Shown piece by piece: positions 1 through 64,000 of a stretch of DNA of 64,000 nt; the stretch's first letter is position 1; the number at the start of each line of letters is the position of its first letter. A program made the position numbers and the translations under genes. The notes below the pieces were generated by a model. It did no database searches. It saw nothing but the letters and a program-made list of their open reading frames with translations, and was not told the origin of the DNA. Origin of the DNA: Chryseobacterium geocarposphaerae. GTDB taxonomy: Bacteria > Bacteroidota > Bacteroidia > Flavobacteriales > Weeksellaceae. The stretch covers positions 434,001 through 498,000 of the forward strand of contig NZ_PGFD01000001.1 in the NCBI RefSeq assembly GCF_002797535.1, read 5' to 3'.

Positions 1-2793
1 GAGAGATCTTATAAAAGTCTATTGGAAAAGGTTCTTGGTTTCCCGAAAGTTATGTTGGTTTCTGTTATATCAATGTTTGTTGTAGCGATCTTGATTTTAT
101 CAACTCTAGGAGGGGAGTTTATTCCTTCATTACCCGAAGGAGATTTTGCTGTTGAAACCCGGGTTTTACCGGGTAGCAATGTAAATACTTCGATTGATGC
201 GGTTTCAAAAGGCTCAAAGATTATTTTAGAGAAATTCCCTGAAGTTGAAAAAGTAGTGGGAAAAACGGGAAGCAGTGAAGTGCCAACCGATCCTATGCCG
301 ATTGATGCCACGGATATGATGATTATTCTTAAAGACAAAAAGGAGTGGAAGTCTGCCGATTCTTATGAAGAGCTGGAAGAAAAGATGGCGAAAGAACTGG
401 AGGCTGTTCCAGGTGTGACATTCAGTTTTCAGTATCCTGTTGCGATGCGTTTTAACGAGCTGATTTCTGGAGCCAGACAGGATGTTGTGTGCAAAATTTT
501 CGGAGAGGATCTGGATACTTTAGCAAAATATGCGGATCAACTGGGCAAAATTGTTGGTTCGGTTAAAGGGAGCAGCGGTGTCTATGTAGAAGCGGTTACC
601 GGAATGCCTCAGATTGTCATTAAGTTCAACAGGGCAACAATCGCTCAATATGGTTTAAATATTAAAAATGTAAATAATGTAGTAAATTCTGCATTTGCGG
701 GGGCTGTCGGAGGAACCGTCTATGAAGGAGAAAAACGTTTTGATCTAGTAGTCAGATTATTGGGTGATAAGAGACAAAATCTTGAAGATGTTCAAAATTT
801 GCTGGTATCAACTCCCAGCGGACAGCAGATTCCATTGAGTTCCATTGCTGACGTCAATATTGTTGAAGGACCCAACCAAATCCAAAGAGAAAATTCGCAA
901 CGTAGAATTATCGTCGGTTTCAACGTTAGGGGAAGAGATGTTCAGAGCTTGGTTCAGGAACTGCAGGACAAAGTTGGAAAACAAATGAAGCTGCCTCCAG
1001 GGTACTATGTGACTTACGGAGGAGCGTTTGAAAATCTGCAGGAAGCAAAATCGAGATTATTTATCGCTGTTCCTGTCGCTTTAGCATTAATTCTTATTTT
1101 ACTTTATTTTGCATTTAACTCAATGAAACAAGCCTTCCTAATTTATACAGCAATCCCGCTTTCGGCGATGGGTGGAATCTTCGCATTGGCTTTAAGGGGA
1201 ATGCCTTTTAGTATCTCTGCAGGAATTGGCTTTATTGCATTATTTGGAGTTGCGGTACTGAATGGAATTGTTTTAATATCGGAATTCAACCGGCTTAAGA
1301 AAGAAGGGATGACCGACTTGCGTGATATCGTTCTTGAAGGAACCAAAGTGCGTTTAAGACCTGTTTTGATGACCGCTTTTGTAGCTTCGCTGGGCTTCCT
1401 GCCTATGGCTTTGAGCACCGGAGAAGGTGCGGAAGTACAAAAACCTTTGGCCACGGTGGTTATCGGTGGTTTAATGGTGGCAACGTTGCTAACTCTTTTC
1501 GTATTACCAATTCTTTATATTATGGTGGAAAAAAGAAAATTTACATTCAAAGGGAAGTCGGGTAAAGTAATCATTTTTGTATTTCTGTTTTTCGGACTTT
1601 TTAGTGCAAAAGGACAGTCCGTTATTTCTTTAAAAGAAGCGACAGATATAGCACTTGAAAACAATCTGTCCGTTAAAAATGAAAAATTAAGAGCTGATTA
1701 CAATAAACTTCTTATCCAATCAAATGCTGTTATTCCGGCAACAAATGTTACTGCTGAAGTGGGGCAGATCAATAGTTTTTATACAGATGTAAAAGCAGGG
1801 ATTTCTCAATCAGTTGAGTTCCCTAAAGTATATTCAGCTAATAAAAACCTGCTGACAGAAGTTTGGAAAAGCAGTATGCTAAATATTGGTGTTAAGGAGG
1901 CACAACTGCGTAAAAGTGTTGCTCAGGTATATTACAATCTGGTGTATCTACAGCAGAAGAAAAGCCTGTTACAGGAAAACGATAAATTATATGAAGAATT
2001 TCTGAGTAAGGCTAATCTCCGTTTTAAAGTAGGAGAAAGCAATATTCTGGAAAAAACCACTGCTGAAAACCAGCGTGGACAAATTGCCCTCCAACTGAAG
2101 CAGTTGGAAAGAGATTTGGAAATTTCCCAACTTCAGTTCCAATTATTGCTCAATACGGAAACAGTTTATACCGCTGATATACAAGATAATAATTTACTAC
2201 AGCAGACTTCGTTAAATGGGGTCTTAGTGACTGAACATCCTTACCTGCAATACCTAAAACAGAAAAGAGATATTTCTGTAGCTGAAACCGAGGTCGAAAA
2301 AAGTAAACTTCTGCCAAGTCTTTCCTTGGGTTACAATATTATGGGAATGAAAGGAACGGGAGCAGACAATAAAAATTACAACAGTACTCCACGTTTTCAG
2401 TCAGTTGTTGTTGGAGTTGGTATTCCTATCTTTAATGGCGGGCAGAAAGCTAAGATAAAAGCCTCAGAAGCTGGTCAGGTAGTGGCTGCAGCTGAGTATG
2501 AGTCAAACCTGAAAAATTTTGAGACCAGTTATCAATCTGCTCTCATCGATTTTCAAAAATACAATGAGGCTGTTGATTATTACCAAAATACTGGAATGAA
2601 GCATGTTGGAATAATTAATTCTACTGCTAAAAAACAGTTTTTGGGAGGAGATATAGATTATCTTCAATGGGTGATCCTGACCAATCAGGCTATCGAAATT
2701 CAGAATCAATATATTGAGGCATTGAAAAACCGTAACAATAGCCTGATCGAGATTAATTCGTTCGATCCAAAATTTAATGCCAATGGAAACTAA
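1..2793 (+). CDS. CusA/CzcA-type RND metal efflux pump fused to a TolC-like outer-membrane factor (5' partial)
   Basis: The reading frame is open from base 1, so the start lies outside the window. The first ~510 visible residues are the C-terminal half of a heavy-metal RND pump: a large periplasmic porter region, then a transmembrane bundle (about residues 350-435 and 450-510) with the family's VRLRPVLMTA segment. After a charged linker there is a new hydrophobic stretch ending in AKGQ, like a signal peptide, and then ~410 residues of TolC-type outer-membrane efflux protein rich in long helices. Such CusA-TolC fusions are known in Bacteroidota. It should extrude Cu/Ag or Zn/Co/Cd together with the adaptor at 3126. 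Metal specificity cannot be read because the N-terminal half is missing. Confidence 0.93.
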   Translation, partial: ERSYKSLLEKVLGFPKVMLVSVISMFVVAILILSTLGGEFIPSLPEGDFAVETRVLPGSNVNTSIDAVSKGSKIILEKFPEVEKVVGKTGSSEVPTDPMPIDATDMMIILKDKKEWKSADSYEELEEKMAKELEAVPGVTFSFQYPVAMRFNELISGARQDVVCKIFGEDLDTLAKYADQLGKIVGSVKGSSGVYVEAVTGMPQIVIKFNRATIAQYGLNIKNVNNVVNSAFAGAVGGTVYEGEKRFDLVVRLLGDKRQNLEDVQNLLVSTPSGQQIPLSSIADVNIVEGPNQIQRENSQRRIIVGFNVRGRDVQSLVQELQDKVGKQMKLPPGYYVTYGGAFENLQEAKSRLFIAVPVALALILILLYFAFNSMKQAFLIYTAIPLSAMGGIFALALRGMPFSISAGIGFIALFGVAVLNGIVLISEFNRLKKEGMTDLRDIVLEGTKVRLRPVLMTAFVASLGFLPMALSTGEGAEVQKPLATVVIGGLMVATLLTLFVLPILYIMVEKRKFTFKGKSGKVIIFVFLFFGLFSAKGQSVISLKEATDIALENNLSVKNEKLRADYNKLLIQSNAVIPATNVTAEVGQINSFYTDVKAGISQSVEFPKVYSANKNLLTEVWKSSMLNIGVKEAQLRKSVAQVYYNLVYLQQKKSLLQENDKLYEEFLSKANLRFKVGESNILEKTTAENQRGQIALQLKQLERDLEISQLQFQLLLNTETVYTADIQDNNLLQQTSLNGVLVTEHPYLQYLKQKRDISVAETEVEKSKLLPSLSLGYNIMGMKGTGADNKNYNSTPRFQSVVVGVGIPIFNGGQKAKIKASEAGQVVAAAEYESNLKNFETSYQSALIDFQKYNEAVDYYQNTGMKHVGIINSTAKKQFLGGDIDYLQWVILTNQAIEIQNQYIEALKNRNNSLIEINSFDPKFNANGN

Positions 2794-3123
2794 AGACCAG
2801 AAAACATGTGTTCAAAAGCTTACAGAGCCTTTTCTTGCTTTGAAAAATAAGGATTTTGCAAAGCTTTACTTGGCGCAAATGAAAGTCTTATCGGAAATGC
2901 ATTTAAATGGGTTGGGTTAGCGCTTTTGGCCTATCAATTTGGCAAAGAGTGTTCTGCGGTGATATTGGCAAGCGCACTGACTTTACCCATTGCAGGCTTC
3001 TTGGGGTCTGACTTTCCCCAAAAGGAATTTTTATATGGTGGACTTATGATTATTCTCTTTTCCATCATCGCTGTATTGGTTTTTAAGCCATCCCTTAAAT
3101 TTAATTCAAAATCAAATAATTAA
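2783..3123 (+). pseudogene. Decayed MFS transporter (frameshift plus internal deletion)
   Basis: An ATG at 2783 overlaps the pump stop codon and opens a 45-residue frame containing LKNKDFAKLYLAQ, the usual N-terminus of an MFS exporter. This frame stops at 2918-2920. The expected continuation, SLIGNAFKWVGLALLAYQF (TM1), sits in another frame, so a small indel near 2875-2890 broke the gene. That second frame runs to 3123 but passes directly from TM1-2 to what looks like the last transmembrane helix (LTLPIAGFLG, then a hydrophobic stretch and a charged tail). About 300 residues of a normal ~410-residue MFS protein are therefore missing. The remnant lies between pump and adaptor genes, consistent with an MFS gene once in the metal-efflux operon. 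Family call from sequence resemblance only. Confidence 0.6.
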
Positions 3124-3125
3124 TT

Positions 3126-4256
3126 ATGAACAGATTAATGCTCATCATATGCACGGTACTTCTACTTGGTTCTTGTAAAGGAAATAAGGAAGATGAACAA
3201 AAAGGAGAAGTGACTGCAAAAACAGAAAATAATATAGTGACCCTAACCGATGTACAGTATAAGAATGCTGGAATTGAGGTAGGCAGTATCGGTAATCAAA
3301 GTATTTCATCCAAGCTCAAGGTTAATGGAAAAATTGATGTTCCTCCTCAAAATAAGATTTCGGTGAGTGTACCTTTAGGCGGATATTTGAAATACTCCAG
3401 ACTTCTGCCGGGAATGCAGGTTTCAAAAGGCCAGATCATTGCGGTTATTGAAGACCCTCAGTATATACAAATTCAACAGGATTATCTGGTCGCTAAAGCT
3501 CAGTATGCCTATAATAACAGTGAGTACAACAGACAAAAACAGCTGAATGTAAGCAAGGCCACAAGTGATAAAGTATATGAGCAGGCAAAATCCAATTATC
3601 AAACACAAAATGTGTTGGTTAAATCCTTAGAGCAGAAACTCAGATTAATTGGTATCAATCCTTCAACATTATCAGCGAATAATATTTCGAAAACAATTAA
3701 TATTTATTCATCAATTAATGGTTTTGTATCGGCTGTCAATGTTAATATCGGAAAGTATGTCAATCCAACCGAAGTACTTTTTGAACTGGTTAATCCAACG
3801 GATATCCATTTAGCTTTACATGTTTATGAAAAGGATATAGATAAATTGTTGGTGGGGCAAACTGTTTGGGCTTACACCAATACAAATCCCGGTAAGAAAT
3901 ACAGCGCTAAAATTATCCTGATCAGTAAAAATGTTTCCGCAGATAATACCGTTGAAGTGCACTGCCACTTTGATAATTATGACAAAGAACTTATTCCTGG
4001 GATGTATATGAATGCTGATATCGAGGCCCAGACCAGCAATGCTTCTGCACTGCCCGATGATGCCATCGTAAGATTTGAGAATAAAAACTATGTTTTTGAG
4101 CTGAAAGGAAAAAATAAGTTTGAAATGAAGGAAGTTAAAACTGGAACTTCTGAAAATGGTTTTACAGAAATACTGCAGACAGATTTTGCTGGAAAACAAT
4201 TTGCTACAAAAGGAGCATACAACCTTTTAATGCCATTAAAAAATACAGAGGATTAA
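3126..4256 (+). CDS. Efflux RND periplasmic adaptor lipoprotein (CusB/CzcB-like)
   Basis: 376 residues. A lipoprotein signal ends at the lipobox LLGSC (Cys17), so the protein should be anchored in a membrane and face the periplasm. The order is that of membrane-fusion proteins: beta-barrel and lipoyl halves (from ~55), a helical hairpin at ~115-175 rich in Gln, Ala and Lys, the second lipoyl half (INIYSSINGFVSAVNVN), then beta-barrel and membrane-proximal domains. It would link the RND pump to its outer-membrane partner; here that partner is fused to the pump at 1-2793. It follows the MFS remnant by 2 bp and ends just before a strong hairpin at 4275, so it is the last gene of the efflux operon. 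Confidence 0.92.
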   Translation: MNRLMLIICTVLLLGSCKGNKEDEQKGEVTAKTENNIVTLTDVQYKNAGIEVGSIGNQSISSKLKVNGKIDVPPQNKISVSVPLGGYLKYSRLLPGMQVSKGQIIAVIEDPQYIQIQQDYLVAKAQYAYNNSEYNRQKQLNVSKATSDKVYEQAKSNYQTQNVLVKSLEQKLRLIGINPSTLSANNISKTINIYSSINGFVSAVNVNIGKYVNPTEVLFELVNPTDIHLALHVYEKDIDKLLVGQTVWAYTNTNPGKKYSAKIILISKNVSADNTVEVHCHFDNYDKELIPGMYMNADIEAQTSNASALPDDAIVRFENKNYVFELKGKNKFEMKEVKTGTSENGFTEILQTDFAGKQFATKGAYNLLMPLKNTED

Positions 4257-4274
4257 TAATTGATTTATAATTTT

Positions 4275-4312
4275 AAAGTAAAAGCTTCGGATTTCAGGAG
4301 CTTTTACTTTTT
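4275..4312 (+). terminator. Rho-independent terminator of the efflux operon
   Basis: A perfect 12-bp stem (4275-4286 with 4299-4310; left arm aaagtaaaagct) with a 12-nt loop is followed by T residues. It lies 18 bp after the adaptor stop codon. Confidence 0.8.
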
Positions 4313-4527
4313 ATCAGATAATTTTTGTCTTTCTTATGATTGTGAACAGCTACGTCTGCAATACCGTTTCCAACCAATGCTTTTATGACCGGAGCAACTT
4401 CAGGAGGTCCGATAGTATATTTATAGACACCGTTATTCATATCTCCGGTTATTCCCAGAATAGTATCTAACTTTTTAGTGTCAATGGTATTTTCAACTTT
4501 TCTGCCAATACTCAAAAGATAAAGCAA
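4294..4527 (-). pseudogene. Remnant of a DUF1259 (LppY/LpqO-type) protein
   Basis: A 77-residue minus-strand frame holds two separated blocks of the DUF1259 family. The first is an N-terminal block (DTKKLDTILGITGDMNNGVY). The second is the segment leading to the conserved His-Asn-His (EVAPVIKALVGNGI then VAVHNH). In a normal protein well over 50 residues lie between them; here they are joined by only a few residues, so an internal deletion is likely. The frame starts at TTG, lacks a signal peptide, and runs into the terminator hairpin of the convergent efflux operon, so the C-terminal half is also gone. Family assignment by motif resemblance; any function is probably lost. Confidence 0.55.
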
Positions 4528-4534
4528 TTAGTAT
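4507..4534. repeat. 28-bp exact repeat, copy 1 (other copy at 21824-21851)
   Basis: The 28 bases beginning aatactcaaaagataaagc are identical to 21824-21851, in the same orientation. Here they overlap the truncated 5' end of the DUF1259 remnant. No inverted ends or coding content explain the match. Confidence 0.85.
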
Positions 4535-4915
4535 GTATTAAAAAATAGATCTTGCAAAATCAATGATTTGTAGGACTTTTTTATTTATGGGAATTGTTAA
4601 ATTTTTCAAAAGCACTCTAAAGGTTTGTGGTAGAATTGTGACGATATTAGGAAATTAAAACTTGCCACAGACTTTCACGTCGGGATAAACCCTATGTATT
4701 TCAAAATCAACAGGATTGGTCTCAGTTCCCAAACGATATATCAAGTGTAAATAAGTTTGGGAATATGATAAAGAATAATGCCCTCCTATTAATAATGGCT
4801 GAAATTGGTGTGAGCCATATTACCAAATTATTGAACTAAATTACAAAAAGGTAAGCATTTTTAATTTGCAATTTTGAACCATCAATAGAAAGTTTATAAT
4901 TAAAAAATTAAAATT
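4528..4915. other. Non-coding stretch leading into the long repeat
   Basis: No gene seen. It contains the end of the 28-bp repeat, about 40 bp resembling but not identical to sequence before 31810 (4680-4718), and from 4719 the identical 1.83-kb repeat with a 9-bp dyad (4726-4763). Confidence 0.6.
4726..4763. promoter_or_regulatory. Dyad near the left edge of the long repeat (copy 1)
   Basis: Perfect 9-bp arms (ttcccaaac at 4726-4734, gtttgggaa at 4755-4763) separated by 20 nt, 152 bp upstream of the membrane protein start. A regulator site or RNA hairpin; the acting factor is unknown. Confidence 0.45.
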
Positions 4916-5413
4916 ATGGGTTTATCAAATTTGGGTATTTTTCATACCGTTATCGGAATTATAGCAATTATTTCAGCAATTATTTCCTTAATTAAAAGTG
5001 GTAAAATAAATCTAGACACACTGGCAGGGAAAATATATTTTTATTTCACGTTGATTTCCTCTTTGACAGCTTTAGGTTTATCAAGTGTGAAGGGGGTTAA
5101 TCCAGGACATATTCTGGCTTTACTTATCGTGATGTTGATATCTGTAGCCTATATTCTGTATGTAAGAAAGAAGGGTAATAACGGTTATCGTTTAATAGAA
5201 AATTTTTTTCTGTCTTTCAGTTTTTTTCTATCCTTAATACCCACTGTTAACGAAACTTTTAGCCGGGTGCCAGTTGGAAATCCTATAGCATCAGGACCAA
5301 AAGACCCAATAATCGGAACAACTATACTTTTTATCTTCGTTTTGTTTATTATTGGTTCGATATTGCAGTTTAGAAAGCAAAAGAGGATAAACAAAAATTA
5401 TATTACTCCTTAA
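4916..5413 (+). CDS. Five-helix membrane protein of unknown function (repeat copy 1)
   Basis: 165 residues, highly hydrophobic, with likely membrane segments at about 5-27, 40-58, 65-85, 95-112 and 131-152, and a basic C-terminal tail (RKQKRINKN). The loop before the last helix carries a Pro/Gly/Asp-rich segment (PVGNPIASGPKDP). I do not recognise a named family with certainty. The ATG follows an A/T-rich leader typical of Bacteroidota starts. It sits 288 bp upstream of an AraC regulator and is duplicated with it at 32007, so the two may form a sensor/effector plus regulator pair. That link is inference from co-duplication. Confidence 0.75.
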   Translation: MGLSNLGIFHTVIGIIAIISAIISLIKSGKINLDTLAGKIYFYFTLISSLTALGLSSVKGVNPGHILALLIVMLISVAYILYVRKKGNNGYRLIENFFLSFSFFLSLIPTVNETFSRVPVGNPIASGPKDPIIGTTILFIFVLFIIGSILQFRKQKRINKNYITP

Positions 5414-5701
5414 AGGTAATATTTTGCTTCGGTCTGAACTTTTTTAATATCTCTATTATGAGTGCTTGCTTTATCTACACTTGGTTATAAAGCCTTTGGG
5501 GCGGATTGATGCTACATTCAACTTATAATCTGTTTATTCGGTGGTTTCTAGCATCTATTACGGTATCAAATAAGTTATATCTTAGCATATAGGAAAATTT
5601 GATATGGCTCTTGAGTTCTTTCAGTCGTCTTTGCCTTTTACTTTTGTAGACGAAGAAGGGGATGTAATGCGGTCCATCATTTTAAAATCTAAGTACTTCT
5701 T

Positions 5702-6553
5702 ATGGTTACAGACTATAAAAAATTTGATCTATTCGGAAAAACACTGATTCAGAAAGTGGATTTTAAACCACCTTTTCAATTTGCTTTTCCGGTTGCAGAA
5801 CAGGCTTGCTTCCTTTATATGTTGCGGGGTGAAATAGAATATCGGTCAGAAGATGATCAACTGAAAATAGAAGATAAACGCTCATTATTACTTAACTGTA
5901 TGGCTTCCGGCCAGCAGATACAAAATAACAATTCGGAAAGCAATGGTGAAATCATCATTGTTACCTTTCATCCGGACATTCTTAAAAAAGTATATGATAA
6001 GGAGATCCCCACGATCTTTATGCCCAATAATCAGGTCACCAACCAAAATAAAAAGAGAATCAATAATGATTTTCTTATTCAAAAATACATAGAAGGTCTG
6101 CTTTTTTATTTTGAAAATCCTTCTTTGGTAAACGATGAAATTCTGATTTTGAAGCTTAAGGAAATAATCCTCTTACTGTCTCAAACCCAAGACGCTGAAA
6201 ATATTCAGGTCATACTTTCACAGCTTTTCTCATCAACGACTTATTCCTTCAAACAGATTATTGAAGCCAATCTGTTTCTGCAGTTAGGAATCGAAGAACT
6301 GGCACAGAAAACAAATCTGAGCATTTCGTCTTTTAAAAGGGAATTTAAAAAGTTATATGATGATTCGCCTGCCAATTATATTAAATCCAAAAGACTTGAA
6401 AGGGCTGCAGAACTCCTCATAGCTACCAGTGAAAGGATTACGGATATTGCATTTGACTGTGGATTTAACGATCTTGCAAATTTTACTAAAAGTTTTCACG
6501 AAAGATATCAGCAATCTCCTACAAATTACCGGTTGAAGTTAAAAGAAGAGTAA
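5702..6553 (+). CDS. AraC-family transcriptional regulator (repeat copy 1)
   Basis: 283 residues. An N-terminal cupin-like sensor domain (~1-130, starting MVTDYKKFDLFG) is followed by a linker and a C-terminal double helix-turn-helix (~185-280). The first HTH lies around IEELAQKTNLSISSFKREFK; the second contains ITDIAFDCGFNDLANFTKSF, the AraC hallmark. It should bind DNA in the cytoplasm in response to a small ligand. It differs from its twin at 32793 only in the penultimate residue (Glu here, Gly there), because the last codons lie outside the identical block. The upstream membrane gene is a plausible target. Ligand unknown. Confidence 0.92.
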   Translation: MVTDYKKFDLFGKTLIQKVDFKPPFQFAFPVAEQACFLYMLRGEIEYRSEDDQLKIEDKRSLLLNCMASGQQIQNNNSESNGEIIIVTFHPDILKKVYDKEIPTIFMPNNQVTNQNKKRINNDFLIQKYIEGLLFYFENPSLVNDEILILKLKEIILLLSQTQDAENIQVILSQLFSSTTYSFKQIIEANLFLQLGIEELAQKTNLSISSFKREFKKLYDDSPANYIKSKRLERAAELLIATSERITDIAFDCGFNDLANFTKSFHERYQQSPTNYRLKLKEE

Positions 6554-7057
6554 CCATACTGGTAAAAAGGTTTCAAAAACGCATGTATTATTAAAATTTA
6601 AAATAAATTTCATTGGTCTAAGATTCCAAATCTTTCAGAATTAATTCAAATCATTGTCTTTTACTATTTCTCGCCAAGCGATTATTTCAGCAATAATATT
6701 CTGAAGGGCTACAATATTCAATAAATTCATATTCAATTAAACAGAAATCCATCTGGATAGACTGTTCTTTTTACCATTTAATATTCAGTTATCGTTTCTG
6801 CTTAACTGATTAAGAAATTCAAACTTCATCTCCTACAATTCAATATTTTCATTGTTTTTCCAGACAACAATTATTTAAATGAACACAGGCTTATCAGTGA
6901 TCCAGTCTTTATTGGGATGGCCCAGCTATTTAGGTCTCTTTATTTAAAGATATAAATGTCTATTTCATCGTTCCAAATGTCCAGTTCACCTATTTAATAG
7001 ATAATTACGGTCTAGATATACAATATGTTTGTACCATAATTTCTAAAAAATATTACA
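6554..7057. other. Intergenic stretch without a gene
   Basis: About 500 A/T-rich bases. I see no recognisable coding remnant or strong hairpin; only a possible -7 box close to the hydrolase at 7058. Confidence 0.5.
7024..7031 (+). promoter_or_regulatory. Possible Bacteroidota -7 promoter box
   Basis: TATGTTTG matches TAnnTTTG and lies 26 bp before the ATG at 7058. No good TTTG -33 element is visible at the usual distance. Confidence 0.35.
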
Positions 7058-8005
7058 ATGAAAGCAATCAAAAAGTTTACAATCGCAAGCACATTATGTG
7101 CAAGTTTATTTTCCGTAGCATTAATTTCCTGTAGTGATGATAATGACCTTTCAGTAGTCCAGGAAGCACCTGTGGTAAGCCACAATAATGCGAAGACTAA
7201 TTTTATTAATGTAAAGGGAACGGATTTCGCTTACCGCAGCTGGGGTAAGGAAGGAGGGATTCCGTTAGTTTTATTGCCGGGTACCGGTGGTTCAATGGAT
7301 GACTGGGATCCCGCAGTAACTGATGGACTTGCCAAGCAGTACAGATTAATCATATTTGATAATAAGGGAGTAGCTTCATCAAAGGGAACAACTCCCAATA
7401 CGATCCAGGAAATGGCTAACGATGCTATTGATTTCATTAAAGCTATGAATCTAAGTAAGGTCAATATCATGGGGTTCTCTATGGGTGGTTTTGTGGCACA
7501 GCGAATTGTATTGACTGAGCCTGGTTTGATCAATAAGATCATTTTGGCCGACAGCGGTCCTAAAGGTGCAATCGGGTTATCAAATCTTCCTAACATCATT
7601 GCAGGAACAGCAGGATTAAGTCCTGAAGAATCCTATTTAAAATTCGGTTTTACTGATTCGCCATCTAGCATTGCTGCCGGCAAAGCTTCTTTTACCAGAG
7701 TTCATTTACGTACGATCGACAGAGACCCTGCTTTGAGCGATGCTACTTCAACAGCACAGTTTACTGCAGTACTGGCATGGGCAATGCCGGATGCATCGGC
7801 ACTTGATGAGATCAAAACCATCAAGAAACCTTTTCTAATTGTCCATGGAGACAAGGACCTTCCCATAGCGATCCAGAATGCTTACAATATGAAGCAAAAC
7901 TTAGATAATTCTGAATTATTGGAATTTTCCGATTCAGGTCATGCTGCTTTTTATCAGAATTATGAAGCCTTCTTGGCAAAAGCGGTAGCCTTCTTGGGGC
8001 AATAA
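7058..8005 (+). CDS. Exported alpha/beta-hydrolase lipoprotein
   Basis: 315 residues with a lipoprotein signal ending in LISC (Cys25), so probably tethered to a membrane outside the cytoplasm. The alpha/beta-hydrolase triad is visible: nucleophile Ser141 in GFSMGG, acid Asp265 or Asp267 in HGDKD, and His295 in DSGH. The oxyanion segment reads LLPGTGG instead of the usual HG. Substrate not predictable; an esterase or lactonase-like role is typical. It opens a run of exported hydrolases (8090, 10022, 11763), with 84 bp to the next gene, suggesting one extracytoplasmic detoxification cluster. Confidence 0.88.
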   Translation: MKAIKKFTIASTLCASLFSVALISCSDDNDLSVVQEAPVVSHNNAKTNFINVKGTDFAYRSWGKEGGIPLVLLPGTGGSMDDWDPAVTDGLAKQYRLIIFDNKGVASSKGTTPNTIQEMANDAIDFIKAMNLSKVNIMGFSMGGFVAQRIVLTEPGLINKIILADSGPKGAIGLSNLPNIIAGTAGLSPEESYLKFGFTDSPSSIAAGKASFTRVHLRTIDRDPALSDATSTAQFTAVLAWAMPDASALDEIKTIKKPFLIVHGDKDLPIAIQNAYNMKQNLDNSELLEFSDSGHAAFYQNYEAFLAKAVAFLGQ

Positions 8006-8089
8006 TAATATACTCAAATAATCCACATAAACGAGCAGTATAATTAACAGATAAGCTAGCACATATTAATATAAAAATCCTTAAAAGAA

Positions 8090-9379
8090 ATGAAAACAAA
8101 AATAACAACAATGCTTATGTTTGCTACATTAGCACTAAATATTCCCACAATCACCAATGCTCAAGCCAAAAAGGGAAAAATAGAAACCTCGAATTCTGAT
8201 ATGAGTATCAGACCGTTCAAGATCAATATTCCACAAACAAAACTAAACGATTTAAAAAGACGTATTTCGGAAACCCGCTTTCCTGATAGAGAAACGGTCA
8301 AAGATGAATCTCAGGGAATACAGCTGGCTCAATTAAAAGAACTGATCGACTATTGGGGAAATGGTTATGACTGGCGCAAATTGGAAAATAAGCTAAATGT
8401 GCTTCCACAATTTGTCACAAAGATAGACGGCCTGGATATCCAGTTTATTCATGTACGTTCAAAGGAAAAAAATGCCTTGCCAGTGCTTCTCACTCATGGT
8501 TGGCCGGGTTCACCGCTGGAATTTATTGATACTATCGGCCCATTAACTGATCCGGTTCGATATGGAGGAAAAGCTGAAGACGCTTTTGATGTTATTATTC
8601 CTGCAATCCCGGGTTACGGCTTTTCTGAAATTCCAACAGAAGTCGGCTGGAACCCTGACCGTGTTGCCAGAGCCTGGGATACACTTGTAAAACGTTTAGG
8701 TTATTCAAAATATGTTTCTGAAGGCGGTGATCATGGATCGGTGATCTCAGATGCACTGGGTAGACAGGCTCCTACTGGATTATTGGGTATCCACCTGACA
8801 ATGCCTGCAACAATTCCCTCAGAATTGGTAAAACCTATCAATGCGGGAGATCCAGCCCCAGAAAGTCTTTCAGTAGAGGAAACCAAAGCTTATAATTCAT
8901 TAAGCACCTTCTTTGGAAAAAATGCAGCCTACGGGGGGATGATGGTCACCAGACCGCAGACTACAGGCTATCTGTTGTCAGATTCTCCCAGTGCGTTTGC
9001 GGCATTTTTATATGAAAAAATTGTCGAGTGGACTGAAAGTGACCTAAAACCTGAAAAAGTAATCAGTAGAGATGCGATCCTTGATGATATAACACTGTAC
9101 TGGCTAACGAACACGGGGGCATCGTCTTCACGTTTTTATTGGGAAAACAATAACAATAATTTCAGTTCTCAACACCAGAAAACAAAGGATATAAAGGTTC
9201 CGGTAGCAATATCAGTTTTTCCCCATGAAATCTACCAGGCTCCCGAAAGTTGGTCCAGAGCCGCTTACCCTTCGTTGTATTATTATCATAAAGCTGCCAA
9301 AGGGGGACATTTTGCTGCCTGGGAACAGCCACAGATCTTTACTGAAGAGCTAAGAGCAGCGTTTAAACCACTCAGATAA
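8090..9379 (+). CDS. Secreted epoxide hydrolase (EHN-type, microsomal-like)
   Basis: 429 residues. A signal peptide (about 1-25, ending NAQA) precedes an epoxide-hydrolase N-terminal domain (~40-150, with RPFKINIPQ and the DYWGNGYDWR segment). The alpha/beta-hydrolase core follows: HGWPGS at 136-141, nucleophile Asp214 in GGDHG, and His407 in KGGHFAAWE. An Asp nucleophile is what epoxide hydrolases use to open epoxides to diols; esterases use Ser. Bacterial EHN proteins are normally cytoplasmic-size (~370-400 aa); here a signal peptide places it in the periplasm. It belongs to the hydrolase cluster at 7-12.5 kb. Confidence 0.9.
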   Translation: MKTKITTMLMFATLALNIPTITNAQAKKGKIETSNSDMSIRPFKINIPQTKLNDLKRRISETRFPDRETVKDESQGIQLAQLKELIDYWGNGYDWRKLENKLNVLPQFVTKIDGLDIQFIHVRSKEKNALPVLLTHGWPGSPLEFIDTIGPLTDPVRYGGKAEDAFDVIIPAIPGYGFSEIPTEVGWNPDRVARAWDTLVKRLGYSKYVSEGGDHGSVISDALGRQAPTGLLGIHLTMPATIPSELVKPINAGDPAPESLSVEETKAYNSLSTFFGKNAAYGGMMVTRPQTTGYLLSDSPSAFAAFLYEKIVEWTESDLKPEKVISRDAILDDITLYWLTNTGASSSRFYWENNNNNFSSQHQKTKDIKVPVAISVFPHEIYQAPESWSRAAYPSLYYYHKAAKGGHFAAWEQPQIFTEELRAAFKPLR

Positions 9380-9531
9380 TTTGTTCAAATATCGGACTCA
9401 CTTCACCTTCCGAGTTGTCTGTTTCAGGGATTAAAACGCCTGGTTGAGCTACTTTATACTGGCATATGCGTGATAATTAGTGTCTATTTGCATCACAAAA
9501 CTTAAGGTTTAACAAATTAAAAAACAAAGAC

Positions 9532-9990
9532 ATGAACAGATTAGCAATTTTAATGATGATGGTTTTTATGTTGTTCTGTGGACATTCTAACGGACAGATA
9601 TCAGCAGGTCAGGGAATATGGGAATGTACTCTTAAAAGAAAATCAGCCGATGAAGGAGAAATCCTGATGAAGGGGAAAATAGTACCGGAATTGCAGATGT
9701 ACGAATTTGGCAACAGGACAAAAGGTCCCATCAAAATAAGCTTTAAATTTCAGCCTGACAATTCGTACCAGTCGGGAGAAAATATTAGCCGGCTCCAACC
9801 ACTAAGGAAGTTTGAGCAGCTTTTGGGTATACCGGTCATTTATTCTGAGAATGAGGCTGAATTTGATCAGAAGATCAAACTGAAAGGGAAGGATGGTACA
9901 ATCAGGGGAGCTATCCAGTTTATGCAATGTAGCGAACAGATATATGTTGTACCACAGGATTTTGGTGTTTCGCTAAAAATTTTCAAATAA
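9532..9990 (+). CDS. Small secreted DsbD N-terminal-domain-like protein lacking one redox cysteine
   Basis: 152 residues with a signal peptide (1-22, ending NGQ). The rest resembles the periplasmic alpha domain of thiol:disulfide interchange protein DsbD as seen in Bacteroidota: GPIKISFKFQ, a strand around KFEQLLGIPVIY, and AEFDQKIKLKGKDG. In that family the domain ends with a CxxxxC-like pair followed by Pro. Here only Cys133 (QCSEQ) remains, and the position of the second Cys is Tyr/Val. No membrane or thioredoxin part is attached. It cannot work as a normal DsbD alpha domain and may be a binding protein or a decaying remnant. Lies between two hydrolase genes. Confidence 0.6.
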   Translation: MNRLAILMMMVFMLFCGHSNGQISAGQGIWECTLKRKSADEGEILMKGKIVPELQMYEFGNRTKGPIKISFKFQPDNSYQSGENISRLQPLRKFEQLLGIPVIYSENEAEFDQKIKLKGKDGTIRGAIQFMQCSEQIYVVPQDFGVSLKIFK

Positions 9991-10021
9991 CAATTTGTAG
10001 AATTAAATTAAAATTCAGATC

Positions 10022-11080
10022 ATGAAATCAATAAAAGAAATTTTGTACGGTTATTTCAGCAAGACAGCAATAATTGCACTTGTGGTAACAATGTCATTGG
10101 GAATAATTGCACCGTCATTACAGGCGCAGCAGACAATCCAAAAACAGGAGATACCTTCCGATACTTCGGTAAGTTCGGCATTTCAGCACACGAAAAAAAT
10201 TAGGGCCGGGCTGCTTGATATAGGGTATGCAGAGGTTGGACCAAGTACCGGAAAGCCTGTTATATTGCTTCACGGATGGCCATACGATATTCACAGTTTT
10301 GAAAAATCTTCTGAGCTGCTTGCTTCGAAAGGATATCGAGTATTGGTTCCATATCTCAGAGGATACGGAACGACAGCTTTTGTATCGCCAAAGACGGTAC
10401 GTAACGCTCAACAATCTGTCGTGGCACTTGATATTATTGCGTTTATGGATGCTCTGAAAATAGATAAAGCCATCATTGGTGGTTTTGACTGGGGAGCCAG
10501 GACTGCGGATATTATGGCCGCTCTTTGGCCGGAGCGTGTGTCTGCATTGGTAGCTGTGAGCGGATACCTTATCGGGAGTCCAAAAGCAAATGAGAATCCG
10601 CTGCCACCAAATGCAGAATTATTATGGTGGTATCAGTATTATTTTGCGACTGAAAGAGGATATAAAGGCTATAAGGCTAATACAGGGGCTTTCAATAAGC
10701 TGATCTGGAAAACAGCATCGCCCAAGTGGTCATTTGATGAAGAAACTTATCAGCGTTCTGCCAAAGCATTTGACAATCCTGATCATGTGGATATTGTCAT
10801 CCATAATTACCGCTGGCGCCTGGGATTGACCCCTGGAGAAAAACAGTATGATGAACTCGAGGCCAAACTTGCGAAATCGCCTGATATCACGGTGCCGACA
10901 GTTACCCTTGAAGGTGATGCGAATGGCGCAGCATTTCCGCTACCTGAAAATTATGCTTCTAAATATAAAGGGAAATATGTGCATCATACTTTAACAGGGG
11001 GTATCGGGCACAACTTGCCGCAGGAAGCTCCCCGTGAATTCGCTGATGCAATTATTGAAGCAGATTCGCTGTCCAGATAA
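10022..11080 (+). CDS. Secreted alpha/beta hydrolase with Asp nucleophile (epoxide hydrolase/dehalogenase type)
   Basis: 352 residues. A long N-terminal signal (hydrophobic 15-34, ending LQAQ) precedes an alpha/beta-hydrolase fold: HGWPYD at 84-89, nucleophile Asp156 in GGFDWGAR, and His330 in GGIGHN. GFDWG with Asp in the nucleophile elbow is characteristic of epoxide hydrolases and haloalkane dehalogenases. The HGWP form of the oxyanion loop favours epoxide hydrolase. A predicted export signal is unusual for this type and parallels the neighbour at 8090. It starts 31 bp after the DsbD-like gene, so the two are probably co-transcribed. Substrate unknown. Confidence 0.87.
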   Translation: MKSIKEILYGYFSKTAIIALVVTMSLGIIAPSLQAQQTIQKQEIPSDTSVSSAFQHTKKIRAGLLDIGYAEVGPSTGKPVILLHGWPYDIHSFEKSSELLASKGYRVLVPYLRGYGTTAFVSPKTVRNAQQSVVALDIIAFMDALKIDKAIIGGFDWGARTADIMAALWPERVSALVAVSGYLIGSPKANENPLPPNAELLWWYQYYFATERGYKGYKANTGAFNKLIWKTASPKWSFDEETYQRSAKAFDNPDHVDIVIHNYRWRLGLTPGEKQYDELEAKLAKSPDITVPTVTLEGDANGAAFPLPENYASKYKGKYVHHTLTGGIGHNLPQEAPREFADAIIEADSLSR

Positions 11081-11325
11081 TAGAGGCGGTTTTGTTCCTA
11101 GTTAATCAAATAAGAGAAATGTATAGGAAAAAAGGCTTAGTTCTTTGATGTCCGGATTGCCAATCCATATTATCCAGCACATCATTTTAATTCTCCACTT
11201 CAGGTCTTAATATACCTATTTAAGCCACTTTGAATTATTATAGTTAGAAACTTTATTATCATAACGGAAGACAAAAAGATTTTTTAGAACATAAAAACAA
11301 TTAGTTAACACTTAAAACAATTAAA

Positions 11326-11751
11326 ATGAAAACAATTACAAAAATTGATAAAGTACTTTATACAGCTAAGACTCACACAGTAGGGGGCAGAGAAGGAAGT
11401 GCTAAAAGCAGTGATGAGAAATTGGATATTTTACTTACTCCTCCGGGGTTAAATGGAAAGGGGACAAATCCTGAACAGCTTTTTGCAGCGGGATGGTCCG
11501 CCTGCTACATCGGTGCATTGGGACTTGCAGCAAAAAAACTGGGAATCGTACTTCCAAAAGATACATATGTAGATGCGGAAATAGACCTGGGATTAAACGG
11601 AGAAGCATATAGTCTTCAGGCAAGATTGTTTGTCAGTGTTCCCGGAATTAAAAATGAGATCGCGGAACAGCTTATAGAACTCGCTCACCAGACCTGTCCC
11701 TATTCAAAAGCGGTAAAAGGGAACATCAGTATTTCAACAACAATTATCTAA
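11326..11751 (+). CDS. ohr: Organic hydroperoxide resistance protein (OsmC/Ohr family)
   Basis: 141 residues, the usual Ohr length. Both redox cysteines are present: Cys60 in WSACYIGAL and Cys124 in HQTCPYSKA, with the conserved Arg22 (GGREG) and Glu50 near the peroxide site. Ohr reduces organic and fatty-acid hydroperoxides to alcohols with dithiol (lipoyl) reductants in the cytoplasm. The N-terminal TAKTHTVGGREG and the LLTPPG loop fit Ohr rather than OsmC. The gene lies 245 bp after the previous hydrolase and 11 bp before the next, so it probably shares a transcript with the hydrolase at 11763. No OhrR-type regulator is adjacent. Confidence 0.92.
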   Translation: MKTITKIDKVLYTAKTHTVGGREGSAKSSDEKLDILLTPPGLNGKGTNPEQLFAAGWSACYIGALGLAAKKLGIVLPKDTYVDAEIDLGLNGEAYSLQARLFVSVPGIKNEIAEQLIELAHQTCPYSKAVKGNISISTTII

Positions 11752-11762
11752 TAACAATCGTC

Positions 11763-12533
11763 ATGATCAAAAAAATCCAGCTTTCACTCTTAGTGATATT
11801 TACAATAGTTTTTGGCCTTTCAAGCTTAAAGGCGCAAAATAAAGATAACAGTGCAAAAATCAAAAATGTAGTTCTTGTCCATGGTGCTTTTGTAGATGGT
11901 TCTGGTTGGAGAGGAGTGTACGATATTCTGACAAAACGTGGTTATAATGTGACCATCGCTCAGATCCCACTGACTTCACTGAAAGATGACAACGAAACTG
12001 TTCGCAGGGTATTGGATAAGCTTGACGGACCAGCTGTTTTAGTGGGGCATTCCTGGGGCGGAACGGTCATTACTGAAGTAAGTTCCCATAACAATGTTGC
12101 ATCATTGGTATATGTAACCGCTTTCCAGCCAGACAAAGGCGAAACTACTGATACTTGGTATTCTTCACAGCCAGGACTTCCCGAAGCGGACATCTTACCT
12201 CCGGATGCTGAAGGATTGGCCTATTATGATGTGAAAAAATTCCATGCAGGATTCGCAGCAGATCTTGATCACGATCTGGCAACATTTATGGCACATTCAC
12301 AAAAACCAATATCGGCATCTTCTTTTACAGCGGTGGTAACGGCTGCTGATTGGCATACCAAACCAACATTCGGGATCATACCAACAGCGGATAAAAGTAT
12401 CAACCTACTTATTCTGAGAAATATGTACAGGAGATCTGGAACAAAAGTTACAGAAATCAACGGTGCTAGTCATGCGGTATTTATTTCCCATGCAAAGGAG
12501 GTGGCAGATGTTATCATTGCTGCATCTAAATAA
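11763..12533 (+). CDS. Secreted alpha/beta hydrolase (EstC-like esterase)
   Basis: 256 residues with a cleavable signal (1-25, ending LKAQN). The core has VHGAFVDGSGWR, the nucleophile Ser97 in GHSWGG and a C-terminal His237 in NGASHAVF. The HGAFVDGSGW opening and the VTAFQPDKGE segment are typical of a large bacterial esterase-like subfamily often annotated alpha/beta hydrolase or EstC. It starts 11 bp after ohr. Along with 7058, 8090 and 10022 it makes the fourth exported hydrolase in 5.5 kb. Substrate not predictable. Confidence 0.88.
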   Translation: MIKKIQLSLLVIFTIVFGLSSLKAQNKDNSAKIKNVVLVHGAFVDGSGWRGVYDILTKRGYNVTIAQIPLTSLKDDNETVRRVLDKLDGPAVLVGHSWGGTVITEVSSHNNVASLVYVTAFQPDKGETTDTWYSSQPGLPEADILPPDAEGLAYYDVKKFHAGFAADLDHDLATFMAHSQKPISASSFTAVVTAADWHTKPTFGIIPTADKSINLLILRNMYRRSGTKVTEINGASHAVFISHAKEVADVIIAASK

Positions 12534-12912
12534 ATGATCAATGGGAAAATTTTTTGCCATATTATATATACACTCATTTAAGTGAGCAATGTCTATATAA
12601 CTCTAGCGTATTTGTATCAGCGATAACATAAAGGATTTAAATTTGCTTAATATTTTCATGATTTAGATGTAATGTATTTATTTATATGTCATATACTTTT
12701 CATCTAAAAATATCATGAAAACCAGAAGCTTTTAAATCTTCTGTTTTGCAGGAAATGGCTCAAATAATTTTTTTGTTTTTCCATAATACAAAAAGAAGCC
12801 TTCAAAAAACGAGGGCTTCTTTTGTATTCGATTTATTTATAAAAGTTTACAAAAGGAATATATAGGAAATGACGTTTCAAAAAAGGGCTTGGTAAAAAAA
12901 CAGACAGAATCG
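12534..12912. other. Intergenic stretch between convergent genes
   Basis: No gene seen. It holds a terminator hairpin (12791-12824) and an imperfect inverted repeat (cores tttcatgat near 12653 and atcatgaaa near 12711). Confidence 0.5.
12791..12824. terminator. Terminator between convergent transcription units
   Basis: Stem aaaagaagcc (12791-12800) pairs with ggcttctttt (12814-12823) around an A-rich loop. Flanking A and T runs would let it act in both directions, ending the hydrolase cluster and the AraC gene. Confidence 0.7.
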
Positions 12913-13725
12913 TTAATTCTTGGCTGCCAATAATTCCGTGGGCGAATAACCGAATTGTTTTTTAAAAGCATATGAAAAGTGTGAAAGATTTTCGAATCCT
13001 ACTTCATAACAAACTTCAATCGGCTTCATCTTCTTTTCAACAAATTGGTAATGGGCTAATTCTAACCGTTTTTTTGTCAGCCATCGCTGCGGTGTGATAT
13101 TGAATATTTTACTAAAATCCCTTTTAAAAGTGGTAAGGCTTCTTCCTGTCAGATATCCAAATTTCTCCAGTGGCAAGTTGAACATAAAGTTCTTTTCCAT
13201 ATACGCTGCCAAGTCAATTTTTCCGGGTTCTTCAAAATTGGCAAGGACATTATCTATTCCTTTATCGATTGCACGGAGGATGCTTATTGCTTCTGTGATT
13301 TTTAATGAAGCTATATTTTGCGGAATTTCCTGCATTTCAAAATAAGGAATCAATGAGGAAAGGCAACTCTCCAGTAACGGATGATTATTGTAGTATTGTA
13401 TTCTTTGTGAATGCCGTACATCGGGTTTTACATCCAGATCTGCATAGAAGTTTTTTAACATGTCCGCCGTTAAGTGCATGACAACTGTCTTATGGGGTTG
13501 CCCGTCTTTAGGATAATTGATAATGGTAGCCAGCTGATTCCTCGGGATTAAGAAAATATCACCTTTTTTAAAAAGATACGTAGCATCAGCCTGTACAATT
13601 TTTGTTTCGCCGGAAATAAACCAGATCAGCATATGACACTCGAAACTGATATCCGATTTAAAAAATTTATCCTCATAACATGACAGTTTAATATCGTCTG
13701 TAATATATTTTGCTTTATATTCCAT
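12913..13725 (-). CDS. AraC-family transcriptional regulator
   Basis: 270 residues. N-terminal cupin sensor domain (~1-150, with the FKKGDIFLIPRNQ barrel motif), then the two-HTH DNA-binding domain (~165-268), including LPLEKFGYLTGRSLTTFKRD and IEVCYEVGFENLSHFSYAFK. The ending QFGYSPTELL matches the AraC C-terminus. It lies just downstream of two SDR genes read in the same direction (15618 to 13852), with a 126-bp gap that should hold its own promoter. Control of those SDRs is an inference from position. Confidence 0.9.
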   Translation of the reverse strand: MEYKAKYITDDIKLSCYEDKFFKSDISFECHMLIWFISGETKIVQADATYLFKKGDIFLIPRNQLATIINYPKDGQPHKTVVMHLTADMLKNFYADLDVKPDVRHSQRIQYYNNHPLLESCLSSLIPYFEMQEIPQNIASLKITEAISILRAIDKGIDNVLANFEEPGKIDLAAYMEKNFMFNLPLEKFGYLTGRSLTTFKRDFSKIFNITPQRWLTKKRLELAHYQFVEKKMKPIEVCYEVGFENLSHFSYAFKKQFGYSPTELLAAKN

Positions 13726-13851
13726 AATGATTGCTATTTGTTTGGCTTCTAAGCTAGAATAATATATAAATATAAAAATTTCATATTGATTACTTTGCTT
13801 AAAAGCCCATTATTTGTATTTGAAGAGCCTAGTTCTTACGTTGATAATATT

Positions 13852-14580
13852 TTAAACAGATTGGCCGCCATCAACCAGAAAATTCGAACCGGTAATGAAA
13901 GAAGAATTGCTTCCGGATAAAAAAGTTATCAGATCCGCTACTTCATCAGGTTTGCCTAATCTGGAGAGTGGGATACTGTCAATTAATTGGTGTTCCAACT
14001 GATCATTCAATCCGATTTTGTCCATAATTTCCGTAGCAATTGGGCCGGGACTTACCGCATTCACACGGATATTCCGGGGAGCCAATTCAAGAGCAGCTAT
14101 TTTGACCACTGCATTTACGGCAGCTTTACTGGCTGCATAAACCGATGCATTTGCCGGAGAAATCGTTGCCGAGGTTGACGAAAGTAATATCACAGATGCA
14201 CCCTCATTGAGAATAGGAATAAACTTACTCAGTGTAAAATAAGCACCTTTGAAATTAACATTCATGATTTCGTCAAATATATCCTCTTTCATTTGTTCTA
14301 TGGGGCCAAATTTTGTTATCCCCGCGTTGATCAGCAAAATATCCACTTTTCCAAATTTTCTGGTAATATCAATAACCAGTTGATCAATATCGGATAATTT
14401 GGATTGATCGGCAATCAAACCCGTTACTCCCAACTCGGCAGCAGCTTTCTCCAGGGCTTCTTTTCTTCTGCCCGTAATGATTACACTGGCAGATTTTTCT
14501 TTCAGTGCTTTTGCGGCAGCATATCCGATTCCACTGTTGCCGCCTGTAATGACGGCAACTTTATGATCTAAACTTTTCAT
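13852..14580 (-). CDS. Short-chain dehydrogenase/reductase (SDR)
   Basis: 242 residues, classical SDR length. NAD(P)-binding TGGNSGIG at 12-19, NAG at 85-87, catalytic Ser around 134-135, Tyr148 and Lys152 (YAASK), and a C-terminal GSNFLVDGGQSV. Arg39 after the second strand (TGRRK) suggests NADPH preference. It should reduce a carbonyl or oxidise an alcohol in the cytoplasm; the substrate is unknown. It follows the SDR at 14599 by 18 bp and is probably co-transcribed with it. Confidence 0.92.
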   Translation of the reverse strand: MKSLDHKVAVITGGNSGIGYAAAKALKEKSASVIITGRRKEALEKAAAELGVTGLIADQSKLSDIDQLVIDITRKFGKVDILLINAGITKFGPIEQMKEDIFDEIMNVNFKGAYFTLSKFIPILNEGASVILLSSTSATISPANASVYAASKAAVNAVVKIAALELAPRNIRVNAVSPGPIATEIMDKIGLNDQLEHQLIDSIPLSRLGKPDEVADLITFLSGSNSSFITGSNFLVDGGQSV

Positions 14581-14598
14581 TTTAATAAATTTGAATGA

Positions 14599-15618
14599 TT
14601 AATTGATGTTGAATTTTACTCCTGTCATTTCTTCGCTAAGATTCCATAAGCGTATTGCTGAATTTTCATCCAACGAATATTGTTGTACACCGCTCTGATG
14701 CAGTTTTGCATTGGTTTGAACAGAAGGATCTGTTGGTAAGAGCTCTGCAATATCGTTATCTTCGAGATATACACCACCTATTGTATTCAATAATGGACTG
14801 GTCGCGGTAAAAACAGTAGTGGCAGCACCTTGGGGAATAGTTTTCAATGCAGCAAGGACTTCCGGACGAATATTTCCATCTTCATCCAAAAATCCTAATT
14901 TCTTGAATTGTTCCGGATCAGCATTTCTTCCTAATTCTGTCCCTCCGATAGAACCGGGATGTAAAGAGTATGCTCTTACATTGAAGTCTTTAGCTCGATT
15001 GTCTAACTCCATAGCAAAAAGATTACTTGCTGTTTTTGATTGACCGTAAGCCTGAAGGGTTTCATAAGTCCTGTTTTCAAAATTCGGATCTTCAAAATTA
15101 AATTCGGAATTATGATGTCCCAGAGAAGAAACATTTACAACCCTTGCTCCGTTTGCCTGTTTTAATGCGGTCCATAATCTTGCTGTAAGATGAAACTGAC
15201 CTAAATAATTTGTTGCCAATTGAGATTCAATTCCACGCCCGTCACGTTGCAAAGGAACCCACATAATACCGGCATTGTTGATTAATAAATGAAGCGGTCT
15301 CCCTGATGAAATGAATTTTTCAGCAAATGTGTCAATAGAAGAGGGAGACATCATATCGACTTCCTCAATTTCAACATTTGTTATATCTTCCAGGTTTGCT
15401 TTTGCTTTTTCCATGTTTCTTGCAAGAACGATGACTGTTGCCCCGGCTAATGCCAGTGTTTTTGTTGTTTCTAACCCTATCCCTGTATTGCCACCTGTTA
15501 CAACTGCGATTTTACCGGTAAGATCGATTCCCTTGATTACCTCTGTTGAAGTAGATGCTGCTGTGAAGCCAGAACCCAGCGGTTTCTGTAACGCTCCTTG
15601 ATAATTGTTTGCTTTCAT
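14599..15618 (-). CDS. SDR family oxidoreductase, retinol-dehydrogenase-like
   Basis: 339 residues, longer than classical SDRs because of a ~30-residue N-terminal leader and a C-terminal extension. TGGNTGIG (41-48), NNAG (114-117), active-site Ser164/165 (VNVSS), Tyr191 and Lys195 (YGQSK). The layout, with a variable insertion before the YxxxK and the late HPG segment, matches the retinol dehydrogenase/WW-oxidoreductase-like bacterial group. The ATG follows a putative promoter whose -7 box lies inside a small dyad (15642-15661). First gene of a two-SDR operon. Confidence 0.9.
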   Translation of the reverse strand: MKANNYQGALQKPLGSGFTAASTSTEVIKGIDLTGKIAVVTGGNTGIGLETTKTLALAGATVIVLARNMEKAKANLEDITNVEIEEVDMMSPSSIDTFAEKFISSGRPLHLLINNAGIMWVPLQRDGRGIESQLATNYLGQFHLTARLWTALKQANGARVVNVSSLGHHNSEFNFEDPNFENRTYETLQAYGQSKTASNLFAMELDNRAKDFNVRAYSLHPGSIGGTELGRNADPEQFKKLGFLDEDGNIRPEVLAALKTIPQGAATTVFTATSPLLNTIGGVYLEDNDIAELLPTDPSVQTNAKLHQSGVQQYSLDENSAIRLWNLSEEMTGVKFNIN

Positions 15619-15641
15619 TTCTTGAAAATTTTGATTTTGTT

Positions 15642-15661
15642 ATGACAAAGGTAGATGTCAT
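15642..15661 (-). promoter_or_regulatory. Promoter -7 box inside a small dyad upstream of the SDR operon
   Basis: Minus-strand TACCTTTG (15646-15653) fits TAnnTTTG. It lies in the dyad atgaca (15642-15647) / tgtcat (15656-15661), about 28-35 bp before the start codon, a typical operator position for repression. Confidence 0.4.
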
Positions 15662-15751
15662 TTTGACGAAGAATTTTGTTTAAACGTCCGAAATTGCTTT
15701 GTTTAAAAGACCAGTGAAAGCGTTAGTTAAATTAGTGGAATTTCAGACTGT

Positions 15752-15802
15752 CTAAAATAAAAGTCAAACTCCCTGTTACTGGGAGTTTGACTTTTATTTT
15801 AG
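15752..15802 (-). terminator. Very strong terminator after the siderophore-interacting gene
   Basis: A perfect 22-bp stem (15752-15773 with 15781-15802) and 7-nt loop, with A/T-rich outer arms. It lies 10 bp after the stop of the minus-strand gene at 15812. The longest perfect hairpin seen in the window. Confidence 0.85.
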
Positions 15803-15811
15803 ATTATATTT

Positions 15812-16528
15812 TTATAAACCCTTTTTTCCCTCAAGCCAATAACCTTGCGAAGAAATGTTCCCTCTTGATCTTTCTTTTAAAGTTTTTCTGAAAGTCTGCA
15901 CTGATTTTACATTTCCTGTCAGTATAAAATTAGCATTGTCCCATTCATCGGTGTTGAAAACCGGCAGTTCACTGATCCATTGTTGGTTTCTGAATGTATT
16001 CTTTTTAGAAAATACGGTATAATTTTCCAGACCTAATAATTCCGGGACATTATGGTTCTCATCGTCCAGTTCAAAATAAAACTGATATTGATGTTTATTT
16101 TTTCGAAGAATCGGCAAAATTGAGCAGGCAAGTCCCAAAGATGTTTCGTCACCAAAAATAAACTGTCGTTGTATGGTGCCGTTATACATTTTTTTACCCC
16201 TGGGAATGCTGATGCGCAGTTCATCTTCCGACTTCAATGCATCGATGTACAGGCTTCCGACACCATTGCCATGAATGTGAAAGATAATATCCAAAATGCC
16301 CTCATACACATTATGATAAGCTACGGAATAATTTCTAAACTCCGTATCGCTTACACGGATAACACTGGCATAACCTATCTGGAAGTTCATTCGTGACAGA
16401 TCGCCTCGGAACCGTATTTTCTTAATGTTCGGACTTACGTAAACCGTTTCCAGTACTTTCATATCTGTCATTATGGAGCTGGCTTTTTCCGTCAGGTCAG
16501 CTGCCCATTTTGGTAATTTTGAAATCAT
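15812..16528 (-). CDS. Siderophore-interacting protein (FAD-dependent ferric reductase family)
   Basis: 238 residues. A FAD-binding beta barrel (~25-115) carries the flavin motif RNYS at 65-68 and a HGNGVGS phosphate loop (86-92). The C-terminal half (~120-238) is the reductase/NAD(P)H-side domain with FGDETSLG. Family members such as ViuB/YqjH reduce iron bound to siderophores so that it is released in the cytoplasm. The C-terminus QGYWLEGKKG corresponds to the family's YW-containing end. It lies downstream of the AraC gene at 16608 on the same strand (79-bp gap), so the regulator may sense an iron-chelate ligand. Confidence 0.85.
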   Translation of the reverse strand: MISKLPKWAADLTEKASSIMTDMKVLETVYVSPNIKKIRFRGDLSRMNFQIGYASVIRVSDTEFRNYSVAYHNVYEGILDIIFHIHGNGVGSLYIDALKSEDELRISIPRGKKMYNGTIQRQFIFGDETSLGLACSILPILRKNKHQYQFYFELDDENHNVPELLGLENYTVFSKKNTFRNQQWISELPVFNTDEWDNANFILTGNVKSVQTFRKTLKERSRGNISSQGYWLEGKKGL

Positions 16529-16607
16529 GTTATTGCATTAAAAATATATGACAAAATAACAATGAAAGGTGTCGATAAGCAATGGAATGAAAGATGTAGG
16601 TATAGGA

Positions 16608-17465
16608 CTAATCGTGGTTTTTGTTCCTGAAAGTTAAGGCGGTCATTCCGGTTGTTTTATTAAACAGACGTGAAAAATAGGCATAATCTTCATAACCCAA
16701 TTCATCAGCAATCTCCTTGACCGATTTATCTGAATGGTAAAGCAGTCGCTTGGCTTCCAGAATAACACGTTGCTGAATGTGATAAGTAACAGGAAATCCT
16801 GTCGTATTTTTCACACATTCATTAAGATAGGAAACAGAGATGTTTAAATTTTGGGCATAGTCTGCAGGCCGTTTATTTTTAATGAAATTTTTTTCCAATG
16901 CTAATTTGAATGCTTTGGAGACAAGGTCGAATCGGGAAATGGTATCCACTTGCTTCGATTTTTCCAAATATTGCGACAGGAATAGAGAAATCAAAGTATT
17001 GCAGCTGTCTTTTAGTGATGATAGATATAATTTGTTTTCCTTTTCTTGAAACAGGTTGATGCACAACAAAAATGCCAGGCTGATGAGAGAAAAGTGCTTG
17101 GAGTTTAGCGATAATGGTTTTGCGGGAGGGATTTCCTGTAATAATTTCAGATATTCTGGTTGTAGGTTTTCATCGTTGATGGCTAACAGACAAAACTCAA
17201 TGTTTTCTGCTTTTAAAACTCTGTGAACCTGGTTGGGGGCAATATAAATAAGTGAAGGCTTCTTTATGTGATACCTCTCAAAATCAATTTCAAAATGAGA
17301 TGTTCCTTTTTCCTGCAAAATAAAAAAATGATAATCGTGCCGATGTGAATTGCCGGCTTCTTCTGAAAGTTGTAAATCAGCGATCGGATATTTCCCAACA
17401 GCAATACCTTTGTCAAATTCCTTGTCTAAAGTTTTTACGGGAATGGACTTTGATCTTCCGGCCAT
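16608..17465 (-). CDS. AraC-family transcriptional regulator
   Basis: 285 residues. N-terminal cupin domain with HRHDYHFFILQEKG and a second barrel motif (KKPSLIYIAPNQVHRV), then the C-terminal AraC HTH pair (~185-283) with RPADYAQNLNISVSYLNECV and VKEIADELGYEDYAYFSRLF. The next gene in the same direction is the siderophore-interacting protein, a plausible target. It is divergent from gnd at 17726 across 260 bp. Ligand unknown. Confidence 0.9.
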   Translation of the reverse strand: MAGRSKSIPVKTLDKEFDKGIAVGKYPIADLQLSEEAGNSHRHDYHFFILQEKGTSHFEIDFERYHIKKPSLIYIAPNQVHRVLKAENIEFCLLAINDENLQPEYLKLLQEIPPAKPLSLNSKHFSLISLAFLLCINLFQEKENKLYLSSLKDSCNTLISLFLSQYLEKSKQVDTISRFDLVSKAFKLALEKNFIKNKRPADYAQNLNISVSYLNECVKNTTGFPVTYHIQQRVILEAKRLLYHSDKSVKEIADELGYEDYAYFSRLFNKTTGMTALTFRNKNHD

Positions 17466-17692
17466 TTTTGTCGATTTATGTTTTTCAATACTTTAAAGAT
17501 ACTAAAACTGTCTCATTACACGCTGGCAATACATCAGAAGTATATCATTCTAAAATTAATATTGTAGTTTAGGTTTTTGAATGATATCATTATCAATGTA
17601 TTAGTTAATTAATGACATTTTCCAGTTGATGATAACTAATGTAACGATTGAAAGAAAATTTTAGATAATTTTTTTACTGGCATGCATTTCAG

Positions 17693-17700
17693 TAAATTTG
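17693..17700 (+). promoter_or_regulatory. Probable -7 box of the gnd-zwf-pgl operon
   Basis: TAAATTTG matches TAnnTTTG, 25 bp before the gnd ATG. A T-run lies about 19 bp upstream where the -33 TTTG element would be. Confidence 0.45.
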
Positions 17701-17725
17701 ATCTATAAATAAATTTTAAGTAAGA

Positions 17726-19144
17726 ATGGAAAAGTATAATTACGGGGTCGTTGGTCTGGGTGTAATGGGAAGAAATCTGCTTTATAATATTGCTGATAAC
17801 GGGTTTTCTGCAGCAGGATTCGATTTAGATGAAGAAAAGGTAATAGAACTTCGTAAAGGAGTGGCTTCAGGTACAAAGGTTATTGGATCTGTTTCCCTGG
17901 AGGAATTTGTGTTAAGTTTAGACAGTCCGCGAAAAATTATTTTGATGGTTCCTGCAGGAAAACCGGTTGATGCTGTTCTTGAAAGCGTAACACCGCTTTT
18001 GAGCCCAAAAGATGTCGTAATTGATGCAGGAAACTCTTATTTCAAAGATACCGAGAGACGTATAGCTGATTTAGCGTCTAAAAACCTTCACTTTATGGGA
18101 ATGGGAGTTTCTGGAGGAGAGCAGGGCGCAAGAAGAGGACCGAGTATTATGCCGGGTGGAGATTTGGAAGCATTCAATTTGGTTAAGCCTATGCTGGAAG
18201 TTATTTCAGCAAAAGTAAACGGTGAACCTTGCACTGCTTATATGGGGAAAGGCGCTGCAGGAAATTATGTTAAAATGGTTCATAACGGAATTGAATATGC
18301 CATCATGCAATTAATCAGTGAAGCATACGATTTACTAAGAAAAGGGGCTAATCTTAACAATGACCAATTGTACGAAGTCTTCAAAAAATGGAATGAAGGC
18401 GAAATGAATTCTTTCCTTATTGAAATTACAAGAGATATTTTCAAGCAAAAAGATGATGTAACGGACGGTTTTCTTGTCGACAAGATTTTAGATAAAGCAG
18501 GAGCAAAGGGAACCGGAAAATGGACTTCCGAGGAGGCTATGGAAATTGGTGTTTCTATTCCAACGATTGATATTGCAGTAACTTCAAGAATTTTATCCGC
18601 TTATAAAGATGAGCGAGTAAAAGCTTCTCAACTATATGCTAAAGGAGAAGTAAAAACTCCTGAAAATACAGAACTGTTCATCAAAGAGGTGGGTGATGCT
18701 TTGTATTTATCTACTTTAATCAGTTATGCTCAGGGTTTGGCATTATTGGTAAAAGCTTCTGAAGAATATCAGTTTGAAATTCCGTTAAAAGATGTTGTTA
18801 AAATCTGGAGAGGAGGATGCATTATCCGTTCTGTTTTATTGGAAAAATTCTATTTAGCCTATTCAAAAGATGAAAATTTATCTAATATTTTATTGGATCA
18901 GGAAATTTCAGAAATAGTAAAAGATAAAATTTCTTCATTAAGAAAAACTTCTGCTTTTGCTGTATCAAACGGAATTCCAAGCTTAGGAATTCAGTCGGCT
19001 CTGGGGTATTTCGAAGCTTACACCACAGAATCTTTACCTGTAAACCTGCTGCAGGCTCAGCGTGATTATTTTGGTGCACACACTTACCAAAGAACTGACA
19101 GAGAAGGAGTCTTTCATACTTCATGGCAAAACCTAAATAATTAA
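17726..19144 (+). CDS. gnd: 6-phosphogluconate dehydrogenase (decarboxylating)
   Basis: 472 residues, the normal length. N-terminal Rossmann motif GLGVMGRNL (8-16), the substrate signature MGVSGGEQGARRGPS, the catalytic region VKMVHNGIEY, and the C-terminal tail with AQRDYFGAHTYQRTDR. It oxidises 6-phosphogluconate to ribulose 5-phosphate and CO2 with NADP+, the last oxidative step of the pentose phosphate pathway. It leads an operon with zwf (9-bp gap) and pgl (17-bp gap), so all three oxidative-branch enzymes are made together. Confidence 0.97.
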   Translation: MEKYNYGVVGLGVMGRNLLYNIADNGFSAAGFDLDEEKVIELRKGVASGTKVIGSVSLEEFVLSLDSPRKIILMVPAGKPVDAVLESVTPLLSPKDVVIDAGNSYFKDTERRIADLASKNLHFMGMGVSGGEQGARRGPSIMPGGDLEAFNLVKPMLEVISAKVNGEPCTAYMGKGAAGNYVKMVHNGIEYAIMQLISEAYDLLRKGANLNNDQLYEVFKKWNEGEMNSFLIEITRDIFKQKDDVTDGFLVDKILDKAGAKGTGKWTSEEAMEIGVSIPTIDIAVTSRILSAYKDERVKASQLYAKGEVKTPENTELFIKEVGDALYLSTLISYAQGLALLVKASEEYQFEIPLKDVVKIWRGGCIIRSVLLEKFYLAYSKDENLSNILLDQEISEIVKDKISSLRKTSAFAVSNGIPSLGIQSALGYFEAYTTESLPVNLLQAQRDYFGAHTYQRTDREGVFHTSWQNLNN

Positions 19145-19153
19145 ATCCTGAAA

Positions 19154-20635
19154 ATGAGTGATAATACAATCCTGCATCCAACAACGATCGTCATTTTTGG
19201 TGCAACGGGAGATTTGGCAAAAAGAAAGCTTTTTCCTGCCTTTTACAATTTATATATCGATGGCAGAATGCCAAAAGGTTTTAATATTTTAGCTTTAGGA
19301 AGAGCCGAAAATACGGATGAAAAATTCAGAGCTTATATTAAAGAAAATCTGGAAAGTTTTTCCAGGAAGACTGTAACCAAGGAAGATTGGGCTGGTTTTC
19401 AGGCTCACATCAGCTATTTTCAACATCAACTTGATGAAGAAAGCTCTTATCAGAATTTATATCAGAAACTGGAAAATTTTGATAAAGTGTATGGAATGAG
19501 AGGGAACAGACTTTTCTATTTATCCATTGCACCAAACTTTGTATCGGTAATTTCAAATCATCTTAAAAATACGTCAATAGCATCTGATCCTGCGAAAGAT
19601 CGAATCATTATCGAAAAACCTTTTGGTCACAATAAAGAATCTGCCATTGAGCTGAATAATCTTCTTTCACAAACTTTTCAGGAAGAACAGATTTATCGTA
19701 TCGATCATTATTTAGGTAAAGAAACGGTTCAGAATATTTTGGCATTCAGGTTCGGAAATTCAATTTTTGAGCCCCTATGGAATCACAGACATATAGAATC
19801 GGTGCAGATTACGGTTGCCGAAGAAGTAGGAGTGGAAACAAGAGCCAGTTTTTATGAGCAGACAGGAGCTTTGCGCGATATGATCCAGAACCATCTTTTG
19901 CAAATTCTTTGCATGGTTGCTATGGAGCCTCCTGCTTCACTCGAATCTGGTGAGATCAGGGATCGTAAAGTTGATGTTTTAAAATCAATCCGTAGAATTT
20001 CTCCCGAGAAAGTAGATCATTATGCGGTAAGGGGACAGTACGGACGAGGCAAAATAAATGGACTAAAAGTAAACGGCTATCGCCAGGAAGAGGGGATTGC
20101 CCCTGATTCCAATACGGAAACATTTGTCGCTATTAAGTTTTACCTGGATAATGAAAGATGGCAGGATGTTCCTTTTTATGTTCGTACCGGAAAGAAGATG
20201 AAAGAAAAGCATTCTTATATAACGATTCAGTTTAAGCCACTTCCCAATTCTACGTTTTCAGAAAGTACTTCACTTCTGTCGGCTAACCGATTGGTTATTA
20301 ATATCCAGCCACAAATGGACATCAGATTGCAGTTTATGTCTAAAAAGCCAGGCTTGTCTTTAGAGCTTAAACCTGTGGAAATGATTTTTGACAATTTTGC
20401 CTGTCAGACCGATACTCCCGAAGCGTATGAAACACTTTTGCTGGAAGCACTTGTGGGAGATCTTACACTGTTTATGCGCTCGGATCAGGTAGAAGAGGCT
20501 TGGGATGTTATCAAAACGATTCAGGAAACCTGGGAGCAGACCAAAGATCCATCTTTCCCAAATTATGCTTCAGGAAGCTGGGGACCTGATGACAGTGATG
20601 CATTGGTAGAGAGACAGGGACATCAGTGGGTTTAA
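19154..20635 (+). CDS. zwf: Glucose-6-phosphate 1-dehydrogenase
   Basis: 493 residues. Cofactor loop FGATGDLAKRK near the N-terminus, IEKPFG, and the active-site block RIDHYLGKE; the C-terminal (beta+alpha) domain is complete up to GSWGPDDSD. It converts glucose 6-phosphate to 6-phosphogluconolactone with reduction of NADP+, the entry step of the oxidative pentose phosphate pathway. Located between gnd and pgl in one operon. It supplies the NADPH that the many reductases nearby could use; that functional link is inference. Confidence 0.97.
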   Translation: MSDNTILHPTTIVIFGATGDLAKRKLFPAFYNLYIDGRMPKGFNILALGRAENTDEKFRAYIKENLESFSRKTVTKEDWAGFQAHISYFQHQLDEESSYQNLYQKLENFDKVYGMRGNRLFYLSIAPNFVSVISNHLKNTSIASDPAKDRIIIEKPFGHNKESAIELNNLLSQTFQEEQIYRIDHYLGKETVQNILAFRFGNSIFEPLWNHRHIESVQITVAEEVGVETRASFYEQTGALRDMIQNHLLQILCMVAMEPPASLESGEIRDRKVDVLKSIRRISPEKVDHYAVRGQYGRGKINGLKVNGYRQEEGIAPDSNTETFVAIKFYLDNERWQDVPFYVRTGKKMKEKHSYITIQFKPLPNSTFSESTSLLSANRLVINIQPQMDIRLQFMSKKPGLSLELKPVEMIFDNFACQTDTPEAYETLLLEALVGDLTLFMRSDQVEEAWDVIKTIQETWEQTKDPSFPNYASGSWGPDDSDALVERQGHQWV

Positions 20636-20652
20636 AATTTAATTAAAAGTAA

Positions 20653-21363
20653 ATGAATATTACAATATTTAATAATCTGGATGTTTTATATAAAAAAGCA
20701 GCAGATACATTTGTTGAGCTTTCGAAAAAAGCGATCCAGAAGCATGATAAGTTTGTGGTCGCGTTGAGTGGCGGTTCTTCACCGAAAGCCATTTTTAGCT
20801 TATTAGCTAGTCCCGAATATGCAGATAAAATAATTTGGGACAAAATCTATTTTTTTTGGGTAGATGAAAGATGGGTTTCTCTTGAAGATGAGAAAAGTAA
20901 TTTCAAAATGACTTTGGAAGCGCTTTTGGATAAAGTTCCTGTAAATAAAGCTCAGATTTTCCCAATGTATAAAGACGGAATTGAGCCTGAGGATTATGCT
21001 AAAGAATACGAAGATCAAATCAGAAATGTTTTGGGAGCTGACGGTATTTTCGATTTTATCCTTTTAGGAATGGGTGATGATGGCCACACAGCTTCTCTGT
21101 TTCCGGGTGAAATGATTTTACAAGAAAAAGAAAAATGGGTTGATGCCTATTATCTGAAGCCACAGGAAATGTTCAGAATTACTTTGACTGAACCTATCAT
21201 CAATAAAGCTGAAAATATTCTGATTGTCACATTTGGTAAATCCAAAAAGCATGCTTTGAATGAAGTTCTTAATGGTACATACAATCCTGAACTATATCCG
21301 CTTCAGTTAATTGAAAAGAAAGCAGGAGTTCAGATTTTTACTGATAAAGAAGCTGGAATTTAA
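20653..21363 (+). CDS. pgl: 6-phosphogluconolactonase
   Basis: 236 residues, bacterial DevB/Pgl type. Motifs: VALSGGSSPKAIF near residue 40, FFWVDERWV, and GMGDDGHTASLFPG, which carries the catalytic His. It hydrolyses 6-phosphogluconolactone to 6-phosphogluconate, between zwf and gnd in the pathway. Last gene of the gnd-zwf-pgl operon, followed by a strong terminator at 21482. Confidence 0.96.
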   Translation: MNITIFNNLDVLYKKAADTFVELSKKAIQKHDKFVVALSGGSSPKAIFSLLASPEYADKIIWDKIYFFWVDERWVSLEDEKSNFKMTLEALLDKVPVNKAQIFPMYKDGIEPEDYAKEYEDQIRNVLGADGIFDFILLGMGDDGHTASLFPGEMILQEKEKWVDAYYLKPQEMFRITLTEPIINKAENILIVTFGKSKKHALNEVLNGTYNPELYPLQLIEKKAGVQIFTDKEAGI

Positions 21364-21481
21364 AGCTTTACTATATACAAAATATGCAGAAGAAATTAGT
21401 TGAGCCGGTTGCTATCTGAAAAGATATGTCGAACTGAGTAATCGATTAATCCTAGATGAAAAATTAACTTGGTTTTTCAAA

Positions 21482-21518
21482 AAAGAGGCTATTACAAAAT
21501 CAGTAATAGCCTCTTTAC
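21482..21518 (+). terminator. Terminator of the gnd-zwf-pgl operon
   Basis: A perfect 14-bp stem (aaagaggctattac at 21482-21495 with gtaatagcctcttt at 21503-21516) and 7-nt loop, with a T-rich right arm and A-rich left flank. Confidence 0.82.
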
Positions 21519-21823
21519 TGTGTCCGTAATATTTTACCTACACTTACCACAATAGATTCATTATATTGCTGGCGCTACGCGGTCAATAAAATATATGGTA
21601 CATATTTTCGTTATCGTTTTCCTTCAAGGAGTAGAATTAAGTTCCTCTTTACCTCGAAATACTAGTATTGAAATTGAATGTATAGCCGTTAATAAATGTT
21701 ACTAAAACGGGTCTCCATTAGATAAAAATAGGTTAGACGATGATGGCTGTGTTATTTATGGTGATGTTTTGTCTTTGTTGATATGAAATTGGATTTTCAA
21801 AAGTTTCCAAATAAAAGAAGGAT

Positions 21824-21851
21824 AATACTCAAAAGATAAAGCAATTAGTAT
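21824..21851. repeat. 28-bp exact repeat, copy 2
   Basis: Identical to 4507-4534, same orientation. It lies 15 bp before an AraC gene fragment. Confidence 0.85.
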
Positions 21852-21866
21852 TAATTCAAACCTGAA

Positions 21867-21970
21867 ATTCAATTTTGAAAATTCGATAAATAAAATGAAT
21901 ATCCTTACTGAGACCTATTAAGAGATACATTAGGAACACTTTCCAGAACAAGTTTCTATCTTCTGATGAA
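21867..21970 (+). pseudogene. Fragment of an AraC-type gene, homologous to 24111-24218
   Basis: About 100 bp align with the start of the AraC pseudogene at 24130: the leader attcaattttgaaaattc, then recognisable stretches matching ATATTAGGAACAC, TTCCAGAA, AAGTTTCT and CTGATGA. The reading frame is broken by a stop after eight codons and by indels. No C-terminal HTH part follows. Only debris remains. Confidence 0.5.
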
Positions 21971-22094
21971 GGTATCCAACGAAACCGCACCGATTTCTAT
22001 TCGAATTACAGTGGCAAAAATAATAGTTCAATCACATCAATTTATTTTCTTGCGAGCCGTCTGAGATTTAATGTTGGAAATTTTACCTGATAGT

Positions 22095-23015
22095 CTAATT
22101 GAACGAATTTCTGAACTCTACAGGAGAAAGACCTGTCTGAGCCCTGAACATTTTACTGAATGACTGCGGATGTTCAAAGCCCAATTCATAGGCTATTTCA
22201 GCTACTGTCAATTCGGTGGAGATCAACCTTTCTTTTGCTTTTTCGGCAACCTTTTCGCGAATATACTGCTGAGTATTTTTACCAATTACCGAGCGCAGTA
22301 CATCACTCAAATAACCGGGTGAGATATTAAGCTGATCTGACAGATACTGAACGGTTGGAAGTCCATAACGCAGCGCTTGTTGATCATTAAGGTAATGATC
22401 AAGGATCGTTTCTGTTTTTTGAAGAATATCATTATTGACTACTTTTCTGGTAATGAACTGTCGTTTGTAAAACCGGTTGACGTAGCTCAGCAGCAATTCG
22501 ATCTGTGCGATCACCACTTCCTGGCTGAATTCATCAATCCTGCTGTTGAGTTCCTGTTTCATAATTTCAAAAACGGAAAGGATAATTTCCTTCTCCGGAT
22601 CAGATACATGAAGGGCCTCATTGGAAGAGTAGGAAAAATAGCTGTATTGCTTTATTTTACGTGCTATGGGGTGCCCCAAAAGAAAGTCAGGATGAATCAA
22701 TAGTAGGTAACAGTAGGTTTCACTGTTATAATCTGTGCTTCCCACCAGCTGATTGGGTGCCAGAAACAGCATGCTGCCTTCATTATAATCGTAAAAATTC
22801 CTGCCATATTTAAGCCTTCCTTTGTTTCTGGTGATGAAAGTAATCTTGTAGAAGCTCAGGAGATTATAAACGGGTGCCATCTCAGGATTGAAAGGATTAT
22901 CCTTATTGAAATGGATGAGGCTGATCAGCGGATGCTGTGGAGCGGGAAGTCCGAAAGCCTTATGGCTTTCCGATATTGATATAAACCGGATCAATTTATC
23001 CTCTTTACTTTTCAT
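22095..23015 (-). CDS. AraC-family transcriptional regulator
   Basis: 306 residues. N-terminal cupin-like sensor (~30-150) with YNEGSMLFLAPNQL, a helical linker, and the C-terminal AraC domain (~205-305) with YLSDQLNISPGYLSDVLRS and VAEIAYELGFEHPQSFSKMFR. It is clearly related along its length to the regulator at 49587 (shared APQHPLI/PPKHPLI, HPDFLLGHPIARKI-like and QFITRK segments). It follows the SDR at 23071 on the same strand, but a terminator lies between, so it is expected to have its own promoter. Regulation of the SDR is a reasonable inference since the homologue at 49587 also sits beside an SDR. Confidence 0.91.
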   Translation of the reverse strand: MKSKEDKLIRFISISESHKAFGLPAPQHPLISLIHFNKDNPFNPEMAPVYNLLSFYKITFITRNKGRLKYGRNFYDYNEGSMLFLAPNQLVGSTDYNSETYCYLLLIHPDFLLGHPIARKIKQYSYFSYSSNEALHVSDPEKEIILSVFEIMKQELNSRIDEFSQEVVIAQIELLLSYVNRFYKRQFITRKVVNNDILQKTETILDHYLNDQQALRYGLPTVQYLSDQLNISPGYLSDVLRSVIGKNTQQYIREKVAEKAKERLISTELTVAEIAYELGFEHPQSFSKMFRAQTGLSPVEFRNSFN

Positions 23016-23030
23016 ACTATAAATGTATAA

Positions 23031-23059
23031 AAAACCTATGACCCAGGATCATAGGTTTT
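23031..23059 (-). terminator. Terminator of the SDR at 23071
   Basis: An 11-bp perfect stem (23031-23041 with 23049-23059) and 7-nt loop between the SDR stop and the AraC start; read on the minus strand it ends in T-rich sequence. Confidence 0.7.
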
Positions 23060-23070
23060 GAAATTAAATA

Positions 23071-23853
23071 TTACCAGGGAAGAAGGCTGCCCTGTCTGCT
23101 GAAATTGACAGGACCTGTAAAACTACCTGTCGGAAGGTCTTCCGCCAGTGCTACTCTGATAGGCTCTTTAGACCCCTCTTCGACAGAATCAGTTCCCTCA
23201 AAATTATTGAGTGCTGTAGCTGTAAATCCAGGACTCACTAAATGAACCTTGATATTGGTTTTCTCCAGTTCTATCGCCAGAGACAGGAAAATTCCATTAA
23301 GTGCAGTTTTAGAAGCTCCATATACCGCGTCAAAATGTACACGGTACGGGTTTTCGGGATTGGCATTAATGGTAAGGGAACCCAATGCGCTGGAAACTGT
23401 CACAATACGTGCAGCTGGTGCTTTATGTAATAGTGGCAGAGAAGCCTGCGTGAGGGCCAGGGTTCCAAATACATTCGTGTCCCACACAGTTTTCAGTTCA
23501 TCTATAGGCACAATACTTGCGCGTTGTGAATTCAGGATTTCTTTCATGGTGCGTCCGGATTTTCCGGCATGAGAGATTGCTGCATTGTTCACAAGCAGTG
23601 TAAGATATCCATGTTCAGTTTCTATAGTCTCTACAGCAGTTCTTATCGACTCATTATCTGTAATATCCAGTTGAATCGCTTTTACGCTCGTGCCCATTTC
23701 AGCTACAGCTGCCCGGCCTTTTTGTAAATCTCTTGAACCCACATAGACAATATACCCATTTTCCGCAAGAGCTTTAGCAATCTGAAATCCTACACCGGTA
23801 TTAGCACCAGATACCAGGGCTACCTTATTTTCGTTATTTGTTATCATATTCAT
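23071..23853 (-). CDS. SDR family oxidoreductase
   Basis: 260 residues from the ATG at 23853. An upstream in-frame ATG at 23901 would add 16 Cys/Ile-rich residues that match no SDR start, and the A-rich leader before 23853 fits better. VSGANTGVG cofactor loop, NNAA after strand four, active-site Ser (VTVSSALG), Tyr and Lys in YGASK. Arg in VGSRDLQKG suggests NADPH. Cytoplasmic carbonyl reductase or alcohol dehydrogenase of unknown substrate. Paired with the AraC gene at 22095. A weak dyad (tatcc/ggata near 23904-23920) lies upstream. Confidence 0.9.
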   Translation of the reverse strand: MNMITNNENKVALVSGANTGVGFQIAKALAENGYIVYVGSRDLQKGRAAVAEMGTSVKAIQLDITDNESIRTAVETIETEHGYLTLLVNNAAISHAGKSGRTMKEILNSQRASIVPIDELKTVWDTNVFGTLALTQASLPLLHKAPAARIVTVSSALGSLTINANPENPYRVHFDAVYGASKTALNGIFLSLAIELEKTNIKVHLVSPGFTATALNNFEGTDSVEEGSKEPIRVALAEDLPTGSFTGPVNFSRQGSLLPW

Positions 23854-24129
23854 TAATTTGATTTTAATACAGCAAATTTCCCCAATATATATGGCACACA
23901 AGTATCCAAATCGAGGATATCTGAAGCCGTATTGAGGTTAGCGTATCATATGAAGGATATTCACAACTTGATTTAATCAAATACAAGGTTCTCTGCTTTT
24001 TATAAATTAGATGTTCAGTAGTAAAATTTACTCTTTGCCGTTTAGGGATAGAGTTCGCTAAGGGCGATCTGTAATCTTTGTTTTAAAAGTTTTTACTATC
24101 TTACTGTTATATTCAATTTTGAAAATTCA

Positions 24130-24556
24130 ATGAGTAAAATGGATATTTTCATTGATACCTGTTCAAGGCATATATTAGGAACACCATTTTCCAGAATTAA
24201 GTTTCTGTCTCTGATGATCAAATGTATACCAAGTAAAGAAGCTGATGACCTTTAAAAACAGATTTTCCTTTTGAAAACGAAGGCTTGCAGAATTTCTAGA
24301 AATCAACAAGATTGCATCGGAACTGGCTATATCACATACTCATTTAACAGACGTATTGCAGCAGGAAATGGGAAATCATCCATGTTACTTCTATGATCTG
24401 AAAATCATTGAAAGGGCAAAGGAAATGCTAGTCAATTCCCAGTTGTCCATTGCAAAAATTGCAGAAACATTAACCTACGACCCCTCAAACTTCTCCAAAT
24501 TCTTCAAAAAATGGACAGGTATCACTCCAGGTGATTTTAGACAGAAGAATTTCTGA
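24130..24556 (+). pseudogene. AraC-family regulator gene broken by a frameshift
   Basis: An ATG at 24130 opens 41 codons (MSKMDIFIDTCSRHILGTPF onward) ending in TAA at 24253-24255. A second frame, open from about 24290, continues with LAEFLEINKIASELAISHTH and LTDVLQQEMGNHP and ends at 24556 with a normal AraC HTH: LSIAKIAETLTYDPSNFSKF, then GITPGDFR. Together they would make a small (~140-residue) AraC-type protein, so one indel or substitution near 24240-24290 separates the halves. The first ~110 bp are also found, more decayed, at 21867. Confidence 0.65.
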
Positions 24557-24638
24557 AAAGCTACCATCTTCCGAAAAGTTCACCATATAGATATAATCCG
24601 GAATGTTGAATTTTGTATTGTAATCTTAAAATTATACG

Positions 24639-25394
24639 ATGTCAACACATGATTTAAAAGGAAAAGTTGTTTTAATCGCTGGTGGCGGTAAAAACCTTGG
24701 TGGCTTATTAAGCAGAGATTTTGCTTCAAAAGGAGCAAAGCTTGCTATACATTACAATAGTGAAAGCTCAAAAACGAAAAGCGAAAAAACATTGGCGGAA
24801 GTTCAAGGCTTAGGAGCAGAAGCATTTTTGTTTCAGGGCGATTTAACAAAAGTTGAAAATGTAAGCCGTTTTTTCGACGAGGCAATAACTAAATTCGGAG
24901 GAATTGATATTGCCATCAATACAGTTGGAATGGTATTAAAAAAGCCGTTTACTGAAACTACTGAGGAAGAATATGATAAAATGTTTGGAATCAATTCAAA
25001 ATCAGCTTATTTCTTCCTTCAGGAAGCCGGTAAAAAATTGAATGATAACGGGAAGATCTGTACAATAGTAACTTCTTTATTGGCTGCATACACAGGGCTG
25101 TATTCTACTTATGCAGGTGCTAAAGCTCCTGTGGAGCATTTTACAAGGGCTGCTTCTAAAGAGTTCGGATCAAGAGGGATTTCTGTAACCGCTGTTGCAC
25201 CTGGTCCTATGGATACACCATTCTTTTATGGTCAGGAAACTGATGACGCTGTAGCATATCACAAATCAGCATCTGCACTCGGTGGATTAACAAAAATTGA
25301 AGATATTGCCCCTCTGGTTGAATTTTTGGTAACGGATGGATGGTGGATCACGGGGCAGACTATTTTTGCCAACGGCGGCTATACTACCAGATAA
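24639..25394 (+). CDS. SDR family oxidoreductase
   Basis: 251 residues. The cofactor loop is IAGGGKNLGG (variant of TGxxxGxG), typical of the group annotated as 3-ketoacyl-ACP reductase-like SDR. Ser around VTSLLAA, Tyr and Lys in YAGAK, and a C-terminal GQTIFANGGYTTR. The loop after strand two (HYNSESSKTKSEK) indicates phosphate contacts and NADPH use. It stands alone between the AraC pseudogene and a membrane protein, so its former regulator may be the broken AraC gene upstream (inference). A hairpin terminator follows at 25399. Confidence 0.9.
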   Translation: MSTHDLKGKVVLIAGGGKNLGGLLSRDFASKGAKLAIHYNSESSKTKSEKTLAEVQGLGAEAFLFQGDLTKVENVSRFFDEAITKFGGIDIAINTVGMVLKKPFTETTEEEYDKMFGINSKSAYFFLQEAGKKLNDNGKICTIVTSLLAAYTGLYSTYAGAKAPVEHFTRAASKEFGSRGISVTAVAPGPMDTPFFYGQETDDAVAYHKSASALGGLTKIEDIAPLVEFLVTDGWWITGQTIFANGGYTTR

Positions 25395-25705
25395 GATTAA
25401 AGCCGGCTGCTCAATAAGGAACGGCTGGCTTTGATTTATCATGCAGTTTATTCGTGGCAGGCTGGTTTTAAAGCGATGAGATTAAAATTCTGAGATGGAT
25501 TATTAAAGTAACAGACAAAGCTGTTAATATTCATGATGCTGTTGGAAAACTCTCAGCTGTTTACATGGTTTGCCTTTGTTAAAATTTATTGAAATATTAA
25601 AGTAAAGATGATAACCATGAATGAAGCTATAAAAAAGTAATTAGTAATCAGTAAAATATTGGGTAAATTGAATTGAAATATTTATTTTAAATCTAAAAAA
25701 TTACT
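25395..25705. other. Intergenic stretch of about 310 bp
   Basis: Holds a terminator at 25399-25432; nothing else recognised. Confidence 0.5.
25399..25432 (+). terminator. Probable terminator of the SDR at 24639
   Basis: An 11-bp stem with two G-U pairs (aaagccggctg at 25399-25409, cggctggcttt at 25422-25432), GC-rich core and T-rich end, 4 bp after the stop codon. Confidence 0.6.
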
Positions 25706-26272
25706 ATGGATTCATTTTCTCATATAAGAGTTATCATAAGCATGATTTTGGGCTTCGGAGTAGCTCAATTACTGAAGAATTTAGTAAAATTGATAGATCA
25801 TCCCAAGAAAAGCAAGTCTGTTTACTGGCTACATTTAGGCTGGGTATTCTATATTTTTATTCTGATTGTTCTTTTCTGGTGGTGGGAATACCGGCTTGAA
25901 GCTATTCAACATTGGAATTTTTTGAGCTATCTGTTTCTAATTATCTATACCACATTGTATTATGTGTTATGTGTTCTGATTTTTCCGGATAATGTAAATG
26001 AATACAAGAACTATAAGGATTATTTTTTTTCCAGGAAAAATTGGTTTTTTTTATTTCAGATATTTCTGTTTGTAATTGATTTTGGAGATTCTCTTTTAAA
26101 AGGGAAGGCTTATTTTCAATCACTGCACTGGACATATCCGGTAAGAAATATACTGCATATTGCTCTTTGTTTTCTCGGAATCAAATCATCAAATGAAAAA
26201 ATTCAGGCCGGTCTTTTTTTTATTTTGCTTGTCTTTGATGTTTTATTCATTGCGCAAAATTATTTGTATTGA
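25706..26272 (+). CDS. Integral membrane protein of unknown function
   Basis: 188 residues with about six hydrophobic segments: ~8-25, 40-62 (with WWW in FWWWEYR), 73-92, 108-125, 142-157 and 165-185. Aromatic residues are abundant. The N-terminus (MDSFSHIRVIISMILGFGVA) resembles a family of small bacterial membrane proteins annotated only as hypothetical. No catalytic motif is visible. It lies 178 bp before the aldehyde dehydrogenase and is probably transcribed separately. Confidence 0.7.
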   Translation: MDSFSHIRVIISMILGFGVAQLLKNLVKLIDHPKKSKSVYWLHLGWVFYIFILIVLFWWWEYRLEAIQHWNFLSYLFLIIYTTLYYVLCVLIFPDNVNEYKNYKDYFFSRKNWFFLFQIFLFVIDFGDSLLKGKAYFQSLHWTYPVRNILHIALCFLGIKSSNEKIQAGLFFILLVFDVLFIAQNYLY

Positions 26273-26449
26273 ATGATTTCTATAAAAGAAGCTTAATTAG
26301 TAATTCATACGTACAATAAATACGTTCTTCAGAAAAATATTACTGCCTAAGTATTTTCTGATTTAGTCTAAATTTTGACAATAAGAATAACGTGGCAAAG
26401 CTTCATTCAGTCATTCAATTACTTATTTAGAAATATAAAACACACAATT

Positions 26450-27823
26450 ATGAACAAATACCAATCACTTTTTGATGCACAAAGAGAATTCTTCTACACC
26501 GATGTTTCCAAAACGTACGAATGGCGAATGGAGCAGCTCAACAGGTTAGAGAAAATGCTTACCGAAAACCAGGAAATATTTTGCCAGGCATTAAAGACCG
26601 ATTTCAATAAACCGCCTTTCGAGCAGTTATTTGAAATTACAGTACCATTGGGGAATATCAAATATTATAAAGAAAATCTTAAACAATTGATGGCTCCCGA
26701 GCATGTTGCTATACCAAAAGGGTTGGAGGCAACCGGAAACAAAGGGGTCATTTACAAAGAACCTTTTGGAGTTACCTTGGTTATAGGACCGTTCAATGCG
26801 CCTATTTTATTACTGCTCGATCCTGCAATTGCAGCTTTGGCGGCCGGAAATCCGGTGATCCTTAAACCAGCTAATACAACTCCAACGGTTGCTGCACTTT
26901 TTCAGGAACTTATCCCTAAATATTTTGAACCTGAAGCAGTAAATATTGTGACAGGAGGAAGAGAAGAAATCTCTGCATTATTGGGACTGCCTTTCGATTT
27001 TATTTTTTTTACGGGAAGCTCTGCGGTAGGGAAGGTCGTAATGCGTGCTGCGGCTGAAAATCTAACACCCGTCATTTTGGAATTAGGAGGTCAAAACCCG
27101 ACTGTGGTTGATGAGACGGCAAATCTTGACATTGCAGTTGATCGTATTGTTTGGGGGCATATGGCAATTTCCGGACAATGGTGTATTGCCCCGGGTTATG
27201 TATATGTTCATGAAAATATTGCTGAGGAATTTCTGGACAAGCTGAAAGCATCTGTTGTAAAAATGTATGGTGAAGACCCAAGTCAAAGCCCTGATTTTGC
27301 AAGAATGATCAGTGAGCATGATACCGAAAGGGTGGCCTCTTATATCATTCCCGAAAAAGTAATTTTAGGCGGAAGATTTGACGTTAATTCAAGATATGTA
27401 GAGCCGACAATTTTATACCCGAGTACTTGGGATGACCCTGCAATGCAGCAGGAGATTTTCGGACCTGTATTCCCGATTCTTGTATATAATGACTTAAAAG
27501 AAATTGTAGAAATCATCAAACGCAAACCCAAGTCTCTGGCAGCTTATTTCTTTAGTAAAAATCAACAGAACATAGACTATTTCATACATTCAATTTCTTT
27601 CGGCGGTGGATGTATTAACCAGACCAACCTGCATTGCTGGATAGACAGCCTGCCTTTTGGAGGTGTTGGATATGCCGGAATGGGCAAATATTATGGTAAG
27701 GCAGGTTTCGATGCATTGAGTAATACAAAAGCCATGCTGATTGGAAATCCGGATTTGGAACTGGATGTTTTTCCGCCTTACGAAGGAAAAGATATTGCTA
27801 AAAACCTAAGCATTTTCGGATAA
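26450..27823 (+). CDS. Aldehyde dehydrogenase (class 3-like)
   Basis: 457 residues from the ATG at 26450. A longer frame from 26375 would add 25 residues unlike the family, and the A-rich leader directly before 26450 favours the shorter form. Catalytic residues are in place: Asn116 (GPFNAP), Glu211 (ELGGQNP) and the nucleophile Cys245 (GQWCIAP). The length below 480 and the C-terminal SLPFGGVGYAGMGKYYGKAG place it with the ALDH3/coniferyl-aldehyde group, which oxidises medium and long or aromatic aldehydes with NAD(P)+. First gene of a seven-gene operon (2 bp to the next gene) that ends with the bestrophin and carbonic anhydrase. Confidence 0.93.
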   Translation: MNKYQSLFDAQREFFYTDVSKTYEWRMEQLNRLEKMLTENQEIFCQALKTDFNKPPFEQLFEITVPLGNIKYYKENLKQLMAPEHVAIPKGLEATGNKGVIYKEPFGVTLVIGPFNAPILLLLDPAIAALAAGNPVILKPANTTPTVAALFQELIPKYFEPEAVNIVTGGREEISALLGLPFDFIFFTGSSAVGKVVMRAAAENLTPVILELGGQNPTVVDETANLDIAVDRIVWGHMAISGQWCIAPGYVYVHENIAEEFLDKLKASVVKMYGEDPSQSPDFARMISEHDTERVASYIIPEKVILGGRFDVNSRYVEPTILYPSTWDDPAMQQEIFGPVFPILVYNDLKEIVEIIKRKPKSLAAYFFSKNQQNIDYFIHSISFGGGCINQTNLHCWIDSLPFGGVGYAGMGKYYGKAGFDALSNTKAMLIGNPDLELDVFPPYEGKDIAKNLSIFG

Positions 27824-27825
27824 AT

Positions 27826-28353
27826 ATGAAGTTACAAGAAGCCATCAATTTGATTGAGAAAGCATTTCCGCATTCCAATATGCCTCAGGTTTGGGCAGAT
27901 TTAGGTTGTGGAGGAGGTACTTTCACTAATGCTTTAGCTCACTTATTACCTGATGGGAGCCATATTTATGCCATAGATAACCGGTTACAAAGCTTCCCCA
28001 AATTATTGGGAAACAATGTCTCTATTGATTTTATAAAAAATGATTTTGCAACGTCTGATTTGAATTTTTCAAATATCAATGGGATTTTGATGACAAACTC
28101 GCTGCATTATATAAAAGATAAAGCCACACTGATCAATATGCTGGAGAAATATATGTCGGAAGATAAAAAATTTGTGATTGTGGAGTATGATACTATTATT
28201 GCCAATCACTGGGTCCCTTATCCAATTAATTTTTTGGGGCTTAAAGAACTATTTATTGAGCTGGGTTATTCAAAAATTATTAAATTAGATGAACAGAATT
28301 CAATATATGGACAAGGCAATTTGTATTCTGTAGCCATAGGTAAAACCTTTTAA
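27826..28353 (+). CDS. Class I SAM-dependent methyltransferase
   Basis: 175 residues. SAM-binding motif I is ADLGCGGGTFT near residues 24-34, the acidic end of strand two is AIDNR, and strand four contains GILMTNSLHYIKD. The compact length and lack of further domains leave the substrate open. It begins 2 bp after the aldehyde dehydrogenase stop, so the two are translationally coupled. Confidence 0.85.
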   Translation: MKLQEAINLIEKAFPHSNMPQVWADLGCGGGTFTNALAHLLPDGSHIYAIDNRLQSFPKLLGNNVSIDFIKNDFATSDLNFSNINGILMTNSLHYIKDKATLINMLEKYMSEDKKFVIVEYDTIIANHWVPYPINFLGLKELFIELGYSKIIKLDEQNSIYGQGNLYSVAIGKTF

Positions 28354-28362
28354 AAACACAAT

Positions 28363-28719
28363 ATGATACTAAAAATTATTAATTCTGCATTAATACTTGT
28401 TGCCATATTTATGGGGCTTAAACAAGGATGGGCGATGCTTTCGGGCAAACCAGAGATGATAGCAATGTTTAGCAAATGGAACATCAGTAAAACAGGCTTG
28501 ATGGTTATCGGAGCTACAACGATGCTAAGTGCACTACTCATTATTTTCCCGAAAACCTTTGTTTGGGGAAATTTCTTAATGGCCGCCGGTATTTTATTGA
28601 TCATCAGTTTTCACTTGCTGGATAGAGATTTGAAAGGCATGGCAATAGAATTACCATTTCTATTGCTGAATCTGATTATTATCTATTTACAGCACCCATT
28701 AAAAGATGGGGCATTATAA
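28363..28719 (+). CDS. DoxX-like small membrane protein
   Basis: 118 residues with four hydrophobic helices (about 4-20, 43-60, 66-82, 90-110). The GLKQGWAMLSGKPEM loop after the first helix and overall layout match DoxX-like membrane proteins. Their biochemical role is poorly defined; some act with thiosulfate oxidation or in redox stress. It sits 9 bp after the methyltransferase and overlaps or abuts the next gene. Confidence 0.7.
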   Translation: MILKIINSALILVAIFMGLKQGWAMLSGKPEMIAMFSKWNISKTGLMVIGATTMLSALLIIFPKTFVWGNFLMAAGILLIISFHLLDRDLKGMAIELPFLLLNLIIIYLQHPLKDGAL

Positions 28720-28732
28720 ACATCAAATTTCA

Positions 28733-29200
28733 ATGATTAAGGTATTATTCATTACAGCCTTTGCGGTTTGTTGTTCGCTCACAGCGTGTGGACAATCAAA
28801 AACTCAGAAAACGGAAACAACAACAATTAAAAAAACACAAAAAATGAACACGAACAAACTTACAAATGAAACCGTGAAGGCCGCTTTCGATGCCTGGCAA
28901 AATGGTGACAGCAAAACTTTTCTGTCTTACTTTACCGCAGATGCTAGGCTTTATGATGACGGCAGTCCCCGAAATTTTCAAAGCTTTGTCAAAGAAGCCT
29001 GCGGACACGAAAGATTCACGAGCATAGAAAAGGTGGAAAATGAAGGAAAAGATATTACGGGAAATTTCCATACAGAAAGCTGGGACGATTTTAAAACCTA
29101 TTTTAAGTTTAGCATTGATGCCGGTGGTAAGTTTACAGGCTCGATATTGGACAGGCTAAATAGCTTGTTGTTCATTCATTATGTATTGAAACAATTCTGA
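28733..29200 (+). CDS. SnoaL/NTF2-like lipoprotein with a frameshifted C-terminus
   Basis: The ATG at 28733 gives a lipoprotein signal ending in LTAC (Cys19), which an upstream ATG at 28706 would spoil. The mature part has the NTF2-like pattern VKAAFDAWQNGDSKTFLSYF, then TADARLYDDGSP. At the end the frame passes into SILDRLNSLLF. One base shift away, at 29140-29163, the sequence reads LDIGQAK and stop, the kind of ending expected for this family. A single-base change near 29135-29140 has therefore probably replaced the last residues and added 12 codons. Function unknown; small-ligand binding is typical. Confidence 0.7.
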   Translation: MIKVLFITAFAVCCSLTACGQSKTQKTETTTIKKTQKMNTNKLTNETVKAAFDAWQNGDSKTFLSYFTADARLYDDGSPRNFQSFVKEACGHERFTSIEKVENEGKDITGNFHTESWDDFKTYFKFSIDAGGKFTGSILDRLNSLLFIHYVLKQF

Positions 29201-29214
29201 CATTTTCTGCTCCG

Positions 29215-29880
29215 GTGAATAAAATAATAGCATTTCTTCAAAATAAAAAATACGAATTATTACTTTTCGCATTGCTTCAGCATTTATTTGTTGGCATAAT
29301 CCTTACTGATCTTGAGTTCTATACGAGGGTCATTTGGCCTGCCAATATGCTTATATTAGGATTGGGAAGCATCTTCATGTTTACGGGAAAACATACCTGG
29401 AGACATTGGTTTAGGAATTTTCAGTTTATTCTTGTGTTACTTCTACCTATTGGTATTCCTTTTTTTAAAGATATACCATGGTATTTTACTTTCCTTAATA
29501 TCAATTATGTCGTTTTTTTTGGATTCCTGTTTGTAGAACTGCTTCGGTTTCTACTAAAACCGGGATATATTAATAGCGATATTATTTCAGCATCAGCATG
29601 CGGTTATTTTTTATTAATAGAGATTTCGGTATTCTTATTACAAACATTTGAATATTATAATCCGTTGTCTTTTAAAGGAATAGATGTCTCTTCACCAGCA
29701 AGCATATATATTGACCTGGTATATTTTTGCTCTATAACCTTTACCAGTATTGGTTTTGGCGATATCACACCAGGTACACATACTACCAAATTAATTACAG
29801 CATTTATAGGTGTTGCAGGACAGTTTTATACGGTAGTTTTGGTTGGTATCCTTATCAGTAAATTTTCCTCAAAAAATTAA
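29215..29880 (+). CDS. Potassium-channel-like protein
   Basis: 221 residues from a GTG start. Five hydrophobic segments (about 10-30, 35-57, 65-83, 88-113, 120-142) are followed by a pore helix and selectivity filter (FCSITFTSIGFGDITPG, ~163-180) and a last helix (~188-215). TxxGFGD is a variant of the K+ channel filter TVGYGD. No cytoplasmic RCK or nucleotide-binding domain is attached. It is 6 bp from the bestrophin gene, which suggests paired cation and anion conductances. Confidence 0.85.
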   Translation: MNKIIAFLQNKKYELLLFALLQHLFVGIILTDLEFYTRVIWPANMLILGLGSIFMFTGKHTWRHWFRNFQFILVLLLPIGIPFFKDIPWYFTFLNINYVVFFGFLFVELLRFLLKPGYINSDIISASACGYFLLIEISVFLLQTFEYYNPLSFKGIDVSSPASIYIDLVYFCSITFTSIGFGDITPGTHTTKLITAFIGVAGQFYTVVLVGILISKFSSKN

Positions 29881-29886
29881 ATCAAT

Positions 29887-30903
29887 ATGAATATAAGCTC
29901 TCATTACAAGCTTAAGCATTTTATTCCCTGGACAAGATCTAAAATATATAAAATGCTTTTATTAAGTATAATTCCGACGCTGCTGTTTTATTTTCTGGAC
30001 TGGAAGTGGCTGGCAATTCCCTGGGTTCCGGTGGCTTTGCTGGGAACAGCCACGGCATTCATTTCGGGGTTCAAAAATACTCAGACCTATAACCGAACCT
30101 GGGAAGCGCGACAGGTGTATGGTGCTATCATTAACAGTAGCCGGGCTTTTGGAATTATGGTAAAAGATTTTATCCGTTCAGAGGACAAAATTCTTGAAAA
30201 ACAACTGCATCAGGAAGTTATTTATCGACATTTTGCGTGGCTCACAGCATTACGCTTTCAGCTTAGAGAAATTAAAAGTTGGGAGAACGTGAAAACCAAA
30301 AGTTACAATCGGGAATATCTTCAATATTACAACGTTCCGGAGTGGGAAAGTAGTTTGAATGAAGAACTGGCGGAATTTCTTAGTGAAGAAGAACTTCAAT
30401 ACATTTTATCAACAAAAAACCGCGCAACGCAAATCATAAGTTCCCAATCTTCTCAACTAAAAAAACTGAATGAGGAAAACAAAATATCAGATTACAATTA
30501 TGTTGCCCTCGAGAATCAGCTCAAAGAATTGTACGACCAGCAGGGGAAATGCGAACGTCTTAAAAACTTTCCTTACCCGAGACAGTTTTCGAGCATCAAT
30601 TTATATTTTACCAATGCCCTGTGTCTTCTAATGCCATTGGGCTTCATAGGCGAATTTTCTAAGATGACGGAGAAATTCGGGGATAATATAATTTGGCTTG
30701 CTATTCCCTTCAGTGTATTGCTGGGATGGGTATTTTTAGTTTTGGAACAGATTGGCGAAAGTACGGAAAACCCATTTGAGGGGAATGCCAACGATATTCC
30801 TATTACCCAGATAAGCAGAAATATAGAGATTGATCTTCGTGAAATGTTGGGTGAAAAAGATCTGCCACCAGCAATTGTGGCACAGAATAATATTTTAATG
30901 TAA
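29887..30903 (+). CDS. Bestrophin-family anion channel
   Basis: 338 residues. The N-terminal region (WTRSKIYKMLLLSIIPTLLF, then WLAIPWVPVALLGTATAFISGF) and NTQTYNRTWEARQVYGAIINSSR are typical of bacterial bestrophins. The long soluble helical middle (~95-225) and late transmembrane pair (~240-285) also fit, and NPFEGNANDIPITQISRNIE near the C-terminus is the conserved post-TM4 block. Bestrophins form pentameric channels for chloride or bicarbonate. The next gene, 19 bp downstream, encodes an LCIB-type carbonic anhydrase, which makes bicarbonate a plausible ion here (inference). Confidence 0.92.
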   Translation: MNISSHYKLKHFIPWTRSKIYKMLLLSIIPTLLFYFLDWKWLAIPWVPVALLGTATAFISGFKNTQTYNRTWEARQVYGAIINSSRAFGIMVKDFIRSEDKILEKQLHQEVIYRHFAWLTALRFQLREIKSWENVKTKSYNREYLQYYNVPEWESSLNEELAEFLSEEELQYILSTKNRATQIISSQSSQLKKLNEENKISDYNYVALENQLKELYDQQGKCERLKNFPYPRQFSSINLYFTNALCLLMPLGFIGEFSKMTEKFGDNIIWLAIPFSVLLGWVFLVLEQIGESTENPFEGNANDIPITQISRNIEIDLREMLGEKDLPPAIVAQNNILM

Positions 30904-30922
30904 ATATAAATACGAGTAAATT

Positions 30923-31660
30923 ATGGAACATTTAGAATCTGTCAGAAAGTGGTATCCTAAAGCCTTAACTTCTATTGATACCGTTAACCGGCTATTAGAC
31001 ACTATTGAAAAGTATATAGGTTTAAAACCTAATCAATTGATGCACGCAGACAGCATGTGCTGCGATGATGTCAATGCCATACAATATCCGCCAAGAGCTT
31101 ATGAAATGTTGGGTCCGTTTCATTTAGGGGGATTGGACGGTTTTCCTTTCGCTGGGATTACAGGGATGAATGCTTTTGCACATCATGTTCCGGAAGACGG
31201 TGCTGTTATCATATTTTATGCGCCACATATTGGCATTACAAAGGATGGTACTATCGGAGAAATAAGCAGAATTGGGCAGAGTGGTAATTCGGCATGCTGT
31301 GGTGCTGCGAAAGGAGCATTGGGAAAGCTTTCGGCAGGACAAATTATTGAGGGGAACATCACTTCACTGGACTTCCAGATGAATACCATTGAACAGATCT
31401 TTCTTCATCAGAAAGGCAGAATCCTTACTGCGGAAAATCAAATATTTGAGGCAACGGAAGTCATGTATGAAGCCATTGATGAAAGAATAGAAGTGTTGGT
31501 AAAAGAAGCCAATTATCCCTGTAAATATGTAATTTTGGTAGGTGCTATTTTTATCAACGGAGATAAAGACATGGGATCTTTCTGTCAATACAAGAAATTC
31601 GATTATATTAATTTGGAAACGCAACAGCGAAAAAGTTTAATGACAGAATATTATTCTTAA
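30923..31660 (+). CDS. LCIB/LCIC-like carbonic anhydrase (theta type)
   Basis: 245 residues. Conserved blocks match the limiting-CO2-inducible B/C family: HADSMCCDDVNAIQYPPRAY (41-60), GPFHLGGLDGFPFAGITG (64-81), AFAHHVPEDG, PHIGI (101-105) and SACCGAA (123-129). Probable zinc ligands are one of Cys46/47, His102 and one of Cys125/126, with Asp48/49 nearby, like the Cys-His-Cys site of beta-type enzymes. The family interconverts CO2 and bicarbonate; algal LCIB belongs to the CO2-concentrating mechanism. No signal peptide, so cytoplasmic. It ends the operon with the K+-channel-like and bestrophin genes. Confidence 0.82.
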   Translation: MEHLESVRKWYPKALTSIDTVNRLLDTIEKYIGLKPNQLMHADSMCCDDVNAIQYPPRAYEMLGPFHLGGLDGFPFAGITGMNAFAHHVPEDGAVIIFYAPHIGITKDGTIGEISRIGQSGNSACCGAAKGALGKLSAGQIIEGNITSLDFQMNTIEQIFLHQKGRILTAENQIFEATEVMYEAIDERIEVLVKEANYPCKYVILVGAIFINGDKDMGSFCQYKKFDYINLETQQRKSLMTEYYS

Positions 31661-32006
31661 GTTAATATGTATCCAAGTAGCTAAAGGATATTGTCAAAAG
31701 CTGAATTCTAAAGAGCTCAAAAATTATTATTTATTTTAATCCTAACAATGTATTCATAAAAATAAAAAACGCTGGGGCAAATCCTATTTATTTCAAACCA
31801 ACAGAATTAGTCTCAGTTCCCAAACGATATATCAAGTGTAAATAAGTTTGGGAATATGATAAAGAATAATGCCCTCCTATTAATAATGGCTGAAATTGGT
31901 GTGAGCCATATTACCAAATTATTGAACTAAATTACAAAAAGGTAAGCATTTTTAATTTGCAATTTTGAACCATCAATAGAAAGTTTATAATTAAAAAATT
32001 AAAATT
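31661..32006. other. Intergenic stretch leading into the second long repeat
   Basis: No gene seen. From about 31773 it is partly alignable with sequence before 4719; from 31810 it is the identical repeat, including the dyad at 31817-31854. Confidence 0.6.
31817..31854. promoter_or_regulatory. Dyad near the left edge of the long repeat (copy 2)
   Basis: Same 9-bp arms (ttcccaaac / gtttgggaa, 20-nt spacer) as at 4726-4763. Confidence 0.45.
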
Positions 32007-32504
32007 ATGGGTTTATCAAATTTGGGTATTTTTCATACCGTTATCGGAATTATAGCAATTATTTCAGCAATTATTTCCTTAATTAAAAGTGGTAAAATAA
32101 ATCTAGACACACTGGCAGGGAAAATATATTTTTATTTCACGTTGATTTCCTCTTTGACAGCTTTAGGTTTATCAAGTGTGAAGGGGGTTAATCCAGGACA
32201 TATTCTGGCTTTACTTATCGTGATGTTGATATCTGTAGCCTATATTCTGTATGTAAGAAAGAAGGGTAATAACGGTTATCGTTTAATAGAAAATTTTTTT
32301 CTGTCTTTCAGTTTTTTTCTATCCTTAATACCCACTGTTAACGAAACTTTTAGCCGGGTGCCAGTTGGAAATCCTATAGCATCAGGACCAAAAGACCCAA
32401 TAATCGGAACAACTATACTTTTTATCTTCGTTTTGTTTATTATTGGTTCGATATTGCAGTTTAGAAAGCAAAAGAGGATAAACAAAAATTATATTACTCC
32501 TTAA
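32007..32504 (+). CDS. Five-helix membrane protein of unknown function (repeat copy 2)
   Basis: 165 residues, identical to the product at 4916: about five membrane segments, a basic tail and no recognised catalytic motif. It lies 346 bp after the carbonic anhydrase gene and 288 bp before the duplicate AraC regulator. Having two identical copies doubles the dosage of this pair; whether both are expressed is not visible, but their promoter regions are identical from the dyad onward. Confidence 0.75.
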   Translation: MGLSNLGIFHTVIGIIAIISAIISLIKSGKINLDTLAGKIYFYFTLISSLTALGLSSVKGVNPGHILALLIVMLISVAYILYVRKKGNNGYRLIENFFLSFSFFLSLIPTVNETFSRVPVGNPIASGPKDPIIGTTILFIFVLFIIGSILQFRKQKRINKNYITP

Positions 32505-32792
32505 AGGTAATATTTTGCTTCGGTCTGAACTTTTTTAATATCTCTATTATGAGTGCTTGCTTTATCTACACTTGGTTATAAAGCCTTTGGGGCGGATTGA
32601 TGCTACATTCAACTTATAATCTGTTTATTCGGTGGTTTCTAGCATCTATTACGGTATCAAATAAGTTATATCTTAGCATATAGGAAAATTTGATATGGCT
32701 CTTGAGTTCTTTCAGTCGTCTTTGCCTTTTACTTTTGTAGACGAAGAAGGGGATGTAATGCGGTCCATCATTTTAAAATCTAAGTACTTCTT

Positions 32793-33644
32793 ATGGTTAC
32801 AGACTATAAAAAATTTGATCTATTCGGAAAAACACTGATTCAGAAAGTGGATTTTAAACCACCTTTTCAATTTGCTTTTCCGGTTGCAGAACAGGCTTGC
32901 TTCCTTTATATGTTGCGGGGTGAAATAGAATATCGGTCAGAAGATGATCAACTGAAAATAGAAGATAAACGCTCATTATTACTTAACTGTATGGCTTCCG
33001 GCCAGCAGATACAAAATAACAATTCGGAAAGCAATGGTGAAATCATCATTGTTACCTTTCATCCGGACATTCTTAAAAAAGTATATGATAAGGAGATCCC
33101 CACGATCTTTATGCCCAATAATCAGGTCACCAACCAAAATAAAAAGAGAATCAATAATGATTTTCTTATTCAAAAATACATAGAAGGTCTGCTTTTTTAT
33201 TTTGAAAATCCTTCTTTGGTAAACGATGAAATTCTGATTTTGAAGCTTAAGGAAATAATCCTCTTACTGTCTCAAACCCAAGACGCTGAAAATATTCAGG
33301 TCATACTTTCACAGCTTTTCTCATCAACGACTTATTCCTTCAAACAGATTATTGAAGCCAATCTGTTTCTGCAGTTAGGAATCGAAGAACTGGCACAGAA
33401 AACAAATCTGAGCATTTCGTCTTTTAAAAGGGAATTTAAAAAGTTATATGATGATTCGCCTGCCAATTATATTAAATCCAAAAGACTTGAAAGGGCTGCA
33501 GAACTCCTCATAGCTACCAGTGAAAGGATTACGGATATTGCATTTGACTGTGGATTTAACGATCTTGCAAATTTTACTAAAAGTTTTCACGAAAGATATC
33601 AGCAATCTCCTACAAATTACCGGTTGAAGTTAAAAGGAGAATAA
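32793..33644 (+). CDS. AraC-family transcriptional regulator (repeat copy 2)
   Basis: 283 residues, same as the regulator at 5702 except Gly instead of Glu at the penultimate position. Cupin-like N-terminal domain and C-terminal two-HTH domain are intact, so both copies should be functional and bind the same operators. It is followed after 39 bp by the convergent HxlR gene. Confidence 0.92.
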   Translation: MVTDYKKFDLFGKTLIQKVDFKPPFQFAFPVAEQACFLYMLRGEIEYRSEDDQLKIEDKRSLLLNCMASGQQIQNNNSESNGEIIIVTFHPDILKKVYDKEIPTIFMPNNQVTNQNKKRINNDFLIQKYIEGLLFYFENPSLVNDEILILKLKEIILLLSQTQDAENIQVILSQLFSSTTYSFKQIIEANLFLQLGIEELAQKTNLSISSFKREFKKLYDDSPANYIKSKRLERAAELLIATSERITDIAFDCGFNDLANFTKSFHERYQQSPTNYRLKLKGE

Positions 33645-33683
33645 CAGTATTCCTTATATAAAAAATCTGTATCAGAAATTAAA

Positions 33684-34010
33684 CTAATTCACAAACTCTT
33701 CTCCCCACTTAAGCAGCTCTGCAAGACTGGGTTCCAACTTTCTTCCTTTTTCTGTGAGAGTATACTCCACGGTAGGAGGAACTGTGGCAAAGACTTGTCG
33801 TATAACTATTCCGTTTTCTTCCATATTCTTTAATTCTTTTACCAGCATACGCGTATTAATGTTGGTTACTAATTTTTGAAGCTCATTAAATCTTTTGGTA
33901 CCATGTAGAAGAGCAAAAATGATTGACATTGACCATTTTCCACCAATAATATCTAAAATTTCCTGTATCACACATTTCCCTGGAATTTTTTCAGAATTTT
34001 TTTTGTTCAT
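33684..34010 (-). CDS. HxlR-family transcriptional regulator
   Basis: 108 residues, a standard MarR-like winged helix of the HxlR family: CVIQEILDIIGGKWSMSIIF, FNELQKLVTNINTRMLVKEL and the wing with VEYTLTEKGRKLEP. The N-terminal Cys13 sits where family members such as HypR carry their redox or electrophile-sensing cysteine. It is divergent from the SDR at 34128, with a perfect 13-bp dyad between them, so autoregulation and control of the SDR are likely. An electrophile or aldehyde signal is plausible but inferred. Confidence 0.93.
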   Translation of the reverse strand: MNKKNSEKIPGKCVIQEILDIIGGKWSMSIIFALLHGTKRFNELQKLVTNINTRMLVKELKNMEENGIVIRQVFATVPPTVEYTLTEKGRKLEPSLAELLKWGEEFVN

Positions 34011-34048
34011 AACGTTTTGATTTTCTGTATGGCTTTACTTTTTGGTAT

Positions 34049-34086
34049 TACTTTACATTTGTGTAACTACTTTCAAATGTAAAGTA
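34049..34086. promoter_or_regulatory. HxlR-type operator between divergent genes
   Basis: Perfect 13-bp inverted arms (tactttacatttg at 34049-34061, caaatgtaaagta at 34074-34086) with a 12-bp spacer. The right arm lies just upstream of the SDR -7 box at 34094, where a bound repressor would block RNA polymerase. Confidence 0.75.
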
Positions 34087-34093
34087 TTGGGTT

Positions 34094-34101
34094 TAGATTT
34101 G
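34094..34101 (+). promoter_or_regulatory. Probable -7 box of the SDR at 34128
   Basis: TAGATTTG fits TAnnTTTG, 26 bp before the ATG and adjacent to the operator dyad. Confidence 0.45.
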
Positions 34102-34127
34102 CAACATAATATTTCAATTTTAACATT

Positions 34128-34901
34128 ATGGAAAATTTATTAAAAGGAAAAATTGCGCTTGTTACAGGTGGAACAAAAGGTATCGGAAAAGCAATTGCTG
34201 ATAAGCTTGCACGTGATGGTGCACAGGTTGTCGTAACAGCCCGCACCAAGCCGGATGAAGAAATAGCACATTATTTTATAGCTGGTGATCTGACTAAGCC
34301 GCAAACTGCCCAGTTTATTGCTGAAGAAATCTTGGAAAAGTTTGGAAAGGTTGATATTGTGATAAATAATGCTGGTGCCAATACAAGTCCTGGAGGTGGA
34401 TACAGTACTCTTAGTGACGAAGATTGGAGCAACGAAATTGAGTTGAACCTTATGTCCGCTGTGAGAGTGAATAAGGCGCTTATACCAAGTCTGATATCAC
34501 AGAATGAAGGTGTGATTATTAATATATCCACTGGGGCAGCAGTGCAGCCGCTTTGGAAAATGACTATGTCGTATTCAGCCTCAAAGGCAGCTTTAAATGC
34601 CTATACAAAAGCTTTGGCAAGCGAATTGGGATCGCAGGGTGTACGTGTTAATGCGGTATCTCCAGGTATGGTCAAAACACCTCTGATGGAAAGTTTTATT
34701 GCTGACATTGCAGAAAAAGGAGGTATCTCTTTTGATGCAGCTTTCAAATCTATAAAAAATGAAATAGGAGACCTTCCATTGAGCAGAATGGGCGAGCCGG
34801 AAGAGGTGGCATCACTTGTGAGTTTTTTGGTTTCCCCGGAAGCAAAATACATCACCGGAGCAAACTATAGGATTGATGGAGGAGCAATGGCAATTTTATA
34901 G
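34128..34901 (+). CDS. SDR family oxidoreductase
   Basis: 257 residues, classical SDR. VTGGTKGIG at 12-20, Arg in VTARTKPDE after strand two (NADPH-type), NNAGA, active-site Ser in NISTGAA, YSASK with catalytic Tyr and Lys, and the C-terminal YRIDGGAMAIL. Divergent from and probably controlled by the HxlR regulator at 33684, an arrangement common for SDRs that remove reactive carbonyls. Substrate not predictable. Confidence 0.93.
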   Translation: MENLLKGKIALVTGGTKGIGKAIADKLARDGAQVVVTARTKPDEEIAHYFIAGDLTKPQTAQFIAEEILEKFGKVDIVINNAGANTSPGGGYSTLSDEDWSNEIELNLMSAVRVNKALIPSLISQNEGVIINISTGAAVQPLWKMTMSYSASKAALNAYTKALASELGSQGVRVNAVSPGMVKTPLMESFIADIAEKGGISFDAAFKSIKNEIGDLPLSRMGEPEEVASLVSFLVSPEAKYITGANYRIDGGAMAIL

Positions 34902-34988
34902 TAATTCCTAGTAATAATATTTTTTAAATTGTATCTACTTTAGTAACAGTACTTTGGATTCTCATTAGGGTATTATAATAGTTTTACT

Positions 34989-35042
34989 CATTTGCATTTT
35001 TTACTATGTTGCTACTTTTTTATGTAAAATTAAATGCAAATG
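34989..35042. repeat. Long-spaced inverted repeat
   Basis: Arms catttgcattt (34989-34999) and aaatgcaaatg (35032-35042) are perfectly complementary over 11 bp and extend with one wobble, with a 32-nt spacer containing a second short ttac/gtaa pair. Could be an RNA stem or a pair of operator half-sites. Confidence 0.5.
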
Positions 35043-35295
35043 GGTTGCTATATCTAGAGTTTTTTGCTCCTTCATAGGAAAAGAATCCGTTCCCATTCTT
35101 TCCACAGTAACCAATTCAATTTTCCATTGTCTACTTTTTTAATAATGGATCGCCACTAACTTACTTCTCCACAAAGACTTTTATCAGATATATTTCCACA
35201 AATTAATCTTTAGTATATCAGGTTAATCTCCAGAATTATTCACAAGCAAGCGTTTACAATATTTATGTAGCTCAAATTATTTAGCCTATAACTAT

Positions 35296-35324
35296 TTTGA
35301 GAACAAAGAAAATTCATATATTTG
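35296..35324 (+). promoter_or_regulatory. Probable promoter of the MarR operon
   Basis: TTTG (35296-35299) and TATATTTG (35317-35324) match the Bacteroidota -33/-7 elements with a 17-bp spacer, slightly shorter than usual. Confidence 0.45.
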
Positions 35325-35328
35325 CAAA

Positions 35329-35348
35329 ATACTTGACTAATCAAATAT
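35329..35348. promoter_or_regulatory. MarR-type dyad in the leader of the MarR gene
   Basis: The near-palindrome atacTTGActaaTCAAatat is centred at 35338/35339, between the -7 box and the start codon at 35363; probably an autoregulatory operator. Confidence 0.4.
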
Positions 35349-35362
35349 ATTACAAATATAAA

Positions 35363-35779
35363 ATGAAAGAAATAAGTACAATTCTGAATATTTTAAAGGT
35401 TCAATCTGTCATTACAAAAAAGTTTGACGGTTTAAGTCTGCATGGTATTAGCCTTACTGACTATATGATCCTGTATATTTTAAGTAATGCACCTGGTAAC
35501 CGTTTAAAAAGAATTGATCTTGCTGAGAATACAGGTTTAACCGCTTCTGGCATTACGCGGATTATTTTACCAATGGAAAAAATGGGACTTGTAGAAAAAG
35601 AAAATAGTGATAGGGATGCGAGGGTGAGTTATGTAAAACTCACTTCTGCCGGAGAAAGAATTTTTACAGAAGCTACAAGTACAGCGGGGTACATATCCAA
35701 AAAGCTATTAGAAGGAATTGTAACGGAAGATCTAAGTGTTTTCGCCGGGCAATTGAAAATCTTAGGGGGTGATATTTAA
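35363..35779 (+). CDS. MarR-family transcriptional regulator
   Basis: 138 residues from the ATG at 35363. The frame extends back to 35297, but those residues lie inside the promoter and resemble no MarR start. A winged-helix core is clear: RIDLAENTGLTASGITRIIL for the recognition region and KENSDRDARVSYVKLTSAG for the wing. MarR proteins usually repress until a phenolic or oxidant ligand binds. It leads a short operon: GIY-YIG-like gene (5 bp), DUF1330-like gene (1 bp) and alpha/beta hydrolase (10 bp). Confidence 0.92.
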   Translation: MKEISTILNILKVQSVITKKFDGLSLHGISLTDYMILYILSNAPGNRLKRIDLAENTGLTASGITRIILPMEKMGLVEKENSDRDARVSYVKLTSAGERIFTEATSTAGYISKKLLEGIVTEDLSVFAGQLKILGGDI

Positions 35780-35784
35780 ATTTA

Positions 35785-36138
35785 ATGAATAGTATGGACA
35801 AAAAGTACAGAAAGAAATTAAACGCTGAGTTTTTAGAGATGAAACCGTTAATGGGTGTATTGACTATTCTGAATAATTCGGAAAATAAAATATTTATTAA
35901 AGAGAGTACTAATTTAAAAGCACTTTCTAATAGAATCCGGTTTGAGCTGAACAACGGACAATTTGATAACAGGAGTTTACAGGACGATTGGATCCGGCTG
36001 GGAGAGAAGAGTTTCGTTTTTGAAAATATGATCATTGTTCCATGGGAAGAGAACAAAATCATAGGCTATAAAAAGAAGTTGCAGAAAGCTAAAAACGATC
36101 TGAAAGAAGAGCAAAGTAAAACCAAAAATATATACTGA
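35785..36138 (+). CDS. GIY-YIG-fold protein with degenerate active site
   Basis: 117 residues. The middle follows the GIY-YIG domain seen in many Bacteroidota proteins: MGVLTILNNSENKIFIKEST, then LKALSNRIRFELNNGQF and LQDDWIRLGEKSFVFE. The signature tyrosines are not where expected: GIY reads GVL and YIG reads FIK. The Arg of the helix (NRIRFEL) and a Glu after SFVF may remain. The C-terminus is a Lys/Glu-rich helix. Nuclease activity is doubtful; a nucleic-acid-binding or vestigial role is possible. Second gene of the MarR-led operon. Confidence 0.65.
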   Translation: MNSMDKKYRKKLNAEFLEMKPLMGVLTILNNSENKIFIKESTNLKALSNRIRFELNNGQFDNRSLQDDWIRLGEKSFVFENMIIVPWEENKIIGYKKKLQKAKNDLKEEQSKTKNIY

Positions 36139-36139
36139 T

Positions 36140-36562
36140 ATGGAAAGCAAAACCTATTTATATCCAACCTACGAAGCCGGCCGGGATCTTATGTTAAAAA
36201 ATATTCAAGGGTCAATCGTAAATTTAAATCTGATACATTTAAAGGAAATTGCTGATTATTCCGGGTTTCCTGAAATTGCACCTGCCAGCGAAATTTCGGG
36301 TTACGAAGCTTTTATGCTCTATATAGACCTTGCCAAACCTTTTCTAGAGCAGGGTGGTGGAGAGATTCTTTTTGTTGGAAAAGGAGACCGCTTTTTGATA
36401 GGTCCTCAGGACGAACAGTGGGATATCTGTATGTTGATTAGACAAAGAAGTGTATCGGATTTTTTTGCTTTCGAGCAGAATCCGGATTATATGAAGATTA
36501 CGGGGCATCGTGTCGCTGCGATATTGGATTCAAGACTTTTACCCTTAGAGATCACATTGTAG
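36140..36562 (+). CDS. DUF1330-like dimeric alpha/beta-barrel protein
   Basis: 140 residues. The second half carries the pattern RSVSDFFAFEQNPDYMKITG, then HRVAAILDSRLLPLE, typical of DUF1330 and related ferredoxin-like small proteins. No signal peptide or membrane segment. Such proteins are often encoded beside oxidoreductases or hydrolases and may bind small aromatic compounds; the function is not established. It starts 1 bp after the GIY-YIG-like gene and ends 10 bp before the hydrolase. Confidence 0.6.
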   Translation: MESKTYLYPTYEAGRDLMLKNIQGSIVNLNLIHLKEIADYSGFPEIAPASEISGYEAFMLYIDLAKPFLEQGGGEILFVGKGDRFLIGPQDEQWDICMLIRQRSVSDFFAFEQNPDYMKITGHRVAAILDSRLLPLEITL

Positions 36563-36572
36563 TAAATTATTT

Positions 36573-37469
36573 ATGGGATATATCGAGCTAAAAAATGCTA
36601 CCATCTATTATGAAGTATTTGGAGCTGAAAACAACGAAACTATCATACTCATCAGTGGGTTAAACACACAAATGACCCGTTGGGAACTTCCATTTCGTAA
36701 TAAGGTTGTAGAAGAAGGATTTCGCGTAATCTGCTTTGACAACAGAGACTGTGGAAAAAGTACTTTTACTACCTATAATAGCAACGACAGCTATAGCTTT
36801 TCTTTGAATGATTTTCTACAGCATCCAGAAAAATATCCTGCCCCTTATTCTTTATTGGATATGGCAGATGATATAAAAGATTTGCTGCATTCACTTGGCA
36901 TCAGGAGCGCAAATATTGTAGGGCGTTCAATGGGTGGCATCATAGCACAGCTATTTGCATCACGATATCCGGAAATGACTCAGACACTGACTTTATTGAT
37001 GTCTTCAAGCTTTAATCCTGCTCTTCCGAAGGCAGATGATGCATTGATAGGCAAAATGACAAACAGCACTACAAATTTTCACGATAATAAGCAAGCTTAT
37101 ATACATGAAAAAGTTGATTTTATGAAAGCTATTTATGGAAATAAATATAGTTTTAATGAAGAAAAAGAACGTTGGTTAATTATCGAAGACGAAAGCCGAA
37201 AGTCTCCATTCGTTAGGCCATTTCGTCAGATCATTGCCCTGCTGAGTTATCAATATGATTCAAATGTTCTTACTAGTCTCCATGTACCCACATTGACGAT
37301 ACATGGAGATGAAGATCCGTTATTTAATATTGAACATGCAGTTGATTTAAAAAATACTATTCCTTACTGTGAGCTGATCATAAAAAGAGGAATGGGACAC
37401 GCTATCCCGGATTCACTATTTCCGTCACTGGTGAAAGACATTTCAAATTTTATTGCTAAAACTGAATGA
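36573..37469 (+). CDS. Alpha/beta hydrolase
   Basis: 298 residues, no signal peptide, so cytoplasmic. Ser119 in GRSMGG is the nucleophile, the acid lies in IHGDEDPLF, and His276 lies in GMGHAIP. The NRDCGKS loop after strand four is typical of the subfamily often annotated with aclacinomycin methylesterase or related esterases. The oxyanion segment reads ISGLN instead of HG. Last gene of the MarR-led operon; its stop lies only 10 bp from the stop of the convergent gene at 37480. Confidence 0.87.
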   Translation: MGYIELKNATIYYEVFGAENNETIILISGLNTQMTRWELPFRNKVVEEGFRVICFDNRDCGKSTFTTYNSNDSYSFSLNDFLQHPEKYPAPYSLLDMADDIKDLLHSLGIRSANIVGRSMGGIIAQLFASRYPEMTQTLTLLMSSSFNPALPKADDALIGKMTNSTTNFHDNKQAYIHEKVDFMKAIYGNKYSFNEEKERWLIIEDESRKSPFVRPFRQIIALLSYQYDSNVLTSLHVPTLTIHGDEDPLFNIEHAVDLKNTIPYCELIIKRGMGHAIPDSLFPSLVKDISNFIAKTE

Positions 37470-37479
37470 AAAGTCATGA

Positions 37480-38379
37480 TCAAAATGTAAGTAGCAATGG
37501 TGAAATATATGGTTTAGGAGTCCATTGCCACTGATCATCGGCACGTTCGATAAAGCCTATTCCTGGCCAGGGAAGGTGGGAGGCACAAACCACAGATTTT
37601 TGTTTATGACATTGTTCCAGTATATTTTTTCGGGTGTCGATCCCCAAAGAAAAATCAGCATCCCATTGTGTACCCCAAACCGGATTAGAGATCAATACAG
37701 GACTATGAACCAGATCAACCAGATGCGTAATGGATAGCTTACCCGAATAAACCGTAAATATGATGTGTCCGGGAGTATGTCCGGGAGCTGCCTGTGTTTT
37801 AATACAGGAAAATAATTCATCACCTGCATCAAATATTTCTAAACGATGGGTAATGGCTCCTAATATCTGCTTAACCAGTGAAACAGAACCATGTCCAAAC
37901 TCAGGCCTCCGACTGTTGGGGAAATTCGGCTCCTGTGCAAACCAGAATTCCAGTTCAGTCCGTGAAATATAGAATCTTGCATTTGGAAATACCAGATTAT
38001 CATTTTCGGTTAATATGCCCCCAATATGATCCCGATGAGCATGCGTTATCAATACATCTGAAATATCACTGGCTCCGAATCCGGCACTTTTCAGACTATG
38101 TAATAATTTCCCTGCATTTTTTTTATCATAAAAGCCTTCTCCTGTATCTACGAGTATTAATTGTTCATTCTTTCGGATAAGCATCACATTAATAGGAGCT
38201 TCGTAGATATCGGCAGGTAAGTGCAGTCGGTTGAGCTCCTTTTGAAGATCTGCAGGTACTGCATCCGTAGCAATAATGGGTTGATATGATCCTATATCAA
38301 AATATCCATCGGAAAGAATATAGATTTCCAGGGTATCAAATGGAATCTTGAGGTGACTGTAGTTGGTTTGCATATTCAT
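37480..38379 (-). CDS. MBL-fold metallo-hydrolase
   Basis: 299 residues. The metal-binding motif HAHRDH occupies 113-118, preceded by LVDTGEG at 77-83 and followed by PGHTPGH and a later THLVDLVHSP segment with further ligands. The layout resembles quorum-quenching lactonase-like and other binuclear-zinc MBL enzymes; the substrate is unknown. No signal peptide. Last gene of a minus-strand operon whose promoter carries a TetR-type box (39777); 18 bp after the hydrolase at 38398. Confidence 0.9.
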   Translation of the reverse strand: MNMQTNYSHLKIPFDTLEIYILSDGYFDIGSYQPIIATDAVPADLQKELNRLHLPADIYEAPINVMLIRKNEQLILVDTGEGFYDKKNAGKLLHSLKSAGFGASDISDVLITHAHRDHIGGILTENDNLVFPNARFYISRTELEFWFAQEPNFPNSRRPEFGHGSVSLVKQILGAITHRLEIFDAGDELFSCIKTQAAPGHTPGHIIFTVYSGKLSITHLVDLVHSPVLISNPVWGTQWDADFSLGIDTRKNILEQCHKQKSVVCASHLPWPGIGFIERADDQWQWTPKPYISPLLLTF

Positions 38380-38397
38380 AAGGGTACTGCGATTAAA

Positions 38398-39246
38398 TTA
38401 GCATTTGGTTTTGTTTAAAAACGGAAATATTCGTGGTGCTAATCCAGTCAAAACATGTCCCATTTCCGGAATGGTTATTATGGTAAAGTCGTCGATAATA
38501 TGTTGCAATCTAGCGGTAATTTCCTGAGTAGAGCGGATTACATCCTGTTCTCCGCCGATGAATAACACAGGCATTGTCAAACGGCTAAGCTCATCATCTG
38601 AAAAAATATATTCTTTTTCTATCCTCGCATTAAAATTAGTTTGTATTAAATCCATAAATGCTACAATTTTTTGATCCATACGCTGGCTTCCCAAGACCAA
38701 TCTATTAATCTTGATACGTCCAGTTGTTCCCAAAAGGGAATAGAGGATGGCTTTAATGATAAATATTGTTTTGGTAGGAACTACTCCCGCCGGTGTCAAC
38801 AAAACTAAGCGGTCGACTAATTCAGGAAAGCTTGTTGCAAAGCGTAATGCCAACCATCCTCCTTGCGATAATCCAATGATATTTGCCTTGCTGATATTGA
38901 GCCTGTCAAAAATCTCTTTTAGCCATTTCGCGAAGTCTTTTGTTTCATAAGAAGGTCTGGTTTCTGCGCTCTTTCCTGCCTCTCCGATAATATCTATTGC
39001 TATGACTTTATATTGTTTTGAATATTCGGCTATGTCTGATAACCATGACGTTGCATTAGAAGATGTGCCGTGCAGTAATACGATGATTTCTTGGTGTTGG
39101 CTTCCGGCCTCCAAAAAATGGGTGTCCCCAAAAGTTGTTTTCAGCACACTGGTTTTCAAATTCAATGGAGCATTTTTTATGGCATCATCGTAAGCCCGGA
39201 TAATTTTGTCTTTTCCTTCAGGGCTTTTAAAGATTGATTGTTTCAT
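38398..39246 (-). CDS. Alpha/beta hydrolase
   Basis: 282 residues, cytoplasmic. HGTSSN at 59-64 forms the oxyanion loop, Ser127 in GLSQGG is the nucleophile, an acid follows in FIGGEQD, and the His lies in PEMGHVLTG. A cap region sits around 150-210. It is the middle gene of the thioesterase-hydrolase-MBL operon (35 bp and 18 bp gaps), suggesting successive hydrolysis of an acyl or lactone compound; that pathway is inference. Confidence 0.88.
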   Translation of the reverse strand: MKQSIFKSPEGKDKIIRAYDDAIKNAPLNLKTSVLKTTFGDTHFLEAGSQHQEIIVLLHGTSSNATSWLSDIAEYSKQYKVIAIDIIGEAGKSAETRPSYETKDFAKWLKEIFDRLNISKANIIGLSQGGWLALRFATSFPELVDRLVLLTPAGVVPTKTIFIIKAILYSLLGTTGRIKINRLVLGSQRMDQKIVAFMDLIQTNFNARIEKEYIFSDDELSRLTMPVLFIGGEQDVIRSTQEITARLQHIIDDFTIITIPEMGHVLTGLAPRIFPFLNKTKC

Positions 39247-39281
39247 GAATGGTTTGTATAAAGTTGTAATTGAGAATTAGA

Positions 39282-39755
39282 TTAACGTACTTTCGCTTCA
39301 TCACCTCTTAAAGTCATGACCGTACTTGTTATCATAGCGGCTTTTTTACCATCACTGCGGAAAATATCGCATTGATAATGACTTAAGTTTTTTCCACTAT
39401 GTAAGGGTGATGCTGTGGCAGTGAGTATATCCTCGAAAACGGGTCGGTAAAAATTGACTTTCAATTCTACGGATGTAAAAGTTTCGCCTTCCTGAATAAC
39501 AGTAGAATGTGCGGTTCCGATGGCTGCGTCTGCCAGTTCACAAAGCAGACCTCCGTGAATGGTTCCCTGTTGGTTACTGTGCTTTTCTTTTGTAGCATTG
39601 ATCTGTACAGTAGCTGTACCTAAACCGGCTTCAACAATTTGTATCCCCAATGTTTTTGATATCGGTGTCGGATATTGCATGTGTGTATGCATGCCATCCG
39701 TGATTTCCCTTTTTATCAATTTATTTAGGTAATCTAATATCGATAGTTTTGTCAT
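39282..39755 (-). CDS. PaaI-type hotdog thioesterase
   Basis: 157 residues. The hotdog signature HGGLLCELADAAIGTA includes the Asp/Glu general-base region, and the partner strands are FTSVELKVNFYRPV and KNLSHYQCDI. PaaI-like enzymes hydrolyse acyl-CoA thioesters, often aromatic ones. First gene of a three-gene minus-strand operon; the TetR-type box at 39777-39802 lies 22 bp before its start codon. The Thr/Lys-rich N-terminus before SILDYL is short, so the ATG at 39755 is the natural start. Confidence 0.88.
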   Translation of the reverse strand: MTKLSILDYLNKLIKREITDGMHTHMQYPTPISKTLGIQIVEAGLGTATVQINATKEKHSNQQGTIHGGLLCELADAAIGTAHSTVIQEGETFTSVELKVNFYRPVFEDILTATASPLHSGKNLSHYQCDIFRSDGKKAAMITSTVMTLRGDEAKVR

Positions 39756-39776
39756 TTTGTTGTATTATATTTATAT

Positions 39777-39802
39777 AAAATAAACCAATCGGTCTTTTTT
39801 TT
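39777..39802. promoter_or_regulatory. TetR-type box 1 (before the thioesterase operon)
   Basis: aaaataaaccaatcggtctt followed by a T run; nearly identical to sites at 42891 and 43561. The core AACCAATCGGTCT is an imperfect palindrome of the GACCGATCGGTC kind bound by TetR/AcrR repressors. Confidence 0.65.
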
Positions 39803-39812
39803 GCTAAAAAAA

Positions 39813-40352
39813 TTATATGTTTTCCATGTTTCCAATTATAGATTGTATGGTGTACAAATGGTGCAAATCATGTTCCGCAACAAAATACATCAGGTCAATG
39901 ATATTCATTGGTTGATGTAATCTTGGATGCATACTTGTCTTCAACAAGTCTTCTTCACTCATTTTTTGAAGCATTGCAATTGTTTTGTGTCTTTCGCTGG
40001 CCAGGTTCTTAATAAGCTCTTCAAACAACATATTGTTGAAAGAAGACTCATCGGTTGCTGTATTGTTTAAATCGGCAGGGGACATATCTGGTTTTCCTTC
40101 CTTTATATCTCTAAAACGGATTCGCCATAGATCTTCTAAAAGGATTAAATGCCCTATATTCTCATTGACAGACCATTTATCTCCCATTTTTCGGGTTGAA
40201 GCTTCTATAGGACAACTTTTCAGCAGTTTATTTAGAACAGACGGAAAATGTTCAAGTCGTTGTAAAAATTCGTCAAAATATTCCGAACCTGTGTTTGAAT
40301 CAAATTGTCGGTCGAACCATCTGACAAATGATTGTGGCTTTACTTTTTTCAT
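39813..40352 (-). CDS. DinB-family protein (putative metalloprotein)
   Basis: About 179 residues from the ATG at 40352 (an in-frame ATG at 40361 adds three residues). The DinB four-helix bundle is recognisable: VNENIGHLILLEDLWRIR supplies one ligand His, and EHDLHHLYTI near residue 165 supplies the other two. DinB/YfiT proteins bind Zn or Ni and include thiol-dependent transferases; the substrate here is unknown. It begins about 10 bp after the stop of the hydrolase at 40363 and ends 57 bp before the thioesterase, a gap filled by a TetR-type box. Confidence 0.85.
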   Translation of the reverse strand: MKKVKPQSFVRWFDRQFDSNTGSEYFDEFLQRLEHFPSVLNKLLKSCPIEASTRKMGDKWSVNENIGHLILLEDLWRIRFRDIKEGKPDMSPADLNNTATDESSFNNMLFEELIKNLASERHKTIAMLQKMSEEDLLKTSMHPRLHQPMNIIDLMYFVAEHDLHHLYTIQSIIGNMENI

Positions 40353-40362
40353 TAGTATCAAT

Positions 40363-41007
40363 TTATAGATTATTACTATTAATCCATGCTTTGGCAGGTA
40401 TTATCCACTCCTCTATTGCCCTGAACAAAAAGCCGTGTTCCAGACCTGTGTTGAGGGTAATCTCTTTAAAAGATTTTAAATCAGAATTTTTAAATCTAAG
40501 TTGCCTTGATAATAACTCAGCGCCGACGTCGGTTTTTTCATTAATCGATAAAATCTTCCCGTACAGCCGGAACTTTCGATCTTCGTTCATTGAATCATTT
40601 TTAAAGCTTGAGCCAATAAAAACAAATTTCAAATCTGGATTTTTGGCATAATAGGAGATGTATTGAGCTATATAACCTCCCTGAGACGTTCCGACAATTG
40701 AAATATGGTCATAAGGAACTCCATAGTTATGTAAGCTGTCAATTGTAAGGATCACCTTTTTTGCATACATCTTAGGATCAGTGTCGGGCTTTCTTTTTTC
40801 AGATAGTATGACAGAATTTGCGGATTGAAGCTTTTCTAAAATAGCTGTATAAGCCGCTGGTCCGTATTTAGGATGGGATTCATTTAACGAATGTCCTTCC
40901 AAAAATTTATTATGCAAAAAAAAGACATACTTTTTTTGAGTACTATTTTGAGCATTAGTAGCAAACGGAAGAAATGACAGATAAAGAAATATTAACCTAA
41001 GAAACAT
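40363..41007 (-). CDS. Exported small alpha/beta hydrolase
   Basis: 214 residues with a signal peptide (1-20, ending TNAQ). The nucleophile is Ser108 in GTSQGG and the His is in GLEHGFLF; the oxyanion strand is VFFLHNKF. The fold is short, without a cap domain, like dienelactone-hydrolase or acyl-esterase domains. It lies between the methyltransferase (47 bp) and DinB genes in the minus-strand block beginning at 42830. Substrate unknown. Confidence 0.8.
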   Translation of the reverse strand: MFLRLIFLYLSFLPFATNAQNSTQKKYVFFLHNKFLEGHSLNESHPKYGPAAYTAILEKLQSANSVILSEKRKPDTDPKMYAKKVILTIDSLHNYGVPYDHISIVGTSQGGYIAQYISYYAKNPDLKFVFIGSSFKNDSMNEDRKFRLYGKILSINEKTDVGAELLSRQLRFKNSDLKSFKEITLNTGLEHGFLFRAIEEWIIPAKAWINSNNL

Positions 41008-41054
41008 ATAATTTGAATAAACAGACCATTTTAATTTAGAGACAGCATCAGATT

Positions 41055-41876
41055 TTATTGTTCATTATCCACAAGATGTCTTTTTGAGGCTGTCAATGCA
41101 TATACCATAGGGATTTTGTCTCCTAGATGAGCAATTCTGAACTTACCGGGTTCAAATTCAATTGAATTATTGAAATTATTGTATGGTGAATAATCAAATT
41201 CTTCAATGGAATTCATTTCTAAACCATTTTGCATCAGACTACTTATTACTTCGGCTAAGCCGTGGTTCCAGCCAATTGATTTGACTTCAAATTCCGCTTC
41301 TTTATCTGCATAAGTTCCTTTTTCGGTTTCTATAATGGCTCCGGAATTAAAATATCTGTATTCAATCTTTTTAAACCCCGAATCAAACATCCAGACAACC
41401 GGATGAAATTCTACAAAAACAAACGTACCACCGGGTTTCAGGAATTTCGAAATGATCTTTGCCCACCGATCCAGATCCGGAAGCCAGCCGATAGTACCGT
41501 AACTTGTAAAGACAATATCAAACTGACGATCCAAATGATTGGGCAGGTCATAAACATCGCTGCAGATAAAAGTTGTTGAAACATTACTCTGTTTTGCCAG
41601 TTCCCGTGCCCGATCTATTGCTACATCCGAAAGGTCAACGCCGACTACGTCCGCTCCCAGGCGACTTAAAGAGATACTATCTTGTCCGAAATGGCATTGT
41701 AAGTGCAATACGGATTTTGCTGTCAAATCTCCAAGTAAATTAAGCTCTATATCCTTTAATGAATTTTTTCCCTTCAAAAAGGCATCCAGGTTATAAAAAT
41801 CAGAATTGATGTGAGCTTCTGTTCTGGTATTCCAAGATTCCCTGTTTATTTCCAAATAATTGTCTTCTGCATTCAT
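41055..41876 (-). CDS. Class I SAM-dependent methyltransferase
   Basis: 273 residues. Motif I reads VLHLQCHFGQDSISLSRLGA, followed by VVGVDLSDVAIDRA. The HLQCHFGQ form is typical of a Bacteroidota/Firmicutes group of uncharacterised methyltransferases (DUF-type with Methyltransf_11/25 domains). Later blocks VFTSYGTIGWLPDLDRWAKI and GGTFVFVEFHP complete the fold. Substrate unknown. 10 bp from the VOC gene, so co-transcribed. Confidence 0.9.
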   Translation of the reverse strand: MNAEDNYLEINRESWNTRTEAHINSDFYNLDAFLKGKNSLKDIELNLLGDLTAKSVLHLQCHFGQDSISLSRLGADVVGVDLSDVAIDRARELAKQSNVSTTFICSDVYDLPNHLDRQFDIVFTSYGTIGWLPDLDRWAKIISKFLKPGGTFVFVEFHPVVWMFDSGFKKIEYRYFNSGAIIETEKGTYADKEAEFEVKSIGWNHGLAEVISSLMQNGLEMNSIEEFDYSPYNNFNNSIEFEPGKFRIAHLGDKIPMVYALTASKRHLVDNEQ

Positions 41877-41886
41877 ATGTATTTAT

Positions 41887-42342
41887 CTAATGAGGTGAAT
41901 TGTTTTTTTGCCATTCTTCGTAGCTGAGCACGCCAAGTTCTGGCCGACTTTTACCGTTCAGAATATGGATAAACTCCAGTTGATTTCCGTCTGGATCGTC
42001 AAAATAAAGAGCAAGTGCAGGCATCCAGGCAAAAACCATTGGTTCATTGCTGCCATTTTTAAGGAAATTATACGCCTTTAATCCGTTTTTCTCTAAAAAA
42101 GTATTTGCATCTTTTAAAATAAAATCTTTGGAACAGCTGAATGCAAAATGTCTTTTATGGAGATTGCCTTCTTGTTCCCAAAGTCCGAGCATTGCCTTTT
42201 TATTTTCTCCGATCCAAAGAAACGCAATCGGCCTGGTTTCATCATAGTGTGCAAATTCAAGTCCCAATATTTGAGTATAGAACTGAACTGCGTTTTCCAA
42301 GTTGCTTACTTGAATGTGTGTCTCATATAATCCTTCAATCAT
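41887..42342 (-). CDS. VOC-family (glyoxalase/bleomycin-resistance-like) protein
   Basis: 151 residues with the two beta-alpha-beta-beta-beta modules of the vicinal-oxygen-chelate fold: ETHIQVSNLENAVQFYTQIL first, and ALYFDDPDGNQLEFIHIL second. His8 or so and the late Glu (LEFI) are likely metal ligands. VOC members include glyoxalases, fosfomycin/bleomycin resistance proteins and dioxygenases; the exact role is not visible. Second gene of the GNAT-led operon. Confidence 0.88.
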   Translation of the reverse strand: MIEGLYETHIQVSNLENAVQFYTQILGLEFAHYDETRPIAFLWIGENKKAMLGLWEQEGNLHKRHFAFSCSKDFILKDANTFLEKNGLKAYNFLKNGSNEPMVFAWMPALALYFDDPDGNQLEFIHILNGKSRPELGVLSYEEWQKNNSPH

Positions 42343-42395
42343 TTTTTATATTTTTTTATTAATAATTATTGTGTGGTGATAATTATGATCATTTA

Positions 42396-42830
42396 TCATC
42401 TTAGCATATGAATAATCGGATAATCTTTACCTGAGCCATCCTTTTCGGATCTTCCTGCTTTTCTGAACCCTAATTTTTCATAAAATCCGACGGCCTGATA
42501 ATTTTGCTCATTGACGTCAACCTTTGTAATGCCTTTCGTTTCATCCATAAATTGAAATAGGCTCTTTCCATAACCTTTACCACGGTAGTCATTGTGAACA
42601 AACAGCATTTCTAAGCTTCCTTCTGATACCGATGCAAATGCTACCGGTTGGTTTTGCAGTATAAAAAGGTATACTTCGAGATTGGGCAGATAATCCTTGG
42701 GAATAGCATGTTTAAAGAAAGAAAGATCTTCCTCAAGCAGAAAGTCGTGAGTTGCTCTTACAGCGGATTCCCAAATTTCCATAATTCTTGGATAATCTCC
42801 AGTGGTTGCGAGCCTGATTTGTATTGACAT
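42396..42830 (-). CDS. GNAT-family N-acetyltransferase
   Basis: 144 residues. The acetyl-CoA motif A is LFVHNDYRGKGYGKSLFQF, with the Q/RxxGxG/A form RGKGYG, and motif B contains NYQAVGFYEKLGFRK. This is the short PhnO/YjaB-like group that acetylates amines or small molecules. First gene of the block reaching 39813; a TetR-type box at 42891-42914 lies about 60 bp before its start. Confidence 0.9.
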   Translation of the reverse strand: MSIQIRLATTGDYPRIMEIWESAVRATHDFLLEEDLSFFKHAIPKDYLPNLEVYLFILQNQPVAFASVSEGSLEMLFVHNDYRGKGYGKSLFQFMDETKGITKVDVNEQNYQAVGFYEKLGFRKAGRSEKDGSGKDYPIIHMLR

Positions 42831-42890
42831 AACTTTAAAAGTAATATTTAAATTTAATGATATTCTGTTCGTTTTATTATAATATTTATA

Positions 42891-42914
42891 AAAATAAACC
42901 GGACGGTCTTTTTT
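42891..42914. promoter_or_regulatory. TetR-type box 2 (between the TetR and GNAT genes)
   Basis: aaaataaaccggacggtctt followed by T residues, close match to boxes 1 and 3. It lies between the TetR gene stop and the GNAT start. Confidence 0.65.
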
Positions 42915-42926
42915 AATTTAAAAAAA

Positions 42927-43526
42927 TTATATGCTCAAATTCTTAATTAATCTTTCAAGGAACGACATTGCAATTTTAAGCTCTGTCATATGGTTGTTGA
43001 CCTTTGCCTGCATGAATGCTCCTTCGATCATTGAAATCATGATCACTGCAATTTCAGTAGGGTCTGTATCTTCCTTTATTTCTTTTCTTGCGATACCTCG
43101 TTTAATCTGGTTTTCAATTGATGTTTTCCAAAATACCAGTGCTTTTTGTGTTCGTTCTTTTAGCTTAGGATGCGTATCATCAACCTCTGTAGCAGTATTT
43201 AAAATTGGACATCCGGCCTGTAGAAATGAATATCTGAAATAATTTTTATAGGTTTGCGGGTAAACAAGCAGTCGTTCTATCGAGTTTTCAGTTGCTAAGA
43301 TGCGCTCCTTCATATGCTGAGTTACCTTACCGAAGTTGTGATCAAAAACATTCAAGGCAATCTCGTCTTTGTTTTCGAAATTACCATAAATGCAACCTTT
43401 TGAAAGTCCTGTGGCATTCATTAAATCATTTATGGAGGTACCTGCATAGCCTTTCGTATTAAAAACGGATGCTGTTTTTTCGATAATTAGTCGTTTGGTA
43501 TTTTCAGATTTAGTCGTTTTCATCAA
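42927..43526 (-). CDS. TetR/AcrR-family repressor
   Basis: 199 residues. The N-terminal HTH (about 8-55) is canonical: RLIIEKTASVFNTKGYAGTS, then INDLMNATGLSKGCIYGNFE. The C-terminal ligand-binding half has the TetR_C pattern of YxAF/AcrR types (PTEIAVIMISMIEGAFMQAK). It should repress its targets until a small hydrophobic ligand binds. Boxes at 43561 (own promoter), 42891 (GNAT operon) and 39777 (thioesterase operon) are the proposed operators, making it the local regulator of about nine genes. Confidence 0.92.
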   Translation of the reverse strand: MMKTTKSENTKRLIIEKTASVFNTKGYAGTSINDLMNATGLSKGCIYGNFENKDEIALNVFDHNFGKVTQHMKERILATENSIERLLVYPQTYKNYFRYSFLQAGCPILNTATEVDDTHPKLKERTQKALVFWKTSIENQIKRGIARKEIKEDTDPTEIAVIMISMIEGAFMQAKVNNHMTELKIAMSFLERLIKNLSI

Positions 43527-43962
43527 GCAGAAATTTTAATACGGCGTAAAATTATTAAAAAAAATAAAACGATCGGTCTTTTTTTTGAAGAATATTTGTA
43601 TGAATAAGATTTTTCTATTTAATCATTCGTTATCTGACTATTGTGCTATATATTAATGGATTTTTTAGAGAACTGAAATATAATGCAAACTGCTTTGGAG
43701 AAGTTAATCCGAAAGCTGTACAATCATTAGGAAAAACCGGACTCTCATGTCTGGTTTTCTTACAAAAAGAAGAAATTTTTGCTATATTTACCCAAAATAT
43801 TACAAGGATATTAATCACATGGAAGATATTAATCTTTGGCTAAACCAACCTAAAAGAGGGTAATCTCTAGCTGTAGAATCTAATTCTACACACTTTTCTT
43901 TTTGAGAGCAACCTGTTGCTCTACTTTCACATTTCAATAACATTTCATAAAGAAAAACAAAG
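43527..43962. other. Intergenic stretch with dyads and possible gene debris
   Basis: Contains TetR box 3, a short frame at 43819-43863 (MEDINLWLNQPKRG then stop) that may be the start of a lost gene, and two dyads: tgtagaat/attctaca at 43872-43890 and agagcaa/ttgctct at 43905-43922. Confidence 0.45.
43561..43586. promoter_or_regulatory. TetR-type box 3 (before the TetR gene)
   Basis: aaaataaaacgatcggtctt followed by a T run, 35 bp before the TetR start; matches boxes 1 and 2 and suggests autorepression. Confidence 0.65.
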
Positions 43963-44334
43963 ATGAATACACTTGTATTAATAATTCAAGGGGTACTTGC
44001 CCTATTTTTTATAATGCCTGGTTATGGTAAAATCAGTGGCAGTAAAGAGAGCCATGTAGCAGATGGACATCTAAAAGCGGACAGCTCAATCATACCCATC
44101 AGAATACTGGGAGTTTTGGAATTACTTGGCTGTATAGGGATTGTATTTCCCTGGATTTTAGGAATAGTTCCTATCTTAACACCTATAGCTGCTGTCTGTT
44201 TTTGCATAATCATGCTTGCTGGTATGATTATTCATACTTCAAAAAAAGAGTACAAAATGCTTCCAATGTTAGTGGTTGTATGTATGCTGTCTGCTTTAGT
44301 AGCATATTATAGATTCATGGGTATATTAGAATGA
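43963..44334 (+). CDS. DoxX-like membrane protein
   Basis: 123 residues with four membrane helices (about 4-20, 48-68, 72-92, 98-117). The first loop GYGKISGSKESHVADG and the segment RILGVLELLGCIGIVFPW match the DoxX/DoxX-like family. Single-gene unit with a dyad about 75 bp upstream and a bidirectional terminator downstream. Role unclear; family members are linked to redox stress or act as small membrane partners. Confidence 0.8.
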   Translation: MNTLVLIIQGVLALFFIMPGYGKISGSKESHVADGHLKADSSIIPIRILGVLELLGCIGIVFPWILGIVPILTPIAAVCFCIIMLAGMIIHTSKKEYKMLPMLVVVCMLSALVAYYRFMGILE

Positions 44335-44395
44335 TTTTATTGTTTTTACCATTTGAATAAACCCCAGTTGTTCGAAAGCTAATGCTAGATAGAGC

Positions 44396-44424
44396 AAAGC
44401 GCCACTTAAAAAGTGGCGCTTTTT
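44396..44424. terminator. Bidirectional terminator between convergent genes
   Basis: Perfect 11-bp GC-containing stem aaagcgccact (44396-44406) / agtggcgcttt (44412-44422), 5-nt loop, then T run; the minus-strand gene at 44426 ends right beside it. Confidence 0.8.
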
Positions 44425-44425
44425 A

Positions 44426-45370
44426 TTATTCCCTTATCGCAGTTTCGTCTTTTAAGATCAGGTCTGCAATTTCGTCTTTCCGTTTAAAACTTACGCCTTT
44501 GTGCTGCTGCATATAGCGGATAATCTGCTCGGTAGCGTTCACCATTTGCGGTGTTCCGCCAATTCTGTCATGAAAACTGATCGATAGTTGCCTGCGCTTG
44601 ATTGCTGCTTCCTGATAAAGTTGATCAAACTCCATTTTAACCTGCCGTACAAATTGATCGGTTGAGTAATGTTCGCCAGCAATTAACTGTATATCGTTGC
44701 AGCGAAGCGTATAAGGTATTACCGCAAAGTCTTTATTTTTTACTTTGATAATAAAAGGCTCATCTCTGCTAAGATCATCAATATGATATTTGAAACCCAG
44801 CTCCTGTAAAATATTGAGTGTATTCTCACCACGTCGCAACCAGTTGGCATTATAACCTACGGGGCGGAATCCGGTTGCCTGCAAAATAGCCTGGACACCA
44901 TCCTGTATGAATTTCTTTTCCTCCTCATAAGGAAGATTATATTGTTTACTCCAGTTCATCCCATGTGCTGCTGCTTCGTGACCTCTTTCTACAATTTCTT
45001 TTGCCAGTTGCGGGTTGTTAAGTACAGCTGAACCTACCATGTGTGAAGTGACTTTAATTCCTAATTTATCCCAGTTATCAAGCATTCTTGGAATACCTTC
45101 CTTATAGCCGTACTGATACCAGGTTTCGGCAGGAAGATCTTTAAAACCCTTTTCCATGTTCTGTGGGAACGGACTTTCTGCATTGTCGGGCTGTCCGCCG
45201 GATTCAAACTGCATAGATATGGAGACAACCAAACGGGAACCGTCTGACCATTTGGAATTAGGGCTTACTTGAGCTCTTTCCTGGAAATTACCCAGGCTGC
45301 TTGTAAAAGGTAATATACTGAGCGTACCAAGGGCTCCGGTTTGTTTAATAAATGTGCGTCTTGTAGTCAT
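44426..45370 (-). CDS. Tat-exported polysaccharide deacetylase-family protein (PuuE-like)
   Basis: 314 residues. The N-terminus has a twin-arginine signal (TTRRTFIKQTG, hydrophobic to ~28). The NodB-homology fold follows, with LVVSISMQFESGG as first strand, GHEAAAHGMNWS holding metal-site histidines, and a late SFHDRIGG. The pattern is closest to allantoinase/PuuE-type deacetylases, which act on C-N bonds of purine breakdown products; the polysaccharide label is only the family name. Tat export implies a folded, probably metal-loaded periplasmic enzyme. It follows a DoxX gene by 11 bp, downstream of a divergent AraC regulator. Confidence 0.85.
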   Translation of the reverse strand: MTTRRTFIKQTGALGTLSILPFTSSLGNFQERAQVSPNSKWSDGSRLVVSISMQFESGGQPDNAESPFPQNMEKGFKDLPAETWYQYGYKEGIPRMLDNWDKLGIKVTSHMVGSAVLNNPQLAKEIVERGHEAAAHGMNWSKQYNLPYEEEKKFIQDGVQAILQATGFRPVGYNANWLRRGENTLNILQELGFKYHIDDLSRDEPFIIKVKNKDFAVIPYTLRCNDIQLIAGEHYSTDQFVRQVKMEFDQLYQEAAIKRRQLSISFHDRIGGTPQMVNATEQIIRYMQQHKGVSFKRKDEIADLILKDETAIRE

Positions 45371-45381
45371 GGATTAAAGTT

Positions 45382-45774
45382 TTATTGATTAAAAAGTTTA
45401 TCTAAAGCCCATGAGTTACATTGAATAAACTGTAGCAGCAGGGCAAAAAAAGCAAGGTGCAGTAACTGGGAGGGAATAGCTTCCCAGTTCTCAATCATAG
45501 CTGTGCCAAAAAGAAGAACCAGCAATATGACTGCTCCCATTATTAATGCAGGTTTTGTAAATAAACCAATCAATAGAAGCAGGCCCACTGTGAATTCTGC
45601 TACGGGCAGCACATAACTAAACGGTATTACCATAACCTTTGGTAAAAGGGATTTTTCAAAACTGGTGGTCATCCATTCACTGAAAGCATTTAATTTTGGT
45701 AGCCGTACAAGGCCGTGTCCAAACATACTAGTGGCAATGCCCAGACGGAGGAGTAAGAAAACTGTTGTATCCAT
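45382..45774 (-). CDS. DoxX-family membrane protein
   Basis: 130 residues with four hydrophobic helices and the DoxX features GHGLVRLPKLNAFSEWM, then PVAEFTVGLLLLIGLFTKPA. Co-transcribed with the Tat-exported deacetylase (11-bp gap) and divergent from the AraC gene at 45869, which probably controls both. It may supply a membrane partner for the deacetylase; inference from position. Confidence 0.85.
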   Translation of the reverse strand: MDTTVFLLLRLGIATSMFGHGLVRLPKLNAFSEWMTTSFEKSLLPKVMVIPFSYVLPVAEFTVGLLLLIGLFTKPALIMGAVILLVLLFGTAMIENWEAIPSQLLHLAFFALLLQFIQCNSWALDKLFNQ

Positions 45775-45835
45775 TGTCTTATTTAAATTTTTATTTGATA
45801 ATTCAAAATTGCATCAATCTACTTTTAAAAATTAG

Positions 45836-45843
45836 TATATTTG
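45836..45843 (+). promoter_or_regulatory. Possible -7 box of the AraC gene at 45869
   Basis: TATATTTG fits TAnnTTTG, 25 bp before the ATG; a TTG 24 bp upstream is too far for an ideal -33 element. Confidence 0.35.
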
Positions 45844-45868
45844 AAGGTATTATCGGTAAAAAACAAGG

Positions 45869-46708
45869 ATGAAGTTAAAAACATTGCACCGGCCATTTGA
45901 AATCGAGATGCTAACATTAGATGAGTACGCTGCGGTTCCTCATAAAAACACCTACTTCGAAATGGTTTTTATCTTGGAAGGAAAAGGGATTCAGGTTATC
46001 AATGATCATGAGCTTCCCTATAGTAGAGATAAACTTTTTCTAATTTTCCCACAGGATTCACATTCCTTTCGTATAGAGTTAACAACGAGTTTCTTCTTTA
46101 TCCGGTTTAATGAAAACTATTTAAAAACCCAGCATAAAGAATGGGTGCAGAAACTTGAATACATCTTCTACAATCATGACCATTTGCCTGGCTGTATTCT
46201 TAAAACGGTTACCGACAAGCCAATGGTGAGAGCTTTAGCCGAGGCTCTGTTAAGGGAACAGCAAAATGGAGGTCCCCATCATCAAGAAGTTATCCAACAG
46301 TTGCTGAACACAGTTATTTCCATTGCTGCAAGAAATATTGCATCCATTCAAACGGCTTATCCCTATAAACCATCTCATCCATTATCAATGCTTGGATATG
46401 TACACCAAAATATCAAACGTCCTGCGGCACTGAAAATTGAAGAACTTGCTTCCTCATTCCATTTGTCACCAAACTATGTAGGGGAATATTTTAAAAAGGA
46501 AACAGGGGAAAGTCTGCAAAAGTATATCCGCAGCTACCGACTTCAAATGATTGAAGCTGCCCTGATACACACAAACAGGCGAATAAGTGAAATCGCACTT
46601 GACTTTGGATTTACAGATACCAGCCATCTTAACAAGATATTCCATAAAGAATATGGGGTAAGTCCAACAGCCTTTCGAAAAAGATTATTTGAAAACAAAA
46701 GTAATTAA
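45869..46708 (+). CDS. AraC-family transcriptional regulator
   Basis: 279 residues. N-terminal cupin domain (VPHKNTYFEMVFILEGKG, then a second barrel motif with FLIFPQDSHSF) and C-terminal AraC DNA-binding domain (~180-275) with IEELASSFHLSPNYVGEYFK and ISEIALDFGFTDTSHLNKIF, ending YGVSPTAFRKR. Divergent from the DoxX-deacetylase pair, its likely target. Confidence 0.91.
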   Translation: MKLKTLHRPFEIEMLTLDEYAAVPHKNTYFEMVFILEGKGIQVINDHELPYSRDKLFLIFPQDSHSFRIELTTSFFFIRFNENYLKTQHKEWVQKLEYIFYNHDHLPGCILKTVTDKPMVRALAEALLREQQNGGPHHQEVIQQLLNTVISIAARNIASIQTAYPYKPSHPLSMLGYVHQNIKRPAALKIEELASSFHLSPNYVGEYFKKETGESLQKYIRSYRLQMIEAALIHTNRRISEIALDFGFTDTSHLNKIFHKEYGVSPTAFRKRLFENKSN

Positions 46709-46810
46709 TACTCTTACTAACCTTTTGTTGTTTCCAATTGAGCTTGATAAGATCTTCTGTTGTGAATGGCACAAATTGGCTTTGTAGCAGATGATATAAA
46801 TCTTATGTTT

Positions 46811-46850
46811 AAAACAAGGAACGACAGGAGCACATACTCCTGCCGTTTCC
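46811..46850 (-). terminator. Terminator of the SDR at 46868
   Basis: The hairpin core caggag/ctcctg (46825-46830, 46837-46842) extends outward with one mismatch. Read on the minus strand it is followed by a T-rich tail ending TTGTTTT. Confidence 0.6.
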
Positions 46851-46867
46851 ATTAAAATATGTTTCAC

Positions 46868-47728
46868 TTATAATAGTTCGTCCATTCCGAATACCGTTAT
46901 GCCTTTTGCAAATTGCTCAGCTACGGCCTGGTTGGCTGCTTCAATGTATTGACCGGTTATAGGGTCAACCACAGTACGCAACGGTCTAGTACCTTTTTCA
47001 GTACCGATAAGTTTTACAATGGCATCGGCAACGTCCTGTGGATTTGGTTTTTTAGACTGCATCTCTGCACCCAATGCGGCAACCATTTTATTGGGAATAT
47101 CGGCAATGGCACCATATCCCTCGAATACCCTCTGATCAGATGCAGGATTGTTTTTTTGCTGCATTTCAGTTGGGAAAGCACCCGGTTCCACAATAGCTAC
47201 ATCAATACCTAAACGCTTTACTTCGTAATGTAAGCCCTCGCTTATTCCCTCAAGCGCAAATTTTGAGGCTGCATACATGGTAGCGAAAGGAAATGATACC
47301 CTTCCAAAGCCGCTGGTAACGTTAATAATAAGTCCATCAGATTGCTTACGCATGGCAGGCAATACCTGTTTCATCAGTCTCCAAGGGGTATAAACATTAA
47401 TATCAAAGGTAGTATGCACATCGGCCACAGTAAAGCTCTCTGCAACACCGGTCATGCCGTAACCAGCATTGTTCACCAGCACATCAATAGTGCCTTCTTT
47501 ATCCAAAATAGTGTTAACTGCCTGCTTTACGCTTTCATCATCTGTCAGGGTAACATCCAAAACGGTTATATTCTCTACAGCTGAAAGTGCCGCAGCTTTA
47601 TCTGCATTGCGTCCTTGAGTATCACGCATTGTGGCATATACTTTATGCCCTAAGGCAGCTACACTATGGGCTGTAAGCCAACCAAAACCACTATTTGTTC
47701 CGGTTATTAATACGATTTTTTTGCTCAT
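46868..47728 (-). CDS. SDR family oxidoreductase
   Basis: 286 residues. TGTNSGFG cofactor loop near residue 9, VNNAGYG, Ser in NVTSGFG, catalytic YAASK, and a longer C-terminal part than classical SDRs, as in the 17-beta-HSD-like/short-chain group that includes many NADP-dependent enzymes. Substrate unknown. A palindrome TTTACCA-AA-TGGTAAA at 47780-47795, just upstream, and a matching half-site before the Crp/Fnr gene suggest regulation by that protein. Confidence 0.92.
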   Translation of the reverse strand: MSKKIVLITGTNSGFGWLTAHSVAALGHKVYATMRDTQGRNADKAAALSAVENITVLDVTLTDDESVKQAVNTILDKEGTIDVLVNNAGYGMTGVAESFTVADVHTTFDINVYTPWRLMKQVLPAMRKQSDGLIINVTSGFGRVSFPFATMYAASKFALEGISEGLHYEVKRLGIDVAIVEPGAFPTEMQQKNNPASDQRVFEGYGAIADIPNKMVAALGAEMQSKKPNPQDVADAIVKLIGTEKGTRPLRTVVDPITGQYIEAANQAVAEQFAKGITVFGMDELL

Positions 47729-47779
47729 CTTTTTTTATTTTATGAATATGCAAATATTGAAAATGGCCATAAAAAAACA

Positions 47780-47797
47780 TTTACCAAATGGTAAAAA
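47780..47797. promoter_or_regulatory. Palindromic operator, candidate Crp/Fnr site
   Basis: TTTACCAAATGGTAAA at 47780-47795 is a perfect palindrome about 52 bp before the SDR start. CAAATGGTAAAAA recurs at 48412-48424 before the Crp/Fnr gene. Confidence 0.5.
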
Positions 47798-47803
47798 GTG
47801 CCG

Positions 47804-48373
47804 TTAATGGATATTACGGCGTATGCGGCTCAACGATTGTTGAGTAACGCCTAGATAAGAAGCTACATATGAAAGCGGGATGCGATTGATGAGATTGGGA
47901 AATGCCTCAATGAACGACAGGTAACGTGTAGTGGCATCTTCTGAAACTAATGGACTACGACGTTCCATGGCCAGTGTAAGGCATTTTTTAACCATTTTTG
48001 CCTTCATCATTTCCCATCCTACAATGGTATTGGATATTTCATCCCAGTTCTTTTTACTAAAAACAAGTACTTTGCAGTCAGTAATGGCCTGTACATATTC
48101 CGTTGCTGCAATCTGCGATTCAAATCTATCGTTATCAACAACAAAATTACCTTCGTCCACAAAATAATTGGTAACCTCCTCACTCTTATTGTTATAATAG
48201 CAGAAGCGAAACACACCTTCTAACACGAACGCAACATATCGAGGTATTTTCCCTGCTTCCGATAGGTATTCGTGTTTTTTAAATTCGAGTATTTCCACCT
48301 TGCTCATTAAAAAGTCGATCTGCTGTTTATTAAGGTCCCCAAATTGTAGGATAAAATTTATCAAAGCTTCCAT
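47804..48373 (-). CDS. Crp/Fnr-family transcriptional regulator
   Basis: 189 residues: a cyclic-nucleotide-binding-like beta barrel (~20-115, with EILEFKKHEYLSEAGKIPRY at its start) and a short C-terminal HTH (~145-189, with IPLSYVASYLGVTQQSLSRI). This is the compact Bacteroidota type, which generally lacks the cAMP-contact residues and the Fnr cysteines. It lies between two SDR genes. A repeated CAAATGGTAAAAA motif before it and before the SDR at 46868 is a likely binding site. Confidence 0.88.
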   Translation of the reverse strand: MEALINFILQFGDLNKQQIDFLMSKVEILEFKKHEYLSEAGKIPRYVAFVLEGVFRFCYYNNKSEEVTNYFVDEGNFVVDNDRFESQIAATEYVQAITDCKVLVFSKKNWDEISNTIVGWEMMKAKMVKKCLTLAMERRSPLVSEDATTRYLSFIEAFPNLINRIPLSYVASYLGVTQQSLSRIRRNIH

Positions 48374-48411
48374 TGTATAAATATACTATAGATAACAGAG
48401 CCTTCAATTAT

Positions 48412-48424
48412 CAAATGGTAAAAA
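48412..48424. promoter_or_regulatory. Second copy of the CAAATGGTAAAAA motif
   Basis: A 13-bp identical match to 47785-47797, here 39-51 bp before the Crp/Fnr start; a half-site of the palindrome at 47780. Confidence 0.45.
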
Positions 48425-48606
48425 ATAAACCAAAAAGAACATTTAGTAAAAACAGATTATCACTGATACAGCCGTAACAAAAGCACTTTAAACTTACCTT
48501 TTGAATCTACAAAATAAATTTTGTAGCAAACAAATACAAGGTTTAACTCCTGATAATAGTATAACTTTCTTCATTTTGGTTAGGATAATCCTCATTTTAG
48601 CAACGC

Positions 48607-48644
48607 AAGTATATCTATTTAGAACCAACTTTGCAGATATACTT
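48607..48644. promoter_or_regulatory. Dyad directly before the SDR at 48659
   Basis: Perfect 10-bp arms aagtatatct (48607-48616) and agatatactt (48635-48644), 18-bp spacer, ending 14 bp before the ATG: an operator position. The AraC gene at 49587 or the Crp/Fnr protein could bind it. Confidence 0.5.
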
Positions 48645-48658
48645 AATACAATTAAAAA

Positions 48659-49495
48659 ATGGAAAATAAACAGAAAGAAAAAGTTTGGTTCATTACAGGA
48701 TCTTCAAGAGGTTTTGGAAAAATATGGACAGAAGCCGCTTTGAAACGAGGAGACAAAGTCGTGGCTACAGCACGTAATATCAATAGTATTGCCACATTAA
48801 AAGAAAAGTATGGCGATCAGGTCTTGATTCTTGAAGTGGATGTAACCAATGCTTCACAAGTACAAAACGCTATTAGCAAGGCCAACGAATATTTTGGAAG
48901 ATTGGATATTGTGTTTAATAATGCCGGATATTCTTTGGTAGGAACCATTGAAGAGAGCAGCACCGATGAGGTGAAAGCCATGTACGAAACCAATATTATG
49001 GGACCTATTCATGTGATTCAGGCAGCCTTACCTATACTGCGGGCCCAGGGTCATGGGCATATTTTGGGGACATCCAGCGCTGTTGGTATTTATAGTAATC
49101 CTCTTATTGGGTATTATTGTTCTTCAAAATTTGCTTTTGAAGCTATTTACGATAGTTTATCTAAAGAGGTTGCAGCATTTGGCATCAAAGTAACGCTGAT
49201 TGAACCGGGGGCATATCGTACTGAATTTGGCAGTGCTGAATCGCTAAAAATAGCCGGCAAAAAATTAGCGGATTATGATGATTTGAAAAGCAGTTTAATG
49301 GAAAATTTACAAAAGCTGGAACGAGGAAATCCTATAGCCACTCCCGAAGCTATATTTGCTGTTGTAGATGCTGAAAACCCACCACTAAGATTACTATTGG
49401 GTAAAAATGATTTGCCACATATTCAACAAATCTATGCTGAACGCATTCAGGAATGGGAAACTTGGAAAACTATTTCAGAAGCGGCCCAAGGTTAA
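48659..49495 (+). CDS. SDR family oxidoreductase
   Basis: 278 residues. TGSSRGFG at the cofactor site, Arg in ATARNINS (NADPH-type), NNAGYS, LGTSSAVG with active-site Ser, and YCSSK in place of the usual YxASK. C-terminal extension as in the neighbouring SDR at 46868, to which it is similar in layout. Followed after 91 bp by an AraC regulator on the same strand, another SDR-AraC pair in this window. Confidence 0.92.
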   Translation: MENKQKEKVWFITGSSRGFGKIWTEAALKRGDKVVATARNINSIATLKEKYGDQVLILEVDVTNASQVQNAISKANEYFGRLDIVFNNAGYSLVGTIEESSTDEVKAMYETNIMGPIHVIQAALPILRAQGHGHILGTSSAVGIYSNPLIGYYCSSKFAFEAIYDSLSKEVAAFGIKVTLIEPGAYRTEFGSAESLKIAGKKLADYDDLKSSLMENLQKLERGNPIATPEAIFAVVDAENPPLRLLLGKNDLPHIQQIYAERIQEWETWKTISEAAQG

Positions 49496-49522
49496 TCATC
49501 TATGGTGTTCTGACATGCTTTT

Positions 49523-49554
49523 ATTCGCTTTTCTTTTTGTAGGGAAAAGCGAAT
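49523..49554. terminator. Hairpin between the SDR and AraC genes
   Basis: Perfect 11-bp stem attcgcttttc (49523-49533) / gaaaagcgaat (49544-49554). It lacks a clear T tail on the plus strand, so terminator function is uncertain. Confidence 0.4.
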
Positions 49555-49586
49555 ATTGCTTAACTTGTAATCTAGAATTTTATAAC

Positions 49587-50537
49587 ATGGTTTCAAAAAA
49601 ATCGAATCATTCCGTAAAAAGATTTAATACACTGGCTGACGTAATGGAGGCATCTGGTTTTCCGCCCCCGAAGCACCCTTTAATCGTTTTGTTAAACGGT
49701 GTAGACAAGCCACTTAAAGGTCGTGCACCTAATAAATCGCACGTATTGAATTATTATAAAATAGCTTTTAAACCAGATGCCGGAGGAGAGTTAATGTATG
49801 GTCAGACCAAATTTGATTTTAAGGAGGGAGGTTTGTTTTTCGTAGCTCCTCAACAAATTCTCTCATCAATAGAAGAGAATGATAAAGAGGAAACTGCGGA
49901 ACAAAAAATACTTAGCCCGCAGATCACACTGCTTATAGATCCTGATTTTTTGCTACAATACCCGTTGGCACAAAAGATCCATCAGTATCACTTTTTCTCT
50001 TATGCCACCAATGAGGCGTTGCACCTTTCTGCCAAAGAAAAAGAAACCATTCTGTCGCTATTCAGAGATATTGAAGAAGAGCTTGAAAACCGTATAGACG
50101 ATATGAGCCATAATGTAATCATCTCGCAGATTGAACTATTACTAAACTATGCACAACGTTTTTATAATAGGCAGTTTATTACCAGAAAACAAAACTATCC
50201 TAGTCTTATCGACCGTATAGATCAATTGTTGGAGGATTATTTCAATAGTGATAAGGTTTTGAATGCCGGAGTTCCAACCGTTAATTATTTAGCTGATCAG
50301 CTACATATGTCAGCAAGTTATCTAAGTGATCTATTAAGAAATCTTACAGGGCAAAACACTCAACAAATTATTCATGATAAAATGATTTACCGTGCTAAAA
50401 ATAAGTTATTTTCCACAGCTCTCAGTATTTCCGAAATTGCGTTTGAGCTAGGTTTTGAACAGCCTCAATCCTTTAGCAGATTATTTAAATTAAAAACAAA
50501 TCAAAGTCCTCAACAATATAGAGCTCAGTTCCATTAA
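49587..50537 (+). CDS. AraC-family transcriptional regulator
   Basis: 316 residues from the ATG at 49587. The frame is open back to 49407 but would overlap the SDR gene and the hairpin, and the homologue at 22095 also starts just before its SVKRFNTLAD-like segment. Cupin sensor (~35-150), then AraC HTHs (~215-315) with YLADQLHMSASYLSDLLRN and ISEIAFELGFEQPQSFSRLF. Paired with the SDR at 48659. Confidence 0.91.
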   Translation: MVSKKSNHSVKRFNTLADVMEASGFPPPKHPLIVLLNGVDKPLKGRAPNKSHVLNYYKIAFKPDAGGELMYGQTKFDFKEGGLFFVAPQQILSSIEENDKEETAEQKILSPQITLLIDPDFLLQYPLAQKIHQYHFFSYATNEALHLSAKEKETILSLFRDIEEELENRIDDMSHNVIISQIELLLNYAQRFYNRQFITRKQNYPSLIDRIDQLLEDYFNSDKVLNAGVPTVNYLADQLHMSASYLSDLLRNLTGQNTQQIIHDKMIYRAKNKLFSTALSISEIAFELGFEQPQSFSRLFKLKTNQSPQQYRAQFH

Positions 50538-50779
50538 TTTTTTATAGCTATTTAACTGATAAAACACTATATCTCTCCGTAGATTCATGTTAGTGGCATG
50601 AGCAGATTCAATCTCACAATTAAAGATTGACCTTCATCTTTAAAGGATGTGGCTAAAATATATGGGGATAACAATTGCCTCATCTTCATTAATATGTATT
50701 CTTTTTTCTGAGGATTGTCATCACTTTCCATGATTAAGTTTTATATGTTCTTATATAAATTAGTAATAGTTGAATCATA

Positions 50780-50801
50780 AAACTACGATATTTCGTAGTT
50801 T
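50780..50801. promoter_or_regulatory. Perfect dyad, candidate enhancer site
   Basis: AAACTACGA (50780-50788) and TCGTAGTTT (50793-50801) with a 4-bp spacer, centred about 90 bp before the predicted sigma54 start site, where an activator such as the regulator at 60701 would bind. Confidence 0.45.
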
Positions 50802-50853
50802 AATTTACTGGCTGTTTTTATTAATGTGTTGAAAGCCAATTTCTTTATTGTTT

Positions 50854-50870
50854 TGGGTTGTTTTTTGGCA
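50854..50870 (+). promoter_or_regulatory. Candidate sigma54 (-24/-12) promoter
   Basis: TGGGTTGTTTTTTGGCA has GG (50856-50857) and GC (50868-50869) exactly 10 bp apart, the invariant spacing of sigma54 promoters; other positions match weakly. Start codon 40 bp downstream. Confidence 0.35.
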
Positions 50871-50909
50871 TTATGCTCATAAGTTTAATTCAAAAAAAAT
50901 AGTACAACA

Positions 50910-51731
50910 ATGAGCACATTAACATTAAAAGACGGAACAGAAATTTTTTACAAAGATCAGGGGCAGGGACCAGTATTAATGTTTCATCACGGATGGCCTT
51001 TATCATCTGATGACTGGGATGCACAGGTGATCTTTTTCCTTCAGAAAGGCTACAGAGTGGTTACCCACGACAGAAGAGGCCACGGACGTTCCAGCCAGAA
51101 TATCTACAATCACACTATTGAACAATATGCATCTGATGCCGCAGAACTGGTTGAATTCTTAGACCTGAAAGATGTTGTACACATCGGGCACTCAACAGGT
51201 GGCGGTGAAGTGATCCGGTATGTTAACAAATATTCCAATGGAAGAGCTAAAAAGGCAGTTCTGATCAGTGCCATTCCACCGGTAATGGTGAAAAGTGAAA
51301 ACAATCCTGACGGAGTTCCTATGGAAGTTTTCGACAATATCAGAGAACAGACGATGAACAACAGAAACCAGTTTTACTATGACCTTACTTTCCCTTTCTA
51401 CGGTTATAACAGAGAAGGTGCTGATGTAAAAGACGGAGTACAGAGAAACTGGTGGAGACAGGGACTGATGGGTGGAATTGTTGCTCATTATGATGGGATC
51501 AAAGCCTTTTCAGAAACAGATTTAACTGAAGATTTAAAAGCTGTGGATATTCCGGTATTGGTTCTTCATGGTGAGGATGACCAGATTGTACCGATTGAAA
51601 ATTCAGCGATAAAATCAGCCAAATTACTGAAGAACGGAAAGCTGATCACGTATCCGGGATTCCCTCACGGTATGCCGACTACAGAGCATCCAACCATCAA
51701 CAAAGATATTTTAGCTTTTATCACAGAATAA
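50910..51731 (+). CDS. Non-haem chloroperoxidase/arylesterase-like alpha/beta hydrolase
   Basis: 273 residues, no signal peptide. HHGWPLSSDDWD (26-37), Ser95 in GHSTGG, acid in HGEDDQIVP and His253 in GFPHGMP. THDRRGHGRSSQ and the length fit cofactor-free haloperoxidases, which are esterases with perhydrolase side activity. First gene of a long plus-strand operon; a sigma54-like promoter and dyad lie upstream. A peroxide-linked role would fit with the Dps gene downstream (inference). Confidence 0.93.
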   Translation: MSTLTLKDGTEIFYKDQGQGPVLMFHHGWPLSSDDWDAQVIFFLQKGYRVVTHDRRGHGRSSQNIYNHTIEQYASDAAELVEFLDLKDVVHIGHSTGGGEVIRYVNKYSNGRAKKAVLISAIPPVMVKSENNPDGVPMEVFDNIREQTMNNRNQFYYDLTFPFYGYNREGADVKDGVQRNWWRQGLMGGIVAHYDGIKAFSETDLTEDLKAVDIPVLVLHGEDDQIVPIENSAIKSAKLLKNGKLITYPGFPHGMPTTEHPTINKDILAFITE

Positions 51732-51747
51732 TCAGCATTCCTTATAA

Positions 51748-52059
51748 ATGAATACGATACAGCCAGCTTTTGATACGTTGACTGAGGCCGTTCAGTGGCT
51801 TAATCAAAACGGATATACAGAAGATTTTAACCTTAAAAATGATTGCATCAGGCTCAATAATTTTCTTGATGTTTCTCCGGAAGACTTTAAAATACGATAC
51901 ACATTCCGCTTTGAAGGAAATACCGATCAGGGAGATGAAGAAGTAGTCTACGGCATTGCTTCCGACAAGTATTCTGTAAAAGGTATCCTGACGAGCGCTT
52001 ACGGAATCTATGCGGATACTGTAAGTACAGAACTCATCAGAAAACTATCATCCAATTAA
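51748..52059 (+). CDS. Small conserved protein of unknown function
   Basis: 103 residues, acidic, no signal. The pattern (TLTEAVQWLNQNGYTEDFNL, FKIRYTFRFEG, EVVYGIASDKYSVKGIL, AYGIYAD) matches a short Bacteroidota family that databases sometimes label phosphoribosylpyrophosphate synthetase. No PRPP-binding motif is present, so that label is probably an annotation error. 16 bp after the chloroperoxidase-like gene and 32 bp before the isochorismatase-like gene. Confidence 0.75.
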   Translation: MNTIQPAFDTLTEAVQWLNQNGYTEDFNLKNDCIRLNNFLDVSPEDFKIRYTFRFEGNTDQGDEEVVYGIASDKYSVKGILTSAYGIYADTVSTELIRKLSSN

Positions 52060-52091
52060 CGTAACCCCAATTATTTAATAAAATAAACTTT

Positions 52092-52724
52092 ATGAAACCA
52101 TCATCAAAACTACTTTCTCCTGAAAATCATGCATTGGTATTGATCGACTTTGAAGGACAAATGGCATTTGCCACCAAAAGTATCTCCATGAATGAGCTGC
52201 GTAATAACGTTGCGGTACTTTGTGGTGCTTCTAAAATATTCAATGTTCCGACCGTCGTTACCACAGTTGCCGAACAAAGTTTTTCAGGTCCAGTTTTCCC
52301 TGAAATTGAAGAAGCATTTCCTATGGCAACCTCAGGATATATCGACAGAACAACGATGAATACATGGGAAGATGAAGCCGCATATAAAGCTATTACAGGA
52401 ACCCAGAAGCAAAAACTGGTTTTCGCAGGATTATGGACAGGCGTTTGTATTGTGGGTCCTGCATTATCTGCACTTGAGGAGGGCTATGACGTGTATGTCA
52501 TTACCGATGCCTGTGGCGATGTGAGTGATGAGGCGCATGAAAGGGCTGTGCAGAGAATGATCCATTCAGGAGTAAAGCCTATGACTTCCATTCAGTATAT
52601 CCTGGAACTTCAGAGAGACTGGGCACGCCAGGAAACCTATGGTCCTGTAACTGACCTTATGAAAAAATATGGTGCTTCTTACGGATTAGGAATCCATTAT
52701 GCTCATCATATGCTGAATCACTAA
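52092..52724 (+). CDS. Isochorismatase-like cysteine hydrolase (YcaC type)
   Basis: 210 residues. Catalytic Asp19 (LVLIDFEGQM) and Cys119 (GLWTGVCIVG), with the long C-terminal segment SIQYILELQRDWARQETYGP typical of YcaC-like members rather than true isochorismatases. The substrate of this group is undefined; amide or imine hydrolysis is expected. Third gene of the operon. Confidence 0.9.
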   Translation: MKPSSKLLSPENHALVLIDFEGQMAFATKSISMNELRNNVAVLCGASKIFNVPTVVTTVAEQSFSGPVFPEIEEAFPMATSGYIDRTTMNTWEDEAAYKAITGTQKQKLVFAGLWTGVCIVGPALSALEEGYDVYVITDACGDVSDEAHERAVQRMIHSGVKPMTSIQYILELQRDWARQETYGPVTDLMKKYGASYGLGIHYAHHMLNH

Positions 52725-52743
52725 AATTCATATACCATTTTCA

Positions 52744-54132
52744 ATGTTGAAATCTGCACCTTCAATACTGTTCTTAAAAGCTTTTATCATAACAGTTCTT
52801 TTATATTCTGAAATGGTCTCGTCCCAGAGTTTTAAACTTCTGAGGTATGACGAAAATTATGAATATCTGAAAGATTCCACAAAGAGCTTTTATGACAAAA
52901 TTAAATATCTCCCTCTCAATGAAAAGAAAGATATCTATCTCTCATTGGGTGGTGAGGCAAGGTATGAATATGTGGATTTCAACAATGAAGATTGGGGAAG
53001 GCTTAACATAGGACACAACGACTTTTTCCTGCAGCGCTATGATCTTCATGCAGACTGGCATTTCGGGAAAAACTTCAGAATATTTTCACAGATCAGAAGT
53101 GCTTTGCAAAACGGAAGAAAAAACGGTTCAAGAGGCATTGATGAAGACCAGCTGAGTATTCAGAATCTCTTTCTGGATGCAGGTTTGGTGAATAAGGAAG
53201 ATCAAAAGCTGATAGTGAGACTGGGAAGACAGGAGCTGGATTACGGTTCCGGAAGATTAATTTCTGTAAGGGAAGGACCGAATGCAAGGCTGTCTTTTAC
53301 AGGAGCTAAAATCATGTATTCCTATAAAAATGTTTCCGTAGATGCTTTTGCAATGATGGCAGACTCTGTCAAGACCGGAGTTTTTGATAATACCCTTTCA
53401 AAGCAGCTTAATCTTTGGGGGCTTTATTCTAAAATCATTATTCCTGAAGCCGGAAATCTGGATCTGTATTATCTCGGAATCCGTAGAGACGAATCTGTTT
53501 TTGAAGCCGGAACAGCAAGAGAAAAGCGCCATACAGTTGGCGGAAGGCTGTGGAAATATGGCGGTGGATTTATCTATAACCTGGAAGCGGCCTATCAGTT
53601 CGGACGCTTTGGAAACGAAAAGATCAGTGCCTGGACGGGTTCTGTAGATATCGGTTATCTGTTTGAAAATCTTACATTCAGTCCGAGCATCAATCTGAGA
53701 AACGATTACATATCAGGAGATCATTCTAAAAACGATGGAAAGCTCAATACCTTTAATCCTTTATATCCGAAAGGAGGGTATTTCGGCTTCAGCCCGCAAG
53801 TGGGACCCGTCAATTTAATTGATATTCACCCATATATGACCCTTGATCTGACTTCCAGACTCAAAATGCAGATGGATGTTGTCTTCAACTGGCGATATTC
53901 CCTGAACGACGGAGTTTACCGGCCAAGTGGCGCATTGAACCGCCCCGGAAGCAGCTCAGATAAAAGATATATCGGAACGGCTTATTTAACCAGCTTTACC
54001 TATAATTTCAACAAACATTTTTCTTTGGTGAGCGGACTTCAGTATTTCCACAAAGGATCTTTTATTGAAGATATCATTCAGGACGCAAAAAGCGGTGTTT
54101 TCTGGAATATCAGGCTGGGATTCAAATTTTAA
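52744..54132 (+). CDS. Alginate-export-family outer-membrane porin
   Basis: 462 residues. A signal peptide (1-28, ending VSSQS) precedes beta-rich sequence with alternating aromatics: LGGEARYEYVDFNNEDWG, DLHADWHFGKNFRIFSQIRS, and a C-terminal strand ending NIRLGFKF, the terminal Phe typical of outer-membrane barrels. The arrangement matches the alginate export domain (AlgE/OprE-like), which also covers porins unrelated to alginate. It probably admits the operon's substrate. 19 bp after the isochorismatase-like gene. Confidence 0.88.
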   Translation: MLKSAPSILFLKAFIITVLLYSEMVSSQSFKLLRYDENYEYLKDSTKSFYDKIKYLPLNEKKDIYLSLGGEARYEYVDFNNEDWGRLNIGHNDFFLQRYDLHADWHFGKNFRIFSQIRSALQNGRKNGSRGIDEDQLSIQNLFLDAGLVNKEDQKLIVRLGRQELDYGSGRLISVREGPNARLSFTGAKIMYSYKNVSVDAFAMMADSVKTGVFDNTLSKQLNLWGLYSKIIIPEAGNLDLYYLGIRRDESVFEAGTAREKRHTVGGRLWKYGGGFIYNLEAAYQFGRFGNEKISAWTGSVDIGYLFENLTFSPSINLRNDYISGDHSKNDGKLNTFNPLYPKGGYFGFSPQVGPVNLIDIHPYMTLDLTSRLKMQMDVVFNWRYSLNDGVYRPSGALNRPGSSSDKRYIGTAYLTSFTYNFNKHFSLVSGLQYFHKGSFIEDIIQDAKSGVFWNIRLGFKF

Positions 54133-54152
54133 TCATTACTAAATCATTTATT

Positions 54153-54896
54153 ATGCAAAATTCAATTTCAAAATACATCAATTGGTCAAAAACGATCTTT
54201 ACAGTATTGCTGTTGGCAACTGCGGGAACCCACTTCGTTTCAGCACAGGCTGCTGCAGAAAAAACAGCTATTGGGACCTCAAAAACATGGGGAACTGTTG
54301 ACGGAATTTCCGTTGTAGGACTGGTGCAGGGGCCTTCTGCCGCCAAAGCAGATTTACAGATCGCCTGTGTTTTCGAGTACACGGAAGGAGATATTTTTAA
54401 CCCGCCGGCGCTTCCCAAAGAACTGAACGGAATGGTTCATCTGGATGAAGCATTAAAAGGAATTATTACAGAAGTCCGTAAAAAAGGACAGTTCAAAGGA
54501 CACGCTTTGGAAACCTTATTAATTAATCCTCCAAAAGGAAGCCTTGCCACCGGAAAACTGCTGTTGATAGGCTTGGGGAACAGAAACTCTTTCGATGCTG
54601 ATTTGATGAAAGAAGTAGGAAGTGTTGCGATGCGGGAAGCTTTGAAACTGCAGGTACATACCGTATCCTTTGCCAGCGATATCAAAGATGCAGGAATCGA
54701 TTCTCCGACAGCTCTGGTGGCAGAAAATGTGGTCTTAGGTGCCTTTGACGCCTATCGTGTCCAGTTATATTTAAATAGTCAGCATCTATCCGACAAAATG
54801 AAATTAAAAAAACTGATTCTATTGGCCGGGCCGTCTTTTTTCACGGTTGCCGGAGGAGGAATTCAGGAAGCTATTTCGAAATTGAACACCAAATAA
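54153..54896 (+). CDS. Secreted stand-alone M17 peptidase N-terminal domain
   Basis: 247 residues with a signal peptide (~1-32, ending VSAQA). The mature part matches the non-catalytic N-terminal domain of M17 leucyl aminopeptidases: an early strand with LQIACVFEYTEGD, then RKKGQFKGHALETLLINPPK and KLLLIGLGNRNSFDADLMKE. The catalytic C-terminal domain with its metal-binding Lys/Asp/Glu residues is absent. The next gene starts 6 bp downstream, so the domain is not simply cut by a frameshift. Possibly a periplasmic binding protein. Role unknown. Confidence 0.8.
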   Translation: MQNSISKYINWSKTIFTVLLLATAGTHFVSAQAAAEKTAIGTSKTWGTVDGISVVGLVQGPSAAKADLQIACVFEYTEGDIFNPPALPKELNGMVHLDEALKGIITEVRKKGQFKGHALETLLINPPKGSLATGKLLLIGLGNRNSFDADLMKEVGSVAMREALKLQVHTVSFASDIKDAGIDSPTALVAENVVLGAFDAYRVQLYLNSQHLSDKMKLKKLILLAGPSFFTVAGGGIQEAISKLNTK

Positions 54897-54902
54897 TTAA
54901 AG

Positions 54903-56792
54903 ATGAAAGCAGATTTTATCGTATACAACGGAAAAATACACACTTTCAATAAAGAAACTCCGGAAGTTTCTGCAGTGGCCATTAAAGACGGGAAAATTAT
55001 CGCGGTCGGAAATGACGGACTGGCAGACCAGTTCGCTGATGAATCTACTGAGCTTATTGATCTTAAAAAGAAAAGAGTAGTACCGGGAATCAATGATTCT
55101 CACATCCATCTGATTCGTGGCGGATTGAATTACAACCTGGAATTAAGATGGGATGGCGTTCCGTCACTGGCCGATGCGCTCAGAATGTTAAAAGATCAGG
55201 TAGACCGTACACCTTCACCCCAATGGGTACGTGTAGTGGGAGGATGGTCCGAATTCCAGTTTGCAGAAAGAAGGATGCCAATCCTGGAGGAAATTAATGC
55301 CATTGCTCCGGAAACACCTGTTTTTATCCTGCATTTGTACGACAGGGCTTTAATGAACAGGGCAGCATTGAAAGCGGTAGGATTTACTAAAGATACCCCG
55401 GCTCCGGCTGGCGGACATATTGAAAGAGATGCTAACGGTGAACCCACAGGGCTGATTATTGCCACACCTAATGCCATGATCTTATATTCAACATTGGCGA
55501 AAGGCCCGAAGCTTTCTTACGAACACCAGCTGAATTCGACAAGGCATTTTATGACAGAACTGAACCGCTTCGGAATTACCAGCGTTATTGATGCCGGCGG
55601 AGGATTCCAGAATTTTCCGGATGATTATCAGGTGGTGAACGAACTGAATGAGAAAAAACAACTTACCGTAAGAATTGCCTATAACCTTTTTACCCAGAAA
55701 CCTAAACATGAATTTGAAGATTTCAGCGATTGGATCGACACGGTAAAATTATATCAGGGCGATGATATGTACCGCCATAACGGGGCAGGAGAGATGCTTG
55801 TATTTTCGGCGGCCGATTTTGAAGATTTTCTGCAGCCAAGACCGGATCTGCCTGAAAACATGGAAGCAGATCTTGAAAAAGTAGTCCGTTTACTGGTAGA
55901 AAATCGCTGGCCATTCAGACTTCACGCAACCTATAATGAAAGCATCACCCGGTTTTTAAATGTCTTTGAAAAAGTAAACTGCGACATTCCCTTCAATGGT
56001 CTTCCATGGATTTTTGATCATGCGGAAACCATTGATGAAAAAAATATCGAAAGGGTAAAAATGCTTGGTGGCGGAATTGCCATCCAGAGCAGAATGGCTT
56101 ACCAGGGAGAATATTTTACAGACCGTTATGGTTCTGCCTCTGCAGAAAGTACGCCGCCCGTGAAAAAAATTCTGGAAATGGGAGTTCCTGTAGGCGGAGG
56201 TTCGGATGCCACAAGAGTAAGCAGTTACAATCCTTGGGTTTCCATGTATTGGTTAACAGCAGGAAAAACCGTTGGCGGACTTCAGCTGTATCATGATACA
56301 AAGCTGGACAGGGCAACCGCATTGGAACTGTATACAAGAGGCAGCGCATGGTTTTCTCAGGAACAGCAGAAAAAAGGCGATATCAGAGTGGGAATGTTTG
56401 CTGATCTGGCAGTTCTTGATCAGGATTATTTCACAGTTGATGATGAAGAGATCAAAAATATTGAAGCGGAAATGACCATTGTAGACGGGAAAATAGTCTA
56501 TGCAAAAGGAACCTTTTCATCTTATGCACCGCCATCTATTCCTGTGCTTCCGGATTGGTCTCCAACGAATCTTTATAACGGATATTACCCTACCGGAGGA
56601 CATTTTCAGAAAGAAATCGAAAAAAATGCGAAACAGAATTTAAAAGCTCCGTTAGCTTCGCAGATTCACAGCTGTGCAGGAAGCTGCGATATTCACCATC
56701 ATAACCATAACCAGGCAAGAATGAGCAATGTGCCCGTTAATAATTACCATACATTCTGGGGAGCTTTAGGCTGTTCTTGTTTTGCTTTTTAA
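54903..56792 (+). CDS. YtcJ-like amidohydrolase with a His/Cys-rich tail
   Basis: 629 residues, no signal peptide. The amidohydrolase metal site begins with NDSHIHL (His67, His69), and later ligands lie in PFRLHATYNE, IFDHAETIDE and GGGSDATRVS. The C-terminal composite strands (IVDGKIVYAKG) close the family domain around residue 540. About 80 extra residues follow, with HSCAGSCDIHHHNHN near the start of the last 45 and GCSCFAF at the end, which look able to bind metal. YtcJ proteins hydrolyse amide-like bonds of unknown substrates. Sixth position of the operon, 6 bp after the M17-like gene. Confidence 0.9.
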   Translation: MKADFIVYNGKIHTFNKETPEVSAVAIKDGKIIAVGNDGLADQFADESTELIDLKKKRVVPGINDSHIHLIRGGLNYNLELRWDGVPSLADALRMLKDQVDRTPSPQWVRVVGGWSEFQFAERRMPILEEINAIAPETPVFILHLYDRALMNRAALKAVGFTKDTPAPAGGHIERDANGEPTGLIIATPNAMILYSTLAKGPKLSYEHQLNSTRHFMTELNRFGITSVIDAGGGFQNFPDDYQVVNELNEKKQLTVRIAYNLFTQKPKHEFEDFSDWIDTVKLYQGDDMYRHNGAGEMLVFSAADFEDFLQPRPDLPENMEADLEKVVRLLVENRWPFRLHATYNESITRFLNVFEKVNCDIPFNGLPWIFDHAETIDEKNIERVKMLGGGIAIQSRMAYQGEYFTDRYGSASAESTPPVKKILEMGVPVGGGSDATRVSSYNPWVSMYWLTAGKTVGGLQLYHDTKLDRATALELYTRGSAWFSQEQQKKGDIRVGMFADLAVLDQDYFTVDDEEIKNIEAEMTIVDGKIVYAKGTFSSYAPPSIPVLPDWSPTNLYNGYYPTGGHFQKEIEKNAKQNLKAPLASQIHSCAGSCDIHHHNHNQARMSNVPVNNYHTFWGALGCSCFAF

Positions 56793-56804
56793 CTATCAAT
56801 ATAT

Positions 56805-57230
56805 ATGGAAATTTTAAAACAGATCCTTTCATCGGATTTAGGCTCATCATTCAATGATGCTTCATTTCTGGTTTTCCGGGTACTCCTTGCCATTCAGCTG
56901 TTCAGAGTGCATGGTTTAAAGAAATTCAGGCTGGAAAACGGACAGAGGGAAGTGATTCCAAATCCTCTGGGATTGCCTGATCAACTCAATGCCATAGTTG
57001 CATCATTTGCCGATCTGGTGGTTCCGTTTCTGATCATTTTAGGACTGGGAACCAGGCTTGCGGTTTTACCGACAATCGGGGTGACGGCTATCGGATATTT
57101 TGTGGTTCACAGAAAAGATTCACCGGAAGTGCGGGACGTTCCTTTCATGTACACCCTTTCTCTGTTACTGGTTCTTGCATTGGGAGCAGGAAGATATTCA
57201 CTTGATTATTACTTATTAAATACATTATAA
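56805..57230 (+). CDS. DoxX-family membrane protein
   Basis: 141 residues with four membrane helices (about 22-40, 65-85, 87-105, 115-135). HGLKKFRLENGQREVIPNPL and the FADLVVPFLIILGLGTRLAV segment are DoxX-like. It lies 12 bp after the amidohydrolase and 1 bp before dps, so firmly within the operon. Fourth DoxX-type protein in the window. Confidence 0.85.
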   Translation: MEILKQILSSDLGSSFNDASFLVFRVLLAIQLFRVHGLKKFRLENGQREVIPNPLGLPDQLNAIVASFADLVVPFLIILGLGTRLAVLPTIGVTAIGYFVVHRKDSPEVRDVPFMYTLSLLLVLALGAGRYSLDYYLLNTL

Positions 57231-57231
57231 A

Positions 57232-57705
57232 ATGAAAACTTCAATCGGAATTAAAAACGAAAATTTAGCAAAAGTTGCTGAAGTATTGATTACAACTTTA
57301 GCAGATGAATTTGTATTGTATACCAAAACAAAAAAAGCACACTGGAATGTGGAAGGACCGGATTTTTACAATAAACACCTGTTTTTCGAGGCACAATACG
57401 GACAGCTGGACGACATCATCGATGATCTGGCAGAAAGAATCAGAACACTGGGACATTACGCACCGGCCACTCTAAGAGAATATCTTGCATTAACGCATTT
57501 GTCTGAGCATCATCTGGAATCGAACGACAGCCTGACTTACATCAGAGCACTTCTTTCCGACCATGAAAGTATCATCATTCATCTTCGTGAAAATATTGAA
57601 AACTTCGCTGTTGAATTCCGTGATTCAGGGACAAGCGACTACATCACAGGATTACTGGAAACCCATGAGAAAATGGCCTGGATGCTCCGTTCACATTTAA
57701 AATAA
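57232..57705 (+). CDS. dps: Dps-family DNA starvation/ferritin-like protein
   Basis: 157 residues. The ferroxidase signature is present: KAHWNVEGPDFYNKHLFFEA, then YGQLDDIIDDLAERI, giving the inter-subunit His, Asp and Glu ligands. Dps dodecamers store iron and remove hydrogen peroxide while shielding DNA. Within this operon it would protect against peroxide used or produced by the chloroperoxidase-like enzyme (inference). 1 bp after the DoxX gene and 4 bp before the YoaK-like gene. Confidence 0.93.
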   Translation: MKTSIGIKNENLAKVAEVLITTLADEFVLYTKTKKAHWNVEGPDFYNKHLFFEAQYGQLDDIIDDLAERIRTLGHYAPATLREYLALTHLSEHHLESNDSLTYIRALLSDHESIIIHLRENIENFAVEFRDSGTSDYITGLLETHEKMAWMLRSHLK

Positions 57706-57709
57706 AAAA

Positions 57710-58375
57710 ATGGAAGTAAAACATAATATCGGTTTTGTCACCTTATTGTTAACCATGATTGCCGGATATTGCGATACCGTGACTTTTGTATCGGCAGATG
57801 CCCTTTTTTCGGCCCATGTTACGGGAAACTTTATTGTATTTGCCTATCAGTTTGTGGAAGGATCGGATATTCATGCCTGGGTAAAGCTGCTTACTTTTCC
57901 GGTCTTTATTCTTGCGGTTATGGCAGGAGGAAGAATTGCCGGGAAAGTCATCAACCATTATACCCTGTTGTTCTGGGAAGGAGCATTGCTTTTGTCGGCC
58001 GGAATTATTGTTGCCGTTTTCAGTTACTATGGAACATTTTCAGAAACCGTGATGTATACTGTGGCTATGATTACCGTTTTTGCAATGGGACTTCAGAATG
58101 CTTTCGGAAAACTTTATGCAAAAGAAACCCATGGCCCGACTACCATGATGACAGGAAATGTAACCCAGGCTTCCCTGGATTTCGGAACACTTCTGTCAAG
58201 CGGCTTTCACCACCCTGAAGCATGGGCAAGCCTGAAGAAACAGCTGATTACCATCCTTGGATTTCTGGTAGGCTGTTTTTTAGGAGCTTATGCAGGGAAA
58301 CAGTTCGGACTGGTAACATTGGTTTTACCCGGACTGGCAATGATTATCTGCTATTTTTACCACCGTAAAAACTAG
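57710..58375 (+). CDS. YoaK-family (DUF1275) membrane protein
   Basis: 221 residues with six membrane helices. The N-terminal GYCDTVTFVSADALFSAHVT, then GNFIVFAYQF, and the repeat-like GLQNAFGKLYAKETHGPTTM, then MTGNVTQASLDFG, define DUF1275. Function unknown; a transporter-like fold is presumed. Last gene of the chloroperoxidase operon, 45 bp before the histidine kinase gene. Confidence 0.9.
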   Translation: MEVKHNIGFVTLLLTMIAGYCDTVTFVSADALFSAHVTGNFIVFAYQFVEGSDIHAWVKLLTFPVFILAVMAGGRIAGKVINHYTLLFWEGALLLSAGIIVAVFSYYGTFSETVMYTVAMITVFAMGLQNAFGKLYAKETHGPTTMMTGNVTQASLDFGTLLSSGFHHPEAWASLKKQLITILGFLVGCFLGAYAGKQFGLVTLVLPGLAMIICYFYHRKN

Positions 58376-58420
58376 TATTCGGCTATGGCAGATTACAGGA
58401 TAATAGATTACCTTTAAAAA

Positions 58421-60688
58421 ATGAATTTCGGCCTTTATTTTTTATCTAAAAATCTACTAAGGATAGTATTTTTTTCTTTGGTTTTGATGTTTTCATGCAG
58501 TGTAAAAGCACAGACCCAGGAAAATCCTGCACTGTTGAGAAAACAGATTTCCTCTTCCACCAATACTACTCAGAAAATCGCTTTATTGCTGCGCCTGAGT
58601 AACTATTATATTACTAAAAAAGGAGAGTTGAAAGCTGACCTCGACAGTGCCGCTATTCTGAACCGACAGGCAAAAGCACTCAATATGAAATCCGGAGATC
58701 CGTTGTCTGCCGGAAAAATCATATTTCTGGATGCCAAAATAGATAAAGAAAGAGGCCGTAAAACGATTGCTTTTTCCAACATGAAACAGGCGCTTTCTTA
58801 TTTTGAAAAAAATCATTTTAAAGAGCAGGCCGGAGAAGCATACAATGAATTATCATATATGTATGACAATAAACCCGAATATTTTGATACTAAAATCAAA
58901 CTGAAAGAAAAAGCATTGGAACTGTTTAAGAATTCAGGATCAAAACTGAATCAGGCAGGTGTTTTAAAAGATCTGGGTGAGCTTTACTACATCAAGGAAA
59001 ATGCTGATAAGGCTCTGGGCTTGCTTAAACAATCCCTGTCTGTTTATCAGTCTGTGAAATTCAGAGAATTACAGAGTGTGTACAATCTTATCTCCCAGGT
59101 TGAAATTCAGAAGGCAGATTATGAGGAAGCACTCCGCTATGGTCTTCTGGCAGAAAAAACAGCCGAAAGTGTGAATGATTATTCTTTGCAGATGTGCTCC
59201 ATTTACAGCAACATCGGAATGGTGTATTATTATCTCCGCCAGAATGACGATGCCATGAAGTATTGGGAAAAATCACTGGCCACGGCAAAGAAAAACAAAG
59301 ATAACGGCTATATAAGAACGGTAGCCAATAATATTTCTACAATGCTGATCAGGCAGAAAAAGTTTAAGCAGGCCATTACCATGATTCAGGAGTACAGAGA
59401 AAAGTATCCCATTGTTGATCAGAATTTTGAAATGTCGGAAAACTACATCCTTTTCAGCACCTACACTATTCTAAAGCAGTTTAACGAAGCGGAAGCCTAC
59501 TACAAAAAACTGGTGGCCTATTATGGTGAAAATGCAGAAAAAAATAACCAGCAGGCCTCATTGCTGCGGAGCTTTGTTTTCTATCATTACCAGACCCGGA
59601 ATTTTGATAAAATGTACCGTGAAGCCAGACTTTTTGATTCAATAGCCAAAAATAACGGAAATGATATGCTTCGCTCGGAAAATCATTTGATGTGGTTCAA
59701 AGCAGATTCCATACAGGGAAAATATCTTGATGCCATACAGCATTATCAGCTGTACAAAAAGCTTTCCGATTCTGTTTTTAATGGTGAAAAAAGCAAGCAG
59801 ATCAACAGCCTTAAAATTCAGTTTGAGACGGAGCAGAAGGATAAAAACATTCAGCTGCTGACCCAGAAAGCAAAACTGCAGGATATTAAAATTGCGAATG
59901 ATACTTTTATCAAATATGTTTTTATCGGAAGCATTCTGGCGCTGATCCTTTTTGCTGCTTTGCTGTATAACCGCTCAAGATTAAAAAGTAACGCCAATAA
60001 AAACCTTGAACTGAAGCGTAAGCAGATTGATGAACAGAACGAACAGCTGAAAAAATTACTTTCCGAGAAAGAATGGCTTTTAAAGGAAATCCATCACAGG
60101 GTTAAAAATAACCTGCAGATTGTGATCAGCCTGCTGAATACGCAGTCGGCTTATCTGGATAATGAAGATGCCCTGATGGCCATCCAGAACAGCCAGCACA
60201 GAATGCATGCCATGTCTCTTATCCACCAGAAGCTTTATCAGTCTGACAATCTTTCAATGATTGACATGTCGTGGTATATTTATGAGCTGATTACCTATAT
60301 CAAAGAATGTTATTCATCCGAAAGGAAAATCAACTTTACGGTGGATACTGATAAAGTGTTTCTTGATGTTGCACAAGCCGTTCCTATGGGTTTGATCGTC
60401 AATGAAGCGGTCAATAATACCGTAAAATATGCATTTCCGGATGACCGCAAAGGGGAAGTTTTCGTTTCATTTAAAAATACCGGCGAAGATCTTTGTGAAC
60501 TGATGATTTCAGATAATGGAGTAGGACTTCCCGAAGATTTTAATATCGAGGAAACAGAATCTTTGGGAATGAATCTGATGCGTGGACTTACTGATCAGCT
60601 GGACGGAACCTTTCATCTCGAAAACAAAGGGGGCTTAAAAGTCACCATTACCTTCAGAAAAAATACAGAAATAACTCCTTCAAATTAA
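58421..60688 (+). CDS. TPR-containing sensor histidine kinase (HisKA_2 type)
   Basis: 755 residues. Signal peptide (1-31, ending VKAQ), a periplasmic TPR-like helical domain (~35-480), one membrane helix (~498-518, FIGSILALILFAALLY), a coiled coil (~520-560), then HisKA_2 with the phospho-acceptor His in EIHHRVKNNLQI and an ATPase domain (NEAVNNTVKYAF, DNGVGLPEDF, LGMNLMRGLTDQL). It should sense an extracytoplasmic protein or peptide signal and phosphorylate the sigma54 response regulator encoded 12 bp downstream. Confidence 0.94.
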   Translation: MNFGLYFLSKNLLRIVFFSLVLMFSCSVKAQTQENPALLRKQISSSTNTTQKIALLLRLSNYYITKKGELKADLDSAAILNRQAKALNMKSGDPLSAGKIIFLDAKIDKERGRKTIAFSNMKQALSYFEKNHFKEQAGEAYNELSYMYDNKPEYFDTKIKLKEKALELFKNSGSKLNQAGVLKDLGELYYIKENADKALGLLKQSLSVYQSVKFRELQSVYNLISQVEIQKADYEEALRYGLLAEKTAESVNDYSLQMCSIYSNIGMVYYYLRQNDDAMKYWEKSLATAKKNKDNGYIRTVANNISTMLIRQKKFKQAITMIQEYREKYPIVDQNFEMSENYILFSTYTILKQFNEAEAYYKKLVAYYGENAEKNNQQASLLRSFVFYHYQTRNFDKMYREARLFDSIAKNNGNDMLRSENHLMWFKADSIQGKYLDAIQHYQLYKKLSDSVFNGEKSKQINSLKIQFETEQKDKNIQLLTQKAKLQDIKIANDTFIKYVFIGSILALILFAALLYNRSRLKSNANKNLELKRKQIDEQNEQLKKLLSEKEWLLKEIHHRVKNNLQIVISLLNTQSAYLDNEDALMAIQNSQHRMHAMSLIHQKLYQSDNLSMIDMSWYIYELITYIKECYSSERKINFTVDTDKVFLDVAQAVPMGLIVNEAVNNTVKYAFPDDRKGEVFVSFKNTGEDLCELMISDNGVGLPEDFNIEETESLGMNLMRGLTDQLDGTFHLENKGGLKVTITFRKNTEITPSN

Positions 60689-60700
60689 AGGCTGATTATT

Positions 60701-62053
60701 ATGAAAGAAAAAATATTAATTGTAGAAGATGAATTTATTGTAGCCAATGATCTGAAACTGATGCTGATGAAGGCCGGCTATCAGGTCACTGGAATTGCAT
60801 CTTCAGTGGTTCAGGCCAGGAAACTGATTGCAGACAACAAGCCGGATTGGGTACTTCTTGATATCATCTTAAAAGGTGATCTTACAGGAATTGATCTCGC
60901 CTGGGAACTGCGTGAAATACACCTGCCTTTTCTTTATATTTCAGCCAATACCAACCAGTCTACCTTGGAAGCAGTGAAAGAAACACAGCCTTACGGGTTT
61001 ATGGTAAAACCCTTCCGGGAACGTGACATGATTGTTATGCTTGACATTGCCAGATACCGCTATGACATGGAAAGAGGCTGTGAATTGTGCACTGATACCG
61101 GAAATAACGAAGTCATTGAAGGAATTATCGGGAAAAGCAAGGTACTTCAGGATGTCGTTGAAAAAATAAGGGTAGTAGCTCCTACAGATACTTCTGTTCT
61201 TGTGGTAGGAGAGAGCGGAACCGGAAAGGAAAAAGTAGCTCATTCCGTTCATGAACTTTCAGAGCGCAGTGCTCATCCTATTGTTGTGGTCAACTGTGCT
61301 GCACTGCCACATGCGCTTATCGAATCTGAGCTTTTCGGACATGAAAAAGGGAGTTTTACGGGTGCTAATACATTGAGGATTGGAAAATTTGAACAGGCTC
61401 ACAACAGCACAATTTTTCTGGATGAAATAGGGGAGCTGCCATTAGATTCACAGGTTAAACTGCTGAGAGTTCTCCAGGAAAAAGAGATTGAGAGACTGGG
61501 AGGAAATAACACAATTAAAGTAAACGTAAGAATTGTAGCAGCTACCAACCGTTCCCTGGAAAAAGAAGTGGCAGAAGGAAGATTCAGGCTGGATCTGTAT
61601 TACCGTTTGAATGTTTTCCCAATTGAACTGCCTCCGCTGAGAGAAAGAAAGGAAGATATCGTCTTGCTGGCCCATTTTTTCCTGAATAAATATGCCGCTG
61701 CTTCAAGAAGAAATATCACTTCTATCAGTGAAAAAGCACTGGAACAGCTGTTGAATTATCATTGGCCGGGAAATATCCGTGAACTGGAGCATTTGATCGA
61801 AAGAAGTGTTCTTCTGGCCAAAACCACAGAAATAGAAAGCTTTGATCTGCCAAAAATCGTTGAAAAACCTATGGAAACACAGGGTCCGCTGAAATCATTG
61901 GAAGATATGGAAAGAGACCACATTATGAACGCGCTTCAGACTTCCAACGGGAAAGTTTCCGGGCCGGGTGGCGCTGCAGAGCTGCTGAAGATCCAAGCTC
62001 AGACTTTATATTCCAAAATGAAAAAACTGGGAATTGACAAAGGCTATAAATAA
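60701..62053 (+). CDS. Sigma54-dependent response regulator (NtrC family)
   Basis: 450 residues. Receiver domain (1-120: ILIVEDEFIVANDL, acceptor Asp in VLLDIILKG, Lys in VKPF), then an AAA+ domain (~135-370) with Walker A GESGTGKE, the sigma54-contact loop GSFTGA (a variant of GAFTGA), and FLDEIGEL as Walker B. A Fis-type HTH closes the C-terminus (GGAAELLKIQAQTLYSKMKK). It activates sigma54 promoters from upstream dyads. Co-transcribed with the kinase; the dyad and GG-N10-GC site at 50.8 kb are proposed targets. Confidence 0.95.
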   Translation: MKEKILIVEDEFIVANDLKLMLMKAGYQVTGIASSVVQARKLIADNKPDWVLLDIILKGDLTGIDLAWELREIHLPFLYISANTNQSTLEAVKETQPYGFMVKPFRERDMIVMLDIARYRYDMERGCELCTDTGNNEVIEGIIGKSKVLQDVVEKIRVVAPTDTSVLVVGESGTGKEKVAHSVHELSERSAHPIVVVNCAALPHALIESELFGHEKGSFTGANTLRIGKFEQAHNSTIFLDEIGELPLDSQVKLLRVLQEKEIERLGGNNTIKVNVRIVAATNRSLEKEVAEGRFRLDLYYRLNVFPIELPPLRERKEDIVLLAHFFLNKYAAASRRNITSISEKALEQLLNYHWPGNIRELEHLIERSVLLAKTTEIESFDLPKIVEKPMETQGPLKSLEDMERDHIMNALQTSNGKVSGPGGAAELLKIQAQTLYSKMKKLGIDKGYK

Positions 62054-62169
62054 TTCCGGGCAAAGCTAGCCGGAAACAAAATTTCCTCTCAATTTTTTAA
62101 TCATAATTCTTCAAATAATTGGAGGATACAATCATCATGTCTTTACAATATTAAATCAATCAGGTAATT

Positions 62170-62811
62170 ATGGAAAAAGAAACGCTCAGAATAGAAGGGT
62201 TCAGCGATGGTGTTTTTGCAATAGCCGTTACGCTTTTGGTGCTGGATCTTCACTTTCCTGAAGAACATTCAATACAGAACGGGAATGATCTGTTGGTCTT
62301 TCTGAAGAATCAGTGGCCGGCATTTCTGGCATTTATCCTTTCGTTTTTCAGTATTTTCATCATGTGGGTGAACCATCATAAGATTTTCAAACAGATCTAC
62401 AGCAGAAATTCAGCGATTATGTTTGCCAACGGACTGATCCTTTTTCTGGTTTCAGCAGTTTCTTATCCTACCGCTTTGCTGGCAAGGTATTTTGATGGTG
62501 AAGCTTCCTCTGTTGTTGTAGCGCTTTATACCGGTATTTTTGTTCTGATCAATCTTGCTTACAATTTATTATGGTTTCTGGCTACCCGTAACAAAAAACT
62601 TTTGCGCCCGGGTATTACCGATGCTGCTATAAAAAAGATCCATAATAATTACCTGTACGGGCTTCCCATCTATGTTATTGCATTAATCCTGTCGTTCTGG
62701 ATACCGGCGGTTTCTCTGATGATCATTTTAGGACTCTGGATTTTCTGGGCTTTATCTTCCGGGAAAATAGAAATTGGGCCTGACAAATATTATTCAGATT
62801 CCCTGAAATAA
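62170..62811 (+). CDS. TMEM175-family (DUF1211) potassium channel-like protein
   Basis: 213 residues with six membrane helices. The family signature [20 protein letters not shown] lies in the first helix, preceded by RIEG (RxxxFSDG). Bacterial TMEM175 proteins are K+ channels without a classic TVGYG filter. It stands alone after a 116-bp gap, and its stop codon lies inside the last codons of the convergent gene at 62790, a 22-bp overlap. Confidence 0.92.
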
Positions 62812-64000
62812 TGTTTTTTTTCTATTCCAAGTTTCTGCATTTTGGATATCAGCGTGGTTGGAGGCAATCCCAGTAATTTTGCAGCGCCTGTTTCGCCAAA
62901 AATACGGCCGTTACATTTTCTGATTATTTTTAAAATATATTCCTTTTCAAATTCATGAAGTGTTTTAACCTGAACATCCTGATCTGTATTTTGAGCGTTA
63001 ATAACTTTTGGAAAATCCATTTCTCTGATGATATCTCCTTTTGCCGTCAGTATGCTTCTTTCAATCATATTTTCAAGTTCACGGATATTACCCAGCCATG
63101 GATTAGCAATCATCATCTTGACCACGTTCTGAGAAAAACCATTCATCTTTTTGCCTGTTTTCGGATATAATTTCTCAAGGAAATAATCTGCCAGCAAAGG
63201 AATATCCTCTTTTCTTTCCCGTAAGGCAGGAAGATGGATAGGAAATACATTCAACCTGTAAAAAAGATCACTTCTGAACCGGCCTTCTGCCACTTCTTTT
63301 TCAAGATTCCTGTTGGTGGCCGTAATGATCCGCGCATTAACCTTTATTCTTTTGTTGCCCCCGATTCTTTCAATTTCTTTTTCCTGAAGAACCCTCAGAA
63401 GCCTCGCTTGTAATTCCAGAGGAAGTTCACCAATTTCATCGAGAAAAATTGTGCTGTTGTGAGCCTGCTCAAACTTTCCTTTTCTTTGTTCTGTTGCTCC
63501 GGTAAAACTTCCTTTTTCATGCCCGAACAATTCGGATTCTATTAAGTTGGCAGGAATAGCCGCACAGTTTATCCTGATCATTTTCTTTCCCGAAAATTCT
63601 GAAAGTTCATGAACCGCCTGTGCTATAAGTTCTTTTCCCGTACCAGTCTCTCCAAAGATAATCACATTGGATTGCGATGGAGCTACCTGTGAGATTTTTT
63701 CGAAAATGAGCTGCATGGCTTCGCTTTGCCCCACAATTCCATGAAAGCCGTGCCCGATTTTCTTTTCTTCTTCAACTTCTTTCGGAAAGTCCGGGATATT
63801 TCCCTGAAATGTTTTCAGTTGCTCCTGAACATCAATGTTATGAAGGGTAATGGAAAGCTGGGTAGAAATGCCGTTTAAAATCCTTTCCGGAATACTGTCT
63901 CTTGAAATAAAGCTTCTGTAGAAAAGGAAAAGTACATTTTTACTTTCACTGACAGTCGGCAGTCCCAATCCGGCAGCCATCCGCATTCCCGAATTTTTAG
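62790..64000 (-). CDS. GAF-sigma54 transcriptional activator (5' partial)
   Basis: The frame remains open to the window end; the ATG at 63986 is internal, since in-frame KNSG precedes it. About 110 visible residues of a GAF-like sensor ([14 protein letters not shown], then [13 protein letters not shown]) precede an AAA+ domain with [15 protein letters not shown] and [10 protein letters not shown], and a Fis-type HTH ([20 protein letters not shown]). There is no receiver domain in view. The AAA+ part is strongly similar to the response regulator at 60701. Convergent with and overlapping the TMEM175 gene by 22 bp. Confidence 0.93.

Follow-up and report, generated by a model that had tools for sequence, protein, structure and literature searches.

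In Chlamydomonas, LCIB and the bestrophin-like channels BST1-3 are thought to act in series, the enzyme turning CO2 into HCO3- and the channels then conducting it (PMC9614477). Among LCIB-type proteins, PtLCIB3 and 4 "appear to be constitutively active" (PMC9614477), and some homologues proved inactive although both their fold and their zinc motif are intact (PMC5876011). On the channel side, KpBest, the solved bacterial relative from Klebsiella, conducts Na+, and the substitution I66F shifts this channel towards Cl- (PMC8496536). BesA, a bacterial bestrophin, has been linked to chloride export (PMC4271186). Among the matches listed in a search of the open-licence literature, covering titles and abstract openings, no description of a bacterial operon joining LCIB, bestrophin and a cation transporter was found. 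The 64-kb window analysed here, the whole stretch of Chryseobacterium geocarposphaerae DNA under study, carries such an operon, in which an LCIB-family enzyme is likewise paired with a bestrophin-like channel.

Gene content of the locus

The three genes occupy positions 29215-31660, with gaps of 6 bp between channel and bestrophin and 19 bp between bestrophin and LCIB (Table 1). An earlier sequence-only reading had given these coordinates and gaps exactly, and its gene identities are borne out by matches to PF07885, PF25539 and PF18599, although it had assigned the bestrophin to PF01062 instead of PF25539.

Table 1. Features of the trio and the co-directional genes upstream of it (positions within the window).
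Feature	Position	Strand	Remarks
Short-chain dehydrogenase/reductase (SDR)	24639-25394	+	NF009385, 442 bits (cut-off 296); PF13561, E 3e-45
Predicted membrane protein, 188 aa	25706-26272	+	no Pfam family above cut-off
Aldehyde dehydrogenase (ALDH)	26375-27823	+	PF00171, E 8.6e-87
SAM-dependent methyltransferase	27826-28353	+	PF13847, E 1.4e-6
DoxX-like membrane protein	28363-28719	+	PF13564, E 8.7e-7
SnoaL/NTF2-like protein	28706-29200	+	SnoaL_2, E 0.0044, below curated cut-off
K+-channel-like protein (KCH)	29215-29880	+	GTG start, 221 aa; PF07885 Ion_trans_2, E 3.4e-11, 43.3 bits (cut-off 22.5)
Bestrophin	29887-30903	+	338 aa; PF25539 Bestrophin_2, Bacterial/Fungal type, E 6e-43, 147.8 bits (cut-off 27)
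LCIB-type beta-carbonic anhydrase	30923-31660	+	245 aa; PF18599 LCIB_C_CA, E 1.2e-66, 224.6 bits (cut-off 25)

The trio, which had been read as the whole unit, forms the 3' end of a longer series of co-directional genes, with SDR, ALDH, methyltransferase, DoxX and SnoaL-like genes upstream. The channel starts 14 bp after the end of the SnoaL-like gene, and the SDR gene ends 311 bp ahead of the following gene. Across 38 strict loci, defined by a co-directional bestrophin lying at most 700 bp ahead of LCIB, stress-type genes stand upstream in 29, and none were detected in the other nine. More specifically, DoxX-like genes occur in 26/38, SnoaL-like genes in 19, SDR-family genes in 18, ALDH genes in 13 and methyltransferase genes in 6, and in some relatives an AraC-type regulator gene heads the upstream genes. 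The 188-aa membrane protein has its sole match among the compared loci in C. elymi (L030, from the genome that also contains L027), at 90% identity. The best NCBIfam match of the ALDH is the benzaldehyde dehydrogenase MdlD (368 bits, below the cut-off of 550), and the N-terminus of the SnoaL/NTF2-like protein appears lipoprotein-like when the signal is read by eye. Open reading frames in the neighbourhood scripts were called mechanically, and some starts and gaps are uncertain; for the ALDH, comparison with the homologue in L058 indicates the ATG at 26450 as the likely true start. A scan for sigma-70-type promoters gave 33 matches against 29.4 expected, which is chance level, and 7 terminators were found against 4.8 expected; the promoter and terminator scan was set aside as evidence. 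No tRNA genes were found in the window, and GC content over the cassette is unremarkable.

The channel carries the selectivity filter TSIGFGD, identical in all 27 channels aligned, and six hydrophobic segments by hydropathy. Pfam detected no cytosolic regulatory domain in it, and no KTN/RCK domain in channel, bestrophin or LCIB. It thus combines the filter and pore domain of a K+ channel, and K+-type selectivity is predicted.

The bestrophin aligns to the Klebsiella bestrophin structures (E 2e-25). Its neck residues, T54-F58-F62, are invariant in 40/40 bestrophins; compared with the animal I-F-F, the middle F is as in anion channels and the first residue is T. Furthermore, F occupies the position matching Klebsiella I66F. 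Such neck residues are reported as gates, not selectivity filters (PMC7176437). The same TFF neck recurs in two bestrophin paralogues of the window genome and in one bestrophin without LCIB. It is therefore no hallmark of the cassette, and we rejected it as cassette-specific proof of anion selectivity.

In the LCIB protein, alignment to PtLCIB4 structures places zinc ligands at C46, H102 and C126, accompanied by the catalytic residues D48, H88 and R116; the PtLCIB4 ligands are given as C46, C126 and H102 in a figure legend of PMC6352938. All six residues are invariant in 50/50 LCIBs and in 70/70 of an enlarged set, which contains two identical pairs and hence 68 different sequences, includes 20 sequences chosen by a four-residue motif containing C46 and D48, and excludes the fragments in L028 and L072. 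The Cys-His-Cys zinc site anticipated from the sequence therefore appears intact by alignment. Position 47, beside a zinc ligand, is Cys in 42/70 LCIBs and Ser in 28/70, with Ser in PtLCIB4; 9vzj and 9w05, LCIB-type anhydrases according to their depositors, also have CC there. Product names among the best 120 LCIB matches listed are "hypothetical protein" or "Limiting CO2-inducible ...". LCIB is not the only anhydrase of the cell, a possibility rejected on finding two beta-CAs flanking a SulP-family gene elsewhere in the window genome (L141; PF00484, PF00916, PF00484). In this genome, which is 99.96% complete, there was no match to alpha-CA, RuBisCO large subunit, SbtA or DabA (PF10070).

Conservation, partner exchange and spread

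Conserved adjacency, whose absence from related genomes had been set beforehand as refuting the sequence-only reading, was found: in 38/52 loci, LCIB is preceded on its own strand by a bestrophin no more than 700 bp away, with a median gap of 17.5 bp. The loci came partly from a search for close relatives of the query, which favours cassette-type LCIBs, and 11 of the 14 loci of another fetch were dropped from the counts (10 that duplicated records of that search, and L029, in which the match was weak and broken). Among the 14 loci failing strict adjacency, four have a bestrophin farther off or broken (L042, L055, L063, L069), and L072 begins inside LCIB.

Ahead of the bestrophin, 34/38 strict loci carry a cation transporter, which is a channel in 26 (median gap to the bestrophin 6 bp) and a CPA1 Na+/H+ antiporter in eight, and no locus carries both. 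The antiporter family was assigned from one scanned representative (L045; TIGR00831, 343.8 bits, cut-off 279.6). The swap between channel and antiporter amounts to three changes on the bestrophin tree and three on the LCIB tree, and TMEM175 is present in three cassettes, one of which is decaying and lacks LCIB. One cation transporter has thus been interchanged for another, and K+, assumed at the outset to be part of the scheme, is no fixed ingredient, since the antiporter stands in for the channel in eight strict loci. The broader bicarbonate and cation theme is supported.

In the family of the window genome, LCIB scores above cut-off in 14/197 genomes, compared with bestrophin relatives in 93/197. 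A relative of the channel is found in 12/14 LCIB-positive but only 4/183 LCIB-negative genomes (Fisher p 3e-14), which indicates that the trio is more than a chance grouping. A wider phylum sample held 35 LCIB-positive genomes, with context examined in 22 of them (20 plus G000 and G082). Here, 19 of 20 examined loci have LCIB without an adjoining bestrophin, showing that LCIB does not need one, and in 4/20 loci of this sample, in another lineage, SbtA/SbtB genes lie near LCIB, which links LCIB to inorganic carbon.

The trees indicate that the cassette has moved between distantly related species: AU tests, with groups defined after the bestrophin tree had been inspected, point to crossing between families, with L031 placed in the group of the window's family. 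LCIB had no match in 72,556 plasmid records, so plasmid-borne spread was rejected and mobility is read from the trees only.

Candidate functions of the cassette

The best explanation, to which we give close to even probability, is a pH and bicarbonate module, associated with stress and spread by horizontal transfer, that probably adjusts cell pH and ion content under stress. We infer both substrate and direction of flux. Given its intact active site, cytosolic LCIB would hydrate metabolic CO2 to HCO3- and H+, and HCO3-, perhaps with Cl-, would leave through the bestrophin along the outward electrochemical gradient of an inside-negative membrane. The cation transporter would supply the counter-flux, by a K+-type channel here, a CPA1 Na+/H+ antiporter elsewhere and sometimes a TMEM175 K+ channel. 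In the channel version, K+ and HCO3- would be lost and one proton would stay inside; in the antiporter version, protons would enter directly, and both would acid-load or buffer the cytosol. The gene order suggests that expression is tied to the upstream SDR, ALDH, DoxX and SnoaL-like genes. These stress-type genes, together with the AraC-type regulator of some relatives, point to probable induction by chemical, alkaline or CO2 stress, and the upstream enzymes themselves could serve an unrelated purpose. Weighing against the module are the Na+ conduction of KpBest, the inactivity of some LCIB homologues, the occurrence of the TFF neck outside the cassette, and the loci in which LCIB stands without a neighbouring bestrophin.

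It is also conceivable, though unlikely, that the cassette is a mobile collection of independently useful stress genes, in which channel, bestrophin and LCIB are co-transcribed and not functionally coupled. The variable make-up, with upstream genes gained and lost, and the many stress-type enzymes fit such a collection, as do the moderate Mantel correlations between channel and LCIB (0.40), DoxX and LCIB (0.32) and SnoaL and bestrophin (0.14). When far rows are omitted, ALDH-bestrophin (0.74, 12 loci) even exceeds bestrophin-LCIB (0.65, 35 loci), whereas with all rows bestrophin-LCIB reaches 0.81 (40 loci), the highest among pairs with more than 11 loci. Coupling is further favored by the constant order of cation transporter, bestrophin and LCIB while upstream genes vary, by the nine strict loci without a detected accessory gene, and by the replacement of one cation transporter by another at the same position. 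A bicarbonate or CO2 supply, with HCO3- entering through the bestrophin to feed carboxylases, LCIB converting between it and CO2, and the channel maintaining the potential, would recall algae, where LCIB and bestrophins are part of a CO2-concentrating mechanism (PMC9614477). The nearby genes of the SbtA/SbtB uptake system in a related lineage also suit it. However, no anion can be accumulated through a channel when the membrane is inside-negative, and passive bicarbonate flux runs outward. Import for anaplerosis becomes less likely with the potential opposing passive anion entry and two beta-CAs already beside a SulP-family transporter gene; no RuBisCO match is present in the window genome, and the rarity of LCIB in the family marks it as dispensable for ordinary anaplerosis. 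We regard supply as distinctly improbable, and of the two roles offered by the sequence-only reading, pH or bicarbonate homeostasis remains the best and anaplerotic CO2 supply is not supported.

Beta-CA-fold enzymes for COS or CS2 exist, and ALDH and SDR families yield acids or alcohols. The LCIB-fold enzyme might accordingly act on another small molecule, with the bestrophin moving chloride or organic anions from the upstream detoxification enzymes. Both enzyme families are encoded upstream, the ALDH is closest to a benzaldehyde dehydrogenase, and position 47 is divided between Cys and Ser. Against this stand the complete canonical LCIB site, the CC shared with 9vzj and 9w05, and the SbtA/SbtB neighbourhood, and we consider a different substrate very unlikely.

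Comparison with described systems

If the pH and bicarbonate module is real, it would be a RuBisCO-free bacterial counterpart to the pairing of LCIB with bestrophin in algae, one in which gene order itself records the partnership, and it would assign a function in the cell to certain bacterial bestrophins and to the LCIB-type anhydrases of bacteria that lack RuBisCO. One operon of small proteins makes it testable whether LCIB and bestrophin handle bicarbonate one after the other, and which way it moves, and the repeated swap between K+-type channel and Na+/H+ antiporter offers a natural experiment on the ionic circuit that the module needs.

The Chlamydomonas mechanism operates in an alga that has both RuBisCO and a pyrenoid, whereas here a bacterial operon includes a cation transporter and is probably located at the cytoplasmic membrane; the genome has no match to the RuBisCO large subunit that an algal-type mechanism would feed. 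DAB2 (DabA-DabB) likewise joins a membrane protein resembling antiporters to a zinc site of the beta-CA-like type (PMC13144422), but DabA (PF10070) and DabB (PF00361) are other families forming a single complex in autotrophs, whereas here the anion channel is separate and the cation transporters can replace one another, and the missing DabA match speaks against a DAB complex. Beta-CA/SulP clusters, such as the one elsewhere in the window genome, also pair an anhydrase gene with a neighbouring gene for an anion transporter, but with an unrelated anhydrase subfamily and transporter and without a cation transporter. KefC/KefF and KefB/KefG share a cytosol-acidifying cation flux, gene linkage to an oxidoreductase and electrophile protection (PMC10224563). 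Kef, however, which lets K+ out and protons in, carries a KTN/RCK domain and includes neither anhydrase nor bestrophin; that domain was not detected in the trio, whose alternative partner is CPA1, and the trio does not match the Kef systems. It is possible, though somewhat doubtful, that the operon represents an undescribed transferable bacterial acid-loading system, in which the anhydrase makes H+ and HCO3- out of metabolic CO2, the base is removed through the bestrophin, and the circuit is completed by one or another of several unrelated cation transporters. Cells could then acidify or hold their cytosol on demand, for example to withstand alkaline shock or electrophiles, much as Kef allows with a different chemistry.

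Gene order of the cassette

An operon of a K+-type channel, a bestrophin and an LCIB-type carbonic anhydrase had been read from the sequence, and both the positions of the three ORFs and the intergenic gaps of 6 and 19 bp were confirmed. The products match Ion_trans_2 (E 3.4e-11), Bestrophin_2 (E 6e-43) and LCIB_C_CA (E 1.2e-66), respectively, in the Pfam search of the window. The trio forms the 3' end of a longer co-directional gene run, and a 346-bp gap lies directly 3' of LCIB; the contig measures 2.58 Mb in a genome of 4.1 Mb. Around the cassette lie AraC, HxlR and MarR regulator genes, more short-chain dehydrogenase/reductase (SDR) genes and an alpha/beta hydrolase gene, and this flanking region looks like a chemical-stress neighbourhood.

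Coordinates and spacing of features in the window and in compared loci (L numbers)
Locus	Feature	Coordinates	Remark
Window	SDR	24639-25394	first gene of run; 311 bp to next gene
Window	188-aa membrane protein		between SDR and ALDH
Window	Aldehyde dehydrogenase (ALDH)		
Window	Methyltransferase		2 bp downstream of ALDH
Window	DoxX		9 bp after methyltransferase
Window	SnoaL-like		overlaps DoxX by 14 bp if first ATG used
Window	K+-type channel	29215-29880 (+)	14 bp after SnoaL-like
Window	Bestrophin	29887-30903 (+)	
Window	LCIB	30923-31660 (+)	
Window	LCIB residue 47	31061-31063	
Window	Regulator, SDR and hydrolase genes	22095-23901; 32793-37466	
L043	TetR-type regulator	4411-4965	PF00440
L038	SBF-type and phosphatase-type genes	4119-6182	PF01758, PF01451
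L138	Decaying cassette	1-8126	
L141	Beta-carbonic anhydrase/SulP cluster	G000:C2:285500-293500	window's own genome

A one-genome-per-species scan yielded 48 loci with LCIB relatives, all in Bacteroidota by their record titles, which were compared together with the window and loci L016, L026 and L028 (52 in total). In 38 of them, the strict loci, a bestrophin precedes LCIB by no more than 700 bp and shares its strand (median gap 17.5 bp). It is preceded by a K+-type channel in 26 strict loci (median gap 6 bp), by a Na+/H+ antiporter instead in 8, and by neither in 4. The 14 non-strict loci include L042 and L055, with bestrophin about 1 kb upstream of LCIB, L063, where it is broken, L069, with a bestrophin piece at a contig end, and L072, where the sequence begins within LCIB. 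Further upstream, the strict loci carry DoxX (26), SnoaL-like (19), SDR-family (18), ALDH (13), AraC-type HTH (11) and methyltransferase (6) genes; nine have none of these six types, one of which (L054) begins 231 bp upstream of the channel. Based on this order and these counts, the core is made up of a cation transporter, bestrophin and LCIB, usually with a stress-type block in front.

Individual loci vary in front of this core. A TetR-type gene precedes SDR in L043, at the place of the AraC-type gene of other cassettes, and a 184-aa ORF occupies that position in L075 and L076. In L038 (Chitinophaga ginsengisegetis), SBF-type and low-molecular-weight phosphatase-type genes stand directly before the cassette, a pair that suggests an arsenic-resistance block.

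Distribution and transfer

Within the window's family, Weeksellaceae, LCIB exceeded the cut-off in 14 of 197 genomes; one further, weak match, in G140, is to a fragment that contains a stop. All three genes occur together in 11 of the 14. In G007 the channel and a shorter LCIB are present with no bestrophin, and LCIB stands by itself in G028 and G030. Channel relatives were found in 12/14 LCIB-positive versus 4/183 other genomes (Fisher p 3e-14); the latter four share 37-63% identity, and no bestrophin or LCIB was found within the 9.5-12 kb stretches examined around them. Bestrophin relatives are common (93/197), so bestrophin alone is not diagnostic; six close ones (70-72%) in one related genus occur without LCIB.

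In the wider phylum, LCIB is present in 35/395 sampled genomes. Among the 20 of these examined for neighbourhood, the sole trio is a divergent one (L109; 62, 51 and 61% identity for channel, bestrophin and LCIB), and the other 19 loci lack it. Four of the 20 (L115, L120, L121 and L126, from a non-cassette Bacteroidota lineage) carry an opposite-strand gene pair close to LCIB, directly adjacent in L121 and two genes off in the others. In L115 and L121 the pair matches Sbt_1 (E 2e-110 and 4e-112) and P-II, as in SbtA-SbtB, and the L120 and L126 pairs fall into the same clusters. Sbt_1 is a Na+-dependent bicarbonate transporter family, and this neighbourhood connects LCIB of bacteria with inorganic carbon without recourse to bestrophin. 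Between LCIB and the pair, L115 has genes for a LysR-type regulator and for isocitrate dehydrogenase, an enzyme that releases CO2.

AU tests rejected a single clade of the 16 window-family rows (Weeksellaceae with L031), a group defined after the bestrophin tree had been inspected, with p 1.7e-10 for the LCIB tree and p 9e-79 for the bestrophin tree. The cassette has therefore moved between families. No plasmid copies of LCIB were found in plasmid records. Across all rows, distances correlate at 0.81 for bestrophin-LCIB (40 loci), 0.53 for channel-bestrophin and 0.40 for channel-LCIB, and more weakly for some upstream genes. Two contrary results were also obtained: antiporter-bestrophin reaches 0.91 (10 loci) and, with far rows excluded, the ALDH-bestrophin value of 0.74 (12 loci) is higher than that of bestrophin-LCIB, 0.65 (35 loci).

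Active site, pore and cation transporter

The zinc ligands described for the structure reference PtLCIB4 (C46, H102 and C126; PMC6352938) align with C46, H102 and C126 of the window LCIB. Together with D48, H88 and R116, they are invariant in 50/50 LCIBs and in 70/70 when 20 chosen by a motif containing C46 and D48 are included. H88, which is mutated in 5b5z, was located by counting positions in the alignment, and R116 may be the counterpart of Chlamydomonas R194. The first zinc ligand is followed, at residue 47, by Cys in 42/70 and by Ser in 28/70, a difference that possibly marks the cassette type. Hydropathy gives no membrane segment (maximum 1.11), so that LCIB is probably cytosolic.

The bestrophin neck, T54-F58-F62, is invariant in 40/40 bestrophins and aligns with I62-I66-F70 of Klebsiella KpBest, whose positions were located by spacing. 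KpBest is described as a Na+ channel that I66F shifts towards Cl- (PMC8496536), and by this comparison the neck would favour anions. However, the same neck occurs in two paralogues of the window's genome and in one bestrophin outside the cassette, and such residues are described as gates rather than filters (PMC7176437).

The alternative partner, scanned in one representative (L045), matches TIGR00831 a_cpa1 (343.8 bits, cut-off 279.6) and PF00999. By wider protein families, the channel occurs in 27 loci and the antiporter in 11, and in none of the compared loci do both occur. On the bestrophin tree the distribution of the two requires three changes, three being forced by well-supported branches, and the LCIB tree likewise requires three. 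That unrelated cation transporters occupy one position fits a module whose requirement is a route for a counter-cation, not K+ itself. A TMEM175 K+ channel (PF06736) adjoins the channel in L035 and L059 and recurs in L138, where SDR, methyltransferase, DoxX, SnoaL, TMEM175, porin, a frame-broken bestrophin and an opposite-strand antiporter were seen, and no LCIB.

Proposed mechanism and known systems

By established electrochemistry, an inside-negative potential drives HCO3- outward through a passive channel. In the proposed model, an anhydrase behind bestrophin would leave one proton inside per HCO3- exported. Charge would then have to be balanced: K+ could leave through the channel, or the antiporter could take up protons in exchange for Na+. 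The analysis shows the gene order, its recurrence, transfer, interchange and the conserved residues, whereas the catalysis, substrate, flux direction and inducing stress of the module are inferred.

Several known systems resemble parts of this design. In Kef, K+ efflux and proton influx acidify the cytosol and guard against electrophiles, and the ancillary subunit is an oxidoreductase (PMC10224563), which the upstream oxidoreductases of the cassette recall. A link between a bacterial bestrophin and the export of anions has been described before, for BesA of Methylobacterium (PMC4271186). DAB complexes join beta-CA-like and antiporter-like subunits (PMC13144422); no DabA was found in the window's genome. 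That genome has its own cluster (L141), a 530-aa SulP-family transporter (PF00916) with a beta-carbonic anhydrase gene on either side, possibly a second inorganic-carbon cluster. The LCIB cassette is therefore an extra rather than part of the housekeeping set. The nearest known logic is the algal LCIB-bestrophin CO2-concentrating mechanism (PMC9614477), unlike which no RuBisCO was found in the window's genome. As a whole, the cassette is real, conserved and mobile; its parts are known, and their combination is a variant of them.
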